Shown here: piece by piece, positions 1-64,000 of the stretch | How positions within the stretch are numbered: the stretch's first letter is position 1 | Layout: each line of letters starts with the position of its first letter | Source: Aurantiochytrium sp. KH105 | Lineage: Eukaryota; Sar; Bigyra; Thraustochytrida; Thraustochytriidae | Assembly: GCA_003116975.1 (NCBI GenBank) | Contig: BGKB01000193.1 | Coordinates: forward strand, 51,865-115,864 | Reading direction: 5' to 3' | DNA: 64,000 bases | Notes under the pieces: model-generated | What the model saw: only the letters and a program-made list of their open reading frames with translations | Databases searched by the model: none | Told to the model about the DNA's origin: nothing | Program-made: the position numbers and the translations under genes

Positions 1-419
1 CAGCAGCTTCCGTAGAGGCCGAGACTGTAATCCGAGAGAAACTTGATGTAGCCACTGATTCCATCGTTCAAGTCTGGGGCTGCCGTCTCGGACACTTGAT
101 CACTGTAAACAAAGGTAATGATGATGAGCGCGCCGAAAGCTCCAATGGCGAGCCCAAAGATGGCCTGGACGAATGCAAGGATGATGTTGCAGCTCACATT
201 CGTGGAACTGCTCTTGCAAGCCGCCACACATCCAAGCAGGAGAATGACAATGCCAACGGCAAGCACAATCCAGAGAATCCAGTCGTTCTCAGTAAAGACA
301 TTGAGCTGGAAGCCGTCCGCGAGCAACCAGGCCGAAAGGCCGATGATAACAAGGCCCCCGATCGCCGTGAAGCAGTGCAACACGGTGATGAAGGATGCGC
401 ACAAGAAGGAGCCCCACAT
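1..419 (-). CDS. Tetraspanin-like membrane protein, partial (3' end off the window)
   Basis: The minus strand is open from an ATG at 419 to the window edge (139 codons, no stop). The translation starts MWGSFLCASF and has three strongly hydrophobic stretches, at about residues 6-28, 45-67 and 80-105. Between the second and third lies a short polar, cysteine-bearing loop (GCVAACKSSS). A polar, presumably extracellular segment then begins (YSDQVSETAAPDLNDGISGY). Three closely spaced N-terminal helices followed by a large outer loop fit the tetraspanin plan, but the diagnostic CCG loop and fourth helix would lie beyond the edge. It could be another small four-helix membrane protein. No intron is needed in the visible part. 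Confidence 0.55.
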   Translation of the reverse strand, partial: MWGSFLCASFITVLHCFTAIGGLVIIGLSAWLLADGFQLNVFTENDWILWIVLAVGIVILLLGCVAACKSSSTNVSCNIILAFVQAIFGLAIGAFGALIIITFVYSDQVSETAAPDLNDGISGYIKFLSDYSLGLYGSC

Positions 420-1193
420 TTTGGCCTGCTTGAGTTTCTAATTTTAAAGAGGAGAACGCCTCGTGGATGGACTGCGCGGGTGGGCGGGCGGTTCCTTTCG
501 CTTTGTCACGTTCCTCGCTTCTCAAGCTTTGTTCGCTTTGCCGGACTTCACGTTCGTACGCTTCTTCTCACCCGCCTCGCGACGCTTCGCGTTCGCCCAC
601 GTGCTTGCTCGCTTGCTCGCTTGCTCGCTTGCTTGCGAGCGTGCGTGCGTGCGTGCGAGCGTCAGCGTGCAGCCCTGGGGGCAAGCGATGCAATCCGATG
701 CGGTTCTGCGCGAACCAACTCCGCCCTCTGCCGCTGGCCGGCAAGCTCACCTGGCTGCTCGCTCGCTCGCTGCTATTATGCCAGTCTGCCTGCCTGCCTG
801 CCTGCCTGCAGCACCTGCCGCCGCGCGCACGTGCAGACTTTCAGCCGTCCAGACGTTCAGACTCTGGCCGCGCCGCTGCCTTGCGGCTGCCGGCCTCTGC
901 GCTGGCGCCGCGCTGAGTCCCTCTCCGCCTTCCTCCCTGCCTTCCTTCCCTCCCTCCTTCCTTACTTCGGAAGAACCAACTAGTAACACAGCCACCAAGG
1001 AGGCCCGCTCCCGCGGTTCCCCTCGAGAGGCCTCGCGGGACCCGGGCCACCTGTCTCTGCGGCGCAAGCAGGGCGCGCGGTTCAGCCGTGAAGACTAGGA
1101 GCGAACGCCCGTGGAGCAAGCAGCAGCTGCAGCAGGCAACAGCAGGCTAGACGCAAGGCCGCGCGCTTGCTTGGCTGTCGCTTGGTCGCAGTA

Positions 1194-1283
<90 letters not shown>
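1194..1283. repeat. (CTTG)n microsatellite
   Basis: About 22 uninterrupted copies of a four-base CTTG unit. Because 4 is not a multiple of 3, the run is open in all three frames of each strand and creates false Leu-Ala-Cys-Leu or Lys-Gln-Ala-Ser peptides. Confidence 0.95.
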
Positions 1284-1520
1284 AGTTGACATGGTCGCTG
1301 TTGCACGGCTGCACGCGGCTGCAGCAGCCAGGTGCCGCCGGAGGGCTTCGACGAGGTCAACAAATGCAACTCGACTCGAAGGGCGGAGGAGGAGCTGCTG
1401 CTGCTGCGTACTAGTAGCCAGCCAAGCGATGTTAGTTGGGCGTGTGTTTTTTGTCTCGACAAGTCGGGAGCGGCCTGACTCTCCGGTGTTCGCCTGCGTC
1501 CTTCGAAGTTCTGCATCGAT

Positions 1521-1600
1521 CCATTCATTCATTCATTCATTCATTCATTCATTCATTCATTCATTCATTCATCCATTCATTCTTCATTCATTCATTCATC
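1521..1600. repeat. (CATT)n microsatellite
   Basis: A near-perfect run of the CATT unit, interrupted near 1570-1585 by CATC and TTC variants. It lies about 240 bases from the CTTG run and likewise yields a spurious His-Ser-Phe-Ile peptide. Confidence 0.95.
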
Positions 1601-2079
1601 CTTCATCTGCAGCTGCGCGCGCGGCGCGGCCCGCTCCGGCCCTCGAGACGCCGCCGTGGCTCTGCGCGGCAGAATCGACTTCGACAGTACTAACAGTAAG
1701 AACCGAGCATTGCACGCCTTGCATTGCCCAGGGCGTGGCGAGGCGGGGGCTTGCGACCTTGCGCTCTCGACAGCGAGTCCTGGCTGAGGCCGAGCACGCC
1801 CGAGACTAGCTATAGGCTAGCTATAGATAGATAGCGACGCGGAGGAGGGTGGGAGCGTGAGCAAGCCGAGCTGAGCTCGGGAAACAGGCAGCCAACAACC
1901 AGTGAAGTGGTGAAGAACTAGAGCGAGCAAGAACTGTGCACACAGTTTGGCGCAGCCTGCCAGCGAGCGAGCGAGCGAGCAAGGACAGGCCTGCGCGAGC
2001 CGCGAGCTTGAAGTCCTTGTCAGCAATACAACGCAAAGCAGAGCAAGTCTAGAAGGCAAGGCGTTCAGCAGCCAGGGAA

Positions 2080-4419
2080 TTAGTTGGTTTTTACATTGCC
2101 TATACAAAAGTGAGCAAGCACAATGGTGGCCCCGCGCTGCAGAATGACGGGCTCCTGCAGCGGGAGGGCCTCCGGACGGTGCTGGAATTGGACGTTGAGC
2201 TCGTCGGCGCGCAAAGAGTAACACAGGACGCGCTGCTTGAGCGTGCTCGACCGCAATGTGAACTCGTGATGCTTGCTCGCATCTAGTTCGAGCGCAATCG
2301 CGCCAGAGTTCAGGTCCAGACATGCGAGGACGCGAAGTTTCGCGCCCCACTCAACATGGCGCGCGCGATCCGGCGCGCATAGACACGCCCCGCGACGAGC
2401 GATTCGCGCCAAGTCCGTCCCGTCTAAAGCAGATGTGTCTGAAGCACAAGCATCAGCGACATTGCCGGCGCCGTCGACACCCTCTGCAGATTTTCCCGCG
2501 GCGTCTCTCTTCTTGGCGAGACGAAGAGCAAAGGTGACCGTGTGACCAGCTGCGACAACGCTGAGGTCTGCACCATAAGCCGTTCGAATGCTGTGTACAA
2601 CAACATTGACAAAGCCGCCGCGAGAATCAGGCCCAAAGAGCAAAGTGTCTCCTACTGCAACAACGCCGGAGGTCAAGCGGCCGCCAACAATGACGCCCGA
2701 GTCGTCAAAATCGCACGTCTGAAAGGACTCGCGCACGTACATGCACGCATCTGCGCTTGCGCAGTTCTCCAGACGATGGCAGACGACCGGCGCACCTTGT
2801 GGCCATGGCCCGAGACCGGCATTTCGACGCAAGGCGCCCAGGGCGCGCCGGAGCGTGATAATTCCAGCCTTGGTTGTGCTAGAGCAAACAAAGACCTGCA
2901 GACCGGGCACCGACGCACCTTGATCGGACAACTCCTCGAAGACTTGGGCCACGAGCTCACGTGCGAGCGTCTCGAGAGTGGCAACTTGCGCACCTTGGCT
3001 CTCGCTACCACCCACAAAGAGGTCCGACTTGGTCACAACTACGATAAAGGGCACCTTGAGGAGCTTGCACATGACGAGCAGGTCCAATGTGAAGCGTATC
3101 CTCTGCGCCGCGCCACCCTCGTCGCCAGCGAAATTTCCAGATCCATGCGCTTGCAGCGCCTCGGCATCTATGACAATAACAGCAAAATCAGGGTGCATGG
3201 CCGTCAACCCGTAAAGAGCAGTTTTAAAGTACCGCGGGTGGCCCGCAGTGTCGATGAGAGTCACCGTCTCGGCAACCCCGTGCATCTTTCGTGCGCTCTC
3301 ACCATCAACATCCGTAAAGATATCAGAAGGAACTCCTTGGTCATCATCAAAGTCTAGCTTTGCCTCGCCATCGCTGCCATAGCGAATGACATGGCAAGAA
3401 GTCGCCGAAGTCAGACCCAGGTCCATCTCGTGCTGATGCTTGAGGATATGCAAGCGCGCCAAACCTTGACCATCGTCTGTTTCGTCTGTTTTGAGCACGC
3501 CAATCAGCGTCGTCTTGCCCGTGCCGCTTGCACCTAAAAACAGAGCTTCGCTCTCGTCCGGAACGACGTCCACGCGTTTCCTGCGAATGCGCACTTCAGC
3601 AATCTGTCCTTCTTGACCATTCTTCATGCGCACATTCACCACTTCACACGCAAGCATGGTCGCCATGCGCCGGAGCTTTTTCAAGGACTCCGACATCTGT
3701 TTTCTATCGATGCCTATAGGCGTCCCATCGTCCTCCACGCCTAGCACATAGACGGCCTCGCCTCCGCCCTCAGCAAGCCGCCATTTGAGCTGCGAGGTGA
3801 GTCTTCCCAGCCGCAGTTCCGAACACGTTGCCAGCTGCAGCTTGTACTCCCAGTTCCCGGACTCGATTTCCGCGGGGTACGGGTGTACCGCGCCGGCACG
3901 AGATGCGCCCTGCTGGGCGCGCTTGCCGTGTGTGCGTCTTGCCGTCGTCGTCGTCGTCGTCGTCTTCGTCGGCTTGGCCTTTTCCATCTTTCCCGCGGTC
4001 TTCTTCGCGGTCTTGCACGCCTGGCGCGCCGACAAGCCTGCGCCCACGGGCGCGACGGGCGGCGCGCCACCGCCGTGACGCCTGGCGACTCTTACGTCCA
4101 TGGCGCCGGCAGCCGTCACCACCGCCGCCGCCGGCGGCGACGGGAGTGCGTGAATAAGCTTTGTAGTAGTTCCGTTCGTCTTTAAGACCTCCGAGGCCAA
4201 GTCCAAGTCCGAGGCGAGAGCCAAGTTCGAGGAGTCCAGGGGCTCAAGCACCTTGGCCGCGGCCACGTCAAGCTCGGAATTCGACAAAGCCACCCTCGCA
4301 GCCGTCGTCGTCGTCGTCGTCGTTGTCGTCGTCGTCGTCACCTTTGTCGTCTTCGCCGCTGTCGCTCTCGCTGTCACAGTCGCTGTTCGTCGCGTCGGGG
4401 TCTCGGTCGCCTTCTTCAT
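2080..4419 (-). CDS. GTPBP1: GTPBP1/GTPBP2-like translational GTPase
   Basis: A 779-residue reading from ATG 4419. The longest open frame begins at a GTG at 4509, which is unlikely to be used in a eukaryote. The N-terminal third is low complexity (Thr and Ala runs). The GTPase core begins near residue 270: a P-loop GASGTGKTT at about 297, the GTPBP-type segment GQGLARLHILKHQHE with LTSATS after it, G3 DTAGHPRYFK at about 388 and G4 TKSD at about 462, then beta-barrel domains like those of EF-Tu domains II and III. The family, related to EF-1A, acts in cytosolic mRNA turnover and ribosome surveillance. Oddity: the P-loop differs from the usual GxVDxGKS form. The 5' end is unsettled. An overlapping frame from an ATG at 4555 (AACCATG context) encodes an acidic segment ending at 4268, so a frameshift or missed splice could give a different N-terminus. 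Confidence 0.85.
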   Translation of the reverse strand: MKKATETPTRRTATVTARATAAKTTKVTTTTTTTTTTTTAARVALSNSELDVAAAKVLEPLDSSNLALASDLDLASEVLKTNGTTTKLIHALPSPPAAAVVTAAGAMDVRVARRHGGGAPPVAPVGAGLSARQACKTAKKTAGKMEKAKPTKTTTTTTTARRTHGKRAQQGASRAGAVHPYPAEIESGNWEYKLQLATCSELRLGRLTSQLKWRLAEGGGEAVYVLGVEDDGTPIGIDRKQMSESLKKLRRMATMLACEVVNVRMKNGQEGQIAEVRIRRKRVDVVPDESEALFLGASGTGKTTLIGVLKTDETDDGQGLARLHILKHQHEMDLGLTSATSCHVIRYGSDGEAKLDFDDDQGVPSDIFTDVDGESARKMHGVAETVTLIDTAGHPRYFKTALYGLTAMHPDFAVIVIDAEALQAHGSGNFAGDEGGAAQRIRFTLDLLVMCKLLKVPFIVVVTKSDLFVGGSESQGAQVATLETLARELVAQVFEELSDQGASVPGLQVFVCSSTTKAGIITLRRALGALRRNAGLGPWPQGAPVVCHRLENCASADACMYVRESFQTCDFDDSGVIVGGRLTSGVVAVGDTLLFGPDSRGGFVNVVVHSIRTAYGADLSVVAAGHTVTFALRLAKKRDAAGKSAEGVDGAGNVADACASDTSALDGTDLARIARRGACLCAPDRARHVEWGAKLRVLACLDLNSGAIALELDASKHHEFTLRSSTLKQRVLCYSLRADELNVQFQHRPEALPLQEPVILQRGATIVLAHFCIGNVKTN

Positions 4420-6293
4420 CGCGCCCGTCCGAGGCAAGACTTCCTCCTCCTCCTCTTTTGCGCAAAGGAGACGAGCGTCGAGTATCGTCTTGGGACGCAG
4501 GTGGCCCACGATTGTCGCGCGTCACCGCATCTTGCATCGTGCCGAAGTTGTACATGGTTGAATTTCCGTCTGGCTGCTCTGGCTGCTCTGCGCGTGTTGG
4601 AGGTGGTGGCGTCTGTACAGTTAGTTCGACATCCTGGCTTGAACGTTTGGGTATTGGCTGCCGCGCGTTTCTGGAGTTGCGGCCTAATCAGAAATCTCCA
4701 AGCAATTTCGCGGCGCGATCCAGGAACGAGCGTCTCGTCTTACAGTATAGCTCGATTCTCTTTTCGCCATCGTGGCCTCTAGCAGGGGGGGCAAATTGGG
4801 ATCTCTCCCCAATCCGCTCCAGTTCCGCAAATTATTCCCAGGTCATAGTTTCCCGACACACGACAAGAGCCGCTTGTCTTGTCGTTGGCAGGAGAGGAAG
4901 AGAGGGAAGCCCCCTTCTATCGTTGTAAAGTCTCGAAAGGAGATCAAAGCAGACCTCATCTTCGCAATGGATAATCTGAAGTATGCCCTTGACGCAGATT
5001 GATTGACGAGGGCGATTCGATCCAGGTGGTCGTTTTTGGAAAGCTGTCTTCCGCGCCCCTGCAGGACAAGCCATCCCGTCCAGATGTGCAATCGTTAGCT
5101 TTTGATTGTAAAAGCAAAATGACTGCAAAGCCACTATCATTGTTCCTACTGGTAGAGATTGTGATTATGGCTTGCTCTGGCAAGCAGATGACATTGTGGG
5201 CCTGCATGGAGAACCTCGAGCATGCGAAGAAAAGCAAACTTAAACTTCAGTGAGACTTTGTATAGCTTGAATACGACATGAAAGTTCGCGTCTTCGATTG
5301 AGAGCACCGTGACGCCTCTCGCGCACACACCTTCAAAAGGCATTGCGTGCGGAAATAATTCGATGCTCTCACAATTTTATGAAAGAAAGCAAAGAAAAAT
5401 TGAAGACGAGGAAGTCCTTGCGGCGTCCGCAGGCAGGCAGACAGGCAGGCAGGCAAGCAGGCTGTATGCCGAACATAAGATAACCTCCAGAAATCGAAAA
5501 CGTGAAGTGAGCCATTTCCAGCAGAGTATTTTTAATGAGAATGTCTCGAGGAAAGTACGGGTTTCGTGCAAAGGGAGATGACGTCCCAACAGCTGCGATT
5601 CATACGCAAACTACTCCGAACGAGCGAGCGAGGTGCTCTCGCCGCTGCCGTGTCCCACACCATTTAAAGACTATTACTGCTATACTAGGCCTACTTCTAC
5701 TACCAAGATACGCGAGGCGATACGTAGTCAAAAAAAAAAAACACCAAAGCCCGACCGGAGAGCGAGCGAGCGAGCGAGCGCGGCAGCGGCTGCTCGGTCG
5801 CGGCGGCGGCGGCGGGCGAGGGCGAGGGCGGCGGGGAAAGGAAGAGGTCGCAGGCTCCGCGGCCCGCACGCGCGGGTTCAGAACGCTGTTGCGCGAGGGC
5901 TGCGCTCCGCGGCAGCGAATCATCCCGTCTCGCTTTCTCGAGAACACAGACCCCGTTGCGCAGACGGGCGACAGAAGAAGCCCCGACGCGACGTCTCGCG
6001 CGGCGACGGCCGCGCGGGCGCAGCCGCGCGCGTCGCCGCACCAGCTACGCGCGCCGAGACCGGACCTGCGCCGCCGATAGCAGGCTCGCGTCCGCGCTCG
6101 AGCGCGAGCGGGCGAGTGAGTTGTGGCGTGGCCAAGGCTTGACGCCGGCGCCGCTCGCTTCTTGTTGCTGCCGGCAAGCTCGCAAGCAAGCTCGCAAGCA
6201 GGCAGACAAGCAGGCCGGCTACTCGTGCCGGAGTACGCTGCAGCGATCGTCCTGCCCTGACCGCGTCTTTGCCGACTTTTTGCATCCTTCACC
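4420..6293. other. Divergent intergenic region between GTPBP1-like and TAF1 genes
   Basis: About 1.9 kb holding the promoters of two divergent genes. The middle (about 4830-5560) is less GC-rich than its flanks. Visible elements are a GGCA-rich repeat near 5431-5461, a 12-A run at 5730-5741, a GCGA run near 5760-5780 and CAAG-type repeats near 6174-6215. No RNA gene or supported protein is seen, apart from the possible 5' coding segment at 4420-4555 described for the GTPase. Confidence 0.55.
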
Positions 6294-9200
6294 ATGTCTC
6301 TTGCGAGATGGACCGCGGCGGGCCGCGCCGCGCCTTCGGCCAAAGCAGCGCCTTCGCGGGAGGATGGCCGCTACGCTCCTCGAGGTATCATGAGCAAGCT
6401 TTCCGAGGACGAAGTCAAAGAGCTTGGCAACCAGGAGCTGGCGCGTTTTCCCAAGCTTGTCGATGATAGTGGCGAGCCGGTCTTGCGCTTTTCCGCGCTC
6501 CTCCCATCCGAGGCCGGCCAGCAGCACCCGCTCGTGCCGGCCGACAAAGTTATCAAGCGTAACAGACGCGAGGTCAAGGTGAACGAAGAAACCTGGGAGC
6601 ACGATGCGCTTGAAAAGGCCCAAGTCCTTTGTCACTCCGTAGGTTTTTCTCTTTTGGGCACGCCCGCGGAGCAACTTCCAATTGGCCACGTGATTGAGGA
6701 GGATCTCTCCGACGACGAATCGGACTCGGACAACTCTTCTTTTGCTGAGCGCGCCGACGCAAAACAGATCAAGCCTCTCGAGTCTTTGGCCAACGGTCAC
6801 GCCTCTAGTAAGGGTACTCCGGGCAGCGCAAATGGTCATCTGGATGCATCGACCAGCGCCGCGGCAAGCACCAAAATTTCACACGGAAACAAAGCACTCT
6901 CTGAAGAGAGCTCGATTACAAGCTGCACCGACCTTCTCGAAATGCCAACCAAGCGGGACTCCGTTGTGGCCGCCATCGATACAGCTTGGGAAAATTCGAT
7001 CAGCTGGGGGGATGATGAAGAAGACCCCGCTGGCAGTAAAACCAGCGGCAACGACAGCAAGGATGCCTTTTCGTCGACTGCAATCGTCTCCAAATCGACG
7101 AGTGTCAGCGCACAACCAATCTCAATTCCCAGCCTGGACAGCAAGAATGTTTCCGTGCCACCCGCCAAATCTGATGTCGCTGCAGTATCGCCCGGTGCGA
7201 GTCAAGACGCCAAGAAAAGTGGCGCCTCCTCACCGCGTTCCCCCAAGATCAACATTCCCAAAATAGTTCTCAGCAAGAGCAAAGGGTCTCCTACATCCCC
7301 CGTACAGCCGCAGCAGCAGCAGCTGTCGTCAGCCCCACCGCCTCCGCCTCCACCACTACCATCGTCTAGCAAGAACCCTGATGCAATGGACGTGGACGAT
7401 TCTGATGATGACGACGACTTTGATGTCGAGTGGAGCTCGAGTGGCCCTGCCGGGGCCGGCGCAGGCGCAACTGGAGGCTCAATGAGTATGACGACCGGAT
7501 CGAATGCACAATTTTTTCAAGTCTCGATGCCAACCCAGAATCTGGGCACCTCGAGCAACTGGGGCGTCTTCGCAGACGAGATGGAAAACCCGCCCCCTCG
7601 AGTCTCGGCCACCGAGCTGGCGGTCAGCCAGTATCTTCGCACACCGATGAACCAAGAGCTTGCATCATGCATGTGGCTCGATCAGATTTGCTGGGATGAA
7701 GACCTCCTCGATAAACGCGTCGTCATTGACGCTTCCTTCGGAGCGCCTCTCGTCGTCTCTGCCAATGACACGGGCTGTCTCACCAGAGACGAGATTGTCG
7801 AGGCGTACGGAAACGATGTTCGCCCGGGCGCGGTTCTGGCCAGAGAGGCCATGGTCGTTGAGAAGAAAAAGAAAGAAGTCTTCGAGAAGAGCGCAATGGG
7901 TCTCAAGCAACTCAAAAAGATTAGTAAAGACGAGCGCAGGACCAAGCTTCGCGAGAATGGCTACTTTCGCTTTATCGATGAGAAGAACGAGAGCAACACC
8001 GAGATGGGTCGCGGCATCAGCGAAAGGCTTCGCTGTCGCCGGCTGCCTCAGATTCCCAAAGAGGTCATTGTGCAAGAATACAAGGCCGAGCTCAAGGCCG
8101 CCGACGCGCGTCGTCTCCATCGCCCCGAAGTGGTGGTCAATCCAGAAGTTCCATTGCAGGTCGGCAAGCACACCATCTTCCACGCGGGTATCGACGGCGG
8201 TATTCGCCAGAACCGCAAAAATTGGACGCGTGCCGACATCAGTGGGTCCACCGGCGCAATCTGTCTTTTTGAGTACATGGAAGAGCGCCCGCCGCTCTTG
8301 TGCAACGTGGGCATGGCCTCGATGCTTTGTAACTTTTATCAGGCCGACAAACCCACAGACGAGAGCTTCATCCCACCAACTCCGCCTGGCCACGGACGCC
8401 CCGTGGTCCTGCAGCCAGGCGACCGGTCGCCCTTTTTTGCCATTCTGCGGCCGAAGGAAATGTATCCGGCGATTGTCAACGACCTCATCGTTGCCCCGGT
8501 CTGCGAGCACAAGGTCAGCAAGACAGACTTTTTGCTCGTCAGACCCAAGCGCAAGGGCTCTTCGTCAACTGGAGCGGGCGCCGACGGCGCAGGTTCCAAG
8601 GAAGACGTCTATATTCGCAACATCAAATCCCTCTACCTCGTGGGCCAAACCGAGCCGCAGCGTGAGGTCTTTCACCCCGGAACGGCCGAGACGCGCGCGA
8701 ACAAGCGTGCCAAGATGCGCGAGTTCCTTGATTGGTTCGTCGACTACCAGGTAATTCGGCGCTTCAACCGCGAGCAGCGCAAACGCAACAGCCAGGTCGA
8801 GCCACGCAAGCGAAATAATCTCGTCCAGGTTGCCATGGACTCAAAGACGTTCGAGCACATGTTCTCGCTCATTGCTCCGGCCGTGGTGCAAAAGTCGCTC
8901 AAGCGGGTCGCGCACGTGAATCGGGGCCGCGTCGTGCTCAACACCAGCGAGGCTGCAAACCTGAACGACTTGCGTGAAAAAATCTCGGGACCGGGCATGT
9001 GCCAGTATGAGAGCCTGCAGGCAGGCTTGCAGAGGCTTCGCGATCGAAGTATTGAACTGACCTCCATGTGCGAGGTGACACGTGTGATGCACGCTCAAGC
9101 TGTTCTCATGGATTTTTACCACCTCAAGGAGCGCGCCGGTTTTGCGCTCAAAGAGGCCGTACTCTCTGGCGGCACGCATGGCGTGGTACCCGGGTCGCAG

Positions 9201-12200
9201 CACGAGCGCGAGATCGCGCGCAAACACAACGTGCTCTCGCCCACTGCACAGCAGGAGCTTCGTGCCGCGCAATTTATTGTCGACGAGCTCCAGCTCACGC
9301 CCTGGTACCTGACCCAGAGCTATATTAACAACAAGGCTGCCGAGCAGCCACGCCTCAAGCTCATCGGTCTCGGCGAGCCCTCGGGCCGACATGAGGCTAT
9401 TAGCTACTTACCAGAGTCTATTGAGGGTTCCATTCGTAAGGGGGCGCGCAACAAGTTTCGGCACCGAATGGTGGCTGGCGCTGCTGCCACTGCAGCTGCC
9501 CTTAGTGCTGTTAAAGCTGCCGATGCAGAGGACAAGCAACAGGACAACAATGAAAAGAAAAAGCGCAGTGACCGGTATGGTGGTACCGAGCGCGATCTGC
9601 GTGGTCTCACCCTCGAGGTGGGCGCCAAAATTCTTTCTCTTTTTGGCCACGAATGGGAGGAGATTGATCTCCTCGACCGCTGGGATCGCATCATGCTTGT
9701 CGAAGAGTACGCCTCTGCCTACGGTGGCGCTGCCAACATTCCCTTTCTCACAAAATTTGCACGCAACGCGCCCAAGCTCACCGAGAAGGACATTCGTGAG
9801 CGCGACGTTGTGCAAAAGCGCGTCAACGCTCTCTTCGAAAAGCAGATCAAGGCCATCAGCCAGCAGCAACCCCCCGCGTACGTTCTTGAAGAGGAAAAGC
9901 GGCGCGAGCGCAAGGCGCGTAAAAAGGAAAAGCGTAAGCGCGAACGTGCCGAGAAGCGCAAGCGCAAGGCCAATGGTGAAGACGGTCAAGAGGAGGGCGA
10001 GGACGACGCAGACGGTGACGACGGCGAAGATGGCGGCAAGGATGACGATGCAGACGACGAGGATGATGAGGACGACGAGAACGAAGAAGATGAGGACGAG
10101 GACGAAGACGACGAGGCAGCAGAGAACGAAGAGGACGAGGATGGGAATCCAAAGTCCGCCAAGGCCAAATCTTCGGCCAAAATGGAGCAAGAGGATGAAG
10201 CGATTCTTGAAGATCTCGACAGTGACTCGGACTCGGATGACTCGGATGACTCTGACGCAAGCTCTGTCGACGAAGGTGGAGCGGCGAACGTGACCGAGCC
10301 CGGAGCCGCCGGCTCCGATGCGGCATCGACAAGCAAGGCGAACGCCGCGGGAGTTGACGCAAAAGCAGATGCCAAGACTGACGACAAGACTGGCTCCAAA
10401 GCTGACGACAAGGAGGCAAGAAAACAGGCCAAGGCTGCAAAGAAGGCAAAAAAGAAGGCAGCCAAGGCAAGCGCATCTGCCGCAGGCACTGGGCCTGCCG
10501 CGACCTCCGGAGCTGCTTCTGGCCCGAACAAAGCGTCTGGCGCCGCGGCCAAGGACGATGATTCGGACTCGGACTCAGACTCGTCAGATGATTCGGACGA
10601 TGGCGGCGCAAATCTGGACATGTTCAAAGCAAGTCTGGCAGGCCCGATGCAGTCCAGCGAGAACCTTCTCGACCAGAAAGACGGCGCTCCAGGCGCGGCG
10701 GCTGGGAAAAAGAAGGGAGAGCGCATGAGTGACGAGGAGCGAATGCTTGCTCTATTTAAGCAGAACATCACCAAGCGCCACATGACGGATGATGACAAGC
10801 AAAAGAATGAGGCAATCCTGAAGGAAGCTGCGGATCGTGCCAAAATGAGGCAGATCCCGGCTAACCTCCCCGGTCAGCCTCCTTTCCGCAAGCAGCAGGT
10901 GGTGCGGCGCACGGTGATTCGCAACCTTCCCAACGGGGAGACTGAGGTGAGCGTCGAGTACATCAAGGCTCCAGAGCTCGTCAAACAGGTGCGCGAAGAC
11001 ATTCGCAAGCGCGAGAGCCTTGCGGAGGGCTCGCGGAGGCTCACGCGGCCTGCGCTGGATAGCAAAGCGCGTAATCGCGCTCCACCTCCGCCAAGGGTGC
11101 AGGAGCGAGACCGTATCGAGGGCAAGAAACGTTTCGAAGAGTATCAGGCGAACATTCGTCAGTACGGCAAGAACTGGCCTTCAACCGTGAAAGCGGAGGG
11201 CGACCAAAAGCGCTGCCGCACTTGCGGTCTTCCTGGACACGTGAGCAATGCGCGCATCTGCCCGCTTAACCACTTTGAGCTCAAGGACAACGACCAGGTG
11301 AAAATGAAGGGTCTAAAGTTGAAGTTGCCCATAGCCCCATCTGTTCCCCCCGTGGTGGGCCGCATTAGTCAGCGCACGGGCGTCAAGAGTTTCCTACAGG
11401 CGCGCAAGCGCCAGCTCGGTGGCAAGACGGAGCCCTCGAGCAAGTCTGCCAAGCGACAGAAACGGGGTGGCAACAGGCGTGTGGGCCCCGTGTCAGACCT
11501 GAGCGAAAAGCTCATGAAAGTGTATCAGGAGCTCTACGTGATGCGCGAGGCCGAGCTCTTTCGAAAGAAGGTTAACAAGCAAGCTGTCCCCCGGTATTAC
11601 GATATCATCAAAAAGCCCATGTACTTGGGCAAGATCAAGCAGAAGATCGAGGGTTTGCAGTACACCTCTCGCGCGGGCTTCATGGAAGATCTTAACCTTA
11701 TGCTGAGCAATGCCGCCACTTTCAATGGCAATGAGAACGAAATCACGCGCAAGGCGCGCGAGCTTGTGAGCACGGCAGAGAACTCTATGGCCAAGATGAG
11801 CGACGTACTCGCACAGCTCGAGCAGAACATTATCGACAGTGGCGCAGCAGCGCCTCCGCCCCCGTCATCGTCTGGTTCAGGCGCCGGGTCAAACAAGCGC
11901 CGCAAAGTGAACTCTCTCTTTAAGGCGATGCCAAATCCCCCAACCGCTGCTGCCGCTGGAGGAACTTCCTCGTCATCGTCGTCATCGTCAACCACGGCGC
12001 AGCAACCAAAGCAGCAGCCGCAGCAAGCGAACCTTTCTTCACAGTCGTCTATGAGCTTTGATCCATTTGCGGACGATGATGGGCCCTCGGCGACACCTGG
12101 CAATGACTTTTTCAGCGGCGGTCCGACGCCCAGTCCGGGTCCGGATATGCCGCGCCCGAGTCCGAGCCCAGGAATCAGCTTTCCCATGCCCTCGCCTTCG

Positions 12201-12323
12201 CCTGGCCCAGGAATGACGCCGCTTCCTGCACCGAGTCCAGCCGCGAGCGAACTCTTCAATATCGATCTCGAGAATAGCGACAATGTTGTCGAGGAAGAGG
12301 AGGAGGAAGAGGAGATTGTGTAG
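6294..12323 (+). CDS. TAF1: TFIID subunit TAF1 (bromodomain protein)
   Basis: A single 2009-residue frame from ATG 6294 in a strong context (CACCATG), a little longer than animal TAF1 (about 1,900). Residues about 600-1170 form the TAF1 central domain (DUF3591), with the conserved EYMEERPPLLCNVGMA segment. A lysine-rich then highly acidic stretch follows (about 1200-1340), with a second acidic Ser/Asp segment near 1420-1440. A zinc knuckle of CX2CX4HX6C form (CRTCGLPGHVSNARIC) lies at about 1640-1657. One bromodomain (about 1742-1829) carries the PRYYDIIKKPM helix region and the acetyl-lysine Asn in AATFNGNENE. The tail is Pro/Ser-rich with PSPSPGPG-like repeats and ends in an acidic run. TAF1 scaffolds TFIID at core promoters in the nucleus. 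Animal TAF1 has two bromodomains; only one is seen here. Confidence 0.95.
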   Translation: MSLARWTAAGRAAPSAKAAPSREDGRYAPRGIMSKLSEDEVKELGNQELARFPKLVDDSGEPVLRFSALLPSEAGQQHPLVPADKVIKRNRREVKVNEETWEHDALEKAQVLCHSVGFSLLGTPAEQLPIGHVIEEDLSDDESDSDNSSFAERADAKQIKPLESLANGHASSKGTPGSANGHLDASTSAAASTKISHGNKALSEESSITSCTDLLEMPTKRDSVVAAIDTAWENSISWGDDEEDPAGSKTSGNDSKDAFSSTAIVSKSTSVSAQPISIPSLDSKNVSVPPAKSDVAAVSPGASQDAKKSGASSPRSPKINIPKIVLSKSKGSPTSPVQPQQQQLSSAPPPPPPPLPSSSKNPDAMDVDDSDDDDDFDVEWSSSGPAGAGAGATGGSMSMTTGSNAQFFQVSMPTQNLGTSSNWGVFADEMENPPPRVSATELAVSQYLRTPMNQELASCMWLDQICWDEDLLDKRVVIDASFGAPLVVSANDTGCLTRDEIVEAYGNDVRPGAVLAREAMVVEKKKKEVFEKSAMGLKQLKKISKDERRTKLRENGYFRFIDEKNESNTEMGRGISERLRCRRLPQIPKEVIVQEYKAELKAADARRLHRPEVVVNPEVPLQVGKHTIFHAGIDGGIRQNRKNWTRADISGSTGAICLFEYMEERPPLLCNVGMASMLCNFYQADKPTDESFIPPTPPGHGRPVVLQPGDRSPFFAILRPKEMYPAIVNDLIVAPVCEHKVSKTDFLLVRPKRKGSSSTGAGADGAGSKEDVYIRNIKSLYLVGQTEPQREVFHPGTAETRANKRAKMREFLDWFVDYQVIRRFNREQRKRNSQVEPRKRNNLVQVAMDSKTFEHMFSLIAPAVVQKSLKRVAHVNRGRVVLNTSEAANLNDLREKISGPGMCQYESLQAGLQRLRDRSIELTSMCEVTRVMHAQAVLMDFYHLKERAGFALKEAVLSGGTHGVVPGSQHEREIARKHNVLSPTAQQELRAAQFIVDELQLTPWYLTQSYINNKAAEQPRLKLIGLGEPSGRHEAISYLPESIEGSIRKGARNKFRHRMVAGAAATAAALSAVKAADAEDKQQDNNEKKKRSDRYGGTERDLRGLTLEVGAKILSLFGHEWEEIDLLDRWDRIMLVEEYASAYGGAANIPFLTKFARNAPKLTEKDIRERDVVQKRVNALFEKQIKAISQQQPPAYVLEEEKRRERKARKKEKRKRERAEKRKRKANGEDGQEEGEDDADGDDGEDGGKDDDADDEDDEDDENEEDEDEDEDDEAAENEEDEDGNPKSAKAKSSAKMEQEDEAILEDLDSDSDSDDSDDSDASSVDEGGAANVTEPGAAGSDAASTSKANAAGVDAKADAKTDDKTGSKADDKEARKQAKAAKKAKKKAAKASASAAGTGPAATSGAASGPNKASGAAAKDDDSDSDSDSSDDSDDGGANLDMFKASLAGPMQSSENLLDQKDGAPGAAAGKKKGERMSDEERMLALFKQNITKRHMTDDDKQKNEAILKEAADRAKMRQIPANLPGQPPFRKQQVVRRTVIRNLPNGETEVSVEYIKAPELVKQVREDIRKRESLAEGSRRLTRPALDSKARNRAPPPPRVQERDRIEGKKRFEEYQANIRQYGKNWPSTVKAEGDQKRCRTCGLPGHVSNARICPLNHFELKDNDQVKMKGLKLKLPIAPSVPPVVGRISQRTGVKSFLQARKRQLGGKTEPSSKSAKRQKRGGNRRVGPVSDLSEKLMKVYQELYVMREAELFRKKVNKQAVPRYYDIIKKPMYLGKIKQKIEGLQYTSRAGFMEDLNLMLSNAATFNGNENEITRKARELVSTAENSMAKMSDVLAQLEQNIIDSGAAAPPPPSSSGSGAGSNKRRKVNSLFKAMPNPPTAAAAGGTSSSSSSSSTTAQQPKQQPQQANLSSQSSMSFDPFADDDGPSATPGNDFFSGGPTPSPGPDMPRPSPSPGISFPMPSPSPGPGMTPLPAPSPAASELFNIDLENSDNVVEEEEEEEEIV

Positions 12324-12861
12324 ATCAACTATCTCCCTTCATTAGGCGTGATTTGTCTGTCTACGGTCCTTCCTGCCTGCCTGCCTGCCTACCTGCTTGC
12401 CTATCTGCCTGCCTGCCTCGGTATTAAAGTGAAAAAGTAAGATTGACAACATTGAAGTCACGAAATGGCTGTCTGTCATCCAGTGGGCTAGCCATGCTTG
12501 GGGCCCCAGCCTGACGGGAATTCTTGAACTTTAATTTGACTCGAGAAATCGAACCTGAACCGGACGCTGACTTGGCTGAGCCTGAGCCGGAGCCTCTGTA
12601 ATGCCATCATGGCGTCTACCAGTGCAGTGCCAGTGCACCTCGGAGTTCAACGGATAAATAAATCAAGAAGTATGCGACATGGAGGCTCCGTCCGGGTGCA
12701 AAACATAGCGCGCGCTGCGTGAGCAAGCAAGCGAGCAAGCAAGCAAGCGTGCGTGCGTACGCACACGCATGCGTGCATGCCTCGACGTTGATTGAGCAAA
12801 TACACTCCCATTCCGAAGAAGAGCTGCACGAGTTCCTGAGAATCTGCAAGCTGTTGTTAAC
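12324..12861. other. Intergenic region with TGCC and GCGT repeats
   Basis: This holds the TAF1 3' flank and the promoter of the next gene. A TGCC-rich run lies at about 12368-12419, and CAAG and GCGT/GCAT runs at about 12720-12780. No gene is seen. Confidence 0.6.
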
Positions 12862-13539
12862 ATGGAGGGCCCTGCTGCACACGAAGAGCAGGGACTAAGC
12901 CGAGAGGAGGGCGGTCGCCAAGGCGCACTCGGACTTCACGTCAAGGCAGTCGGAGTCAACAAAGGTCGGCAGTCCTCCGCGTCGCCGACATCCCCGAAGG
13001 GCCTCGTTGCTACCAAGGCATCCCCGGCTTCGCCCAAATCCCCTGGAGAGCGGGCTAAAGAATTCCTCGACAAGGTCGAGTCGGGCGACGTCGAAGATGC
13101 TTTTGCCCAGATCCAGCTCGAAGGCACCAAATCAATGCGTCGAGGATCTCTGGCGGACTTGCAGGGCTCGGTGCTTGAAGTTCGCCGCAGCCAGCGCGAG
13201 ATTTTCAGAAGTCTTCGCGATATCCGGCGCACGAGCGAAGATGTTGAGGCCTCGATCGATAACAGCCTTCGTCGTTTCTCTGTCGCGCAAGCAGTCGTGC
13301 ATCGCATGCAAGATCGGTCGTCGCGGGCGCAAACTACAAATTTCGTTCGTGGATCAGACGAATTCAAGAACTGGGAGCGTCTTCGCAATCATTCAAAGTC
13401 CATTGCGAGTCACGTCCGCAAAGCCAAGCTCCAAGAAGAGGTTGCTAAAACCCAAATGGTGCTGAACGACCTTGCATCTGGATCGAAAGAAGCCACAGAC
13501 GATCATCCGCCCCTCGTTCGGCGAGCAAGTCTCAATTGA
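12862..13539 (+). CDS. Hypothetical coiled-coil protein with SP motifs
   Basis: A 225-residue frame from ATG 12862 (TTAACATGG context). The family is not recognised. Residues 1-70 are polar and low complexity with several Ser-Pro sites (SPTSPKG, SPASPKSPGE), possible targets of proline-directed kinases. Residues about 88-150 are strongly helical with a heptad-like pattern (SVLEVRRSQREIFRSLRDI), and a second charged helix lies at about 165-205. There is no signal peptide or membrane segment. It converges on the TPX2-like gene, with 203 bases between the two stops. Amino-acid composition and clean codon structure support a real gene, but only moderately. Confidence 0.6.
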   Translation: MEGPAAHEEQGLSREEGGRQGALGLHVKAVGVNKGRQSSASPTSPKGLVATKASPASPKSPGERAKEFLDKVESGDVEDAFAQIQLEGTKSMRRGSLADLQGSVLEVRRSQREIFRSLRDIRRTSEDVEASIDNSLRRFSVAQAVVHRMQDRSSRAQTTNFVRGSDEFKNWERLRNHSKSIASHVRKAKLQEEVAKTQMVLNDLASGSKEATDDHPPLVRRASLN

Positions 13540-13742
13540 GAAAAGGGAACAACACAAGCGGTACCACACAGCCCAATCAATAACAGGCGTACGCGAATCG
13601 CAAAAGAGAGACAAAGAGCGAGAAGAACAACAGAAAGAGAAGGAACAGAAGAGAGCAAGAGAGAGCGAGAGAGAGAGAACCAAAATTTGCCTTGCTGATT
13701 TGCTGAGTTGAGAACAAGATGTAATCCAAGGTTGTCGGAAAC

Positions 13743-16700
13743 TTACTGTACATGAGCATTCTTGGGACCACCACGAGCCTTGGTGACAAGGAAGGGTGAC
13801 TCAGGTTGAGTCAAGCGGGGCGGCGTGGGCATGCGTGCCGTCCCACGTCCTCTGCTGTAGGACGGCATGGGCCGCGCCTTGCTGACGAGGGTCTTGCGGT
13901 ACTCGCGAATGGCCTCCTCCTCTTCGAGTCGCTTGCGTTCCTCCTCGCGCATCCTTTCTTCTTCTTGCATGCGCAATTTCTCCTCCATCATGCGATCAAA
14001 CTCCCGACGTTGTTCTGCACGAATATCACTCTGCAGCTTGATGTCAAGGACACCAGAGACGCGCCCTGGGAGCTTGAGCTCAAAGGTCTTTTCAAAGGTT
14101 GAGCGAGGCAGTTGACGCGCATGGAATTGGTGTCGCTCCATCTCTTCTTGGCGCTCCTGGGCGAGGCGCTCCTCGCGCGCTTGCTGCTTGAGAATAGACC
14201 GGCGAAGCGCCATAGGAGTAGCTGGCTCCGTCAAAGGCTTTTCGCTGGCAAGCACCGCAGGCTCGTTCACTGGAACGCAGATCGGCCGTGCCTTGAAATG
14301 GCGAGCCCGCTCTTCCTCCTCCTGCTGCCTCTGGAGTTCTTCCTGACGCCGCTGCATCGCAATTTCATGGCGTCGAAGGCCCTGCAGGTTGAATGGAGCA
14401 GGAGCGCTAAGCTCGCGCCTGTTGACTGTCGGGACATTGGGAGGGCGGTTAAAGTTCGGCATTGGACGGGCATGGAAGCTTCGCTCTTGCTCCGGATCCG
14501 AAAATACCGAGGGAGATGCCACCATGGGTCGCGTGGTTGCCCGAGAGTCCGTACGGAGGTTGAAAGGTGCGAAGCGGGTCGGCTTTGGCACCCAGCTCTT
14601 CCCCAAGTTACGCTGGCTACCGAGCGAGTTGCGTCGCGGCCTTGTCGTCGCTTGGTTCATCGGCGCATTCTCATCGTTGGGGCGCCGGGTCGACGCACGC
14701 TGATCCGTGCGGAAATTGAAGGCCTTCGGCACAACCGGCGCTTTCTTTTCGACCTTGGGTACACCCACTTCGCCATTGCTATGCATAACGTTGTCGGGCA
14801 AGGGGCGCGCCTTGAAAGGCTTGAAGTTCTTCAGGGCCTCCTCCTCGAGTTCTTCGCGAGATTTGGCGACAGGAGCCCGAAGACGCATGTCCGTATGGAA
14901 CTTGGGCTCCTCTGGTTCAGTCAGCTGCGGAACGCTCTTGGCAGGGAGCTCGAGTCCCGTGCGATGCTTGTACCTCGCAGGGGTTTTGTGCAAAAAGTTG
15001 TGCACTTGGGACGCAAGAGATTCAAAGGGAGCCGATTCGCTCGCTTCGGGATGACGACCGCCGACGCGCTTGTCCGTGGCGAACTGAAAATCCTTGGGCT
15101 TCGTCAAGCGCACGGGACCATTCTTTGCTGCACTGGGCCGAGCATTGGCCTCCGGAGCATCCTTCTTTGAAGCTGAGTTTGGCGTGACTTTTTTCGATCC
15201 GAGGCGCTGATCGAGTTGAAGCGACGGAGCCTCGCCTTTGGTGAGCGGCTTCTTCGCCGGCTTGGGGACGTTGTTGCTGGCGAGGACGCGCTGGATCTCC
15301 TCGGGTCGCTTCTCGAGCTCGCGGCGGCGATCTTCCAACTCTTGGCGCGCCCGCTCGAGTTCCACAGTTGTGCTGCTTGGACGGTTAGCACGCCGAGGTC
15401 GCACATTTTTCATGAACGACGGGGTCTGCGGTTCGGTCAACTTGGGGCGCGAGACGGCCTTTGCCTTAGTCCCAAAGTATCCTCCGCTTCCAGGAGTTGC
15501 CCTGCGCGATCCCCCTGGACGGCGTTGGGCATTGTTGTGCTCCTCCTGGTTTCGCGACCAATTGTCCGTGGGGAGCATGTAAGATGGAGTTCCGCCACCC
15601 GAGGCGAAGCTTCGGGAGCTCTTGACGCTCCCACTCCGCATAGCGCTTCCAGGATTATGGCGAGTCATTGAGCGCCCACGCTCCTTGTGCGCGCTAAAAG
15701 CCTTTTGCCCAGAGCGCGGAATGCGCGAAGCCGCCGAGAATGGCTGCGCACGAGAGCTGGGCGATGCAAGGCTGTGCATGGCGGGGGACATGAACGAATG
15801 CCCGGGCGTCGCGTTGTTTGCGGAACGCGGAATGCGAGATTCAAACGGGGTGAATCTCATCGCAGGCGAAGCGGCCGGCGAGGCGACCGATCGCGTTGCA
15901 GGTGTCGCTGCATCGGCGTTCGTGACAGAAACCGGGGAGCCAGCTGTGCTGGTTGCAGGCGTGTCAGGATGACGAGCTCCAGGCGTCTTCGCCTGAGTCG
16001 TCGCGGGCGTGCCGGGCTTCTCCGTCACAGGCGTGCCAGGCTGCGCCGTTGCAGGCGTTTCCATCTCCGCCGCAGCCAAAGGTGAGTTGGCGATGGCTGT
16101 TGTAGACACGTTCGTCGCGTTCTCTGCCTCTGCCGCAGCGGGGGAAGCTGGAGGCATGGGCGGTGTGGCCGCGAAGTTTGGTGCACTGCCAGACTGGGCA
16201 GGGGTACTGGCCGCTTGTTTGTGCTCCAAAGCCTCGGCTGGCTTGACCACAGCGGGTGTTTCGGCAGACCGGGCAGGCGTGCCAGGCGTTTGGTTACGCC
16301 CAGCAGCCGCGTCCGACTGCACCGCGGATGCAGTGTCTTCGGTGTTCTTCTCTACATGGTCTTCGACGTGGTGGCCGGCTGTCTCCTCGGGACCGAGGTG
16401 AAGCTCATCGAGCTGCTCCTCAAGGCCTGTCTCGTCATCAACGGCGGCGTCCAGGTCCTGGTCAGGAGTTTTGGGCGAAGCTGCAGCAGCTTGCGCATCA
16501 TCGGGAGACCCAGAAATCATCTGATCGTCATCGTCGTTAAGTCCGCTGTCGGCGAGGGCTTGAGCATCGTCCATGGTCCACTCGTCGACTGTCGCTTCTT
16601 GACCAAAAGCATCTACAGTTGGGCCATCGTAGTCGTTCAGATCGGGGCTCAAAAGATCAGGCACGGGCGAGCCCTCGGATCCGAGGCTGCCAACGTTGTC

Positions 16701-17210
16701 GTCCGCGCTGTCCTGGAGAAAGCTGGGATGTGGCAGCTTCTCGTTGGGAGCGGTGTACTGGTCCAGCACGACTTCTTTCCGCGACTCCGAGTCCGGGGTC
16801 AGCGGTTTGCGTGGGTCAGGGACGCCGTGGGAAGGGTCTACATTGACGTTGATGGAATTTTCATTCTCGCCATTTTCGTTATCCGCGTCCTTTGCGCCAC
16901 CGTTGGACGCCCCTGCCTTGGTCTGTGGGGGCATGTAGTTTGGGTGTGATGGGTGAAACATGGATCTTTCAGTGCCTTCCACGTTGATTTTCTTCTCGAT
17001 GTTGCGCAGCCATTCGTCAGGGATGTTGTTCCGAAAGACCTGGTACTGTTCGCGGACGGCGAAAAAACCGTCTTCGTTGGTAACTTCGCTGTTCTCGTCC
17101 ATTTCCTCCTCGAGCGCGAAGTCTGTGTATTGTGGGCAGTCGAATTCCCAGGACACCTCTTCATTCTCGCCATCTATATGGCTTGTTTCGGCTGGCGCTG
17201 TGCTGTCCAT
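13743..17210 (-). CDS. TPX2: TPX2-like spindle assembly protein
   Basis: Read from ATG 17210 (1155 residues). The frame extends to a TTG at 17483, but the added peptide is low complexity and the ATG peptide begins with an acidic, aromatic segment (EVSWEFDCPQYTDF) as in TPX2 N-termini. The middle (about 240-560) is Pro/Ala/Thr-rich with repeated Thr-Pro sites. From about 600 on there are spaced motifs of the forms FxxxTDxR (FQFATDKR, FNFRTDQR, FNLRTDSR) and F[KH]ARP[LM]P (FKARPLP, FHARPMP, FKARPIC, FHARQLP, SKARPMP). The C-terminus (about 1000-1120) has the long charged helix of the TPX2 domain (RREFDRMMEEKLRMQEEE). TPX2 family proteins bind microtubules, are controlled by importin and Ran, and activate Aurora kinase in animals. 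The Aurora-binding part was not identified here. Confidence 0.8.
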   Translation of the reverse strand: MDSTAPAETSHIDGENEEVSWEFDCPQYTDFALEEEMDENSEVTNEDGFFAVREQYQVFRNNIPDEWLRNIEKKINVEGTERSMFHPSHPNYMPPQTKAGASNGGAKDADNENGENENSINVNVDPSHGVPDPRKPLTPDSESRKEVVLDQYTAPNEKLPHPSFLQDSADDNVGSLGSEGSPVPDLLSPDLNDYDGPTVDAFGQEATVDEWTMDDAQALADSGLNDDDDQMISGSPDDAQAAAASPKTPDQDLDAAVDDETGLEEQLDELHLGPEETAGHHVEDHVEKNTEDTASAVQSDAAAGRNQTPGTPARSAETPAVVKPAEALEHKQAASTPAQSGSAPNFAATPPMPPASPAAAEAENATNVSTTAIANSPLAAAEMETPATAQPGTPVTEKPGTPATTQAKTPGARHPDTPATSTAGSPVSVTNADAATPATRSVASPAASPAMRFTPFESRIPRSANNATPGHSFMSPAMHSLASPSSRAQPFSAASRIPRSGQKAFSAHKERGRSMTRHNPGSAMRSGSVKSSRSFASGGGTPSYMLPTDNWSRNQEEHNNAQRRPGGSRRATPGSGGYFGTKAKAVSRPKLTEPQTPSFMKNVRPRRANRPSSTTVELERARQELEDRRRELEKRPEEIQRVLASNNVPKPAKKPLTKGEAPSLQLDQRLGSKKVTPNSASKKDAPEANARPSAAKNGPVRLTKPKDFQFATDKRVGGRHPEASESAPFESLASQVHNFLHKTPARYKHRTGLELPAKSVPQLTEPEEPKFHTDMRLRAPVAKSREELEEEALKNFKPFKARPLPDNVMHSNGEVGVPKVEKKAPVVPKAFNFRTDQRASTRRPNDENAPMNQATTRPRRNSLGSQRNLGKSWVPKPTRFAPFNLRTDSRATTRPMVASPSVFSDPEQERSFHARPMPNFNRPPNVPTVNRRELSAPAPFNLQGLRRHEIAMQRRQEELQRQQEEEERARHFKARPICVPVNEPAVLASEKPLTEPATPMALRRSILKQQAREERLAQERQEEMERHQFHARQLPRSTFEKTFELKLPGRVSGVLDIKLQSDIRAEQRREFDRMMEEKLRMQEEERMREEERKRLEEEEAIREYRKTLVSKARPMPSYSRGRGTARMPTPPRLTQPESPFLVTKARGGPKNAHVQ

Positions 17211-19193
17211 TGTGTTGTTGTTGTGGTTGTTGTTGTTTTGTACACAGATCTGTGCACTTCCTCGGCGTTCGTGACTGGAGCGAGTCCGTCTCGTGTCCCA
17301 GTTCCACGGGTCCTCAAGGATTACCGGCTTCGGTTCGTGTGTTTCTCTCCGCGATGCGTGCCTTTGGGCGCCCCGCGCGGTACTCTTCCTCGTCGCCTTG
17401 GCCCGATTCAAGGGGCCTTTCTCGGCCAGCACGGTTACAAGCAACTCCAAGAAGGCCTTAGGTCTCTGCAAGCAAGCGAGCAAGCGAGCGAGCGAGCCGA
17501 GACGAGACGGCTCGCGTCCCAGACGACGAGGCCTCCCACCCCGGGTTCTATCCGCCCGCGCGCTCTAGCGCTGCGAGCGAACGACCGACCGAGCGTGCGA
17601 GCGAGCGGAGCGGGCTGTGGTCTCCTGCCGGCGAGCGTCTGCGTGCGAGCGAGCGTCTGCGTGCAAGCGAGCGTCTCTGCGTGCGTGCGTGCGTGCGTGC
17701 GTACGGTCGTTGTCGTTGCGGCTCTGCCGAGCAGCTCCAAAGAGGCCTCGCGCCGTGCAACCGTCGTCGGCGCACGCTGCGACTTTCCTCCGCGCCGCTC
17801 CGCATCCGTCCCCCTCCCTTTCCATATCCTCACCTTCGCCCCACACGCACCATTTGCTGTCACACTTACCGCATGCCCCCCTCTGCATCGGGCGGTTTTA
17901 TCTCCTTGCCCTCCTTAATGAAGGGGTTGAGCCACCCCACTTGGAGAGACGATCGCCCCGAGATTAAGGTGCGTGCGCCGGCTGGGGGAGGCGCGGCAGA
18001 GGAGACTAAGGCTTGATGTCCCCAAGGGCGTTAGGGCGAGAGCGCCCTTACATTAGTAGGGGCAGAGGGCACGAGCCTGTGCGCGAGGAGACGGAGGAGA
18101 TGCAGATGGAGGTGGAGATGGAGATGGAGGTGGAGATGGAGATGGAGGAGGAGACGGAGAAGGGCGAGGAGGGCGCGCGAGGGAGGAGAGAAAAGAGGAG
18201 AAAGGAGAAGGAGAAATGGAGGTTTCGCGAGGGCGGATAAGTGAAAGTGGAGGAGAGTTTTGAGGAGTGCGAGGACGTCCTGAAGGTCACGAGCGAGGGT
18301 GTGACGCGGCGGCCAGAATGAGAGAAACGATGAGGAGGATGACGGTGGCTAGAATAGGAGTCGGGAGGAAGAGGTGACGGAGGTGCAGGAGATAAAATCA
18401 AAAGAAAGGAAAAGGAAACGAGGATTCCTGGCGGGGTGCTCGTGGTTTGTTTCGTGCTGGTCAACGTCAGTCTTCAAAGAAGAAATGGGAGATGGCGAGA
18501 TCCGAAAGTGGAAACCAAAATGTATTTGTTCTCCAGCCTTGGCTCGTCGTCGTAGGAACAGAAATCGATGTGCTAAAGAGGCCGATGTAGCTGTCGCGCA
18601 AAGCTGAGTGAACGAGCCGCATGCGATTGAAATTCTCGTGGTCTCAAGACTTCGCGCGCGAAAATCGATTTTTCGAAAGAGAAACCGCCTGTCTCCGATC
18701 ACAAGAATAAAAGGAAAAAACGAAACCACCGCATCGAACATGTATGCGCGTGCGACTATGTGCGTGCGTACGCTTTGCAGTCAGCGAAATAGCTTTTGCC
18801 TGAAGGTCTAGGCCTGAAGCCTGCCAAGACCGACCAACGCCAAAAAGTATTTCTTCTCGTCCCCTGGTTGATCGATCACCTCCACCTGCCTTCTCCCTTG
18901 TCAGTCAACACGTTTCCTAAAGACTGAGCTCCCGGCGCCCTCCTCGCAGCGCGCTTCGGGGACCATGCCGCAAGGCACCTCGTCGCTCCAAAGTCGGAGC
19001 TGAGCAGGCATAGTTTTTGCGTGCCATCGAGTCCTCTCGACTTGCCTCTATTATGTATAATGGAAAAATCGATGGAAAACGATCGTGGGTGGAGTGAGTG
19101 AGTGAATGAGAGTGATGTGAGTGACCCATCCGATTCGGGTCAGGCCGCGCCGAAGCAAAAGCAGCAGGCCCAGCAGAGCGCGCGGGCCCTGCG
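17211..19193. other. Divergent intergenic region, TPX2-like / SLC35C2-like
   Basis: About 2 kb with both promoters. It carries GCGA/CAAG runs (about 17470-17500), GCGT runs (about 17640-17705) and a purine tract at 18090-18235. No RNA gene was recognised and no frame shows a domain. Confidence 0.55.
18094..18235 (+). repeat. Purine-rich (GGAGAT/GGAGGT) tract
   Basis: The plus strand is almost purely purine, built of short GGAGAT and GGAGGT units followed by GAGAAAAG-type sequence. Such asymmetry can make polypurine structures in promoters; a role here is not shown. Confidence 0.7.
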
Positions 19194-20552
19194 ATGAATG
19201 CCTCGGCGCCGTGGACCGCCGCGCCGAGCGCAGGGCCGAGCGTAGCGCCGAGCGCGGCAAGCCTCGCCTCGCAGCAGGCGGCGGCGGCGAACGAGGCGCG
19301 AGAGCAGTTCATCTTCCTCGTGCTCGATGGCCTCGTGCTCTTTGCCCTCGCGGGCTGCTGCCGGCTCGCAGGCGCGGTCGCGCGGAGGACGTTGATGCCC
19401 GGGAAGAGGCGTGAGCTCACGCTGGAAGTAGCGGAGATCGCGTACTGGAGTGCACTATGGTTTGGCTTCTCGGTGTCCATGGTCGTCTACAACAAGTGGC
19501 TGCTGCACAGCTGGGAGGGCGGCTTCAACTTCCCCTTGCTCATCTCGATGCTGCACATGGGCATCAAGTACTTTCTTTCGCTCGCCATGGTCCGATGCAA
19601 CTCTTTCGCAATTCCCGACATCCCACGACGAGTTTGGTGGCTCTCGGCCGTGCCAGTTGGCTGCGCCACCGCGCTTGATGTCGCCGCCAGTAATGCCTCG
19701 TACCTGTACGTGAGTGTGACCTTTTACACGATTGTCAAGAGCTCAAGTCTGGTTTTTACGTTGCTCTTCTCGGTGCTCTACAAGCTGCAACCGTGCTCTC
19801 TGTCCCTGTTCTGCGCGGTGTCTGTCATCGTCGTCGGGGTGGTGCTGGCGTCGATGGGAGACACGGAATTCAGCACCATTGGATTTCTTCTTGTCATTGG
19901 GTCGTCGGCAGTTGGTGGTTTCCGGTGGTCGCTAACACAGGTGCTCATGAAGCAAATTCGGTGCAATCTGGACGCGATCTTAACCATTTATCTCATCTCA
20001 CCCGCCTCGGCGCTCTCGCTGATCCCGCTGAGTTTGTGGGTCGACGGTGAGCGCTTTTTCCAATCCAAGTTCATCGACGCCAGTCTATTGCCGTACACAG
20101 TTCTGAACATTGTTGGGAGTGGACTTTTTGCGTTCTCCATGATTCTTGTCGAACTGGAGCTGCTGCGCCGCACCTCGTCTGTGACGCTCGGAGTCATCAG
20201 CTATGTCAAGCAGATGTTGCAGATCGGATTGTCTGTCGTCGTGTTTCATGACGTACTGACGCCGTTAAATCTGCTCGGATTCCTGCTGACGCTTTTGGGA
20301 ATGTTCTTGTACACTGTAATTAAGCACCGTGCCAGGGCTGAGGCGCCCCACGCAGGTGGTAAGTACGGCGCCGCCAGTGGAGGTCACATCCGGGACGAGG
20401 AGGAAGGGCTCTTCATCTTTGAAGATTACGGCGACAACCTCGGCGATGACCACAGCAGTGGCTTTGGGGATGATCAGAGCCTTAATGGAACCGATTTTGA
20501 GCTGATCGCTTCAAATTCTGGCCAGGGACAAAGACTCATGAGTAAAACGTAG
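19194..20552 (+). CDS. SLC35C2: SLC35C2-like nucleotide-sugar/triose-phosphate transporter family protein
   Basis: A 452-residue frame from ATG 19194. About ten hydrophobic helices lie between residues 40 and 390, typical of the TPT/EamA drug-metabolite transporter fold. Family signatures include VVYNKWLLHSWEGGFNFPLL in the first part, VSVTFYTIVKSSSLVFT in the middle, and GDTEFSTIGFLLVIGSSAVG then GGFRWSLTQVLMKQ. The last pair matches the SLC35C2 subgroup best. A short acidic tail (about 395-452) should face the cytosol. Members sit in the Golgi or early secretory membranes; SLC35C2 has been linked to GDP-fucose handling, but the substrate here cannot be read from sequence. It converges on the methionine synthase gene, with 171 bases between stops. 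Confidence 0.85.
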   Translation: MNASAPWTAAPSAGPSVAPSAASLASQQAAAANEAREQFIFLVLDGLVLFALAGCCRLAGAVARRTLMPGKRRELTLEVAEIAYWSALWFGFSVSMVVYNKWLLHSWEGGFNFPLLISMLHMGIKYFLSLAMVRCNSFAIPDIPRRVWWLSAVPVGCATALDVAASNASYLYVSVTFYTIVKSSSLVFTLLFSVLYKLQPCSLSLFCAVSVIVVGVVLASMGDTEFSTIGFLLVIGSSAVGGFRWSLTQVLMKQIRCNLDAILTIYLISPASALSLIPLSLWVDGERFFQSKFIDASLLPYTVLNIVGSGLFAFSMILVELELLRRTSSVTLGVISYVKQMLQIGLSVVVFHDVLTPLNLLGFLLTLLGMFLYTVIKHRARAEAPHAGGKYGAASGGHIRDEEEGLFIFEDYGDNLGDDHSSGFGDDQSLNGTDFELIASNSGQGQRLMSKT

Positions 20553-20723
20553 ACGGAAAAGATTTTTGTTTTGTGGGGAAGCGAGTAGGGAAAGTGAGTG
20601 GTGAACCACAAGGAAAGCAAAGTGTCTGTCTGTGCCGGACTTTTCAAAGTCACACCTTTGGAGCCAAGTGCGAGGCCAAGCAACGAAAAGGACAATACGA
20701 ATCGTGTTGTTATAAAAGGGCAA

Positions 20724-23700
20724 CTAAGCGGTATCGTAGGCAAGGTTGGATCCGAGCCACTTCTCAACGAATTCCACAGACTCGCCCTTGCGTTCGGCAT
20801 AGCTCTCGACCTGATCCTTTTGGATCTGGCCGACAGCAAAATACTCGGACTGTGGATGAGCAAAAACGAGCGCCGAGACACTCGAGGCGGGGACCATGCT
20901 GTAGCTTGATGTGAGCGTCATGTGGGCCAGCTTCTCCGCCTCAATGAGATCCCAGAGGACATCCTTCTCGGTGTGATCAGGCTGCGTCGGGTAGCCAGGG
21001 GCAGGGCGAATGCCGTCGTACTTGATCTTGAGCAGGTCCTCATGTTTGAGAGCCTCTGACTTGGCGTAGCCCCAAAGCTCGACACGGATATCACGATGCA
21101 GCTTCTCCGCAAAGGCCTCAACGAGACGGTCGCCGATGGCCTGGGCAAGAATTGCCGTAAAGTCATCATGCTCGGCCTTGTACTTGCTGGCGAGCTCCTC
21201 GACGCCGTGGCAGGCAACAGCCATGCCGCCGATATAGTCCTCAAATCCGGGCGGCGCGACAAAATCAGCCTGACTAAGCATATTCGCTGCCTCGCTCTGC
21301 GCTTGCTGACGAAGCATGCACAGCCTGCTGCGCTCGACCGTCCGCGTCTCATCTTCGTAAATAATGACATCCTCGCCATTGTCAGCCCGATTCGCAGGAA
21401 AGATGCCATACGAGCCCTCGAGCCACAGACTCTTGTCTTCCATAATCTGCTTGAGGAGAGCCTGACCATCGTCAAAGAGCTTGCGTGCCTCCTCGCCAAC
21501 GTTCGCGTCATTAAAGATCTTGGGGTAGCCGCGGTTCGGGTAGCGACCGCGCAGCTCAAATGTCTGGAAGAAGGGGCCCCAGTCAATGTATGGCACGACA
21601 TCCTCGATCGCGCACGTAGGAGCGGCCTTGGCACCGATGCCAACCTGCGGCGCGGGTGCGGGAGGGTTTGCCTCGAAATCGATCTCAAGGCGCTTCTTCT
21701 GTGCGACTTCGAGGGAGTAGAACTTGCGTTCCTCGAGGCCTGCGTAGTAATCTTCCACGATCTCAGCATAATCCTCCTGGATTTCCTCCACGAAATCGGG
21801 CTTGTCTTCCTCGGAAAGAAGTGTCTGCACAACCGTGACGGCGCGACTAGCGTCGAGGACATGAATGACTGGATGCTCCGGGGTCGAATAGTGGGGGGAG
21901 ATCTTGATGGCGGTGTGGCGCTTGCTCGTCGTTGCACCGCCAATCAATAGAGGAATATCGAGCCCAGCCTTCTTCATCTCCTTGGCCACCTTGACCATCT
22001 CGTCAAGACTAGGCGTGATGAGACCTGAGAGGCCGACCGCATCGACCTTGTTTTCCTTTGCGGCCTTGATAATGTCATCGCAAGCGCACATGACGCCGAG
22101 GTCGATCACACGTACAGCATTGCATCCGAGAATGACAGCTGTGATGTTCTTGCCGATATCGTGCACGTCACCAGCGACAGTTGCGATCAGAAAGGTACCC
22201 TGCGAGACCTCGTCTGGATCGGCGTCGTTCGGATCAATGCCGAGCTTGCGAAGGTTCTCCTCTTTTTCGGCCTCGATGAAAGGCTCAAGGTATGCCACGG
22301 CCTTCTTCATGACACGCGCCGATTTAATGACCTGGGGCAAAAACATTTTACCCGACCCGAAAAGATCGCCGACGATGCCCATGCCGTCCATCAAGGGGCC
22401 TTCAATCACGTCGAGAGGTTTCGCGGACGCCAGACGAGCTTCCTCCGCATCCTTTTCAATAAATTTAGTGATGCCATTGACCAGCGCGTGAGACAGACGC
22501 TCTTTGACAGGTTTGGCGCGCCAGTCGGTCGGTTTCTCAGCCGCAGCTGCTTCGCCACCACCCTCCTTCAGACGCTTCAGTCGCTCGCGCTCACGCTGTG
22601 TGGCCTCGAGCATGCGCTCCGTCGCTTGTGGTGTCTTGTTCAAGACAAGATCCTCACAGAGCTTGCGCAATTCCGGCTCCACCTCGTCAGCGCCGAGAAG
22701 TTCGCCGGCGTTCACAATTCCGACGTCCATGCCCGATTCCAGAATCGCGTGCTCGAGAAACACCGCATGGATCGACTCGCGAATCTTTGACACGCCACGG
22801 AAACCAAAGCTCAGGTTCGAGATACCGCCGCTGATCTTCACATACGGACACGCCTCCTTGATGCGCTTCGTTGCGCGAATGAAGTCCACGCCATACGCGT
22901 TGTGCTCCTCCATACCCGTTCCGATCGTCAGTACGTTCGGGTCAAAGATAATGTCCTCGGGCGGGAACCGCACCTCGTTCACTAGAATGTCGTACGAGCG
23001 CTTGCAGATGCGCACCTTTTCGTCTTCCGTCGCGGCCTGACCTTCTTCGTCGAAGGCCATCACGACCACGGCTGCGCCGTGCTTGCGCAGAAGCGTAGCC
23101 TGCTGCTTGAACTTCTCCTCGCCGACCTTGAGCGAGATGCTGTTCACGATCGGCTTGCCCTGGCACCACTTGAGGCCAGCGACGACAATGTCAAAGTTCG
23201 ACGCGTCCAGCATGAACGGGACCTTGGACACTTCCGGCTCGGTGATGGCGATCTTGACGAACTTTTGCATCGCGTCCATGCCGTCAAGCATGCCGTCGTC
23301 GACGTTGATGTCGATCACGTGTGCGCCGTCAGCGACCTGCGCCTTGGCAATATCCATGCACTCGCCATAGTTGCCCTCCATGATCAGACGCTTGAACTTG
23401 CGCGAGCCGGCAATGTTGCAGCGCTCGCCCACGTTCAGGAACGGCATGCCAAGTTGATTGTGCACATCATCGACGACAAGATCTTGCAAACCAGAGAGCC
23501 ACATCTTGGGCATGCCGAGAGCAGGGAGCTCGCGCGTCTTGTATCCGTTCTCTTTGATGCTTTTACCGAGAGCAGCAATGTGGGGCGGCGTGCTGCCACA
23601 GCAGCCGCCAACCATGTTCACAAGATGGTTCTCGAAGAACGGCGTGTTGTAACGCGCCATGTCCTCTGGCGTGTCGTCGTACCCGCCCATGGCGTTCGGA

Positions 23701-26700
23701 AGACCCGCGTTGGCGTACACGTGCACAAAGCACTCCACGACCTTGCTCAGACGCTCCAGGAACGGCGCCATTTGCTGTGCGCCAAGCGCGCAGTTCAGGC
23801 CAACACACATCGGCTTGGCGTGGCGCACCGATGCGTAGAAAGCTTCGCCCGTCTGGCCTGAGAGCGTGCGGCCCGACTGGTCGACCAGGGTACCCGAGAT
23901 GAACACGGGCACATCAAGGCCAGTCACTTCCAAGTATTCGGTGATCGCAAAGAGCGCGGCCTTGGCGTTCAGAGTGTCGAAGATCGTCTCCACCATCAGA
24001 ATATCCGCGCCACCGTCCATCAGACCAACGACCTGTTCAAAGTACGCCTCCACGAGCTCGTCAAAGGTCACGTTACGAGCGCTAGGGTCTTCCACATCGG
24101 GCGAGATCGAGCCTGTGCGGTTGGTAGGTCCCAGGGCACCTACCACGAAGCGCGGACGAGAAGGATCTTCTGCGGTCACTTCGTCACACGCCTCGCGCGC
24201 AAGTCTGGCACCCATGTAGTTGAGCTCATACGCAAGACTTTCCATCGCATAATCAGCCTGCGCAATCGTGGTCGAAGAGAAAGTGTTCGTGCCGATCAGC
24301 TGCGAGCCAGCGTCGAGGTAGGCCCGATGAATATCCTTGATGATCTTGGGCTGCGTGAGCGACAAAAGGTCGTTGTTGCCCTTGACTTCGTTCGACCAGT
24401 CCTTGAAGCGGTCGCCGCGGTACTCGGCCTCCTCCAAGGTGTTGTCCTTGGCGTAGTTCTGGATCATCGTGCCCATGGCACCATCGTAAAGTGCGATCTC
24501 CTCAGCAAAGAGCTGGGCAATGTACGACCGCACGCTGTCGCGAGCACGGACAAAGGCGGGAAAGTTCTCGTCATAGAGGTCAGCAGGCTGCGACCAGTCG
24601 AGCTTGTCGGCGTTCTTGCGGAGAGAGGCGATCTTCTCCACACTGTCGAACGCCTCGTAGTTGTACGGGTTGGGCGTGGCGTTCTGCGCAGCCTCGGACT
24701 GCGGGCGAGGAGGGCCGTTGGTCTGGGGCTTGGGCTTGATGGCGTCGCCCGAGTTCCACGAGAACTCCACACGGGGCTTCTTGGTTACCTTGATGCGAGG
24801 TTTCTTTGGCGCGGGAAGTCCCTTCTTCTTGGCGTCGAGAACGGCACGTTCATAACTCGTGGCCTCGAGCATATGCTCTGTGGCCTCGGGAATCTTGTTC
24901 AACACAAGATCTTCGCAAAGCTCGCGCAAATCAGGCTCAACGTCGTCCGCACATTTGAGCTCGCCGGCGTTCACAATTCCGACGTCCATGCCCGATTCAA
25001 GAATCGCGTGCTCGAGAAACACCGCATGGATCGACTCGCGAATCTTTGACACGCCACGGAAACCAAAGCTCAGGTTCGAGATACCGCCGCTGATCTTCAC
25101 ATACGGACACGCCTCCTTGATGCGCTTCGTCGCGCGAATAAAGTCCACGCCATACGCGTTGTGCTCCTCCATACCCGTTCCGATCGTCAGTACGTTCGGG
25201 TCAAAGATAATGTCCTCGGGCGGGAACCGCACCTCGTTCACTAGAATGTCGTACGAGCGCTTGCAGATGCGCACCTTTTCGTCTTCCGTCGCGGCCTGAC
25301 CTTCTTCGTCGAAGGCCATCACGACCACGGCTGCGCCATGCTTGCGCAGAAGCGTAGCCTGCTGCTTGAACTTCTCCTCGCCGACCTTGAGCGAGATGCT
25401 GTTCACGATCGGCTTGCCCTGGCACCACTTGAGGCCAGCGACGACAATGTCAAAGTTCGACGCGTCCAGCATGAACGGGACCTTGGACACTTCCGGCTCG
25501 GTGATGGCGATCTTGACGAACTTTTGCATCGCGTCCATGCCGTCAAGCATGCCGTCGTCGACGTTGATGTCGATCACGTGTGCGCCGTCAGCGACCTGCG
25601 CCTTGGCAATATCCATGCACTCGCCATAGTTGCCTTCCATGATCAGACGCTTGAACTTGCGCGAGCCGGCAATGTTGCAGCGCTCGCCCACGTTCAGGAA
25701 CGGCATACCATGCTGGTTGTGCACATCATCGACGACCAAGTCCTCGAGTCCAGAGAGCCACATCTTGGGCATGCCGAGAGCAGGGAGCTCGCGCGTCTTG
25801 TATCCGTTCTCTTTGATGCTTTTACCGAGAGCAGCAATGTGGGGCGGCGTGCTGCCACAGCAGCCGCCAACCATGTTCACAAGATGGTTCTCGAAGAACG
25901 GCGTGTTGTAACGCGCCATGTCCTCTGGCGTGTCATCGTACCCGCCCATGGCGTTCGGAAGACCCGCGTTGGCGTACACGTGCACAAAGCACTCCACGAC
26001 CTTGCTCAGACGCTCCAGGAACGGCGCCATTTGCTGTGCGCCAAGCGCGCAGTTCAGGCCAACACACATCGGCTTGGCGTGGCGCACCGATGCGTAGAAA
26101 GCTTCGCCCGTCTGGCCTGAGAGCGTGCGGCCCGACTGGTCGACCAGGGTACCCGAGATGAACACGGGCACATCAAGGCCAGTCACTTCCAAGTATTCGG
26201 TGATCGCAAAGAGTGCGGCCTTGGCGTTCAGAGTGTCGAAGATCGTCTCAACCATCAGAATATCCGCGCCACCGTCCATCAGACCGACGACCTGTTCAAA
26301 GTACGCCTCCACGAGCTCGTCAAAGGTCACGTTACGAGCGCTAGGGTCCTCCACATCGGGCGAGATCGAGCCTGTGCGGTTGGTAGGTCCCAGGGCACCT
26401 ACCACAAAGCGCGGACGAGAAGGGTCTTCTGCGGTCACTTCGTCACACGCCTCGCGCGCAAGTCTGGCACCCATGTAGTTGAGCTCATACGCAAGACTTT
26501 CCATCGCATAATCAGCCTGCGCAATCGTGGTCGAAGAGAAAGTGTTCGTGCCGATCAGCTGCGAGCCAGCGTCAAGGTAGGCCCGATGAATATCCTTGAT
26601 GATCTTGGGCTGCGTGAGCGACAAAAGGTCGTTGTTGCCCTTGACTTCGTTCGACCAGTCCTTGAAGCGGTCGCCGCGGTACTCGGCCTCCTCCAAGGTG

Positions 26701-27062
26701 TTGTCCTTGGCGTAGTTCTGGATCATCGTGCCCATAGCACCATCGTAAAGTGCGATCTCCTCAGCAAAGAGCTGGGCAATGTACGACCGCACGCTGTCGC
26801 GGGCACGGACAAAGGCGGGAAAGTTCTCGTCATAGAGGTCAGCAGACTGCGACCAGTCGAGCTTGTCGGCGTTCTTGCGGAGAGAGGCGATCTTCTCCAC
26901 ACTGTTGAAGGCCTCGTAGTTGTACGGGTTGGGCGTGGCGTTCTGCGCAGCCTCGGACTGCGGGCGAGGAGGGCCGTTGGTCTGGGGCTTGGGCTTGATG
27001 GCATCGCCCGAGTTCCACGAGAACTCGACACGGGGCTTCTTGGTGACATTGTCAGCGGACAT
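20724..27062 (-). CDS. MTR: Cobalamin-dependent methionine synthase with duplicated homocysteine and folate modules
   Basis: A single 2112-residue frame from ATG 27062; the usual enzyme is about 1230-1270. Order: homocysteine domain 1 (about 100-410; zinc ligands in GLNC near 334 and GGCCGS near 398), pterin-binding domain 1 (about 450-700), a linker, homocysteine domain 2 (about 853-1163), pterin domain 2 (about 1205-1453), the cap and B12-binding domain (DVHDIGKN near 1632 carries the cobalt-binding His), and the AdoMet-dependent reactivation domain (RPAPGYP near 2017). The enzyme moves a methyl group from methyltetrahydrofolate to homocysteine through cobalamin, in the cytosol. Both copies keep their zinc cysteines and pterin motifs, so neither looks dead. 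The repeat period is 2259 bases (753 codons). Alternatives are an assembly artefact or two adjacent genes, but the frame stays open through the junction. Confidence 0.93.
22701..24788 (-). repeat. Methionine synthase internal repeat, copy B (downstream module)
   Basis: Nearly identical to 24960-27047 at a constant offset of 2259 bases with no indels seen. A cluster of differences lies around 23450-23495, where the protein reads [16 protein letters not shown] instead of [16 protein letters not shown]. To the left of about 22701 similarity to the other copy falls abruptly. Confidence 0.93.
24960..27047 (-). repeat. Methionine synthase internal repeat, copy A (upstream module)
   Basis: First-encoded copy of the homocysteine plus pterin modules, nearly identical to copy B. 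The right edge falls at the codons for [10 protein letters not shown], seven residues after the start ATG. The left edge, near 24960, is followed by a tail (24789-24959) that is clearly related to, but much diverged from, the matching part of copy B. Confidence 0.93.
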
Positions 27063-28692
27063 CTTGGAGCAGTGGCGTGCACTTGAAAACTACTGTCCCA
27101 GGTTCACCTAACCACCTCTCAACTACGCATGCGTGCATTCACCTTTCGTCAGTCCTCCACTTCAACTCGGCCCTCTTCCCCGCCGGCCGGCCTCTCCTCT
27201 GCTCTGCTCTGCTCGCCTCGCCTCGCCACACGTCGCGTCGCGTCGCGCCGCGTCGCGTCTCGACGCCTCTCGCGCCTTACCTCTCTCCAATTTCTCCGAG
27301 GCGGGGCCGCCTCTCGCGGGTCGCCGGCTCGCCGTGCGCGAGGGAAACCTCGGGAGCCTCGCGCGCGCTGCCTCGCCGTGCGCGCTGCCTCGCCCGTGCG
27401 CGCCTCGCTCGCTCGCTCGCTCGCGCGCGCGCTGCTCGGGCGCCGCGGGCTGCGCGAGCTTGGTCTCGCTCGGGTTGGGCGTCTGGCGGCGGCGATTGCG
27501 CGAGGGCCCGGACGCGCGCCGTGCCCCCCCGCCGCGCCGCGCCCGCCTCGCGCCGCCCTGGACCTGTGGAGGCGGCGCCGCGCGGGGGGCACCGGGCCCA
27601 CTCTGCGCGCAGAATCTTCGGCGCGCTCATGCGTCGGCGCCTCGCTTGCGGGTCGTGCGCCACGGCGTGGATGAACGCCTTGGCGATGAGCAGCGGCAGC
27701 AGGAGGTGGCGCGCATGACGTCCGGGAGGTAGGGCGTCTGTCTGGAGGTCTGGCCGTCTGGCGGCAGTCTGCAGGCAGAGAGCGATGCGGTAGTGAAGTA
27801 GACGTTTGTTGAGCCGAAGTTTCAATTACCAGGGTGTGTACTGCGTGTGCTGCTGGTGCCTAGTGGAGGTCAAGATCACGAGGTAGGGGGTAAGCTTTCA
27901 GCGAACATCATGGAGATGGGCATGCTGTACGAATGAGGCGGGTCTCTTTGGCGTCGAGGAGTCGAGAGAGGGGCGCTCTTTTCCAGTGCGTGGTCATCTT
28001 TAGCCTTGGCTCCAGGTCAACTTCTAAACATAGCATCTCGGCGGAATCCGTCATCATCATCATCATGATCCTCAGAAAAACCCACCCTCGCTCGCTCGCT
28101 CACTCGCTCGCTCTGCACGAAGCGAGGAAGTTCCCCGCAAGATCCCTCGTCTCTAAAGCCAAGAGAACACCCCAATAATTGCCTCCGTTCGTTTCTTCGT
28201 TCGTTCGTTCGTTCGTTTCTTTCCATTCGTCCACAGAACCCGGGGTTCATTCGTCCCTTCGTGATCTGGCCCGTCCCCTCCTTCGAGCATCCCCATGCGT
28301 CATCCGCGCGCTCGCCCGCGCGAGCAACGTTGCCGCCGCGCATGCAGAAGGGGCGGCGAACTAGACGCCGCGGTTCTCCTGCGGGTCGGGCTCTGCTCTG
28401 CTCTGCTCTGCTCTTGTCTCTCTGCTTTCGTCTGCCTTTGTCTGCCTTTGTCTCGACGCTTTGTCTGCTTTGCTCTGCTCTCTGAGCAGATCGCCAAAGC
28501 CCTCTGGCGCGACCCGAGACGAGACTCTTCCGCGCGCGCGACGCCCGCCGACGCTGCCCGAGGCCGCCGCGCGTAGCAGGCGAGAGCGTCCGTCTGCCTG
28601 GCAGTCGCGTGCGCGCCTGCGCGCCTGCGTGCACGGGCGCGGGCGAGAGCGGAAGCGCTGGATACGCACGCGGAGAGGAGGAGAACAACAAC
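27063..28692. other. Divergent intergenic region, methionine synthase / double-SH2 gene
   Basis: About 1.6 kb with both promoters. It contains CGTCG runs (about 27228-27262), GCTC runs (about 27405-27427), GTTC runs (about 28188-28217) and CTCTG runs (about 28383-28412). Arginine/alanine-rich open frames are composition effects. No gene was recognised. Confidence 0.55.
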
Positions 28693-30792
28693 ATGCTGCT
28701 CGCCGGGCGCAGCGCCAAGGGCGGCGAGGCCTCCGCGGGCTCGTCGGCGGCGGCGGCGGCGAGCAGGGAGAACCCGGGCTTGAGCAAGGATGCCAAGACG
28801 TGTCTGCGTCTGCTCAAAATGAGCATCGAGACCGCCAGAGAGGTCACGCACGGACTTGAGAGACACCCCAGTGATGACGAGGTCGCCGGTCTTCGCGTGG
28901 CCTTGACCCTTTGCAGCTCTGTGCTCGCCCAGATTTTCAACCCGCAACTCCTCAATACCTTCCTGCACGACTTTGGCTTCCAGAGCTGGTGCCTCATTCT
29001 CTTTGAGCTGCTCACCGCACTCCGGGACAAGATCAACCATTGCAATCTTCATGGCAAGCTCAGCCTGACGCTCACGGGTCCGCGGCTCCGTCTCTTCTTC
29101 ACTCGCGTCGAAAAGAAACTCATCGCTCATGTCGATATTGTTCAGCCTTACCTTCACTTCGCCATTACTGCTTCCCCGCACGGAGAAGAAACTCTGGCCA
29201 AGCCCGCCACGGAGCAAGAGACCGCCGGATCGCCACCCAGCGTGTCTCGCGATCGAAATGCCGACTTGGCCGCACAACTTCGTGCTGAAGGCGGCATTCT
29301 CTCCATCCAACATCTCATTGAGGACGAAGAAGGCTGCAAGTGGTGGGTCGAAACGTTTGGAAAGAGCAAGTATGCGGTCGCGTGGCAGCAGTTTTTCACG
29401 GCGCTCGACAACCACGCCGACCCCAAGATTGCGCGCTTGGTCTCGCACGAAGACGTGCGAGTTGCACTGAGAAACGCACTAAGCTCGAACTCCCGACCAG
29501 CCGTCACAGTCTATCAGCTCGGAGATTTCTTATTTCGGTATGGCCCTGGTCTGCGCGTAGCCCTCATCCAGCTCAAGGCTTCTTTGACGAGCCCGCCTTG
29601 GTTCGCAGGTGCGCTCTCTTTTGATGAAGCTCGCTGCGTGCTGACTCCGCACCCTCCAGGAACCTTTTTGATTCGCTTCAGCGAAAGTTCCGTGTGCACG
29701 TGGGCTGTCAGCTATGCAAATGCGCTCACAGGCGTGGTCAATCATGCGCTCATCCGCGCTTATGTTCCAAACAAGAACACGCAAAGCGTCTTTGTCAGCG
29801 GTAACCACTCGTACAATTCCTTTGCGGAACTTGTGGCAGCACATTCGGCTCAGCTCCAGCAACCTGCTCCAGACGTGAAAAATATAGGGCCTGCTCGCCT
29901 CTTTCGCGGATTTCTTAGTTTCGATGATGCCGAAGATATGCTAGAGGGTCACCCTGTGGGCACCTTTCTTATTCGATTCAGTCAGAGCCAGGACGGATGT
30001 CTTGTGGTGGCCTACGTCACGCCTTCAGAAGGTGTGCAGCAGTCCAAAATCTTCACCGACGCAAATCGCGGCTTCATCCTTAGTGGCAAGGTATACAAGC
30101 GAATCGCAGCTCTCGTGCTTGACAACAGCAACAAGCTGCGAATTCCCCTTGCCGTCGAGAGATCTGTCGAGTCTCTTGGGGACCCCAATAATGATAACAT
30201 GGATGAACACAACGCACCGCCTCAGCTTGGCTATGCTGCACTTCCCGATCAGGGCGACCTGTCTTCGGGCTTTGGCTCTTACTCTGCTTCAGGTCTCTTT
30301 GAGGAGCGTTATCGCCCTCTGCCGGCCACGGATCATTATGATCCACTCTTTCCCCAGCCTGATCCCTTCATGCTAGGTGGCGGTGGTGGAGCCTTTCACG
30401 GTGAGAGCCCTGGCCTGGGGCTTGGGTTGGGTGTTGGGTATGGTGGATCTTCGCAGTACGAAGCGTACTCCAACCCCCTGGGCGTCATGGGGGGCGGCGT
30501 TGGAGGAGGGATGGGAACGATTGGTTATGACATTCCAGCCTTTTCAGACGGCTCATACAATCCTGGTGGCGAGTCTGCTACTGGTGGCACCAATAATGAT
30601 CACCCCGGCCTCGGCTATGGCCCTGGCCCTGGCGATGCTTACGATGCAGTCCCTTTTGATGCCTTTGGTGTTCCAGAGCCAGCAAATAGCAGACTGACTC
30701 ACAGTCAATACGTTTCTGCTGGTACTTTTCCTTCTACTAGCGAGGTAGCAGCTGCTGCAGCAGCAGCAGCAGCATCCGACAAGGAGACGTAA
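28693..30792 (+). CDS. STAT/Cbl-like protein with two SH2 domains and a tyrosine-rich tail
   Basis: Read from ATG 28693 (699 residues); the frame reaches upstream to a GTG at 28609. Residues about 30-135 are helical, like a four-helix bundle. Residues about 205-300 (KWWVETFGKSKYAVAWQQFF onward) resemble the EF-hand-like linker that precedes the SH2 domain in STAT and Cbl proteins. SH2-1 is at about 300-400 and SH2-2 at about 400-505. Both keep the FLIRFS core with the phosphotyrosine-binding Arg (GTFLIRFSES; GTFLIRFSQS), very close to STAT SH2 domains. The tail (about 510-699) is Gly/Pro-rich with many tyrosines in short motifs (ERYRPLP, DHYDPLF, GYDIPAF, SQYVSAG) and ends in an alanine run. 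No RING, kinase or recognised DNA-binding domain is seen. It is probably a phosphotyrosine-dependent adaptor or STAT-like signalling protein; the exact family is uncertain. Confidence 0.8.
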   Translation: MLLAGRSAKGGEASAGSSAAAAASRENPGLSKDAKTCLRLLKMSIETAREVTHGLERHPSDDEVAGLRVALTLCSSVLAQIFNPQLLNTFLHDFGFQSWCLILFELLTALRDKINHCNLHGKLSLTLTGPRLRLFFTRVEKKLIAHVDIVQPYLHFAITASPHGEETLAKPATEQETAGSPPSVSRDRNADLAAQLRAEGGILSIQHLIEDEEGCKWWVETFGKSKYAVAWQQFFTALDNHADPKIARLVSHEDVRVALRNALSSNSRPAVTVYQLGDFLFRYGPGLRVALIQLKASLTSPPWFAGALSFDEARCVLTPHPPGTFLIRFSESSVCTWAVSYANALTGVVNHALIRAYVPNKNTQSVFVSGNHSYNSFAELVAAHSAQLQQPAPDVKNIGPARLFRGFLSFDDAEDMLEGHPVGTFLIRFSQSQDGCLVVAYVTPSEGVQQSKIFTDANRGFILSGKVYKRIAALVLDNSNKLRIPLAVERSVESLGDPNNDNMDEHNAPPQLGYAALPDQGDLSSGFGSYSASGLFEERYRPLPATDHYDPLFPQPDPFMLGGGGGAFHGESPGLGLGLGVGYGGSSQYEAYSNPLGVMGGGVGGGMGTIGYDIPAFSDGSYNPGGESATGGTNNDHPGLGYGPGPGDAYDAVPFDAFGVPEPANSRLTHSQYVSAGTFPSTSEVAAAAAAAAASDKET

Positions 30793-31312
30793 TAAGAAAA
30801 GAGAAACGCTTCGTCTCTTGCACTGCAAACAATGAAAAGCATCAGCACCATGGCAAGAGCTTCTTACTTCGCCAATGGGATCCATCCAGCTCAGCAGTGC
30901 CTCTCGCAGGTACGCTAGCTTGTCTCTCTCCTCATGCTATCGACGTAGGTTGTTGTAGCATAACGCCCCAACTGTAAACTTTACTTCTGTTTCCCTTGAT
31001 CGCCTTGAACTTGAAGTTTTCGAAGTTCGAAGTTCAGCCTTGACTGTTTCGTTCTTTTGTTCTCTCACGCTCCGTCTGGCTGTTTGTTGTTGACGAAAAG
31101 AAGAGATCGTCCTCGCTCGCTTTCTTTCAAGTCCAAGCGAGCAGCGGCCCTCAGCAATCGCCAGACTCGACCCCGCATACCCTGCGCTGCGGCGCGCCGG
31201 CGCCGCACGGGCAGCCCTCTCTCTTCTCTCGTCGCCGCTTTGCTCTTCCCTCTCGCTCCTTGGCGGCGGCGGCGTGACCTCCCTTGCAAGGACGCGAGAT
31301 AGATTAGGTTTG
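30793..31312. other. Intergenic region between SH2 and aspartic protease genes
   Basis: About 520 bases holding the 3' flank of the SH2 gene and the promoter of the protease. No repeat array or gene was seen; the minus-strand frame here runs antisense through the protease. Confidence 0.5.
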
Positions 31313-32626
31313 ATGAGTGCAGCCGCCATGCTGTCGAAGAAGAAGAAGAAGAAGAGCAGCCCACGCTCGTTGCTGGCCGCAGCTATCGGCACGCTGGCGG
31401 TCTGCATGTGCATCGTCAATACAGATGCGATGAAGGCTCGCATGCACACAGAATCGCTTGCGCTAGAACACATCCGTGCCTTACACATGCAACAAAAGCT
31501 CCTCGCAGAGGGGCAAAACAACTGGGAAACAGTGCTCAACAAAGACGCGCGAATGCTTTCGGTGATCAACGCCAGCATTGGCGGACAGGACTTTCCTCTT
31601 GCGCTTGATACGGGGAGCGCAAACACATGGGTGACGTCGACGTCGTGCGAATCAGAAACGTGCGCATCGCATGCGCAATTTGACCCTACAACATCACCTA
31701 CCCTCGAGGTTTCGGCAAACAAGAACGAAGTCTTTATCACCTTTGGGTCCGGGACGATTTCCGCTACTCTGGCCAAAGACACGGTTTCCATCGGTGGAGC
31801 GAATCCTATTGTATTTCCGCACCAAGATATCATGCTGGTAAACAAGCAAGAAGGAGTTGTCTTCCAAACGCCAACCTTTTCAGGGCTCATCGGCCTTGCT
31901 TTCAAGTCATTGGCGCATGCAGGCACGGTCCCCATTCTCGAGAACTTTGTCTCTCAAGGCTCTCTCGACAAGCCTCAGTTTTACTTTTTTCTCGGCCCTC
32001 GCGAGCAGTTTTTTGCCATCGGGGAGCCCGAAGACTTTAAAGACCAGTATCTTGGTGACCAGCTAAGGACATATCCCATCATTCAGGAGCATTACTGGAC
32101 GGTCAAGCTCGACGATGTTCTTTTCAATGGCAAGTCCCTTCTCAATGACGATAATGGAGAAAGGAAAGGAACTGCATGTCCGGACAACATTTGCAAGCTC
32201 GCCTTTGATTCCGGAAGCACGCTCAACACGATGCCTTCGGTTGTGTACAAAGAGCTCGTGCGCCGGCATCGCTCTGCATGCGCCACCATGGACGCACATG
32301 AAACCGCCAAAGACAGACTTTCGCTCGTCGGGAATGGCACTCTCACGTATGTCATCAATGGGGACCATTACGTTTTCGACAGCAAAGACTTCAGCAGCGA
32401 TGCACAAATCGAGCATGATGCCTGCCCAGCGCTTCTTCTTCAGTCCTTGGACGTAAACAATGAGTTTGGGCCACTCTTTGTCGCTGGCCGTGTCTTCTTA
32501 AAACGCTATCTATCCGTCTTTCAAGCTGGAGGGGCGCCAAATATGGCGTTGGCCCCGCTCAACCATGAGTTCAAGGCGCAGTCTCTCTCTCTCCGCGAGA
32601 CCATTCTGAGTAAAGCAAAGCTTTAA
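31313..32626 (+). CDS. Pepsin-type aspartic protease (family A1)
   Basis: Read from ATG 31313 (437 residues); an ATG at 31328 has the better context (GCCGCCATG) and would remove five residues. A polylysine stretch is followed by a hydrophobic segment (about 20-38, SLLAAAIGTLAVCMCIV), a signal anchor or signal peptide with an unusually basic start. A propeptide-like region precedes the bilobed domain. The two catalytic motifs are DTGSANTWV (Asp about 99) and FDSGST (Asp about 299), both intact. A cysteine pair follows the first motif (CESETC). The flap reads FITFGSGTI, so the tyrosine at pepsin position 75 appears to be Phe. The product should act in the secretory or lysosomal compartment as a cathepsin D-like enzyme. 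It converges on the next gene with 228 bases between. Confidence 0.9.
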   Translation: MSAAAMLSKKKKKKSSPRSLLAAAIGTLAVCMCIVNTDAMKARMHTESLALEHIRALHMQQKLLAEGQNNWETVLNKDARMLSVINASIGGQDFPLALDTGSANTWVTSTSCESETCASHAQFDPTTSPTLEVSANKNEVFITFGSGTISATLAKDTVSIGGANPIVFPHQDIMLVNKQEGVVFQTPTFSGLIGLAFKSLAHAGTVPILENFVSQGSLDKPQFYFFLGPREQFFAIGEPEDFKDQYLGDQLRTYPIIQEHYWTVKLDDVLFNGKSLLNDDNGERKGTACPDNICKLAFDSGSTLNTMPSVVYKELVRRHRSACATMDAHETAKDRLSLVGNGTLTYVINGDHYVFDSKDFSSDAQIEHDACPALLLQSLDVNNEFGPLFVAGRVFLKRYLSVFQAGGAPNMALAPLNHEFKAQSLSLRETILSKAKL

Positions 32627-32854
32627 CGACGTGCTTAAGAAAAAAGAAAGAGGAAAAATGACGAGCAAAGAATGAATGTTGTGATTATTGAAGGAAGTGA
32701 TGGAAAAGGTCAGGAGCCCAAAGGGTCGCTGAGGAAGAGAACATGATCGTTGTGCCCGTCCGGTACCTGAACGCGTTTCTTTAACCCTTTAATCGTTGCT
32801 GTTGCTGTTGTTATTGTTGTTTCAAGGGGAGGGGAAGGGATAGATCAAAGAGTC

Positions 32855-35800
32855 TCAATCGAGATCGAGCGATTGCGAGCCGTCCTGACTACTTGCAGGA
32901 GAGACGTCGGCTCCGTAGCTGTCTGAAGGCGTTGGGTCATCTCCGTAAACATACTCGTAGTTCAGGTCCTCGTCGCAGTCGTCGATATCTTTTTCGAAGC
33001 GATCCAGAAGCTCCTTGAAGGCAGACCAGCCCGCCGATGGGTCCGCTTTGTCAAGTCTTTTCAGCATCTCGTCCTGGCGTTGCCCGGCCTTGCCTGCTTC
33101 GAAAAAGGGCTCCTCAAAGAGAGTCCCCCTGTCATACTTTTCGCGCAATTCTGGATCAGAAAGCACTGCGAAAGCTTCGCCAAGGTCGAGCAAGTGACGC
33201 CGCACCGATGGATCGTCCTCGTCGTGCATGTGGTTCTTGAGAAGCTTCATGCTCTTGCGCTCGAAGGAGTCAAAGATGAGCTTCGAACTTGCCTGTCTTC
33301 GTGCGTGATTGAGGCCAAGGACTCGATAATAGTCCACATGGTTTGCTGCGCGAGCGTCCGTATCGTTCAGGCGGCGCAACCTCGTGTACTCGTCAAAGAG
33401 TCTTCGCTGACGCGACGCAAGTGTCCGCTTGTCGTTATGGTCTTGCATGTGAAGCTCGGCATCGCGCGCTGTCAAGAACGCATTGAAAATGGACGAGGAG
33501 TCACCGAGGCGCTCTAGATACTGAATCTTTGCAAGCGCCACCGAAATATTGCCCGGGCTCGACTCCACCGCGCGCGAGTACGCCCTGCGAGCTTCCTCCC
33601 TCTCCCCAAGGGCGTGAAGCGATTCGCCCATTTGAAGGAAGATGCTGCTGACGAACCAGGGCATGCTGTGGGGTTGCTTTTCGAGAGCCTGGACGAAGTT
33701 GAGCAGCGCCTCGGAGTGCTGATCGGTCTCGGCCATTTTGATGCCCGCCTGCAGAAGCTGGTTTGCGTCGTGAAAGTTCTTCAAACGAAGCTGGTTGTCC
33801 GTGTCACATTGGTACGCAAATTCGAACTGTCGAATTGCCAGCTCGTAGTTGCTCTGCATCACTGCGATGGACGCAGCGAGGGCCCAGACCTCTGCAGTGG
33901 CTTTGGCTTTGCTAGACTCCGACATGCGGCCCATGACCTTCGTCATGAGATCTTCCGCCGTAGGATAGTCTCCTGCTTCGACGTAGCTGCGGATTTTGGT
34001 AACCATGGAGGACATGTCGAGGTCATCTTTCATGACCTTGACATTTTCTTGGAGTTGTATCAGCTCCGCGCAAGAGGGAACCAACTTGAGACCCTCACCA
34101 GCCACAGAGAGCGCCTTTTTCAGTTTGCCATGCTCTTTGAGCTGCTTGGCACGCTCAAGTTTCTCCATTGCTTGCTCCAAAGTCCGTCTTTCGGACGCGC
34201 ATGACTCGAACGCAAGTGGATTGATGCGAATTGCAGCGTCAAAGCTTTCCGCGGCCGCGCTCAGATGGCCTCGTTGCATGCGAATTCGACCGAGACTCAA
34301 GTGAACCTTGTGATTGTCGTCGCGCAGAAACACGCACACAGAAAATTGCTCTTCGGCTTCTTCGAACTGCTTCATCGCGAGAGCGCACTGGCCGGCTCCA
34401 TAGTGCAGATCGAAGTCACCGGGTGTTTCTGCAATTGCCTCTTTATATTGCGCGAGAGCCGCAGCATACGAGCGTCTCTTCATGAGCTGCTCAGCCTTGC
34501 GCTTGAGTAAATCTCCTTTGTTGCTATCTGCTTCCTTTGGGGTACCTTTGCTATTCTTGGTCGAAAATGCTTTGCCATTCTTGCTTGCGTCCTCGTCACC
34601 ACTCTTGCTCGCAGACTCTTTCGAGGCGCGGGCGTTCTTTGTCGCAGACTCTTTGCCATCTGCATGATCGCTGGTCTCTTTCTTGCGATTCTCATCTTCC
34701 TCTTCGCTTTCATCGCTTTCATCCTCGTCATCTGATGCGAAAAGGCTCTTTTTGGCTTCCTCCGCAGCAAGCGCCGCGCGCCGCGCAGCATCAAGCTTCT
34801 TTTCCTTTTTCAGAATATGCGCTGGCTTTGCGCGCTGCACGACAAAAGCATCCTCCGAGTTACGCGCAGCCCCGGAACTCGAGTGACGAGTGAGATTACG
34901 CGTCCAGGTCTTGCCCGCACCCGCACCCGCACCCGCACCCGCACCCGGACCCGGACCCGCGCTTGCGCTTGCGCTTGCGCTTGCGCTTGCGCTTGCGCTT
35001 GCGCTTGCGCTTGCACTCGCGCCTGTGCCCGCTGCCGGTGCAGCACGCGAGGCGGAGACTTCTTTCTCCGATTTGTCCAGAGCCGCAGAAGGAGTGATTG
35101 TCTTTGCAGCGGGGGTCTTTGTGGCAACGGGAGGACCAGTAGACGTCGAACGTTGGTGGCCCAGATGGACGCGCCCTTCTTTGGGACGCTCGTGAGGGAC
35201 AAAAACTGCAGACTTGTTGATTGCGTTGTTGCACATTGGGCATCGCTGGTGCTTCTCACCCTCTTTGCCCATCCAATCGTCAAGGCAAACGCGATGAAAA
35301 CAATGACCACATTTGCCAGCGACCAAGAGACGTCGCGGATCATCCATCTCTTCAAAGCAAATGGGGCAATCATTCAACGTGGCTTGGCTGGACCTTTTCT
35401 TGTCGCCAGCATCAGCCGGTCCGTCTGCTGTCGGCTGCGTGGCTGCCTTCGCCGCTTGCTCACTCGTCTTGATCTGCGTGTCGACCTTCACAGGTCCGCT
35501 GGCTTTCATCTGCGCACCGTCCTTGCCCTTTGGCGATGGAGAGACGGCCACTTTTACACTTTGACTCGGGGATGATGGAAAAGGAGCAGGCTTCCATGCT
35601 TCGCTTGGGGCGCTCCAAACACTCGAGACGGCGTCATTGGCATCTTGAGCAATCGGTTGGTCTCCAAACTGCTCCATGATACTCTGCGCATGGACCTCCT
35701 GGTTTAACATCGATTCTGCATTGGAGTCAGAAGCGACGACGTCATGTACCACAGTCTCTTGTGGTCTTCGAGCTTCAGGAGCTGGAATGGAGCGAGGCGG

Positions 35801-38194
35801 AAGAATAGGATTCTCCCTTGGCTGCTGCGGGTCGGGTTGAGCAGCAGGAACCGAGGGACCAAATCCAGGAGGGGGCGAGCGCGGTGTTGTCGCGGTTTGG
35901 CTCTCCGTGAGAGGCGGCGCCGCAGTGGGTGGCGGCAAAGACAACGACACCTGCTGATGAAAGTTGTCATCAACGTACTGTTGGTGATGCCCGGAAGTCG
36001 AAGACTGACCCAAAGGCGTCTGCACGTGCGGCAAAGAGACGGAGGGACCGGAAGAGAAAGCGCCTCCGAAATGCCCATAGAATCCGCCCGAGCTTGACGA
36101 TGGTGCAAAGCTGAAGAACCCCCCAGCGCCCGGCCCAAGCGGAGAATGTGCGTCGAGATCCCCCGAGGGAAGGCCATCGAATGGCGATGAAGAAACCCCG
36201 TGCGCGGACGAAGAAAGAGGAAAATGGCTTGCGCCCAAGGCGGACTGGTTATCCACGCCGTCCGTTGCGATACTCGTGGGAGCCTGCGAATCCAGCCCGT
36301 GTCGATGAATCGGTGCCATGCCCGGTGGCGCACGCGTATCGATATGGAGAGACTCATGCTTTGGCGATGCCTCTTGAACAGACACCGTTTGCGACCTCGT
36401 TTGGGGCACAACTTGCGGTGCAAGTGCCGACCCGCTGCTGGAACCAGGTGATGCGGAGACTTCCCAGGCCCCGGAAGGCGCCAAGTCATTCGCCACAGCC
36501 ACATTTCCTACATGTTGCGAATCTTGCAGTGTGCTTGACGATTGACGCAGGATAAGGCTGTCGCCACAAACGCGACGGATGAGACCTGCAGCCTCGGAGA
36601 ATTGTAGCTTGCTCGCTGCCGGGTGCGGATCAATACGATAGATCTCACGGTGCGATTTCCAGTGCGATTTCCAGCCGCCTTTTGCACTAGCGTGCGGTGA
36701 CTCGATAATGCAAACGAAAAGAACACCGTCGCGGCCTGCTTCGAAAGAGTGCACGGCGAAATACGGCTTTTCGAGCGCAATGATGCGCGAGGAGATTTGG
36801 ACATGCATGTTGCGATCTTCCTCGGTGAGCCAGTAGACTCTTGTCTCAAGCGTGGTCTCCCAGCGCGCGAGCGCGTAGATCTTACCGTCCGGCCCAACGC
36901 TCAAATGAAGGGTCGAAGGCGGTGCCTTCCCCTTGCCAAGAAAGGGAATTTCCCTGAATGTCTGCGCCTGTCGAGCAAAGATCTGTTTGTCTGTGGCAAG
37001 AACTGAGATGTCGCTCCCTGGAATTGTGCAAATGTCCTGGAAATTTTCAAAAGACTCGGGAAGGAACACAATACCCTGCGGGGTGTAGGCCAGAAAAGGT
37101 GGCATGCCTAGCTCCTGGGCCCGGGCTTTGTTAAGACGAATGAGAATGCCCGCAAATTCAGGATTGCGTGACATGTGAATAGCCTCGGCGCATTGCGAGA
37201 TATCGACGCGCATTTCGATAGCGGCGCGATCCTGCACCCACTTTTTTCCTTGGCGAGCAAAGTAGACAATTTGGCCCTTGTTGGACAAAAGCACGAGGAG
37301 ATTTCCGCGCTTTGGATCAAAGGTGAGCGGTCCGCCATCCGCAGGGAGAGTGAGGGTGAACTGATAGTTGCCTTCGTCGGAGCTGTAGATGTTGACCTTG
37401 TCTGGCTTGGAACTCAGCGAGCAAATGGCAATCTCGGCGCGCACGGGATCGATGGCAAAATACGCGAGCGCGTTGCCAGGAACGCGTGCGACGGGGGAAG
37501 CTTCCGGCAAGAAAGGACCACGCGTCCAGTCGATCGGAGCCTGTGCAACTGAGGGGGGCTTTTTCGACAAAGGCGTCTTGTCCGTCTTCTTTGAACCTTC
37601 ATCCACGTTTGATGGCTTGGTTCCTTTTGCAGCACCCCCATGCGATTGCGCGCTCTTGTTATTGGAGAGCTCAGTGAGAATCTTATCGCGTAGAAACTGA
37701 GGCATTGACTCCCAAAGCGCGGCGTCGATGCCCTCGGGCCGCGCCGCAGAGGATGAAGTGGGGGTTGAGACTGCGGAGCGCTGCAGCGGCGAAGACTTAT
37801 TTGCTCCTGCGGTCGCAGCGCCCTGCGAAGTATGGTGCGAGGGACTTGAGAGCGATTTGGGGGCGCTAGTCCCTGCTTTGTTGGCCTTTGCTCCGGCGGG
37901 ACGGGTCGGGGCCGAGGATTGAGTGGAGCTCGTTCGCATGTCGCCAAGAATCCTGTTCTTGATCGCTGGCGGCATGATTCGCCAAGCCTTAGGATCCACA
38001 CCTGGAGGAACGGGCTCCGAAGCTGGAGTGCTCTTGCTACCCGAAACCGGCGCCGAAGGCTCAGCGGAGCCAGGGTCGTCGCTGTCAATATGAGCGAATC
38101 GACAGCGGTCGCCGAAGCGGCAGCCGCCCTTTCGTGAATAGAATTTGCATTGAGAAGCCTTGGAAGGCGCGGAGGTCCCTGCTTCCGCGGACAT
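32855..38194 (-). CDS. Multidomain CCCH zinc finger, RING, TPR and J-like protein
   Basis: A single 1779-residue frame from ATG 38194 (an in-frame GTG lies two codons upstream). Order: a CCCH zinc finger at about 16-35 (CX8CX5CX3H); Ser/Pro-rich linker with two related PPxxxxRI/LP-type segments; a region at about 230-540 with repeated beta-strand-like units that could be a propeller; a long Pro/Ser/Gln-rich part; a RING-H2 finger at about 940-988 (CPICFEEMDDP, CGHCFHRVCLDDW, CPMC); a Gly-Ala/Ser-Ala run at about 1055-1093; charged linker; TPR-like helices at about 1230-1555; and a J-like domain at about 1617-1690 (VDYYRVLGL to LREKYDRG). The J domain lacks a clear HPD tripeptide. A role in RNA-linked ubiquitination or chaperone recruitment is inference. 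No close family was recognised. Confidence 0.85.
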   Translation of the reverse strand: MSAEAGTSAPSKASQCKFYSRKGGCRFGDRCRFAHIDSDDPGSAEPSAPVSGSKSTPASEPVPPGVDPKAWRIMPPAIKNRILGDMRTSSTQSSAPTRPAGAKANKAGTSAPKSLSSPSHHTSQGAATAGANKSSPLQRSAVSTPTSSSAARPEGIDAALWESMPQFLRDKILTELSNNKSAQSHGGAAKGTKPSNVDEGSKKTDKTPLSKKPPSVAQAPIDWTRGPFLPEASPVARVPGNALAYFAIDPVRAEIAICSLSSKPDKVNIYSSDEGNYQFTLTLPADGGPLTFDPKRGNLLVLLSNKGQIVYFARQGKKWVQDRAAIEMRVDISQCAEAIHMSRNPEFAGILIRLNKARAQELGMPPFLAYTPQGIVFLPESFENFQDICTIPGSDISVLATDKQIFARQAQTFREIPFLGKGKAPPSTLHLSVGPDGKIYALARWETTLETRVYWLTEEDRNMHVQISSRIIALEKPYFAVHSFEAGRDGVLFVCIIESPHASAKGGWKSHWKSHREIYRIDPHPAASKLQFSEAAGLIRRVCGDSLILRQSSSTLQDSQHVGNVAVANDLAPSGAWEVSASPGSSSGSALAPQVVPQTRSQTVSVQEASPKHESLHIDTRAPPGMAPIHRHGLDSQAPTSIATDGVDNQSALGASHFPLSSSAHGVSSSPFDGLPSGDLDAHSPLGPGAGGFFSFAPSSSSGGFYGHFGGAFSSGPSVSLPHVQTPLGQSSTSGHHQQYVDDNFHQQVSLSLPPPTAAPPLTESQTATTPRSPPPGFGPSVPAAQPDPQQPRENPILPPRSIPAPEARRPQETVVHDVVASDSNAESMLNQEVHAQSIMEQFGDQPIAQDANDAVSSVWSAPSEAWKPAPFPSSPSQSVKVAVSPSPKGKDGAQMKASGPVKVDTQIKTSEQAAKAATQPTADGPADAGDKKRSSQATLNDCPICFEEMDDPRRLLVAGKCGHCFHRVCLDDWMGKEGEKHQRCPMCNNAINKSAVFVPHERPKEGRVHLGHQRSTSTGPPVATKTPAAKTITPSAALDKSEKEVSASRAAPAAGTGASASASASASASASASASASAGPGPGAGAGAGAGAGKTWTRNLTRHSSSGAARNSEDAFVVQRAKPAHILKKEKKLDAARRAALAAEEAKKSLFASDDEDESDESEEEDENRKKETSDHADGKESATKNARASKESASKSGDEDASKNGKAFSTKNSKGTPKEADSNKGDLLKRKAEQLMKRRSYAAALAQYKEAIAETPGDFDLHYGAGQCALAMKQFEEAEEQFSVCVFLRDDNHKVHLSLGRIRMQRGHLSAAAESFDAAIRINPLAFESCASERRTLEQAMEKLERAKQLKEHGKLKKALSVAGEGLKLVPSCAELIQLQENVKVMKDDLDMSSMVTKIRSYVEAGDYPTAEDLMTKVMGRMSESSKAKATAEVWALAASIAVMQSNYELAIRQFEFAYQCDTDNQLRLKNFHDANQLLQAGIKMAETDQHSEALLNFVQALEKQPHSMPWFVSSIFLQMGESLHALGEREEARRAYSRAVESSPGNISVALAKIQYLERLGDSSSIFNAFLTARDAELHMQDHNDKRTLASRQRRLFDEYTRLRRLNDTDARAANHVDYYRVLGLNHARRQASSKLIFDSFERKSMKLLKNHMHDEDDPSVRRHLLDLGEAFAVLSDPELREKYDRGTLFEEPFFEAGKAGQRQDEMLKRLDKADPSAGWSAFKELLDRFEKDIDDCDEDLNYEYVYGDDPTPSDSYGADVSPASSQDGSQSLDLD
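34913..35020 (-). repeat. In-frame hexanucleotide repeats (CCCGCA and GCTTGC units)
   Basis: Two adjoining six-base repeat runs inside the RING/TPR gene. On the coding strand they specify alternating Gly-Ala, Gly-Pro and Ala-Ser. A six-base unit preserves the frame, so length changes would be tolerated. Confidence 0.9.
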
Positions 38195-39032
38195 GGCCAC
38201 AGGGAGTGATGTTACCGCGAAGACCTTTCTGCGCCGAGGCGAGGTTGGCCGCTGGCCGCCTTGGTCGGCCGCGAGTTAGTAGTTGTTAGGCCCAGGCTGT
38301 GCCACGCTGTGCACCACGAGCCAGGGCCAAGCTGTATCGCTTCTTCAAGCTTTGGCCCGCTGCCTGGCCAGTCGATCTGTTAGCCGCCCGCCTGGCCCCA
38401 CGTGAGCAGGGCCTCCGTCCGGCTCGCAACCCGACCTTGCGCCTCCCGCTCCTTGGGTGAGTGCAAGCAAGGCAGGCAGGTTTGCCGGCCGGTCGATGGC
38501 GAATGGGTTGACGGTCGCGTGCGGTGGCGCTTTTGATTCGCGCGCCCGCCGCCTTCCTGCGCAAAGATCAGCGGCCGGCGGCGAAGCGCGCAGCAGCGGC
38601 GTTGGCGAGGCAGGCGTGGGACCGTGTCTGGCGGACGAGAAGCGCGGGAGCGCGCGTGCGATCGCGGTCTGCGTCCCCGGGCTGCAACCACCACGCTTTC
38701 TCCTTTATTTCACTGTCAATTTATCTTTCTTTCTTTTTTTCGCTGTTGCCAATCCACTGTCACAGTCAGTCCGTGCCACTGCCAGTTGCTTTTTTTTTTG
38801 GATTGGTTTGGTTTGTTTGTGGTAGGCCTAGACTATTTCTTTTTTGCGGCGACATGAACATTGGAATGATTCGAACAGGGAGAAGACATCAAGGGCGACA
38901 GCCTACCTTGCTCCTGGCTGCTTGTGCGGATGATAATGGCATACTACGTCTACCATCATGGTCAAAGAGAGGGAGATGTAGAAAGAGAGAGAGAGTTTCT
39001 TTGTAAAAACTGGGCAAGTAATACACCTTACA
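38195..39032. other. Intergenic region upstream of the CCCH/RING gene
   Basis: About 840 bases: the promoter of the CCCH/RING gene on the left and the 3' flank of the PDI/ERGIC gene on the right. T-rich runs lie near 38715-38745 and 38788-38800. No gene was seen. Confidence 0.5.
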
Positions 39033-40622
39033 TTAGTCGAGCTTTTTCGTCAGCGTGTTGACGACAGAAGATAAGACACCCTCGAAGAGAACCGAGACGG
39101 TGTACACGCCACCAAGAATAGCGCACATTGAAGTAAAACCCTCGATCCAAGGCTTGGTCTCTTCAACAACGACAACCTTGAAGGGCGCAAGGTCATAACT
39201 GAAAATGACCTGAGGAACTTCAGCTAGCGTTGGGTGCGTATCGCTGGAGATGGTGTATTCGTATGCGTTGATAGACTTGCCGCGGTGCGGCCTGCGCGAG
39301 GTTCCAATGACCTTGATGTAATGCTCGTGAGTGTAGTTGTTGTCGCTGGCGCTGAAGGGGATCTCGTCGATGCCCTCGGCAAGAACAATCGGACGTCCAA
39401 CCTTGTCAGCGTAGGCGCCTTCGACCGGAAGAGCCTGGCTGCGAACAAGCTTTGCACTGTGTTTGCCAAAACTTAGGTGACGGATGAAATGATCGAGCTT
39501 GAGGAGTCCTGTCTCGAACGTGTGGCCGGACAGCTTGGGGTGAAAGATGACTCTGCCCGGCACCCGACGCAAGTTGAGAAAGCCCTCGACGCGGCAGCCG
39601 AGCGCCGTGACCTTGGATTCGGGCTTGCCGTCCTTCTCCACGTCATGGCCCTTGTGGGGCTCCGGAAGCGCGCCCTTGTCCTCGGCTTGAACTTCTTTGA
39701 GGACGGAAATGGCAAACTTGGCCAAAGGTTCTGCCTTGCGCGCACCCGTGTACTGCTCATTGTACCGGCCGCGAGGACCCGTGACTCGGTTGACCTTGCT
39801 CTGGCGAAAGACGAGAATGGTGGGAAATGCCTGGATGCCATTGTCCATGCAAATTTTTTGGTGGGCCTTGACAGTGCAGTCAAAACTTGCGAGTGCAATC
39901 GAGTGCTTGTGATGGCCGTCCACCTCGTGAGGCGCCTGCTCACGAACCAGGTGCGCCGCATGCTCATAGATGGGGGCAAGACGTTGGCAGTGAGGGCACC
40001 ACGGTGCGTGAAAGTCGACGAGGAGAACCTCAAATTCGTCGACTGTTTTCACGAAGTTCTCCGGGGTGAGTTCGATCGCATACCGCTTCACGCCATAAAC
40101 ATCCTTGTCCGTGCCGTCGTAGAGGTGTTCCCATTCGGCCTCGACATTGTCGCCAGCGCCACCCTTGGAAACGGATCCAACCTTGACGCCATCGAGCGAG
40201 TACTTGTGCAGCGAGTGATCAAGGATATCGACGCGTCTTCGGCCGAGGACGTTTTCCACGTCAACACCCAAATACTCGCAGCTGAGGGACTCAAAGGTGA
40301 GGTTGATGTTCATTTGGAAAATGCTGTCTTCGCTGTGATCAATCTCAATGGCCGTCGACTCTCGTACTGCCAGAAAGTTGGAGAGCTCCAAGTACAGGAT
40401 GAGCAGAAAGAAGAGGGCGAAGGCGATCGAGACGCTGCCGCCTACGGCACTTGCCTCGGTGAGGTCTCTGGGAATCTTTCTATACAGGTCGAACGACCGC
40501 AGACGGGCCGACAGGCCACCTGCAGGCACACTCAAGCCGCCGCTGGTCCCGCCTCCCGTGCCACTGCTGCTGCCGCCGGCCCCCATCATGCCCCCGGCTC
40601 CGCCTCCGCTGCGTTGCTTCAT
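39033..40622 (-). CDS. ERV/ERGIC-thioredoxin fusion protein (PDI 5-4 / PDI-C type)
   Basis: Read from ATG 40622 (529 residues); the open frame extends four codons to a TTG. Residues about 22-115 match the ERGIC N-terminal domain: LRSFDLYRKIPRDLTEASAVGG, then a membrane helix (about 42-64). A thioredoxin domain at about 175-310 carries the active site APWCPHCQRLAP (Cys about 209 and 212). The C-terminal part (about 340-510) matches the COPII-coated ERV domain and has a second helix near 495-518. The protein ends in KKLD, which fits the KKxx dilysine signal for COPI retrieval to the ER. This order (ERV half, thioredoxin, ERV half) is known from plant PDIL5-type and protist proteins. It probably aids disulfide formation or cargo handling while cycling between ER and Golgi. 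Confidence 0.9.
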   Translation of the reverse strand: MKQRSGGGAGGMMGAGGSSSGTGGGTSGGLSVPAGGLSARLRSFDLYRKIPRDLTEASAVGGSVSIAFALFFLLILYLELSNFLAVRESTAIEIDHSEDSIFQMNINLTFESLSCEYLGVDVENVLGRRRVDILDHSLHKYSLDGVKVGSVSKGGAGDNVEAEWEHLYDGTDKDVYGVKRYAIELTPENFVKTVDEFEVLLVDFHAPWCPHCQRLAPIYEHAAHLVREQAPHEVDGHHKHSIALASFDCTVKAHQKICMDNGIQAFPTILVFRQSKVNRVTGPRGRYNEQYTGARKAEPLAKFAISVLKEVQAEDKGALPEPHKGHDVEKDGKPESKVTALGCRVEGFLNLRRVPGRVIFHPKLSGHTFETGLLKLDHFIRHLSFGKHSAKLVRSQALPVEGAYADKVGRPIVLAEGIDEIPFSASDNNYTHEHYIKVIGTSRRPHRGKSINAYEYTISSDTHPTLAEVPQVIFSYDLAPFKVVVVEETKPWIEGFTSMCAILGGVYTVSVLFEGVLSSVVNTLTKKLD

Positions 40623-41211
40623 GGCAGCGAACAAGCGTGTTGCGCAGACACGAAGGGGCTATGCGTAGGCCTCTCGTATCGAGGAGCGCTGCAGCCAGCG
40701 CGCGCCACGCAACTCCGACGCCACGCGTCTCGCTCCACCTCGCCGCCGCCTTCGTTGTTTGCCGCGCCGTGCCTTGTGCTGTGACGTGCAGACAGAGCAG
40801 CTGCCGGCTGGTCGGAGTCTATCTAACGAAGATAGGGGCCACGCTGGAAGCGAAGAACCAAATCAAGAGACAAAGCACGAAGCCAGCAGACAAACGAAGG
40901 AGGCGGAACCAAACAGCGTGGCGAATTCGCAAAGTCCATCGTAGGCTTTTCTTTACTAAAAAAGTTGATGATTTACATGTTGGTGGGGATTGGCGTTCGG
41001 CAGGCTATCTGGAAAATCTAGGGGAGAACAAGTGCCACTGCAGCGCGACGTATACAATGGACGATTTGCACCGAATCAAGAAATGCAGACTAGGCCAGCT
41101 GGCTTGCCTTTGTAAGGCGGCTTTTATTCATCCCGTTGAGAACTAGAAAGAAATGAATGAAAGCAAGAGAGGCGGCTGGCTGGCTGAGTCGCTGGCTGCG
41201 TAGCTGGCTTG
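40623..41211. other. Intergenic region
   Basis: About 590 bases between the PDI/ERGIC promoter and the 3' end of the PH-like gene. A GGCT-rich run lies near 41170-41207. No gene was seen. Confidence 0.5.
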
Positions 41212-41920
41212 CTACTGATTGGCCATGGCCTGAGCCGTGAATTGCATACCGACAGAGCCGAGAGCCTGTTTTTTGCGATCGCGCTCTCGCTTACGCTGCT
41301 CCAGCTCGAGATATCGCTGCTGGCGGTCAAACATACTCCGAGAGCGACTGGCCTCCTCTTCGAGCTGGGGGGCAAAGACAGCTTGGGCCTCCTTGAGCGC
41401 AGCGTGCCACAGATCCCTATCCTGCGAGGCTTTCATCTCCACGGAGAGAAGAACTTTACCATGGTGATCAAGGAGGCGGAGTTCTACGTCGCCGCAGCAA
41501 TCCATGACCTGCACGGTGCGCAGGGACAAGGCCCCCTCGTGGAGTGGGCGATTCTGCTGCTGTTGCAGCGTTTGCCATCCGAGTCGAATTCCGTCGTCCG
41601 CGACAACGAGGCGCACAAGAACCTGACTACCACTTGCAGGATGTGCCCCAGTAGCTGTTCCTGCTTTGGCACCACTCGAGCTTGGCGCTCGGCCTGTGCC
41701 GAGAAAGCTAGAGACAGATCTCGACATGGATCCCATGAGCGAGACCTTTTCCGGCTCGTCAAAATCCACAAGTGTTACATAAATACCCTCCTCTAGCATG
41801 GGTAAATGGTTTCTCTCGAAGTCGCGGCGACGTTTCTCCTCTGGTGAGCTCAGGCCTCTGTTTGTCAAAAGTCAAAAGAGGGCAATGATGCAAAGATACG
41901 AGGATCGACGCGTCAGACAT
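41212..41920 (-). CDS. Hypothetical PH-like/coiled-coil protein, possible short intron
   Basis: The open frame from 41212 extends to a TTG at 41868, with its first internal ATG at residue 24. An ATG with good context lies just upstream at 41920 (GAGCCATGTC) in another frame. Removing a 52-base GT...AG segment at 41858-41909 (acceptor AAACAG) would join MSDA to GLSSPEEKRRRDFER in frame. The donor is weak, so this is only a proposal. The product would be about 218 residues. The centre (about 80-165) looks like a small beta-rich domain ending in a PH-style helix (SQDRDLWHAALKEAQAVF), and the C-terminus is a charged helix (RYLELEQRKRERDRKKQ). It is not assigned to a named family. It shares a short divergent promoter with the EF-hand gene. 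Confidence 0.6.
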
Positions 41921-42447
41921 GGCTCCTTTTGGCGGACTCTCAAGCGTAGGACCTTTCTTAGTAAACGTACACTGCATCGGTGACCAGGTGATAGACCCGA
42001 ACAAGACAGCCGCATCGCGACGTCGCCTGCTGCGCGGCCGCGACCCCTGCCGCGCTGCTTGGCCCCGCGCCGGCCGAGCCCTTGACCGCCTCGACGGTCT
42101 GGTTCACGTTCTTGGCCACGCTCGCGTACGCGCCTCTGGCCGACGACGCGGCGAGCCACGCTGCGGACTGCATCGGGTCCTCCGCGCCAGCCCTGGCTAT
42201 CGGCCTCGCCTCGCAGAACCGGCACTGGCGCGCTCCTCGCCCAAGTCCTCGACCTCGACCTCATCGTCTTCCAGCCTGCGACTGACTGCCCGAGAACTAG
42301 ATTCGCACTATCCCGCCTGCAAGCTGCGGGCGGTACCCGCGTCCCAGCATCGCATCGCGTCGCGTCGCACACCGCGGCGCTGCTCCCCTTCACTGTCTGT
42401 CATTCGTGCTAAAGGCGCCCGCCGACACACGCACGCGCGCACACAGG
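41921..42447. other. Divergent intergenic region
   Basis: About 530 GC-rich bases between the divergent PH-like and EF-hand genes. No gene or RNA was recognised. Confidence 0.45.
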
Positions 42448-44145
42448 ATGCATGCCCGAGCGAGCGTAGACCGCGTACATCCGCCCGGCGCGAGGCTCCG
42501 CGGCTCCGCGGCTTCGCGGCTTCGCGGCTTCGCGGCTCCGTTTCCGGCGCAGGCTGAGGCTGGCCGCGCGAGGCTTGCGGGCTTGCTTTGCTTTGCGAGA
42601 AGCTTTGCTTGCGTTGCTGGACCTGGGAGATCGGCTGGGCAGAGTGCCAAGTCGCCTTGCACGTGCCGACCGCGAGCGGCGCGGCGCTGGATGCCGGCGC
42701 GCGCGGGCGCGGGCGCGGCGCGGTGGCTGGCGGGCGCGTGGACGCCGCAGACGCGGACGCGGACGCGGCAGGGCGAGAAGAAGATCGCCGCGCAGGAGGA
42801 GCACGAGGAGCACGAGGAGGACGCGGAGCCCGCGAACGAGGACGTCGCGCGCACGGACAGCACCCGCGCGGAGACCTGCAGCGAGGAGGGCGAGGAGGAC
42901 GGCCAGGAGCAGCAGCAGCAGCAGCTGCTGCTCGCTGCCGCCGCAGCGAGAGCTGCAGCGACGCGTCGCCGCGTGCAGGAGCAGTTTTGGCGCCTGCGGG
43001 AGCTCACGACGAGCGACGTCGAAAGCCTCGAGGACGACGCCACGCTCGAGAAGAGCGACGGCACCAGCGCAGGCGATCGACTCACCATGGGTAAGCGAGG
43101 ACACGTCCAGTTCGAGTTTGATCCCGACCTCAACGACCAGCAGGAGGAGGAGCTCGAGTTCGAGGAAGGGGACGAGGACCCGAGCGACCTCGACAGTCTC
43201 AACGACGAAGACGAGGACGGTGACGAGGACGAGGACGAGGAAAGCGAAGCCGATGGCCTCGAGCGTACGAGGAGAAAACGGCGCAACCGTCGCCGGCGGC
43301 ACAAGGGTAGCAGCGGCAAAACAGACGGCTCGCGCGATGGAGCTTCGCTCATGAAAATCTTCAAGGAGAGAGCCGTCACGCCTATGATCGTGGTGAATAA
43401 CTGGACCGATCAAGTTATGCAGTCCAAGCAATTGCAGCGCATCAGAGAGAGACGACGCGCAGGCGAAGCGGAGCTCGCGCGCCTGCGTAACGATTTTCTG
43501 ACGAGCCAGACGTTCCTCGAAATGGTAGACCAAGCTTTCGAGGAATGCGACATTGACGGGAATGGGGCAATCGACACGGGCGAGCTCTACGCGGGGGTTC
43601 TTCTCTTGTATCACAATTTAAATCGCATCCCCTGGGGAGGACGCAAGCCACCCCCCAAACGCGCACACGTTTTGAATGTGATGAAAAAGTATGATTTCAA
43701 CGAGGATGAAAAGCTCGACCGCGAAGAATTCCTCGCACTTTGTCAGGACCTTTGTCACAATGTTGTGCTTGACGTGACGAAGCGCATACTTCTGGTTATT
43801 ATCGTGTTCCCTATGCTTGCGCAGCCGATGAAACATATGCTGCAAGACTTTTTCGTTGTTGCAAGACTCACTCCGTTGGCGGCTCTATTGGCGAGCGTTC
43901 CTGATCAGATTTTCACCTCCGTCGCGGTAGCTCTCATGGTGACATTGTTGCCCTATATGGAAGCGGGTCTTCCAGAATGGCTTGGTTTGCGTTGGGACGA
44001 CGTCACCGACATTAGTCGTGGATCCGAGGTGCAGCAATTCAAACGCCTTCGTCAGCGCAAGGTAATGTCTCTTCGTGCTGCAAGACGAGGCCAGGAACGG
44101 CTCCGCGCACGTTCCGCTTCATCCTCGAACTCTCTCTCAGACTAA
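42448..44145 (+). CDS. EF-hand membrane protein, unknown function
   Basis: Read from the first in-frame ATG at 42448 (565 residues); 42691 and 43087 are later candidates, because the first 100 residues are Arg/Ala-rich and partly made of an eight-base repeat. An acidic and Gln-rich segment follows (about 110-160), then another acidic stretch (about 225-275). Two EF-hands are clear: loop DIDGNGAIDTGE at about 368-379 and loop DFNEDEKLDREE at about 416-427, both with Ca-binding residues and the closing Glu. After them come hydrophobic helices at about 445-467 (ILLVIIVFPMLAQPM) and 475-510 (SVAVALMVTLLPYME). The tail is basic and Ser-rich. It is likely a calcium-sensing protein on an internal membrane. 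The family was not recognised. Confidence 0.72.
   Translation: MHARASVDRVHPPGARLRGSAASRLRGFAAPFPAQAEAGRARLAGLLCFARSFACVAGPGRSAGQSAKSPCTCRPRAARRWMPARAGAGAARWLAGAWTPQTRTRTRQGEKKIAAQEEHEEHEEDAEPANEDVARTDSTRAETCSEEGEEDGQEQQQQQLLLAAAAARAAATRRRVQEQFWRLRELTTSDVESLEDDATLEKSDGTSAGDRLTMGKRGHVQFEFDPDLNDQQEEELEFEEGDEDPSDLDSLNDEDEDGDEDEDEESEADGLERTRRKRRNRRRRHKGSSGKTDGSRDGASLMKIFKERAVTPMIVVNNWTDQVMQSKQLQRIRERRRAGEAELARLRNDFLTSQTFLEMVDQAFEECDIDGNGAIDTGELYAGVLLLYHNLNRIPWGGRKPPPKRAHVLNVMKKYDFNEDEKLDREEFLALCQDLCHNVVLDVTKRILLVIIVFPMLAQPMKHMLQDFFVVARLTPLAALLASVPDQIFTSVAVALMVTLLPYMEAGLPEWLGLRWDDVTDISRGSEVQQFKRLRQRKVMSLRAARRGQERLRARSASSSNSLSD
42488..42541 (+). repeat. Eight-base tandem repeat (CGGCTTCG unit)
   Basis: About six imperfect copies of CGGCTTCG/CGGCTCCG in a row near the 5' end of the EF-hand gene. 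Within the putative coding frame they make an Arg/Leu/Ala-rich peptide, which raises doubt that this part is translated. Confidence 0.7.
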
Positions 44146-44314
44146 GTTAGAAGTTAAAAAAGAATAGAATGTTGTTGTTGTTTTGTTATTTCTCTTTGTA
44201 TTTTGTATCCTGCAGCCAGTTCCATTTGCGTCGACTCCCCTGCGCACTCAATGGGTCGAAAATCGTTGGTCACTTTAAAGAAGAAGCCATCAATGAACCA
44301 TTGAGCCAGAGTGA

Positions 44315-46765
44315 TCAAGATTCTGCCGCAGTCTCAACCTTGGCGGAGTTAGCTGCCACGCTCGACACGGGACCCGCAGCTGAGGAGGGATTCACCGCAG
44401 TAGTTCCGGCTCCGGTCAACATGGTGAACTTGACATCCTTGTGAATGTTGATGAGCTTTGGAACCATAATTAGCGACACTGTGACCATGCACGTAAGCAC
44501 AGAGCCAAGACTCGCAAACAGGTGCAGCTCAGCGTACGTTAGGTCAAGCCCGAGCACCACAGCCAGCGTGACCATCGAGAGCAACGCGCCATTGTACACA
44601 GACAAGAAGATCCACCGCGCCTCGCTAAGCTCGGAGGTTACGTTGCGAATCTGATACGAGACGAAGCAGCCATACGCCGTCATAAGCCCGAGCAACAGAA
44701 TCACCAGCATTCCCAGCGTTCCCGACTCGACCGCACAGGTTTCGAAAGGAACCAAGTGCACATTGCCATCCGCGTCGTCGACCGGCTTTGAGCTCGTCTG
44801 CGGCTTGGGAGGATCCACAAGAAGCATCACCGCCAACAAGCCGACAGTTGCGACAATCAGTGCTGCCAGACGACGATACAGACGCCAGTTTGACACCTTC
44901 TTGCTGCGCAGCCTCGAGTTGTTCATGAGGACGCTCACTCGCCACGTCTTGACAAAGAGAGGTCCAAACAGCAGAACGTACCCCACCGCCGTGAAGCACG
45001 GAAGTGCAGCACAACGTGCAGCGCTCAGCTCGTCGACAGAGAGAAGCGGCCCAGTAAGCGCGACGAAAGCGCCAAAGATCATGATGAGCAGAAACTTGCG
45101 CTGCGACAGACGAATGACCTTGTGTGACCATACTCTGGCGAGCGCAAGCAGAAAGATGAAGATGAAAGCATACCCGAACATAACGAGCCCTGCCCCGGCG
45201 CTCTTCAAGCTCGCGTGGTCGCAGCTGGCTTCGAACGCTTCAATGTCCGGACAGTATCGCAACGCGTCTTCCGAGTTCTGCGTCAGCGTCACAGTACGCA
45301 GAGAGTTCGCGCACGCGCTCACGGTCATGTTGTAGTCTTCGTTGGAGCACGCCATGACAAAGTCGACGGGGACAGTGGTGGTGTTGCCCGGAAAGATCTC
45401 GGCTTGAAACGTTGTCACTGTACGCGTCCCTGCATCAATAGTGCCGACCGAGTTCTGCGCTTCATTGTAGATGTTGAGAATATCGTACGTCGCCACGCTA
45501 CGATCACCAGCGGCGTCGAGTGCAATGGAACCCGAGGTACCGTTGTAAGTCGTTTCGCGGATTGCTTCCCGGATCCGTGTGGCGTTTGCACGCTCAGAAG
45601 CCGTCAGAGGATGAAGAGCACGAAGCGCGAGCATCATGGCATCGTAAAAGTACCCGTTCCACATGTCCTTGGCTTTGCTCTTTCCGACTTCGACAGAGTT
45701 TCCGTTCGCAGCTGTCAGCATCGCGCCGAGGTTGGCGAACATGCCGGTGGTGTCATCGTAGTGGCTATCCACGCACGAGAGCCAGTCCTGATATGTTTGG
45801 CCTTCCGTGTCCATCCAGGGCACAAGGCCAATGAAGCCGTGAAGAAGCTTTTCCATGTCGACCAGCTTTTCTTCTGGCAGACCCCACAGGTTGCTCGAGA
45901 GGGTAGTAATCGTCGACTCTGTAGTGAGCCACGCCCAGCCTTCGTCGAGCATTCCTGTAGCGTTGGCGATGACGAGAGCATCGCGTGCAGGCTCCATTGC
46001 GATCATAACGACGCGGACGCCCGACGCTCTGATCTTGCGCAAAGCTTCGGAGATCTGCGATTCTGTAAAGCCACTCGTGAGGGTGTAGCTGGTAACTTCG
46101 GCGCCAAGCGAGACCGCGGTCTCGGCAAAGACGTTGGTGATGCCTTCAAAGTATGCCTCGGACGAGATGGAGAGCGTGGCGATCTTCGTCCAGCCCTGTG
46201 TATTGACGGCGTATTCTGCGAGCATCGCGCCTTGGTAGTTATCGGAAGGGATGACACGCGAAAAGTAGCTGTACGAGTCAGTGTCGCTCAGTAGAGGGGA
46301 CGTGGACGTGGCGCCAATGACATTCTTCTCGTAAATGGTGCCGATGATCGAAGCGCCTTGCGCGACACTGCTGTACAATGGTCCTACAGCCAGGTTTATA
46401 CCAGACTCGCGCATGCACAAGCCTGATTGCACACCACCGGAGACGCCGGATCCGGTGTCGATCCAGAGCATGTCGAGATCGGCGACGTTCGACATAAGAC
46501 CATCCTTGCGTGCTTTTTCCCAGGCACACATAGTGGCAAAGTCAGATTCGGGTCCAGACGAAAGCGATCGCAAGACGCCGACGCGATAAAAGTCATCGCT
46601 CGGAGCTTGCGAGTCTTCGCCGATCGTGTCTTCGTTGCAGACTCTGTCAGAGATGTACTGGTTGCAGCTGTTTGTTCCGCAGTCGCCATAGTCCTCCCGA
46701 GCTGCCACCAGCGTCATCTGCGCCAGGGCTAATGTGAGCCACCCACGACCAAGCTTTTCGGCCAA
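44315..46765 (-). CDS. Class C (GABA-B-like) receptor, array member 1
   Basis: An open frame of 816 residues. An N-terminal Venus-flytrap ligand-binding domain (about 35-500; ANF receptor/periplasmic-binding fold) is followed by a cysteine-bearing neck (CPDIEAFEASCDH) and seven hydrophobic helices (about 528-780), with GABA-B signatures such as FGPLFVKTWRVSVL and MVPKLINIHKD. The receptor should sit in the plasma membrane and signal through G proteins. The ligand cannot be read from sequence. The 5' end is unresolved: the frame begins at a TTG (46765) with a stop four codons upstream. The first ATG (46717) would cut the hydrophobic signal segment (WLTLALAQMTLVAA), so a 5' exon may be missing. 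The C-terminal tail (SSAAGPVSSVAANS) differs from its neighbour. Confidence 0.85.
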   Translation of the reverse strand: MAEKLGRGWLTLALAQMTLVAAREDYGDCGTNSCNQYISDRVCNEDTIGEDSQAPSDDFYRVGVLRSLSSGPESDFATMCAWEKARKDGLMSNVADLDMLWIDTGSGVSGGVQSGLCMRESGINLAVGPLYSSVAQGASIIGTIYEKNVIGATSTSPLLSDTDSYSYFSRVIPSDNYQGAMLAEYAVNTQGWTKIATLSISSEAYFEGITNVFAETAVSLGAEVTSYTLTSGFTESQISEALRKIRASGVRVVMIAMEPARDALVIANATGMLDEGWAWLTTESTITTLSSNLWGLPEEKLVDMEKLLHGFIGLVPWMDTEGQTYQDWLSCVDSHYDDTTGMFANLGAMLTAANGNSVEVGKSKAKDMWNGYFYDAMMLALRALHPLTASERANATRIREAIRETTYNGTSGSIALDAAGDRSVATYDILNIYNEAQNSVGTIDAGTRTVTTFQAEIFPGNTTTVPVDFVMACSNEDYNMTVSACANSLRTVTLTQNSEDALRYCPDIEAFEASCDHASLKSAGAGLVMFGYAFIFIFLLALARVWSHKVIRLSQRKFLLIMIFGAFVALTGPLLSVDELSAARCAALPCFTAVGYVLLFGPLFVKTWRVSVLMNNSRLRSKKVSNWRLYRRLAALIVATVGLLAVMLLVDPPKPQTSSKPVDDADGNVHLVPFETCAVESGTLGMLVILLLGLMTAYGCFVSYQIRNVTSELSEARWIFLSVYNGALLSMVTLAVVLGLDLTYAELHLFASLGSVLTCMVTVSLIMVPKLINIHKDVKFTMLTGAGTTAVNPSSAAGPVSSVAANSAKVETAAES
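44425..46693 (-). repeat. Shared receptor block, copy 1
   Basis: Collinear with 48581-50849 at a constant offset of 4156 bases and without indels. The part encoding the neck and seven helices is almost identical; differences cluster in the ligand-binding half. Sequence outside the block is unrelated. Confidence 0.9.
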
Positions 46766-48470
46766 GAAGCTGTGTCACGTTCCGATGCGCGCAAAGAAGT
46801 CCTGGATGAGTAGGCGTCTTCACAATCCCTTCTCTCTTGATTCCTGAAAAAAGCTTCTCTGAATTAATTAAGTGTTTGCTGCGCGAGAATCATGAATTGG
46901 AAGCCTGTCTTTCAAAAATTAAGGTGGTGTACTGGTGATCAACCGATCGCGACCGAACTCCAACGTGCATGACATGTGACATCTACAAACGAACAGAATG
47001 CTAGAATGGAGGGGACTCCGTCTGCGAGGCTCTCAATTCGGTGTCCAAGCAACAAAGAATTGTTACCTGATAAGTCTCAGCGAACGGATCCATCCTTCCG
47101 CTCAGTAGTCTATTTTAATTTTGAATTTTCACCCCTGACTGTCGTACGTTCTAGTGTGAGTACTCTGCAAAGCACTTCTCCGCGCGACCGAAACGGCAAC
47201 CAATGTCTGTAACCGCGACCTTTGTTGAGGTACTTCTCTGTCGATTGATTCTCGACGAGCTACCTTTTTGTCTTTTCGATCGACCGCAGCAGCCTTCGAC
47301 AACCCACCTCATTCGTCACTCCTCCACTTGTTCCAATTTGCTTGTTACGCCCAACGAGCGCTCCGAGATTGGCTCGGCCCGGACGTCTGAGGCCTGCCAG
47401 TGTGAAGGCTGTGAAACGCACCTGCTTGCCTTCAAGTCTCATGGCCCATTTCTTCTCTTCCAATTTGGCGCTTTCTGTGGGACGCGTGGGTCCGGGTGCA
47501 GGAAACAAGTTCAAAGCGTTTCAACGTCTGCATACGATTCTTGCGCACTCATTGTCATCAGCAGGTCGAGATCAATAACCTTGCGCTCGGGACGTCAACG
47601 AAGCTGATGAGCCTCAAACGAACCGCGTTTCGCCCAAACTTGAGGGGCACGAATGCGCCTGACTGCACGTACGGCCGAAATTTGGCGGAGATACCCTTTT
47701 CTACATACATTCGAAACGCAGCGGCCGAATCGAGGTGGAGGACGCAAAATGGAAGCACTCGGAAGCAAGGAAGCAAACGAAGAATGAGGCGGCAGGACGA
47801 GGAAGAAACGAGGTGGAAGAGGAGCGGGGGGGGGGGGGGGGCGCATTCATTTAATCGGTCTTTTCGCCGAGCAGGTCCGAATAGATAGATACCCAGTTCT
47901 GTCGAACTCCCTCTTTTCGTGGCCGCATAGCTGCTTGGCAGAATACATGTCTGGGCCGACAAGCGCCAAAAGCACTTACACCATTTAACGAAAACCTCAC
48001 GTGGATTCAACAAGGTTATATGAATAACTGTAAAGGTTTGAGGGATGACATTTCCTTGATTGCACGAGACGGGAACAGCTCGGGCGATTCCAGGTAGATT
48101 CGTTTTCTTGACCGCAGGTCGTCTTCACTGTGAACCAAACATAGGCCAACCAGGTAGCAGACCGATCGGACGAGGCAAAATCAGAGACAGAACCGTTCCT
48201 GAAACTTCGAACTCGTCAACGGCTTTTGCTTGCATCTCGAACTCGCATCAACAGGATGAGCCACCTACGTATGCTCTTTCGCAAAGAGTCTCGCTTAATT
48301 TTAAAACAGCCGCCGTTGCATTTGATCTCCAACGAGTTGAGCATAGAATCAGCAAAGACGGTCGCACCTATGATAGCTTCCAAGCACAAGGCTAGACAAG
48401 CGAATCGCAAGGACTGTCGCTGTCATTTGGCGTCACAGGGTAATGATCAGTGGGGCTCAAGGGCATTGTC
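46766..48470. other. Intergenic region between receptors 1 and 2
   Basis: About 1.7 kb, less GC-rich than most of the window. It should hold the promoter of receptor 1, and perhaps a missing first exon, plus the 3' flank of receptor 2. An ATG frame at 47203-47607 (134 residues) shows no domain and is not called. A 17-G run lies at 47825-47841. Confidence 0.5.
47825..47841 (+). repeat. Poly-G homopolymer
   Basis: Seventeen consecutive G bases, the longest homopolymer noticed in the window. It could form G-quadruplex structures, and its length is prone to sequencing error. Confidence 0.95.
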
Positions 48471-50912
48471 CTAGCCAACAGAGGGTTGCACACTTGACGC
48501 ATTATCGTTTGCGGCACTTGCAGCAGAAGTACCCCCATTCAGCGTTGCTCCAGGTCCAGCCGTGGTACCCGTTATAGTAGTGAACTTGACGTCCTTGTGA
48601 ATGTTGATGAGCTTTGGAACCATAATTAGTGTCACTGTGACCATGCATGTAAGCACAGAGCCAAGACTCGCAAACAGGTGCAGCTCAGCGTACGTTAGGT
48701 CAAGCCCGAGCACCACAGCCAGCGTGACCATCGAGAGCAACGCGCCATTGTACACAGACAAGAAGATCCACCGCGCCTCGCTGAGCTCAGAGGTCACGTT
48801 GCGAATCTGATACGAGACGAAGCAGCCATACGCCGTCATAAGCCCGAGCAACAGAATCACCAGCATTCCCAGCGTTCCCGACTCGACCGCACAGGTTTCG
48901 AAAGGAACCAAGTGCACATTACCATCCGCGTCATCGACCGGTTTCGAGCTCATCTGCGGCTTGGGAGGATCCACGAGAAGCATCACCGCCAACAAGCCGA
49001 CAGTTGCGACAATCAGTGCTGCCAGACGACGATACAGACGCCAGTTCGACACCTTCTTGCTGCGCAGCCTCGAGTTGTTCACGAGGACGCTCACTCGCCA
49101 CGTCTTGACAAAGAGAGGTCCAAACAGCAGAACGTACCCCACCGCCGTGAAGCACGGAAGTGCAGCACAACGTGCAGCGCTCAGCTCGTCGACAGAGAGA
49201 AGCGGCCCGGCAAGCGCGACGAAAGCGCCAAAGATCATGATGAGCAGAAACTTGCGCTGCGACAGACGAATGACCTTGTGTGACCATACTCTGGCGAGCG
49301 CAAGCAGGAAGACGAAGGTGAAGGCATACCCGAACATAACGAGCCCCACTCCGGCGCTCTTCAAGCTCGCGTGGTCGCAGCTGGCTTCGAACGCTTCAAT
49401 GTCCGGGCAGTATCGCAACGCGTCTTCCGAGTTCTGCGTCAGCGTCACAGTACGCAGAGAGTTCGCGCACGCGCTCACGGTCATGTTGTAGTCTTCGTTG
49501 GAGCAAGCCATGACAAAGTCGACGGGGACGGTGGTGGTGTTGCCCGGAAAGATCTCGGCTTGAAACGTTGTCACTGTACGCGTCCCTGCATCAATAGTGC
49601 CGACCGAGTTCTGCGCTTCATTGTAGATGTTGAGAATATCGTACGTCGCCACGCTACGATCACCAGCGGCGTCGAGTGCAATGGAGCCCGAGGTACCGTT
49701 GTAAGTCATTTCGCGGATTGCTTCCCGGATCCGTGTGGCGTTTGCACGCTCAGAAGCCGTCAGAGGATGAAGAGCACGAAGTGCAAGCATCATGGCATCG
49801 TAGTAATACCCGTTCCACATGTCCTTGGCTTTGCTCTTTCCGACTTCGACAGAGTTTCCGTTCGCAGCTGTCAGCATCGCGCCGAGGTTGGCGAACATGC
49901 CGGTGGTATCATCGTAGTGGCTATCCACGCACGAGAACCAATCCTGATGCGCCTGACCTTCCGTGTCCATCCAGGGCACAAGGCCGATGAAGCCGTGAAG
50001 AAGCTTTTCCATATCAACTAGCTTTTCAGCGGGTAGGTTCCTGAGGTTGCTCGAGAGGGTAGTGATCGTCAGCTCTGTAGTGAGCCACGCCCAGCCTTCG
50101 TCGAGCATTCCTGTCGCGTTGGCGATGACGAGAGCATCGCGCGCAGGCTCCATTGCGATCATGACGACGCGGACGCCCGACGCTCTGATCTTGCGCAAAG
50201 CTTCGGAAATCTGAGACTCCGTGTAGTCGCTTGTAAGGGTGTAGCTGGTGACTTGTGCGCCGAGCGACACCGCGGTCTCCGCAAAGACGTTGGTGATGCC
50301 TTCAAAGTACGCCTCGGACGAGATGGAGAGCGTGGCGATCTTCGTCCAGCCCTGTGTATTGACGGCGTATTCTGCGAGCATCGCGCCTTGGTAGTTATCG
50401 GAAGGGATGACACGCGAAAAGTAGCTGTACGAGTCAGTGTCGCTCAGTAGAGGGGACGTGGACGTGGCGCCAATGACATTCTTCTCGTAAATGGTTCCGA
50501 TGATGGAAGCGCCTCGTGCAACACTGCTGTACGACGGCCCTACAATCAGATTCACGCCAGACTCGCGCATGCACAAGCCTGCTTGAACCCCACCAGAAAT
50601 ACCTGAGCCAGAATCGATCCAGAGCATGTCGAGATCGGCGACGTGCGACATAAGACCATCACTGCGCGCTTGCTCCCAGGCACACATGGTGGTGAAGTCA
50701 CTTCCTGGCCCTGATGAAAGCGACCGTAAGACGCCGACGCGGTAAAAGTCATCGCTCGGAGCTTGCGAGTCTTCGCCGATCGTGTCTTCGTTGCAGACTC
50801 TGTCAGAGAAGTACTGGTTGCAGCTGTTTGTTCCGCAGTCGCCATAGTCGCTCTTTGTCTCTGCAACTAACCCGTAGGAGATGATGAGAGCGAAGCCCGT
50901 CTTGAGCCTCAT
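48471..50912 (-). CDS. Class C (GABA-B-like) receptor, array member 2
   Basis: An 813-residue frame from ATG 50912. Signal peptide MRLKTGFALIISYGLVAETK (about 1-20), Venus-flytrap domain (about 25-495), cysteine neck, seven helices (about 525-775) and a short Ser/Ala/Gly tail (GGTSAASAANDNASS). It matches receptor 1 closely in the membrane part. Replacements cluster in the binding domain, for example SGPGSDFTTMCAWEQARSDG versus the ESDFATMCAWEKARKDG form, NLIVGPSYSSVAR versus NLAVGPLYSSVAQ, and LRNLPAEK versus LWGLPEEK. It shares no recognisable signal peptide or tail with its partner. It is probably a plasma-membrane chemosensor coupled to G proteins. Confidence 0.9.
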   Translation of the reverse strand: MRLKTGFALIISYGLVAETKSDYGDCGTNSCNQYFSDRVCNEDTIGEDSQAPSDDFYRVGVLRSLSSGPGSDFTTMCAWEQARSDGLMSHVADLDMLWIDSGSGISGGVQAGLCMRESGVNLIVGPSYSSVARGASIIGTIYEKNVIGATSTSPLLSDTDSYSYFSRVIPSDNYQGAMLAEYAVNTQGWTKIATLSISSEAYFEGITNVFAETAVSLGAQVTSYTLTSDYTESQISEALRKIRASGVRVVMIAMEPARDALVIANATGMLDEGWAWLTTELTITTLSSNLRNLPAEKLVDMEKLLHGFIGLVPWMDTEGQAHQDWFSCVDSHYDDTTGMFANLGAMLTAANGNSVEVGKSKAKDMWNGYYYDAMMLALRALHPLTASERANATRIREAIREMTYNGTSGSIALDAAGDRSVATYDILNIYNEAQNSVGTIDAGTRTVTTFQAEIFPGNTTTVPVDFVMACSNEDYNMTVSACANSLRTVTLTQNSEDALRYCPDIEAFEASCDHASLKSAGVGLVMFGYAFTFVFLLALARVWSHKVIRLSQRKFLLIMIFGAFVALAGPLLSVDELSAARCAALPCFTAVGYVLLFGPLFVKTWRVSVLVNNSRLRSKKVSNWRLYRRLAALIVATVGLLAVMLLVDPPKPQMSSKPVDDADGNVHLVPFETCAVESGTLGMLVILLLGLMTAYGCFVSYQIRNVTSELSEARWIFLSVYNGALLSMVTLAVVLGLDLTYAELHLFASLGSVLTCMVTVTLIMVPKLINIHKDVKFTTITGTTAGPGATLNGGTSAASAANDNASSVQPSVG
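48581..50849 (-). repeat. Shared receptor block, copy 2
   Basis: Partner of 44425-46693, with offset 4156 bases and equal length. Confidence 0.9.
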
Positions 50913-52325
50913 GGTGTCGGAATGGCCACCGCGTGCACTTGTCTAATCTGCTTGACCGGTAGCAGGAAATTCAGCTTTGCTATAAAACCTCGACAAAGTC
51001 CAGAGAATCGCAGAAAGAGGGAGGTGATCTTCGCCGAGGCTCTGCTTGAGATTGGTTCAGAGATGGTGAGCAACCAACGATTGTGGTTTGCTTGGAAACT
51101 TTGTCGCTCATTCTTCTTAACTACTTCCAGACAGGCCCTTTCGTTGGTTGAGCGAGCTTATCTATCCTTTTGCAACGGCTCACACTCCTCAAAAGTGCAG
51201 ATGAAGCACCCGTGGCCGTTGGTTTTGGTATTCGTGGCCTGTGAAAGCCCCGAGACTCCGAAAGAAGAATCCTTGCTGAGACCTTTGGAAGTAGGAAACG
51301 CCTCGTGCAATCTTGCATGGACGAGCTTTGCGAAGCGACATCGAGCCATTTCTTCCAGGAGTCGCACGGAGTATATTTCATCGTCTGCTGCTGTCTGTAG
51401 TTCCAAGCCGATCTCCGGCGTTGAAAAGAATACAGCGGTATACACTGCGTATGGAGACGTGTCGAAACCGACGCCGAAAAGGTTCTCTGCGTTCCTGCGT
51501 CGCAGAGCGCAAGCTCGTCGGTTCTCGCGTGCACAGCGCCACAGCGCCACAGCCACAAGCCTACAAATTTCATTTTCTCCCAACGTACGCGACAAAGAAG
51601 AAAGAAGGAGGGATGTGCATCAAGAATGTGTGGCTTTTTTGGGCACGATCACATAGTGCACATAACCTCCTCCTCCTCCTCCTCTTCCTGTTTGCGAAGA
51701 ATCTTCGCATCGTACGGAGTCGACTTTCTATGTGTGCAGGCCTACCCCGGACTTAAAAAGTAATATGGTTTTTGACCGTTGTGGTGGCAACGCCGCCCAG
51801 CCCTGACCGACTGTCCCTAGACATAAGTAGCTGGGACTCTTTGTCAGCTGCAGCTGGCAGCCCTTCGGCCAGCGCCACCTAGCCCGCCGGGGCCATCGAC
51901 TGCAAGGCATTTTGAAGAAGACAGATGCAGACGGTCATAACTGGATTCGGAAGCACGGTCCCGAAGCACGGAATCGGGGCTGCTCGAAACGGACACGGGG
52001 AAACTTGCTTCGGATGCGGGGCTTGAGAACGCGGACGCGGGGCTTGAGAACGCGGATGCGGGGCTCGTGAAGACCTATTTTAGAGACACTTGGTTGCGGA
52101 CGCACGGATGTAAAAAATAAATAAAAATAAATTGCTTCCGGCCCAGCCGTACTTGTCCATCGTTGGAGAACTGATTGTTGGATCAATGGAGGGCGTCCCG
52201 AAAAAACGGACCAGCGAATCTAGCTCGCTTTCGACGGGGGTCTCAGCTTTTGGAAAGAAAGGTTATCCTGCGAGGGTATACGTATACACAGCCTCGATGA
52301 AACAAAAGGAACATAACATCACGAA
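50913..52325. other. Intergenic region between receptors 2 and 3
   Basis: About 1.4 kb. An ATG frame at 50922-51656 (plus, 244 residues) and antisense frames over the same bases lack domains and conserved-looking composition; they are not called. A CTC run lies near 51666-51686 and a 21-base tandem repeat near 52014. Confidence 0.5.
52014..52072 (+). repeat. 21-base tandem repeat, about 2.8 copies
   Basis: Two nearly perfect copies and one partial copy of a unit beginning ATGCGGGGCTTGAG, starting at 52014, 52035 and 52056. Confidence 0.75.
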
Positions 52326-54863
52326 TTATACAGAGGATTGCGAGTATGGAGGAGGGGCGGGTGTCTCAAAGGATCTCCCATCGAAGGAGGATCCGCGATA
52401 CCCGCCGGAGCCCTCCGTTCCTGCCAAGTAGGTGTTGACGCCCTCGGTGTTGTTGAGGTACGAAGGCCCTTTTGAGACTTTGTACGAGCTTTGATTCCCG
52501 TCGGATGACGACCCGTTGATCGTGACATCCTTGTGCACGTTGATGAGCTTCGGGACCATGATGAGGCAGACTGTGACAATGCAAGTGAGGACAATACCAA
52601 GCGTGGCGTAGAGGTGGAGCTGAGCGTATGAAAGATCAAGTCCGAGGACAATAGAAAGCGTGACAGTGGAGAGGAGAGCACCATTGTAGACGGAAAGGAA
52701 AATCCAGCGCGCCTCACTGAGCTCGGAGCTGACGTTGCGGATCTTGTACGAAACAAAGCAACCGTATGCCGTCATGAGACCAAGAAGAACAATGACCAGG
52801 ATTCCCATGGTCATGGACTCGACACCACAGGTCTCAGACTCGACGAGGTGCACTGTGCCGTCACCGTCCGATACGGTCTGCTGCACAGTCACGGGCACCG
52901 GAGGATCGACCAGGAACATGGCAACGAGGAGCGCAGAGGTGAGGAGGATGAGAACAAAGAGACGGCGGTACAGCATGTGGTTGGAGATCTTCATGAGGCG
53001 AAGCTTGGTGTTGTGCACGAGCACGTTGACACGCCATGTTTTAACAAAGAGCGGGCCGAAGAGCAGCACATAGCCAATTGCAGTAAAGCACGGGAGTGCG
53101 GCACAACGAAGCTCGTCGAGAGTTCCCATGGACAGAAGAGGGCCTGCAAGAGAAATAAAGGCACCAACCATCATGATCAAGAGGAACTCGCGCTGCGACA
53201 GCCGGATGACCTTGTGGTTCCAGCAGGCCAGGAGAGAAATGGTGGCCAAGAGCACAAAAACGAGACCGACCACAACGAGGGGCATACTGGCGTCCGTAAA
53301 GAGCGCATGGTCGCACGCAGCCTCAAACGGTTCAATGTCGGGACAGTACCGCATCGACTCGTTGCTGTTTTGCGTATAGGTGATGGTCCGCATGGAGCCG
53401 TGGCAGGTGCTGACCGTCTGATCGTAATCATTTTGCAAATCGCAGTCCATTACGTAGTCAACAGGGACGGTCAGCGTGTCTCCAGGAAAGTGAGCGCTCT
53501 GTGTCATGACAATGGAATCGTCGGCGGAGTTGATGTACCCAATCACATTGTATGTCTCGTTGAAGATGTTGAGAATTTCGTAGAGCATTTCCGTGCGCTC
53601 TCCCGTAGAGTCCATGATGATCGAGCCTGAAGTTCCGTTGTACGGAGTGTCGCGAATGGCCTCCCGGACGACCGTGGCATCCATTCGTTCGGTTGAGTCC
53701 AGAGAAGCCAAGGCTTTCATGGTGACCATCATTGCGTCATAGTAGTAGCCATTCCACATGGTCTTGATAGTTTCGAGACCAGCGCTTACCGACCCCTCAC
53801 GAGAGGTGGCGGCTTCGCCCATGCCAGCGAACATTCCGGTGGTGTCATTGTAGTGTTCGTCAATGCAGCTTTGCCAAGCCGTGTACGCGTCGCTTTCGGT
53901 GTCCATTCGAGGTACGAGGCCAATAACACCGTCGAGGAGGGTCTCCATACCGTCAATCTTGGAGTCAGGCAAGTTCCAAAGGTTGCTGTAAAGGATGGAA
54001 ATTGCAGACTCGGTGGTGAGCCAGCCCCACCCCGCCCCGAGCATGTCCAAGTCTTTAGCGACGGTGAGGGTATCGTGCATGGGAAGCATGGCAGCCATGA
54101 TAACGCGCACACCCGAGTTCTTAATTTTGGTAAGAACTTCCTCAAGCTGGCTCTGGGTGAACTCGGCGGGGATGGTGTAGCTCGTGATCTCCGCACCAAG
54201 CTCAACAGCTGTGCTTACGAAGACGTCGGTAATGCCTGAAAAATACAGGTTCGTGGCGATGGAAATGGTCGCAATCTTTTGCCAATCGTTTTCGACCACA
54301 GCGTAACGCGCCAGCATGGATCCTTGAAAGTTATCTGAAGCAATAACGCGGGAAAAGTAGCTGTACGTGTCGGTGTCGTTCAGAAGAGGGGACGTGCACA
54401 CCGTACCGACGGTGTTCTGCTCGTAAATGGTGCCCACCATGGCAGCGCCTTGCGCGACAGTGCTGTAGCTGGGGCCGACTGCCAGGTTCATTCCCGAGTT
54501 GCGCATGCACAGGCCTGCCCTGACGCCACCGGTAATATCCTCCCCGGCATCGAGCCAGATGAGCTGGGTATTACTAGCACCATCCAAGCCTGCATCCTGG
54601 GCGTGCTGCCAGGCACACATGGCTGCGAAATCGGGCCCGTTGTCTGCCGTGAGATCGCGAATGATGCCGATCGTCACCATGCTGGTCGTGGGTTCGTACA
54701 GGCCTTCGCTGGCGACGTCCTCGGCGCAGATACGGTTTTCAACATAGTCGTTGCAGCTGTCGGTCGCGCAGGTGCCATATCCGCTCGCGCCTGCGATGAC
54801 GGCGCTGGCCACGAGGGCGGCGACCGCAGCCCAGGATTGCGCCTTCTTCTGCGACGGCGCCAT
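52326..54863 (-). CDS. Class C (GABA-B-like) receptor, array member 3
   Basis: An 845-residue frame from ATG 54863 in a strong context (GGCGCCATGG-like). Signal peptide about 1-30 (SWAAVAALVASAVIAGASG), Venus-flytrap domain (about 35-520) with conserved array landmarks (GLCMRNSGMNLAVGPSYSTV, SYFSRVIASDNFQG, WNGYYYDAMM), cysteine neck (CPDIEPFEAACDH) and seven helices (about 545-795; FGPLFVKTWRVNVL, MVPKLINVHKD). It is clearly homologous to receptors 1 and 2 but much diverged. The tail is longer and has a PPPY motif (PPxY type, bound by WW domains of Nedd4-like ligases) and ends QSSV, which fits a class I PDZ-binding terminus. This suggests its own trafficking control. Confidence 0.92.
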   Translation of the reverse strand: MAPSQKKAQSWAAVAALVASAVIAGASGYGTCATDSCNDYVENRICAEDVASEGLYEPTTSMVTIGIIRDLTADNGPDFAAMCAWQHAQDAGLDGASNTQLIWLDAGEDITGGVRAGLCMRNSGMNLAVGPSYSTVAQGAAMVGTIYEQNTVGTVCTSPLLNDTDTYSYFSRVIASDNFQGSMLARYAVVENDWQKIATISIATNLYFSGITDVFVSTAVELGAEITSYTIPAEFTQSQLEEVLTKIKNSGVRVIMAAMLPMHDTLTVAKDLDMLGAGWGWLTTESAISILYSNLWNLPDSKIDGMETLLDGVIGLVPRMDTESDAYTAWQSCIDEHYNDTTGMFAGMGEAATSREGSVSAGLETIKTMWNGYYYDAMMVTMKALASLDSTERMDATVVREAIRDTPYNGTSGSIIMDSTGERTEMLYEILNIFNETYNVIGYINSADDSIVMTQSAHFPGDTLTVPVDYVMDCDLQNDYDQTVSTCHGSMRTITYTQNSNESMRYCPDIEPFEAACDHALFTDASMPLVVVGLVFVLLATISLLACWNHKVIRLSQREFLLIMMVGAFISLAGPLLSMGTLDELRCAALPCFTAIGYVLLFGPLFVKTWRVNVLVHNTKLRLMKISNHMLYRRLFVLILLTSALLVAMFLVDPPVPVTVQQTVSDGDGTVHLVESETCGVESMTMGILVIVLLGLMTAYGCFVSYKIRNVSSELSEARWIFLSVYNGALLSTVTLSIVLGLDLSYAQLHLYATLGIVLTCIVTVCLIMVPKLINVHKDVTINGSSSDGNQSSYKVSKGPSYLNNTEGVNTYLAGTEGSGGYRGSSFDGRSFETPAPPPYSQSSV

Positions 54864-56694
54864 GTTTTCCTGGCTTACTCGCCTGCCTCGTGCCTACTTT
54901 GCCTGCTTGGCTGCTTGCTGGCTGCCTGGCTGGCCGCTTGCTTTGCTCACCGCGAGCAAGCGAGCAAGCGAGCTCGGGTTAGGGAATTGGAGCAGGGTGG
55001 GCGGGGGTGGAATGGACTGCCAGCTTGCTGGTCGAGACCGCCTGGTCTGGTCTTCCGTCCCGGGCGAGCGGGCGAGTGCTCGCTCGTCCGGATCGGCTCG
55101 GATCGCTCACGGGTGGGCGCGCGCGGCCGTGCTGGACGGAAGGTCTCTCGCTGCTGTTCTGCTTTCCGCCGCCGCTTGCTCGTGCTCTCTGCTCTGTTCC
55201 GCTCTGCTGCACGCGCGTGCCACTTGCTTCCGCAAAACCGCGTGTGTTGCGGTAATTCTCTCGTCCACGTTCCGGCCGCCTCCCGCGCCGGTCCCTCTAA
55301 TCCACTCTAAGATTAGCTGCGGGTGCTGCGGGGGAGGAGGGTGGACGCTTTCACTCCTTCTTTTTCTTTCCTTTTATCATTTCTTTCATCATTTCCGTCC
55401 ATTCTTTCTTCTCTCGCGCGGTGCGTTCACTGCAACGATTCATCTCATGCCTCCCGCTTTCATCCCACGCCCTCTTTCTTTCAGCCTGCACGTCAGGCGC
55501 GTCTCCGCTGCCTGCAGCCGCGTGCGCCGCTGCCGTGCGAGCGGGGGAAGAAGGCAAGCAAGCAAGCAAGCAAGCCCTGCGCGAGCCGCTGGCCGCCGTT
55601 GCGCGCCGGCGCGTGCACGCGACGCAGCGCACGTGCGGACGCTCGGCCGTTCGCCCGCTGCCGCTCGCTCCAAGGAGCTAGCTACGCTACTGCTGAGCAC
55701 TGGCCATGTGGCTGATAGATTGCGGCAGAGCAAGGAGAAGAAGACCATTTCGACACGTGCCGAGAATCCCGAAATCTTTCCATCCGCGCTGCCGCTCCTG
55801 CTCCGCGGCGCGCCGCGCTCCGGCCTTGAAGGTACGGCGAGGAACGCCCGGCAGTCACTCGGGCCGGGCCGCAGCATCGCGCACAACTTGGCGCGGGCGC
55901 AGGCCGCGGCGGGTGCCTCGCAGTGAGTGGATGGATGGATGGACGCATGGACAGATGAACGCAGAAATGGATGCGTGGATCGATGAATGGGTGGATGGAG
56001 GGAGGGAGGGATGGAGGGAGGGAGAATCACATCACTGCAGGCTAGCTCGCTGCGCTGCGTGCGCGGACGCGCAGGCTTGGCCAGCCTGCCTACACGGAAG
56101 CAAGATATCCTGCTACAGCTGCAGCAGCTGCTGCTGCTGCTTTTGCTGCAGAGAGGAGCCAAATGAATGAACCGATGAATGATCCTTCCTTTGCAGAGAA
56201 GCCAATCGGACGTCCAGGCAGGCACGCGCGTGCTGCGGCTCCCCGTGCAGCCATGCTAGCAGCAGAAACTGGAGCGATTCGGCGAAGGTGGGCGCAGCGT
56301 CACATTCATTCCATCGAGCGCGTGCAAGTCGTGCGGCTCGAGAATCAATCAACTCGCCGCGTCTCTATCCCACGCGCGAAGCGAAATTCACGCGCTGTTT
56401 CTGAGCGAGCGAGCGAGCCATGCGTGGTGGCGGTGCGAGACGGAAGCAGTGGCAGGCTGCAGCAGCAGCGGCAGCTTCCGCGCTTGGACTAGGCTATTTG
56501 CGATGATGGACCGCCTGACGAAGAAGGAAAGGGGAAGCAAAGCAAGCAAGCAAGTAAGCAAGCAAGTAAGCAAGCAAGAGATGAAAATAAAAAGAAAGGA
56601 AGGAAGACACGCCTGGCAGCAGCTGGCAGCGCATCGCTTATTCGAAAGCATGCCTGTTTTTTTGTTTTTTTTTCTAAACAGTCAGACAGATCGG

Positions 56695-56716
56695 CACAGG
56701 CAGGCAGGCAGGCAGG
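56695..56716 (+). repeat. (CAGG)n microsatellite
   Basis: Five to six copies of CAGG/GCAG in a row, one of several tetranucleotide runs in this gap. Confidence 0.85.
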
Positions 56717-59318
56717 CTTCTTCGAGCTGTGCAAGCTTGTCCCGTTTCACTGTCAAGCAACTCGCCTACTCCTGACTGGCGCATTTCCGTTCTTCATTCC
56801 CTTCATCCATTTCTGATTCATGGGCAGCCAAGAAAGCGTGGCAGTGCCACTGGACTCTGGACAAGTGGCGAGGCGTCCTGATCATCGAGAAGCGACACGA
56901 GCTGTAGACCCGCCCCGAAGATAAAGCTAAAGTGGATTTTCGAAGCCAGTCAGCCAGTCAGCCAGGGCAGCTGGCTGGCCAGCCAGCCAGGCGAAACCGC
57001 CAATCAAACACCGTTGCCAACCAAGACTTGCAATAGCACAACCCATAGCAACTTGAGCAACCACTAGTCAAATCGTGCGGACGGGGGCGGGGACGGAGCG
57101 GAGCCGGAGGTGCCGCGCCTCATCAATATTCTCTGTCTAGGAAGGCAGGAGAGAGTTTTGGGGCGTCCCCGCAGTCGGGCCCCGCACCATGGGACTTGGA
57201 ATTTGAACGGTCAGGGGAGAAACAAGCAAAGACGCTCGACAGGCTTGGTTGCTCGCATGGCCTGGTGCTGCTCGCTGATTATTGTACAACGCGAGCAGCA
57301 GCAGCATCCAGCTAGAGCGTCTTGGACGCCTCCGACAAGGGGTCGCGCGGCCGCTGCTTCCCACGCGAGCACGCCCTGCCGGGTCTGTTTTGAACCCGCT
57401 GCAGCCTAAAAAACTTCTCGCCTTTGGAACTTTTCAAAATTCCTTTCCAAGTCTCCTTTTTTTCATACTTTCCAATTCGTGAGGTCGCAGATCTGAGCGG
57501 CCCGCGAAGCCGCGGAGGCATCGCTTGCGACGCGCCAGTGCCGGCCCAGCATCTATTCGCTTTCAGCCAGCCGCAGCAGGGAAGCTACCCTTTTCCGCGT
57601 CCAGCGCTGGGCGCGAACGGTGCAGCCATCCCGATGCCGGCTGCCTGCCGCCGCCGCTGTGCGCGTCGCCAACCCCGGCCCCGGTCCTGGTCTCGGTCTT
57701 GCGCCGCCCCGTCCGTGTCTTGGAAGCGGGGGCCCTACACCTGGACCGGCGGCCCTTCCTGCAGCTTCTCCTTCTTCCTCCACGCGGGAGGGGGGCGGGA
57801 AGAATTTGCGGCCAGAAACGTAATCTCAAGACCCGGCGCCTGGCTGGCAGTCGCTATAGGAAGCACTCTCTTTTTTTTGTGGTCGAGGCGAGGCGCCTGC
57901 TGGCGAGAGAGACGGAGACAGGAGAGACGGGAGAGACGAGCCGAGACGGGGCCAGGCCGGCCAGCCTCCGCCATGAAACCTTCCATTCCTTCCCTTTCCT
58001 TTCCTTTCCTTTCCTTTCCGCGACGGCGGCCGCGGTCGCTGTGCGTCGCTCGTGCGTAGGGCGGTGGTCGGTCGGTCGCCATGGTCGCTGGCGAGGCGAA
58101 GCGAAAGCACAGAGGAGCGGCCGGGTGGGCCGGCCGGCCTCCGAGAGACACGCGATGTCAAGGACTTGCAGGCCTACCAGCGAGAGACCGCAGCTGCGGC
58201 CGCTTCGTGCGGACGCACGCACGTACGCAACGCACGCAAGCACGCACGCACTGTGAGTTCTGCCTCTTAGCGAGCGAAACTACTTGCGTGCATCCATATG
58301 CACGCTCGCTCGCTCGCTCGCTCCCTCCGGGGCGCGTGCTCCCATGCCGACACGGCTGCCATTGAAGGCCGAGAGCGAGTGAATGAATCCCTTTTTGACC
58401 AATAGGCTGGCTAACGCCTGGCGCCCGTCTCCCTTCCCCCCTTCTTGCCGTAGCTGCAGACCGAGTCGCGGGCAACCAGCTGCAAGAAACGCTGGCCATT
58501 GCTCGCCCCCTACGAGCATGGCACGCGGTGCGAGACGAACAGCCTCGATCGTCCACAGCATCCAGCCATAAATGCAAGCAACAGCAACACAGGCAACGCA
58601 GGCAACACAAGGCAGCGAGCGACCGCAGTGGCCGATGGCAGAGCGGCCAGCCAGCTCCGTATCGCGCTGCGGGCGTGGAAAGGAAACTCGCTCAAGGAAG
58701 GGATGGCCGCAGAGGGAAAGGTATGTAATCGTGGCCTGGGTTGCGTGGGTTGCGCAGGGCCACGGCACTCGCTGCTCGCGCCGCAGGACAGGTGCAGAGC
58801 CGGACACGCGAAACCGGACTCGGAACTAGCTGGCTCTGGCCGGCCGTGCCGGGTGCAGCAAAAGGCAGCAGCTGCAGACGATACACAGTCAAAGTCATAC
58901 CGCGAGCGGGCCTCGCTTGCTCTGGCTGGCCGCGTTGCCCTGCGTTTCGGACATCGCCGAGCGAAGTCTTTGAGGCATCCCGATCGGCCGCTGGGCCGAG
59001 CGGCTGGCGGCTGCGGACTGCTGCAGCTGGACAGTAGCTTGCTTGTAAGGTAATTCGAAGGGTGCGTCGCAGGGGTTGCTCGCAGAGAATTTCTAATCGA
59101 TGGCTGACGCGTAAAATTCGCGAGGGTACTTATCACTTTAATTTTTATTTTTTTTCTCGTTGAGAGATTTTCCACGCGGCTACGAGGTGGCGAAATTTAA
59201 CAGACCCAGTGCGCTTGTTCGGGGGGGTAGCATGGATAGGAGACGTGAGGAGGGGGGTAGGAAAAAATGGGCGCACAGCGAGGCACAGCATGAGAAAAAA
59301 AACGACTAAGTACACCCT

Positions 59319-59421
59319 CTGTAGCAAGGGTGGAAAATGAGTCGAAGGTCGCCCACTGTGGCAAGAGTGTAGAATGACTCCAATCCCTGCAGTAAGGGGG
59401 TGGGGAGGAAAATGAGCCCAA
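59319..59421 (+). repeat. Three degenerate 25-33-base direct repeats
   Basis: Three related units start at 59319, 59356 and 59387, each of the form CTGyrGyAAG...GAAAATGAGyC. They lie 150-260 bases beyond the transposase stop codon, where subterminal repeats of a DNA transposon could be. Confidence 0.5.
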
Positions 59422-59576
59422 AATTCGTCAAAGTCCAGCTGATGTAGTGAAGGGTCGTACAAAGACACTGCAAATTCAAGAAGGAAACGTTTGTACACAA
59501 ATGATTTCGTTCAAGCAGTTTCGGCAGTGGTAGCACGGCTCATAAGAACTACCTTCACGGGTCTTGAAAAGAGTCC

Positions 59577-62500
59577 TCACCATCCTTGCGTCCTCTGCTT
59601 GAGATGCTCGTACGATCTGTAAACGGTGTCTTCCACACTGTATAAGGAGTCTCCAAAACCAATCTTGTTGCGAATTGTATCATCGGTGATGGGATCCTTA
59701 CGTGTCACACGCATCTCTTGATCAAGACAGTCGAAGAACTCCTTAAAGTTGACGGTCAGTGCCATTTGTCTGCCTGCATACTCGAGCCCAAAGCCAACAT
59801 CCGTCTGCAGGTTCTGGTCAAGATGGGGATGAAAGGACTTCCCCTGCTGTAAATTTTCTTGCTGCTGTCTGACGAAGTGCAGTCCTGCTTGGCGGTTGGT
59901 TCGTGCCTCAGGAATTCTTGGTCGCTTTGCACGCGCGTCTTGACGCGTGTCGCTGCTCCCGGACATCGCGTTTGTTTGCGTGTATTGCAAAGACGGCCCG
60001 TTGGTCTCTGACGTCGGTGCAACGCCCTGGGATCCAGCCCCCACGTTCGTGGCGCCTGACGTTACACAGCTTGATGCTTCGTGCCTGCTCTGCGACGTGG
60101 AGATGTTGCAGGAACCTACATTCGAAGAATCAAGCGCTGTAGCTCCTTGCGATGCCCTTAGTGCCTCCATCCTTGAAGGTGTTCCAGATGAACTAGTCTC
60201 GGATAGGTCGTTTATGGCTGACGCGCGCTTATCTGCAAGAGCGCAACGCTCAGCCAATGAGCTCAGCGTTGCGTGCTCAATCTGTCGTAGCTCTCGCGCG
60301 CGATTCGCTTGCTGCCCGGCATTCAAAAGTAAGTCATCAGGGTCAAGCGTATGCTGTTGACGCAATCTGGGGCGGTCAGGCCCGAAGGGTCTCACTCGCG
60401 TGCTCTGTTGGTGTCCACTTGTAATGGGCATGATTGGGCGAGGCAATGGCTCGCCAGGAAGAGCGGGCTCCGCACTCCTGTTAAATGATGATTTGTCATT
60501 TTGCAGAAGCTCCGCAAAGTGCCGTACATGCTCCGCGATGTCTGTTCCAGTCTGCGCCGACGCGAAAAATTCCTCCCAAAGCTGCTGCACCTGATCGACC
60601 TCGGAGGGCTTGGTAAGCTGAGCTAGAAGAGATGTCGTCTTTCGGGCCATCGCAAAGATCTCAACCATCTTCGCAGAAAAATCGGTGACCAGCGAGCGAC
60701 TCTGAGATATGAGGTCGGCATCCTGCAACGCTAAACCCTGCTCGGTGACGTTTTCATCCTCGTCCTCGTTGATGGAATGAGTGCTCAGGCAATCATCGTT
60801 GCCAGAGGTGCTGTCACCAGCATCGCCAAAGCAACTCCCTTGATCGCTGATCACAGACGCGATAGACGTGCTCTCAGGTGGATCCATCTCGATTACATCC
60901 GTACCCCACTCTCTCTCCACCTCGTGAGAAGTCGTCTCGCGTCCAAAATCACCGTAGTCCTCAGATTCATTGTGAGCCGCTAACACGGGTCGTGTTGTTA
61001 TTGGGAGCTCATTGGCATTAATCACCCACGCTTGAGCGGGTAGATTGATCAGACCGTGCGCTTCTAGAGTCGAAAGATACATCCGGTCAACCCTTCGTTC
61101 CTCCAATAGCAGCAGAAGCCTCCCAATCCAACGATTTCGCTTACCATCGAACGAATTGACCTTGAGCTTTCCATGAAGGCTTTCAAGAAACATATTAGTT
61201 CGCGGCAAATTTCCCTGATGGTCCTTAATGTCAGCGCGCCCGGCAAAAGACCATTTCGACCAAATGTCGTCATTGAAGTAATAGGTGTTCAAATACGCAA
61301 CCATTCCGTGGCAATTGGCGGACGCCAACTCCGCTCGAATGTTGTGGATTCGTTCGAGCAGTTGATTCTTGTCGAAGCATGTGATCGCTTTGTGAAGCAT
61401 GTTGTAGATCTTGTGCTTAAAAGCCTGAAGACTCACACGTGCTACGTGCTCTCTTCGCGCGCCTTTTGCCCTATTTCTTGTGGTAAGATCTTTGTTCACA
61501 GAATCAGGTCCCTCTGAAGCTTGCAGAGGTGGAGCTTGCGTAATTTTAGTCTCCGCGTTCGATTTGAGTGCCTTTACGACATGCCACATGCACCAAAGGC
61601 TTCGACACACTGGCCAAATTCTCTGTGCTCCGGCGAACGGCTGAGGCGCCATGTCCGAGAGAATTGCCGTCGGTGCCCATTGACGGTCCCCATGAAGCGT
61701 AGCAAGCAATCGCCATATACACTCGTACACATCTACAGTCTCATGATTTGTCACAACGAACAGAACCTCACGACCTCGCCCCATGTCATCTTTCACCATC
61801 ACTGTGATAAGCTTTACGTTCTCCTTGACCGACACATTGTGAGTCGCGTCTGTCATGAGCAAAGAGCCGAATCTTCGAAGGTCAGCAAGCATTGCGTCGT
61901 CTGCGGCCGCAATGAAGAGCAGTTTTTCTGAGGCTGCATCGTTGGAGAGGACTCCGCCAGCAAGAGACGTCCCGAGGCAGACATCAGCTGACGCGTGAAC
62001 CCCATACGGTTTGTAAACCTTGTAGAAATCACCTAAAGAGTCATTCTGGATGCGACGCTCAATGTCTTCCTCGTCGTACTTGCCGCATCTCCATGAGATG
62101 TTGTACTTTGATGCGACGGCGACAATGTCACTTCTGCGGATGAGATGGTCTCTTGTAAATGACACACCGGAGCGACCGGAAACAGACCGCCGGAGCTCCG
62201 CAACGTGCTGTTTGTATACCTGGTGGATTGAGAGCCCTTGTTGGAGTTTCTTTAAGATCATGAGCGATGCTTCTTCAGAACGGCGTTGCATGGACACAGT
62301 GGCCGCAACATTGCAGGAGTGCAGTTGGGATCCATCGGAGGGATTGAATCGTACGAAAAGGAGCGCAACATGTGGTGCGTTACTGAATTGAACCTTCAAG
62401 ACCACAACATCACATCCACAAGATTCAGGTTGAACCCGTTTTCTTTTGGTGCCCATCTTCATTCGCAGTTGATGACCCGCTGCCAGTGGCTTCGTGGAGA

Positions 62501-63650
62501 AGCCTGCCTGCCGACCGGCCCAGGCTTCGGCAATGTCAACGAGGGCCTGTGCTGCTTCGTAACCCTTGCGTACGGTGTCGAAGTCGAGTACTTCATTGCT
62601 TCCATTCTTCGCAAAGCTAGCAAAATCTGCAATCGCCTTCACGCCATGAAACAGATGATCCATCTGCTCATCTACGGCTGCTCGAGAAGAAAGACGCGGC
62701 CTTGAAGCGATACCTCCCGCAGAATTCCTCTCCGTGGGGTACTGTTGTGTATTCGCAGGAGGAAGAGAACCACTACGGCATACATCGGGCTCTGCTGCTG
62801 CAGGAGACGTGGAGGAGTTGTCTGCTCTGGGTTCGGGTGCTGTGCCATGCGAGCTCAACACTTCTCCTGAGTCTAATGCTGAACAAATAGATTGAAATAG
62901 CTCGCCGCTCGCAATCGCATTTACTACCGCAACACGACGAGCATTCTTGTTCCCATCAAACCAGACCATGTGGGGCCGGGAAAAGGCAACTTTGCGCGTG
63001 CGGGTAGTGTATTCGAGAAGACCATGAATCTGCTTGAGGTCGTGCAACTGAACCATAGCAAGACGGTGTTTGGATCCACGTGACATGCTTCCACCTTCTT
63101 GTCGAGATCGCTTGACACGACATGACCAGCGCTCAGTCCACGAAGTAAGGGGGGCATCGGCTTGTACTGCCCGATCAAGGTCAGCCTCAGCCTTCTTGAT
63201 AATTTTGTTCTTATGCAGTGTCTTGGGCCATGTATCTGCGGTGCGCCCCCCTTGATCGTCGACGAGAATGGATGGGATTGGCTTGGCTTGGTCACGGAAC
63301 GCGCTAAGGATAACGCGTGCAGCCACAGAGAAGCCGTTTTGAGGTGCACGGCCTTCAGAGGAAACATCGTTTAAGGACGCCAGAAAGGTAAAGAAGCCTC
63401 TGCCAGGCTTTGCTTCCCGTCCACAACCTTGAGACATTGTGCTCTTCACATTGAGAAGCTTGAGGACTTCATCTGCATCATCAAGAGTCTTGAAGACCAG
63501 CACCTCAGCGCCCCCCTCAAATCTATTCTTCTTACCGCGGTACATTGCGCGTGAGCGAACTGCGTCAAAGATGTATTCATCTGGATGCCGCTCTCGCTCA
63601 GGAAGCACCTGTCGATCGCACCCTTCGCTTGATCCTCCCGTGGTAGTCAT
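59577..63650 (-). CDS. MULE-family transposase (or domesticated derivative)
   Basis: A 1357-residue frame from ATG 63650 without a stop or frameshift. The MULE core lies at about 590-850. The first catalytic Asp is in LLMTDATHNVS (about 600), the second in AILSDMAPQPF (about 667), followed by CMWHVVKAL (about 688), and the Glu is in RTNMFLESLHGKLK (about 825), so the DDE set is complete. N-terminal parts (about 1-580) include Ser/Arg-rich and helical stretches, without a clear FLYWCH or WRKY-type finger. The C-terminal 500 residues are acidic then low complexity, and no SWIM zinc finger was found. Transposases of this group cut and paste DNA in the nucleus. An intact frame means recent activity or retention for a host role. 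Confidence 0.85.
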   Translation of the reverse strand: MTTTGGSSEGCDRQVLPERERHPDEYIFDAVRSRAMYRGKKNRFEGGAEVLVFKTLDDADEVLKLLNVKSTMSQGCGREAKPGRGFFTFLASLNDVSSEGRAPQNGFSVAARVILSAFRDQAKPIPSILVDDQGGRTADTWPKTLHKNKIIKKAEADLDRAVQADAPLTSWTERWSCRVKRSRQEGGSMSRGSKHRLAMVQLHDLKQIHGLLEYTTRTRKVAFSRPHMVWFDGNKNARRVAVVNAIASGELFQSICSALDSGEVLSSHGTAPEPRADNSSTSPAAAEPDVCRSGSLPPANTQQYPTERNSAGGIASRPRLSSRAAVDEQMDHLFHGVKAIADFASFAKNGSNEVLDFDTVRKGYEAAQALVDIAEAWAGRQAGFSTKPLAAGHQLRMKMGTKRKRVQPESCGCDVVVLKVQFSNAPHVALLFVRFNPSDGSQLHSCNVAATVSMQRRSEEASLMILKKLQQGLSIHQVYKQHVAELRRSVSGRSGVSFTRDHLIRRSDIVAVASKYNISWRCGKYDEEDIERRIQNDSLGDFYKVYKPYGVHASADVCLGTSLAGGVLSNDAASEKLLFIAAADDAMLADLRRFGSLLMTDATHNVSVKENVKLITVMVKDDMGRGREVLFVVTNHETVDVYECIWRLLATLHGDRQWAPTAILSDMAPQPFAGAQRIWPVCRSLWCMWHVVKALKSNAETKITQAPPLQASEGPDSVNKDLTTRNRAKGARREHVARVSLQAFKHKIYNMLHKAITCFDKNQLLERIHNIRAELASANCHGMVAYLNTYYFNDDIWSKWSFAGRADIKDHQGNLPRTNMFLESLHGKLKVNSFDGKRNRWIGRLLLLLEERRVDRMYLSTLEAHGLINLPAQAWVINANELPITTRPVLAAHNESEDYGDFGRETTSHEVEREWGTDVIEMDPPESTSIASVISDQGSCFGDAGDSTSGNDDCLSTHSINEDEDENVTEQGLALQDADLISQSRSLVTDFSAKMVEIFAMARKTTSLLAQLTKPSEVDQVQQLWEEFFASAQTGTDIAEHVRHFAELLQNDKSSFNRSAEPALPGEPLPRPIMPITSGHQQSTRVRPFGPDRPRLRQQHTLDPDDLLLNAGQQANRARELRQIEHATLSSLAERCALADKRASAINDLSETSSSGTPSRMEALRASQGATALDSSNVGSCNISTSQSRHEASSCVTSGATNVGAGSQGVAPTSETNGPSLQYTQTNAMSGSSDTRQDARAKRPRIPEARTNRQAGLHFVRQQQENLQQGKSFHPHLDQNLQTDVGFGLEYAGRQMALTVNFKEFFDCLDQEMRVTRKDPITDDTIRNKIGFGDSLYSVEDTVYRSYEHLKQRTQGW

Positions 63651-64000
63651 CGACGGGAAAAAAGGTGCTCAACGTTCTGAGCCCGGCTCAATCCGTAGAG
63701 TCGCCTGCTGAGGTCGAATGCGCGCGCGCGGGTAAGGGCACGAGCACGTGCACGTAGATAGCCTTCTCCGCAGAGATGAGGCACTTGCTTGCTTTCGCGA
63801 CGACAACGATTGCGAAGCGTGGAAAGGAGGTCGAAGCGACGATGACCAATACAAACGGCTGCTGGGGATGCAGTTGCTCACAAAGGCAACGCGCGGAAAC
63901 GCAGAAGTATGCAGCTTTAGGGAGTCTCGCGCACCCGTCCCCCGCCCAGTGAAGCTGCCGTCGCCACGCGCGCCGACGTGCGCGGCAACGCACAGACGGC
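63651..64000. other. Upstream flank of the transposase gene, to the window edge
   Basis: About 350 bases with a GCGCGC run near 63720-63731. Open frames on the minus strand are low complexity. No gene or inverted terminal repeat was identified. Confidence 0.4.

Follow-up and report, generated by a model that had tools for sequence, protein, structure and literature searches.

A putative cobalamin-dependent methionine synthase with repeated homocysteine-folate heads in Aurantiochytrium sp. KH105 and its multi-head relatives in algae

The requirement of many algae for vitamin B12 is due mainly to the cobalamin-dependent methionine synthase (MetH), an enzyme that textbooks use to illustrate how a single cobalamin moves back and forth between domains. 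In the Escherichia coli and human enzymes, MetH brings one cobalamin in turn to the folate, homocysteine and activation sites, and isolated front halves of E. coli MetH act on free cobalamins. The solved enzymes have one head, that is, one homocysteine (Hcy) and one folate (Fol) domain, in front of a tail of Cap, cobalamin (Cob) and activation (Act) domains. Among the solved structures, 33 sequences match the protein described here, and none exceeds 1265 aa.

For Phaeodactylum tricornutum, the passage on gene model Phatr2 23399 in PMC4523565 (2015) describes a single case of an in-frame, EST-covered piece of 2,280 bases that was modelled as an intron and encodes a second MetH and pterin-binding domain. 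It was viewed there as "probably a result of a mutation-duplication", with the two domains needing experimental verification. Compared by its description and not by sequence, this case is like our locus in that the Hcy and pterin part is doubled in frame (2,280 bases vs. a unit of 2259 here), and it differs in that one head is treated as an intron. The available passages of Pfam-based algal METH work (PMC11439496, PMC6557843, PMC10828217) do not mention copies of heads, nor do those of PMC9734096, PMC12633428, PMC8085122, PMC11302038, and PMC10617192 mention a doubled MetH domain. In the available passages of the open-licence literature, supplements excluded, we found no account of the spread, the head-number polymorphism, or the conversion. 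Apparently new here are the wide distribution among algae, the conservation of the inner linker, the homogenisation, and the fact that the two alleles differ in head number.

The window, the whole stretch of 64,000 nucleotides analysed, is part of contig C193 of a 76 Mb genome assembly in 367 contigs. Inspection of its open reading frames displayed a single open MetH frame of 2112 aa on the minus strand (20724..27062), starting with ATG. An earlier note on this DNA had read the frame as two Hcy and two pterin domains before single B12 and AdoMet domains, and Pfam confirmed this reading: S-methyl_trans and Pterin_bind (PF00809) matched twice, and B12-binding_2 (PF02607), B12-binding (PF02310), and Met_synt_B12 (PF02965) once each. 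The order is two Hcy-Fol heads, then a single Cap-Cob-Act tail.

All features lie on the minus strand. The first head consists of an N-terminal extension (aa 1-104, 26751..27062), Hcy domain 1 (aa 105-414, 25821..26750), and Fol domain 1 (aa 459-698, 24969..25688). The inner linker and the N-extension of head 2 (aa 699-857, 24492..24968) lead to Hcy domain 2 (aa 858-1167, 23562..24491) and Fol domain 2 (aa 1212-1451, 22710..23429). Both copies keep the zinc cysteines that the earlier note had reported, at 338, 401, and 402 in the first and 1091, 1154, and 1155 in the second. A terminal linker (aa 1452-1519, 22506..22709) connects the second head to the Cap domain (B12-binding_2, aa 1520-1593, 22284..22505). 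The cobalamin domain follows (aa 1611-1760, 21783..22232), with DVHDIG at aa 1632, which we take to be its DxHxxG motif. The chain ends with the activation (AdoMet) domain (PF02965, 348 bits, aa 1819-2093, 20784..21608), where RPAPGYP at aa 2019 is presumably the motif of the AdoMet-binding domain.

The frame thus contains the zinc-cysteine Hcy, pterin-binding, Cap plus cobalamin, and AdoMet-binding activation domains of MetH; one front half per chain is a usual but not obligatory trait of this enzyme, and here there are two. The MetE domains PF01717 and PF08267 were absent from the protein in the Pfam scan. Judged by its sequence, the gene is a cobalamin-dependent methionine synthase with repeated heads and putative activity. 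Characterised MetH/MTR enzymes (EC 2.1.1.13) agree with it in the five domains and their order: the front half in PDB 4ccz and 9ssp aligns over the full length of the first head, and solved MetH tails align with the tail. The differences are the two or three heads (one in the solved enzymes), the extra inner linker, and an N-extension of about 100 aa repeated before each head. A structure model of Fol1-linker-Hcy2 (mean pLDDT 77.6, pTM 0.75, 34 sequences) gave confidence below 50 at aa 750-761 and 770-782 and about 90 at aa 790-859, the N-extension of head 2. Modelled in this way, the heads look like ordered bodies on a short flexible tether; confidence is also below 50 in three short loops of Hcy domain 2, so the model is only fair.

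At the genome level, a second contig (C43) carries a 2865-aa open frame with three heads. In the 30 kb of C43 compared, it is collinear with window positions 12031-39532, with aligned blocks 93.6-95.9% identical. A profile search of the genome located S-methyl_trans at 10 places, of which two on C193 and three on C43 belong to MetH and five lie in frames of 334-393 aa. The activation domain was found at two places only, one on each of the two contigs. We read this as one MetH locus that is heterozygous for head number, with both haplotypes retained in the assembly. Head number is polymorphic, two vs. three between the alleles. The joining of two genes by mis-annotation is ruled out by the single stop-free frame in both alleles.

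The genome gave no match to the MetE profiles PF01717 and PF08267, which were positive in 10/14 and 9/14 control genomes, respectively. The B12-independent methionine synthase is probably absent, and methionine synthesis here probably rests on the multi-head MetH. The profile of MMACHC (PF16690), examined for a B12-trafficking context, had no match in this genome or in any control genome.

Self-alignment of the window DNA placed the two repeat units at 24789..27047 (unit 1, with an inner-type tail) and 22530..24788 (unit 2, with a terminal-type tail), both on the minus strand, and the period noticed earlier, 753 codons, is exactly 2259 bp. Between the window heads, 2052 of the 2085 bp of the unit core are identical; the 33 differences leave 26 codons synonymous and 4 not. 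Within the core, an island (25704..25754 in head 1, 23445..23495 in head 2) differs at 12/51 bases vs. 21/2034 in the rest (Fisher p 2.9e-12), and at the end of the unit 70 of 174 bp differ. The divergent island and unit end rule out a recent simple duplication.

The two alleles together tell how these differences are arranged. At 73 sites, the inner heads are set apart from the terminal ones in both alleles. Those in the core are confined to 43 bases between the Hcy and Fol domains, and the others fall in the final 174 bp of the unit. All 11 core sites with a two-letter position-specific pattern common to both alleles fall within the island. Another 28 sites over the whole unit separate the alleles and are common to all heads of one allele. 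Computed without the island and unit tail, dS was 0.038-0.056 between heads of one allele and 0.114-0.135 between heads of different alleles, same position included; for the single-copy tails, it was 0.135 between alleles. The low dS within alleles, together with the position-specific island and unit end, is best explained by an old duplication kept homogeneous through repeated intragenic gene conversion. Omega between heads of the two alleles, computed on the same reduced unit, was 0.005-0.051, which suggests strong purifying selection on the heads, and the low values could partly reflect conversion.

The earlier note had asked for MetH proteins of more than 2000 residues in related protists, and two with the same layout were found. 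The Hondaea fermentalgiana "Methionine synthase" (P0002) has 2120 aa, two heads, and 99% identity to the window protein; the Mucochytrium quahogii MMETSP protein (P0005) has 2102 aa, two heads that are 92.4% identical to each other, and 78% identity to the window protein.

These relatives also bear on an assembly artefact or collapsed paralogues as the source of the repeat. Repeats that are nearly identical pose problems for assembly, heads are 100% identical on many contigs below 10 kb, an outcome that a graph loop could force, and the two heads of P0002, unlike those of the window, are identical even in the island. However, the two haplotypes here carry separate substitutions along with common position-specific linkers, the heads are clearly unlike in P0005, P0011, P0053, and P0060, and at least three heads occur on contigs above 1 Mb (e.g., P0001, P0007, P0121-P0125, P0127). 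An artefact is therefore extremely improbable, and the doubled head is not due to chance and is unlikely to be an assembly error.

To describe the spread of the layout, we took the best 120 of 7999 relatives and both alleles (122 proteins): 87 had two complete heads, six had three, one had four, 26 had one, and two had no complete head by the cut used. With a long green-algal query, the best 120 of 337 matches, which exclude proteins below about 1540 aa, contributed 66 new proteins. In the resulting 188 proteins (186 database relatives and both alleles), two heads were present in 137, three in 18, and four in one, i.e. two to four complete heads in 156/188 proteins from the best-ranked matches; 29 had one head and three had none, and true one-head members within these groups are indistinguishable here from collapsed assemblies. 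A dinoflagellate query (best 120 of 375) added eight proteins: six with two full heads, one with a full head behind a partial head, and a Symbiodinium protein of 4119 aa that is a broken-up model. Since match ranks and length limits favour multi-head proteins, these counts show spread and not prevalence. The database members are automatically named "methionine synthase" or "hypothetical protein".

The groups with multi-head proteins are thraustochytrids, diatoms, pelagophytes, green algae, and dinoflagellates. Holders of the stramenopile type include Hondaea, Mucochytrium, Chrysophaeum, Nitzschia inconspicua, and Epithemia; among what we take to be greens are Chlamydomonas eustigma, C. incerta, Volvox, Chlorella, Myrmecia, Trebouxia, and Haematococcus, whose protein has four heads, and presumably dinoflagellate holders include Polarella and Prorocentrum. 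The green-algal proteins have two to four heads. Chlamydomonas reinhardtii CHLRE_06g250902v5 matched the Hcy domain three times and the Fol domain twice in full and once in part, with no Cap match, so this gene model is uncertain.

The earlier statement that known MetH/MTR enzymes have one of each module holds for the solved structures and for the bacterial loci examined, but not for these algal database proteins with two to four heads. A second head was found in none of 80 bacterial loci (best 80 of 86 relatives), a sample picked by peptide patterns from the window protein, with several loci cut by contig ends, and no survey. One Hcy and one Fol match were present in 76/80; two loci had Hcy only, one Fol only, and one neither. 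Counted per frame, 69 frames had one of each and seven had Fol only. A bacterial origin of the doubled layout is argued against by the lack of doubling in these loci.

The window protein fits a multi-head algal MetH group with tandem heads, distinct inner and terminal linkers, and heads alike within a protein. For the 196 heads of the multi-head proteins among the 122, the nearest head was in the same protein for 172; 14 were ties, and 10 were nearer another protein (matches among the window, its allele, and P0002 were not scored as matches to another protein). In a head tree built by a quick method (75 heads from 30 selected proteins), protein labels need 30 changes, and the minimum possible is 29. 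The tails of the units behave differently from the heads: against proteins with cores less than 95% identical, the best match was at the same position for 104/109 inner and 113/117 terminal tails, and at the strictest cut (86%) for 95/109 and 111/117.

Proteins of thraustochytrids, diatoms, and pelagophytes have in common a conserved inner linker, which differs from the terminal one. Linkers were scored in sets of at most 25 per class, where the stramenopile set is every protein not assigned to greens or dinoflagellates, unnamed ones included. The inner linkers of this set had a median local score of 372 among themselves vs. 56 against their own terminal linkers, 38 against green inner linkers, and 29 against dinoflagellate inner linkers. 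The METH proteins of Chlamydomonas, Volvox, Chlorella, Haematococcus, Polarella, and Prorocentrum are like the window in having two to four heads that are mostly most alike within a protein, but their inner linkers are unrelated to the stramenopile ones. This lineage specificity hints that multi-head MetH arose repeatedly in stramenopiles, greens, and dinoflagellates. The inner linkers include each lineage's own N-terminal extension, so one very old duplication may instead underlie the layout in all algae. Several "single-head" models (P0101, P0113, P0117) start with the inner linker and thus look like truncated or collapsed multi-head genes.

The foremost rival to a working multi-head enzyme is a neutral tandem repeat, in which unequal crossing-over adds and removes heads, conversion evens them, and one head suffices with no benefit from the others. 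The two vs. three heads of the alleles, the homogenisation signature, and the range of two to four heads among greens would all be expected from it. Such a repeat should lose heads easily by crossing-over, and yet the layout persisted, the inner linker is conserved across thraustochytrids, diatoms, and pelagophytes, and catalytic residues are kept in inner heads. We consider neutral turnover unlikely.

The integrity of the heads bears on another suggestion of the earlier note, that copy A may hold methylfolate or homocysteine. We considered this together with the wider option that copy A, without catalysing, is a regulatory or structural spacer. The zinc triad is kept in 173/176 inner, 155/156 terminal, and 29/29 single heads, and every head of both alleles conforms at all 203 near-invariant columns of the terminal heads, a set to which the alleles' own terminal heads contributed. 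The terminal head of P0060 has lost one zinc cysteine, whereas its inner head keeps all three. With heads intact, near-identical to the terminal one, and variable in number, a holder role is disfavoured in the window, and overall we find it quite improbable. It may hold for P0047, P0087, and P0090, whose first heads lost the zinc cysteines: 106 near-invariant Hcy columns show 12-18 substitutions and 2-16 gaps there, and 90-92 of the 92 near-invariant Fol columns are kept (0-2 substitutions). If these are not gene-model errors, the first heads seem reduced to a folate site, as if the extra folate site were the part retained.

We suggest that the window encodes a multi-headed cobalamin-dependent methionine synthase whose interchangeable heads share one cobalamin, with more methyl transfer per B12; on the sequence evidence, we hold this with about equal belief and doubt. 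The sharing of one cobalamin domain by two catalytic front ends, already put forward in the earlier note, fits the intact heads, the purifying selection, and the single Cap-Cob-Act tail, and the sharing itself is what we infer from them. The heads would be interchangeable catalytic units on flexible linkers, and the single cobalamin would be methylated at any of the folate sites and pass its methyl on at any of the homocysteine sites. Each B12 molecule would then have more substrate-loaded sites within reach, and under B12 or substrate scarcity the methyl transfer achieved per cobalamin could increase by up to the number of heads. Head number would represent a graded dose, changed by unequal crossing-over; its differences between alleles and species fit such a dose rather than a fixed complex.

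Alternatively, complete inner heads could act in trans, methylating or demethylating free cobalamin or serving the cobalamin domain of a neighbouring MetH molecule instead of the one in their own chain. The front halves of E. coli MetH can use free cobalamins, but fusion into one chain would be needless for this, and we think it improbable. It is also conceivable that a head is optional, with one repeat unit spliced from part of the mRNA to give one-head and multi-head forms. The Phaeodactylum model treats one EST-covered head as an intron, as described in the passage cited (PMC4523565), so some mRNAs may lack a head. However, a repeat length that preserves the frame explains such an intron model without splicing, and spliced-looking reads can arise from alignment across repeats; optional splicing is very improbable. 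Of the rivals that remain, neutral turnover is the likeliest, followed by trans action, the holder role, and optional splicing.

A wider form of the shared-cobalamin reading is more tentative, and we lean against it: several algal lineages may have independently evolved two to four heads per cobalamin for scarce B12, with head number as a varying dose and conversion keeping the heads interchangeable. Against the shared-cobalamin reading itself, METE is, according to the relevant passages, present beside METH in C. reinhardtii (PMC10828217) and in Phaeodactylum (PMC4523565). C. reinhardtii has METE and yet extra heads in its METH model, so head number is not simply tied to B12 dependence.

The multi-head layout may help cells to gain more from each molecule of B12 when the vitamin is scarce. 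Should the MetH of thraustochytrids, diatoms, green algae, and dinoflagellates indeed have several heads per cobalamin, kinetic models based on the E. coli and human enzymes may be unsuitable for phytoplankton, and the B12 used per methionine would have to be measured afresh. With a two-head and a three-head allele in one genome, the consequences of head number can be put to the test. The locus further suggests that a common domain repeat, even in a much-studied enzyme, can be concealed by assemblies and gene models.

Tandem acyl carrier protein domains occur in the polyunsaturated-fatty-acid synthase of thraustochytrids, where they are thought to raise flux. Both that synthase and the MetH described here repeat functional domains within one chain; the synthase repeats its carrier, whereas MetH repeats catalytic heads around one carrier, and the two enzymes are unrelated.

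Several database relatives of the window's cobalamin-dependent methionine synthase (MetH) have unusual heads, that is, pairs of homocysteine (Hcy) and folate (Fol) domains. In the Hondaea protein P0002, both heads are identical and each carries the inner type of the island, the short stretch between the Hcy and Fol domains; neither allele of the window genome is like that. P0002 is perhaps a collapsed or chimeric assembly. For P0047, P0087, and P0090, the first head retains an almost whole Fol domain, with a decayed Hcy domain that has lost the zinc cysteines. These could be folate-only inner heads, or else gene-model errors.

A partial two-head MetH, P0093, is filed under a moss name (Sphagnum compactum). 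Since its heads are nearest (0.82) to those of P0039, a member of the stramenopile-like set, this moss-labelled protein is possibly a contamination. P0187 (Symbiodinium sp. CCMP2592, 4119 aa) is a single model with two Cap matches and numerous partial heads, and it could be an annotation fusion of two MetH genes or a still longer head array. In P0174 (eukprot entry jgi/Mesvir1, which gives the Pfam family PF16561), 195 aa lie between the heads, and part of this linker recurs at the N-terminus.

Besides MetH, the window genome (G000) holds five homocysteine S-methyltransferase frames of 334-393 aa (two on contig C28 and one each on C26, C95, and C152), which may provide salvage routes to methionine.

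Around MetH, long, uninterrupted frames encode DUF3591 with a bromodomain (6294-12320, +), TPX2 (13746-17483, -), a triose-phosphate transporter family protein (19194-20549, +), SH2 (28609-30789, +), and TPR with RING and CCCH fingers (32858-38200, -). The DNA here looks gene-dense and intron-poor. Further along, domain matches (ANF_receptor and 7tm_3) mark two adjacent class C GPCR-like receptors (48474-50912 and 52329-54863, both -). Close to the contig end, a frame of 1357 aa (59580-63650, -) contains a MULE transposase domain.
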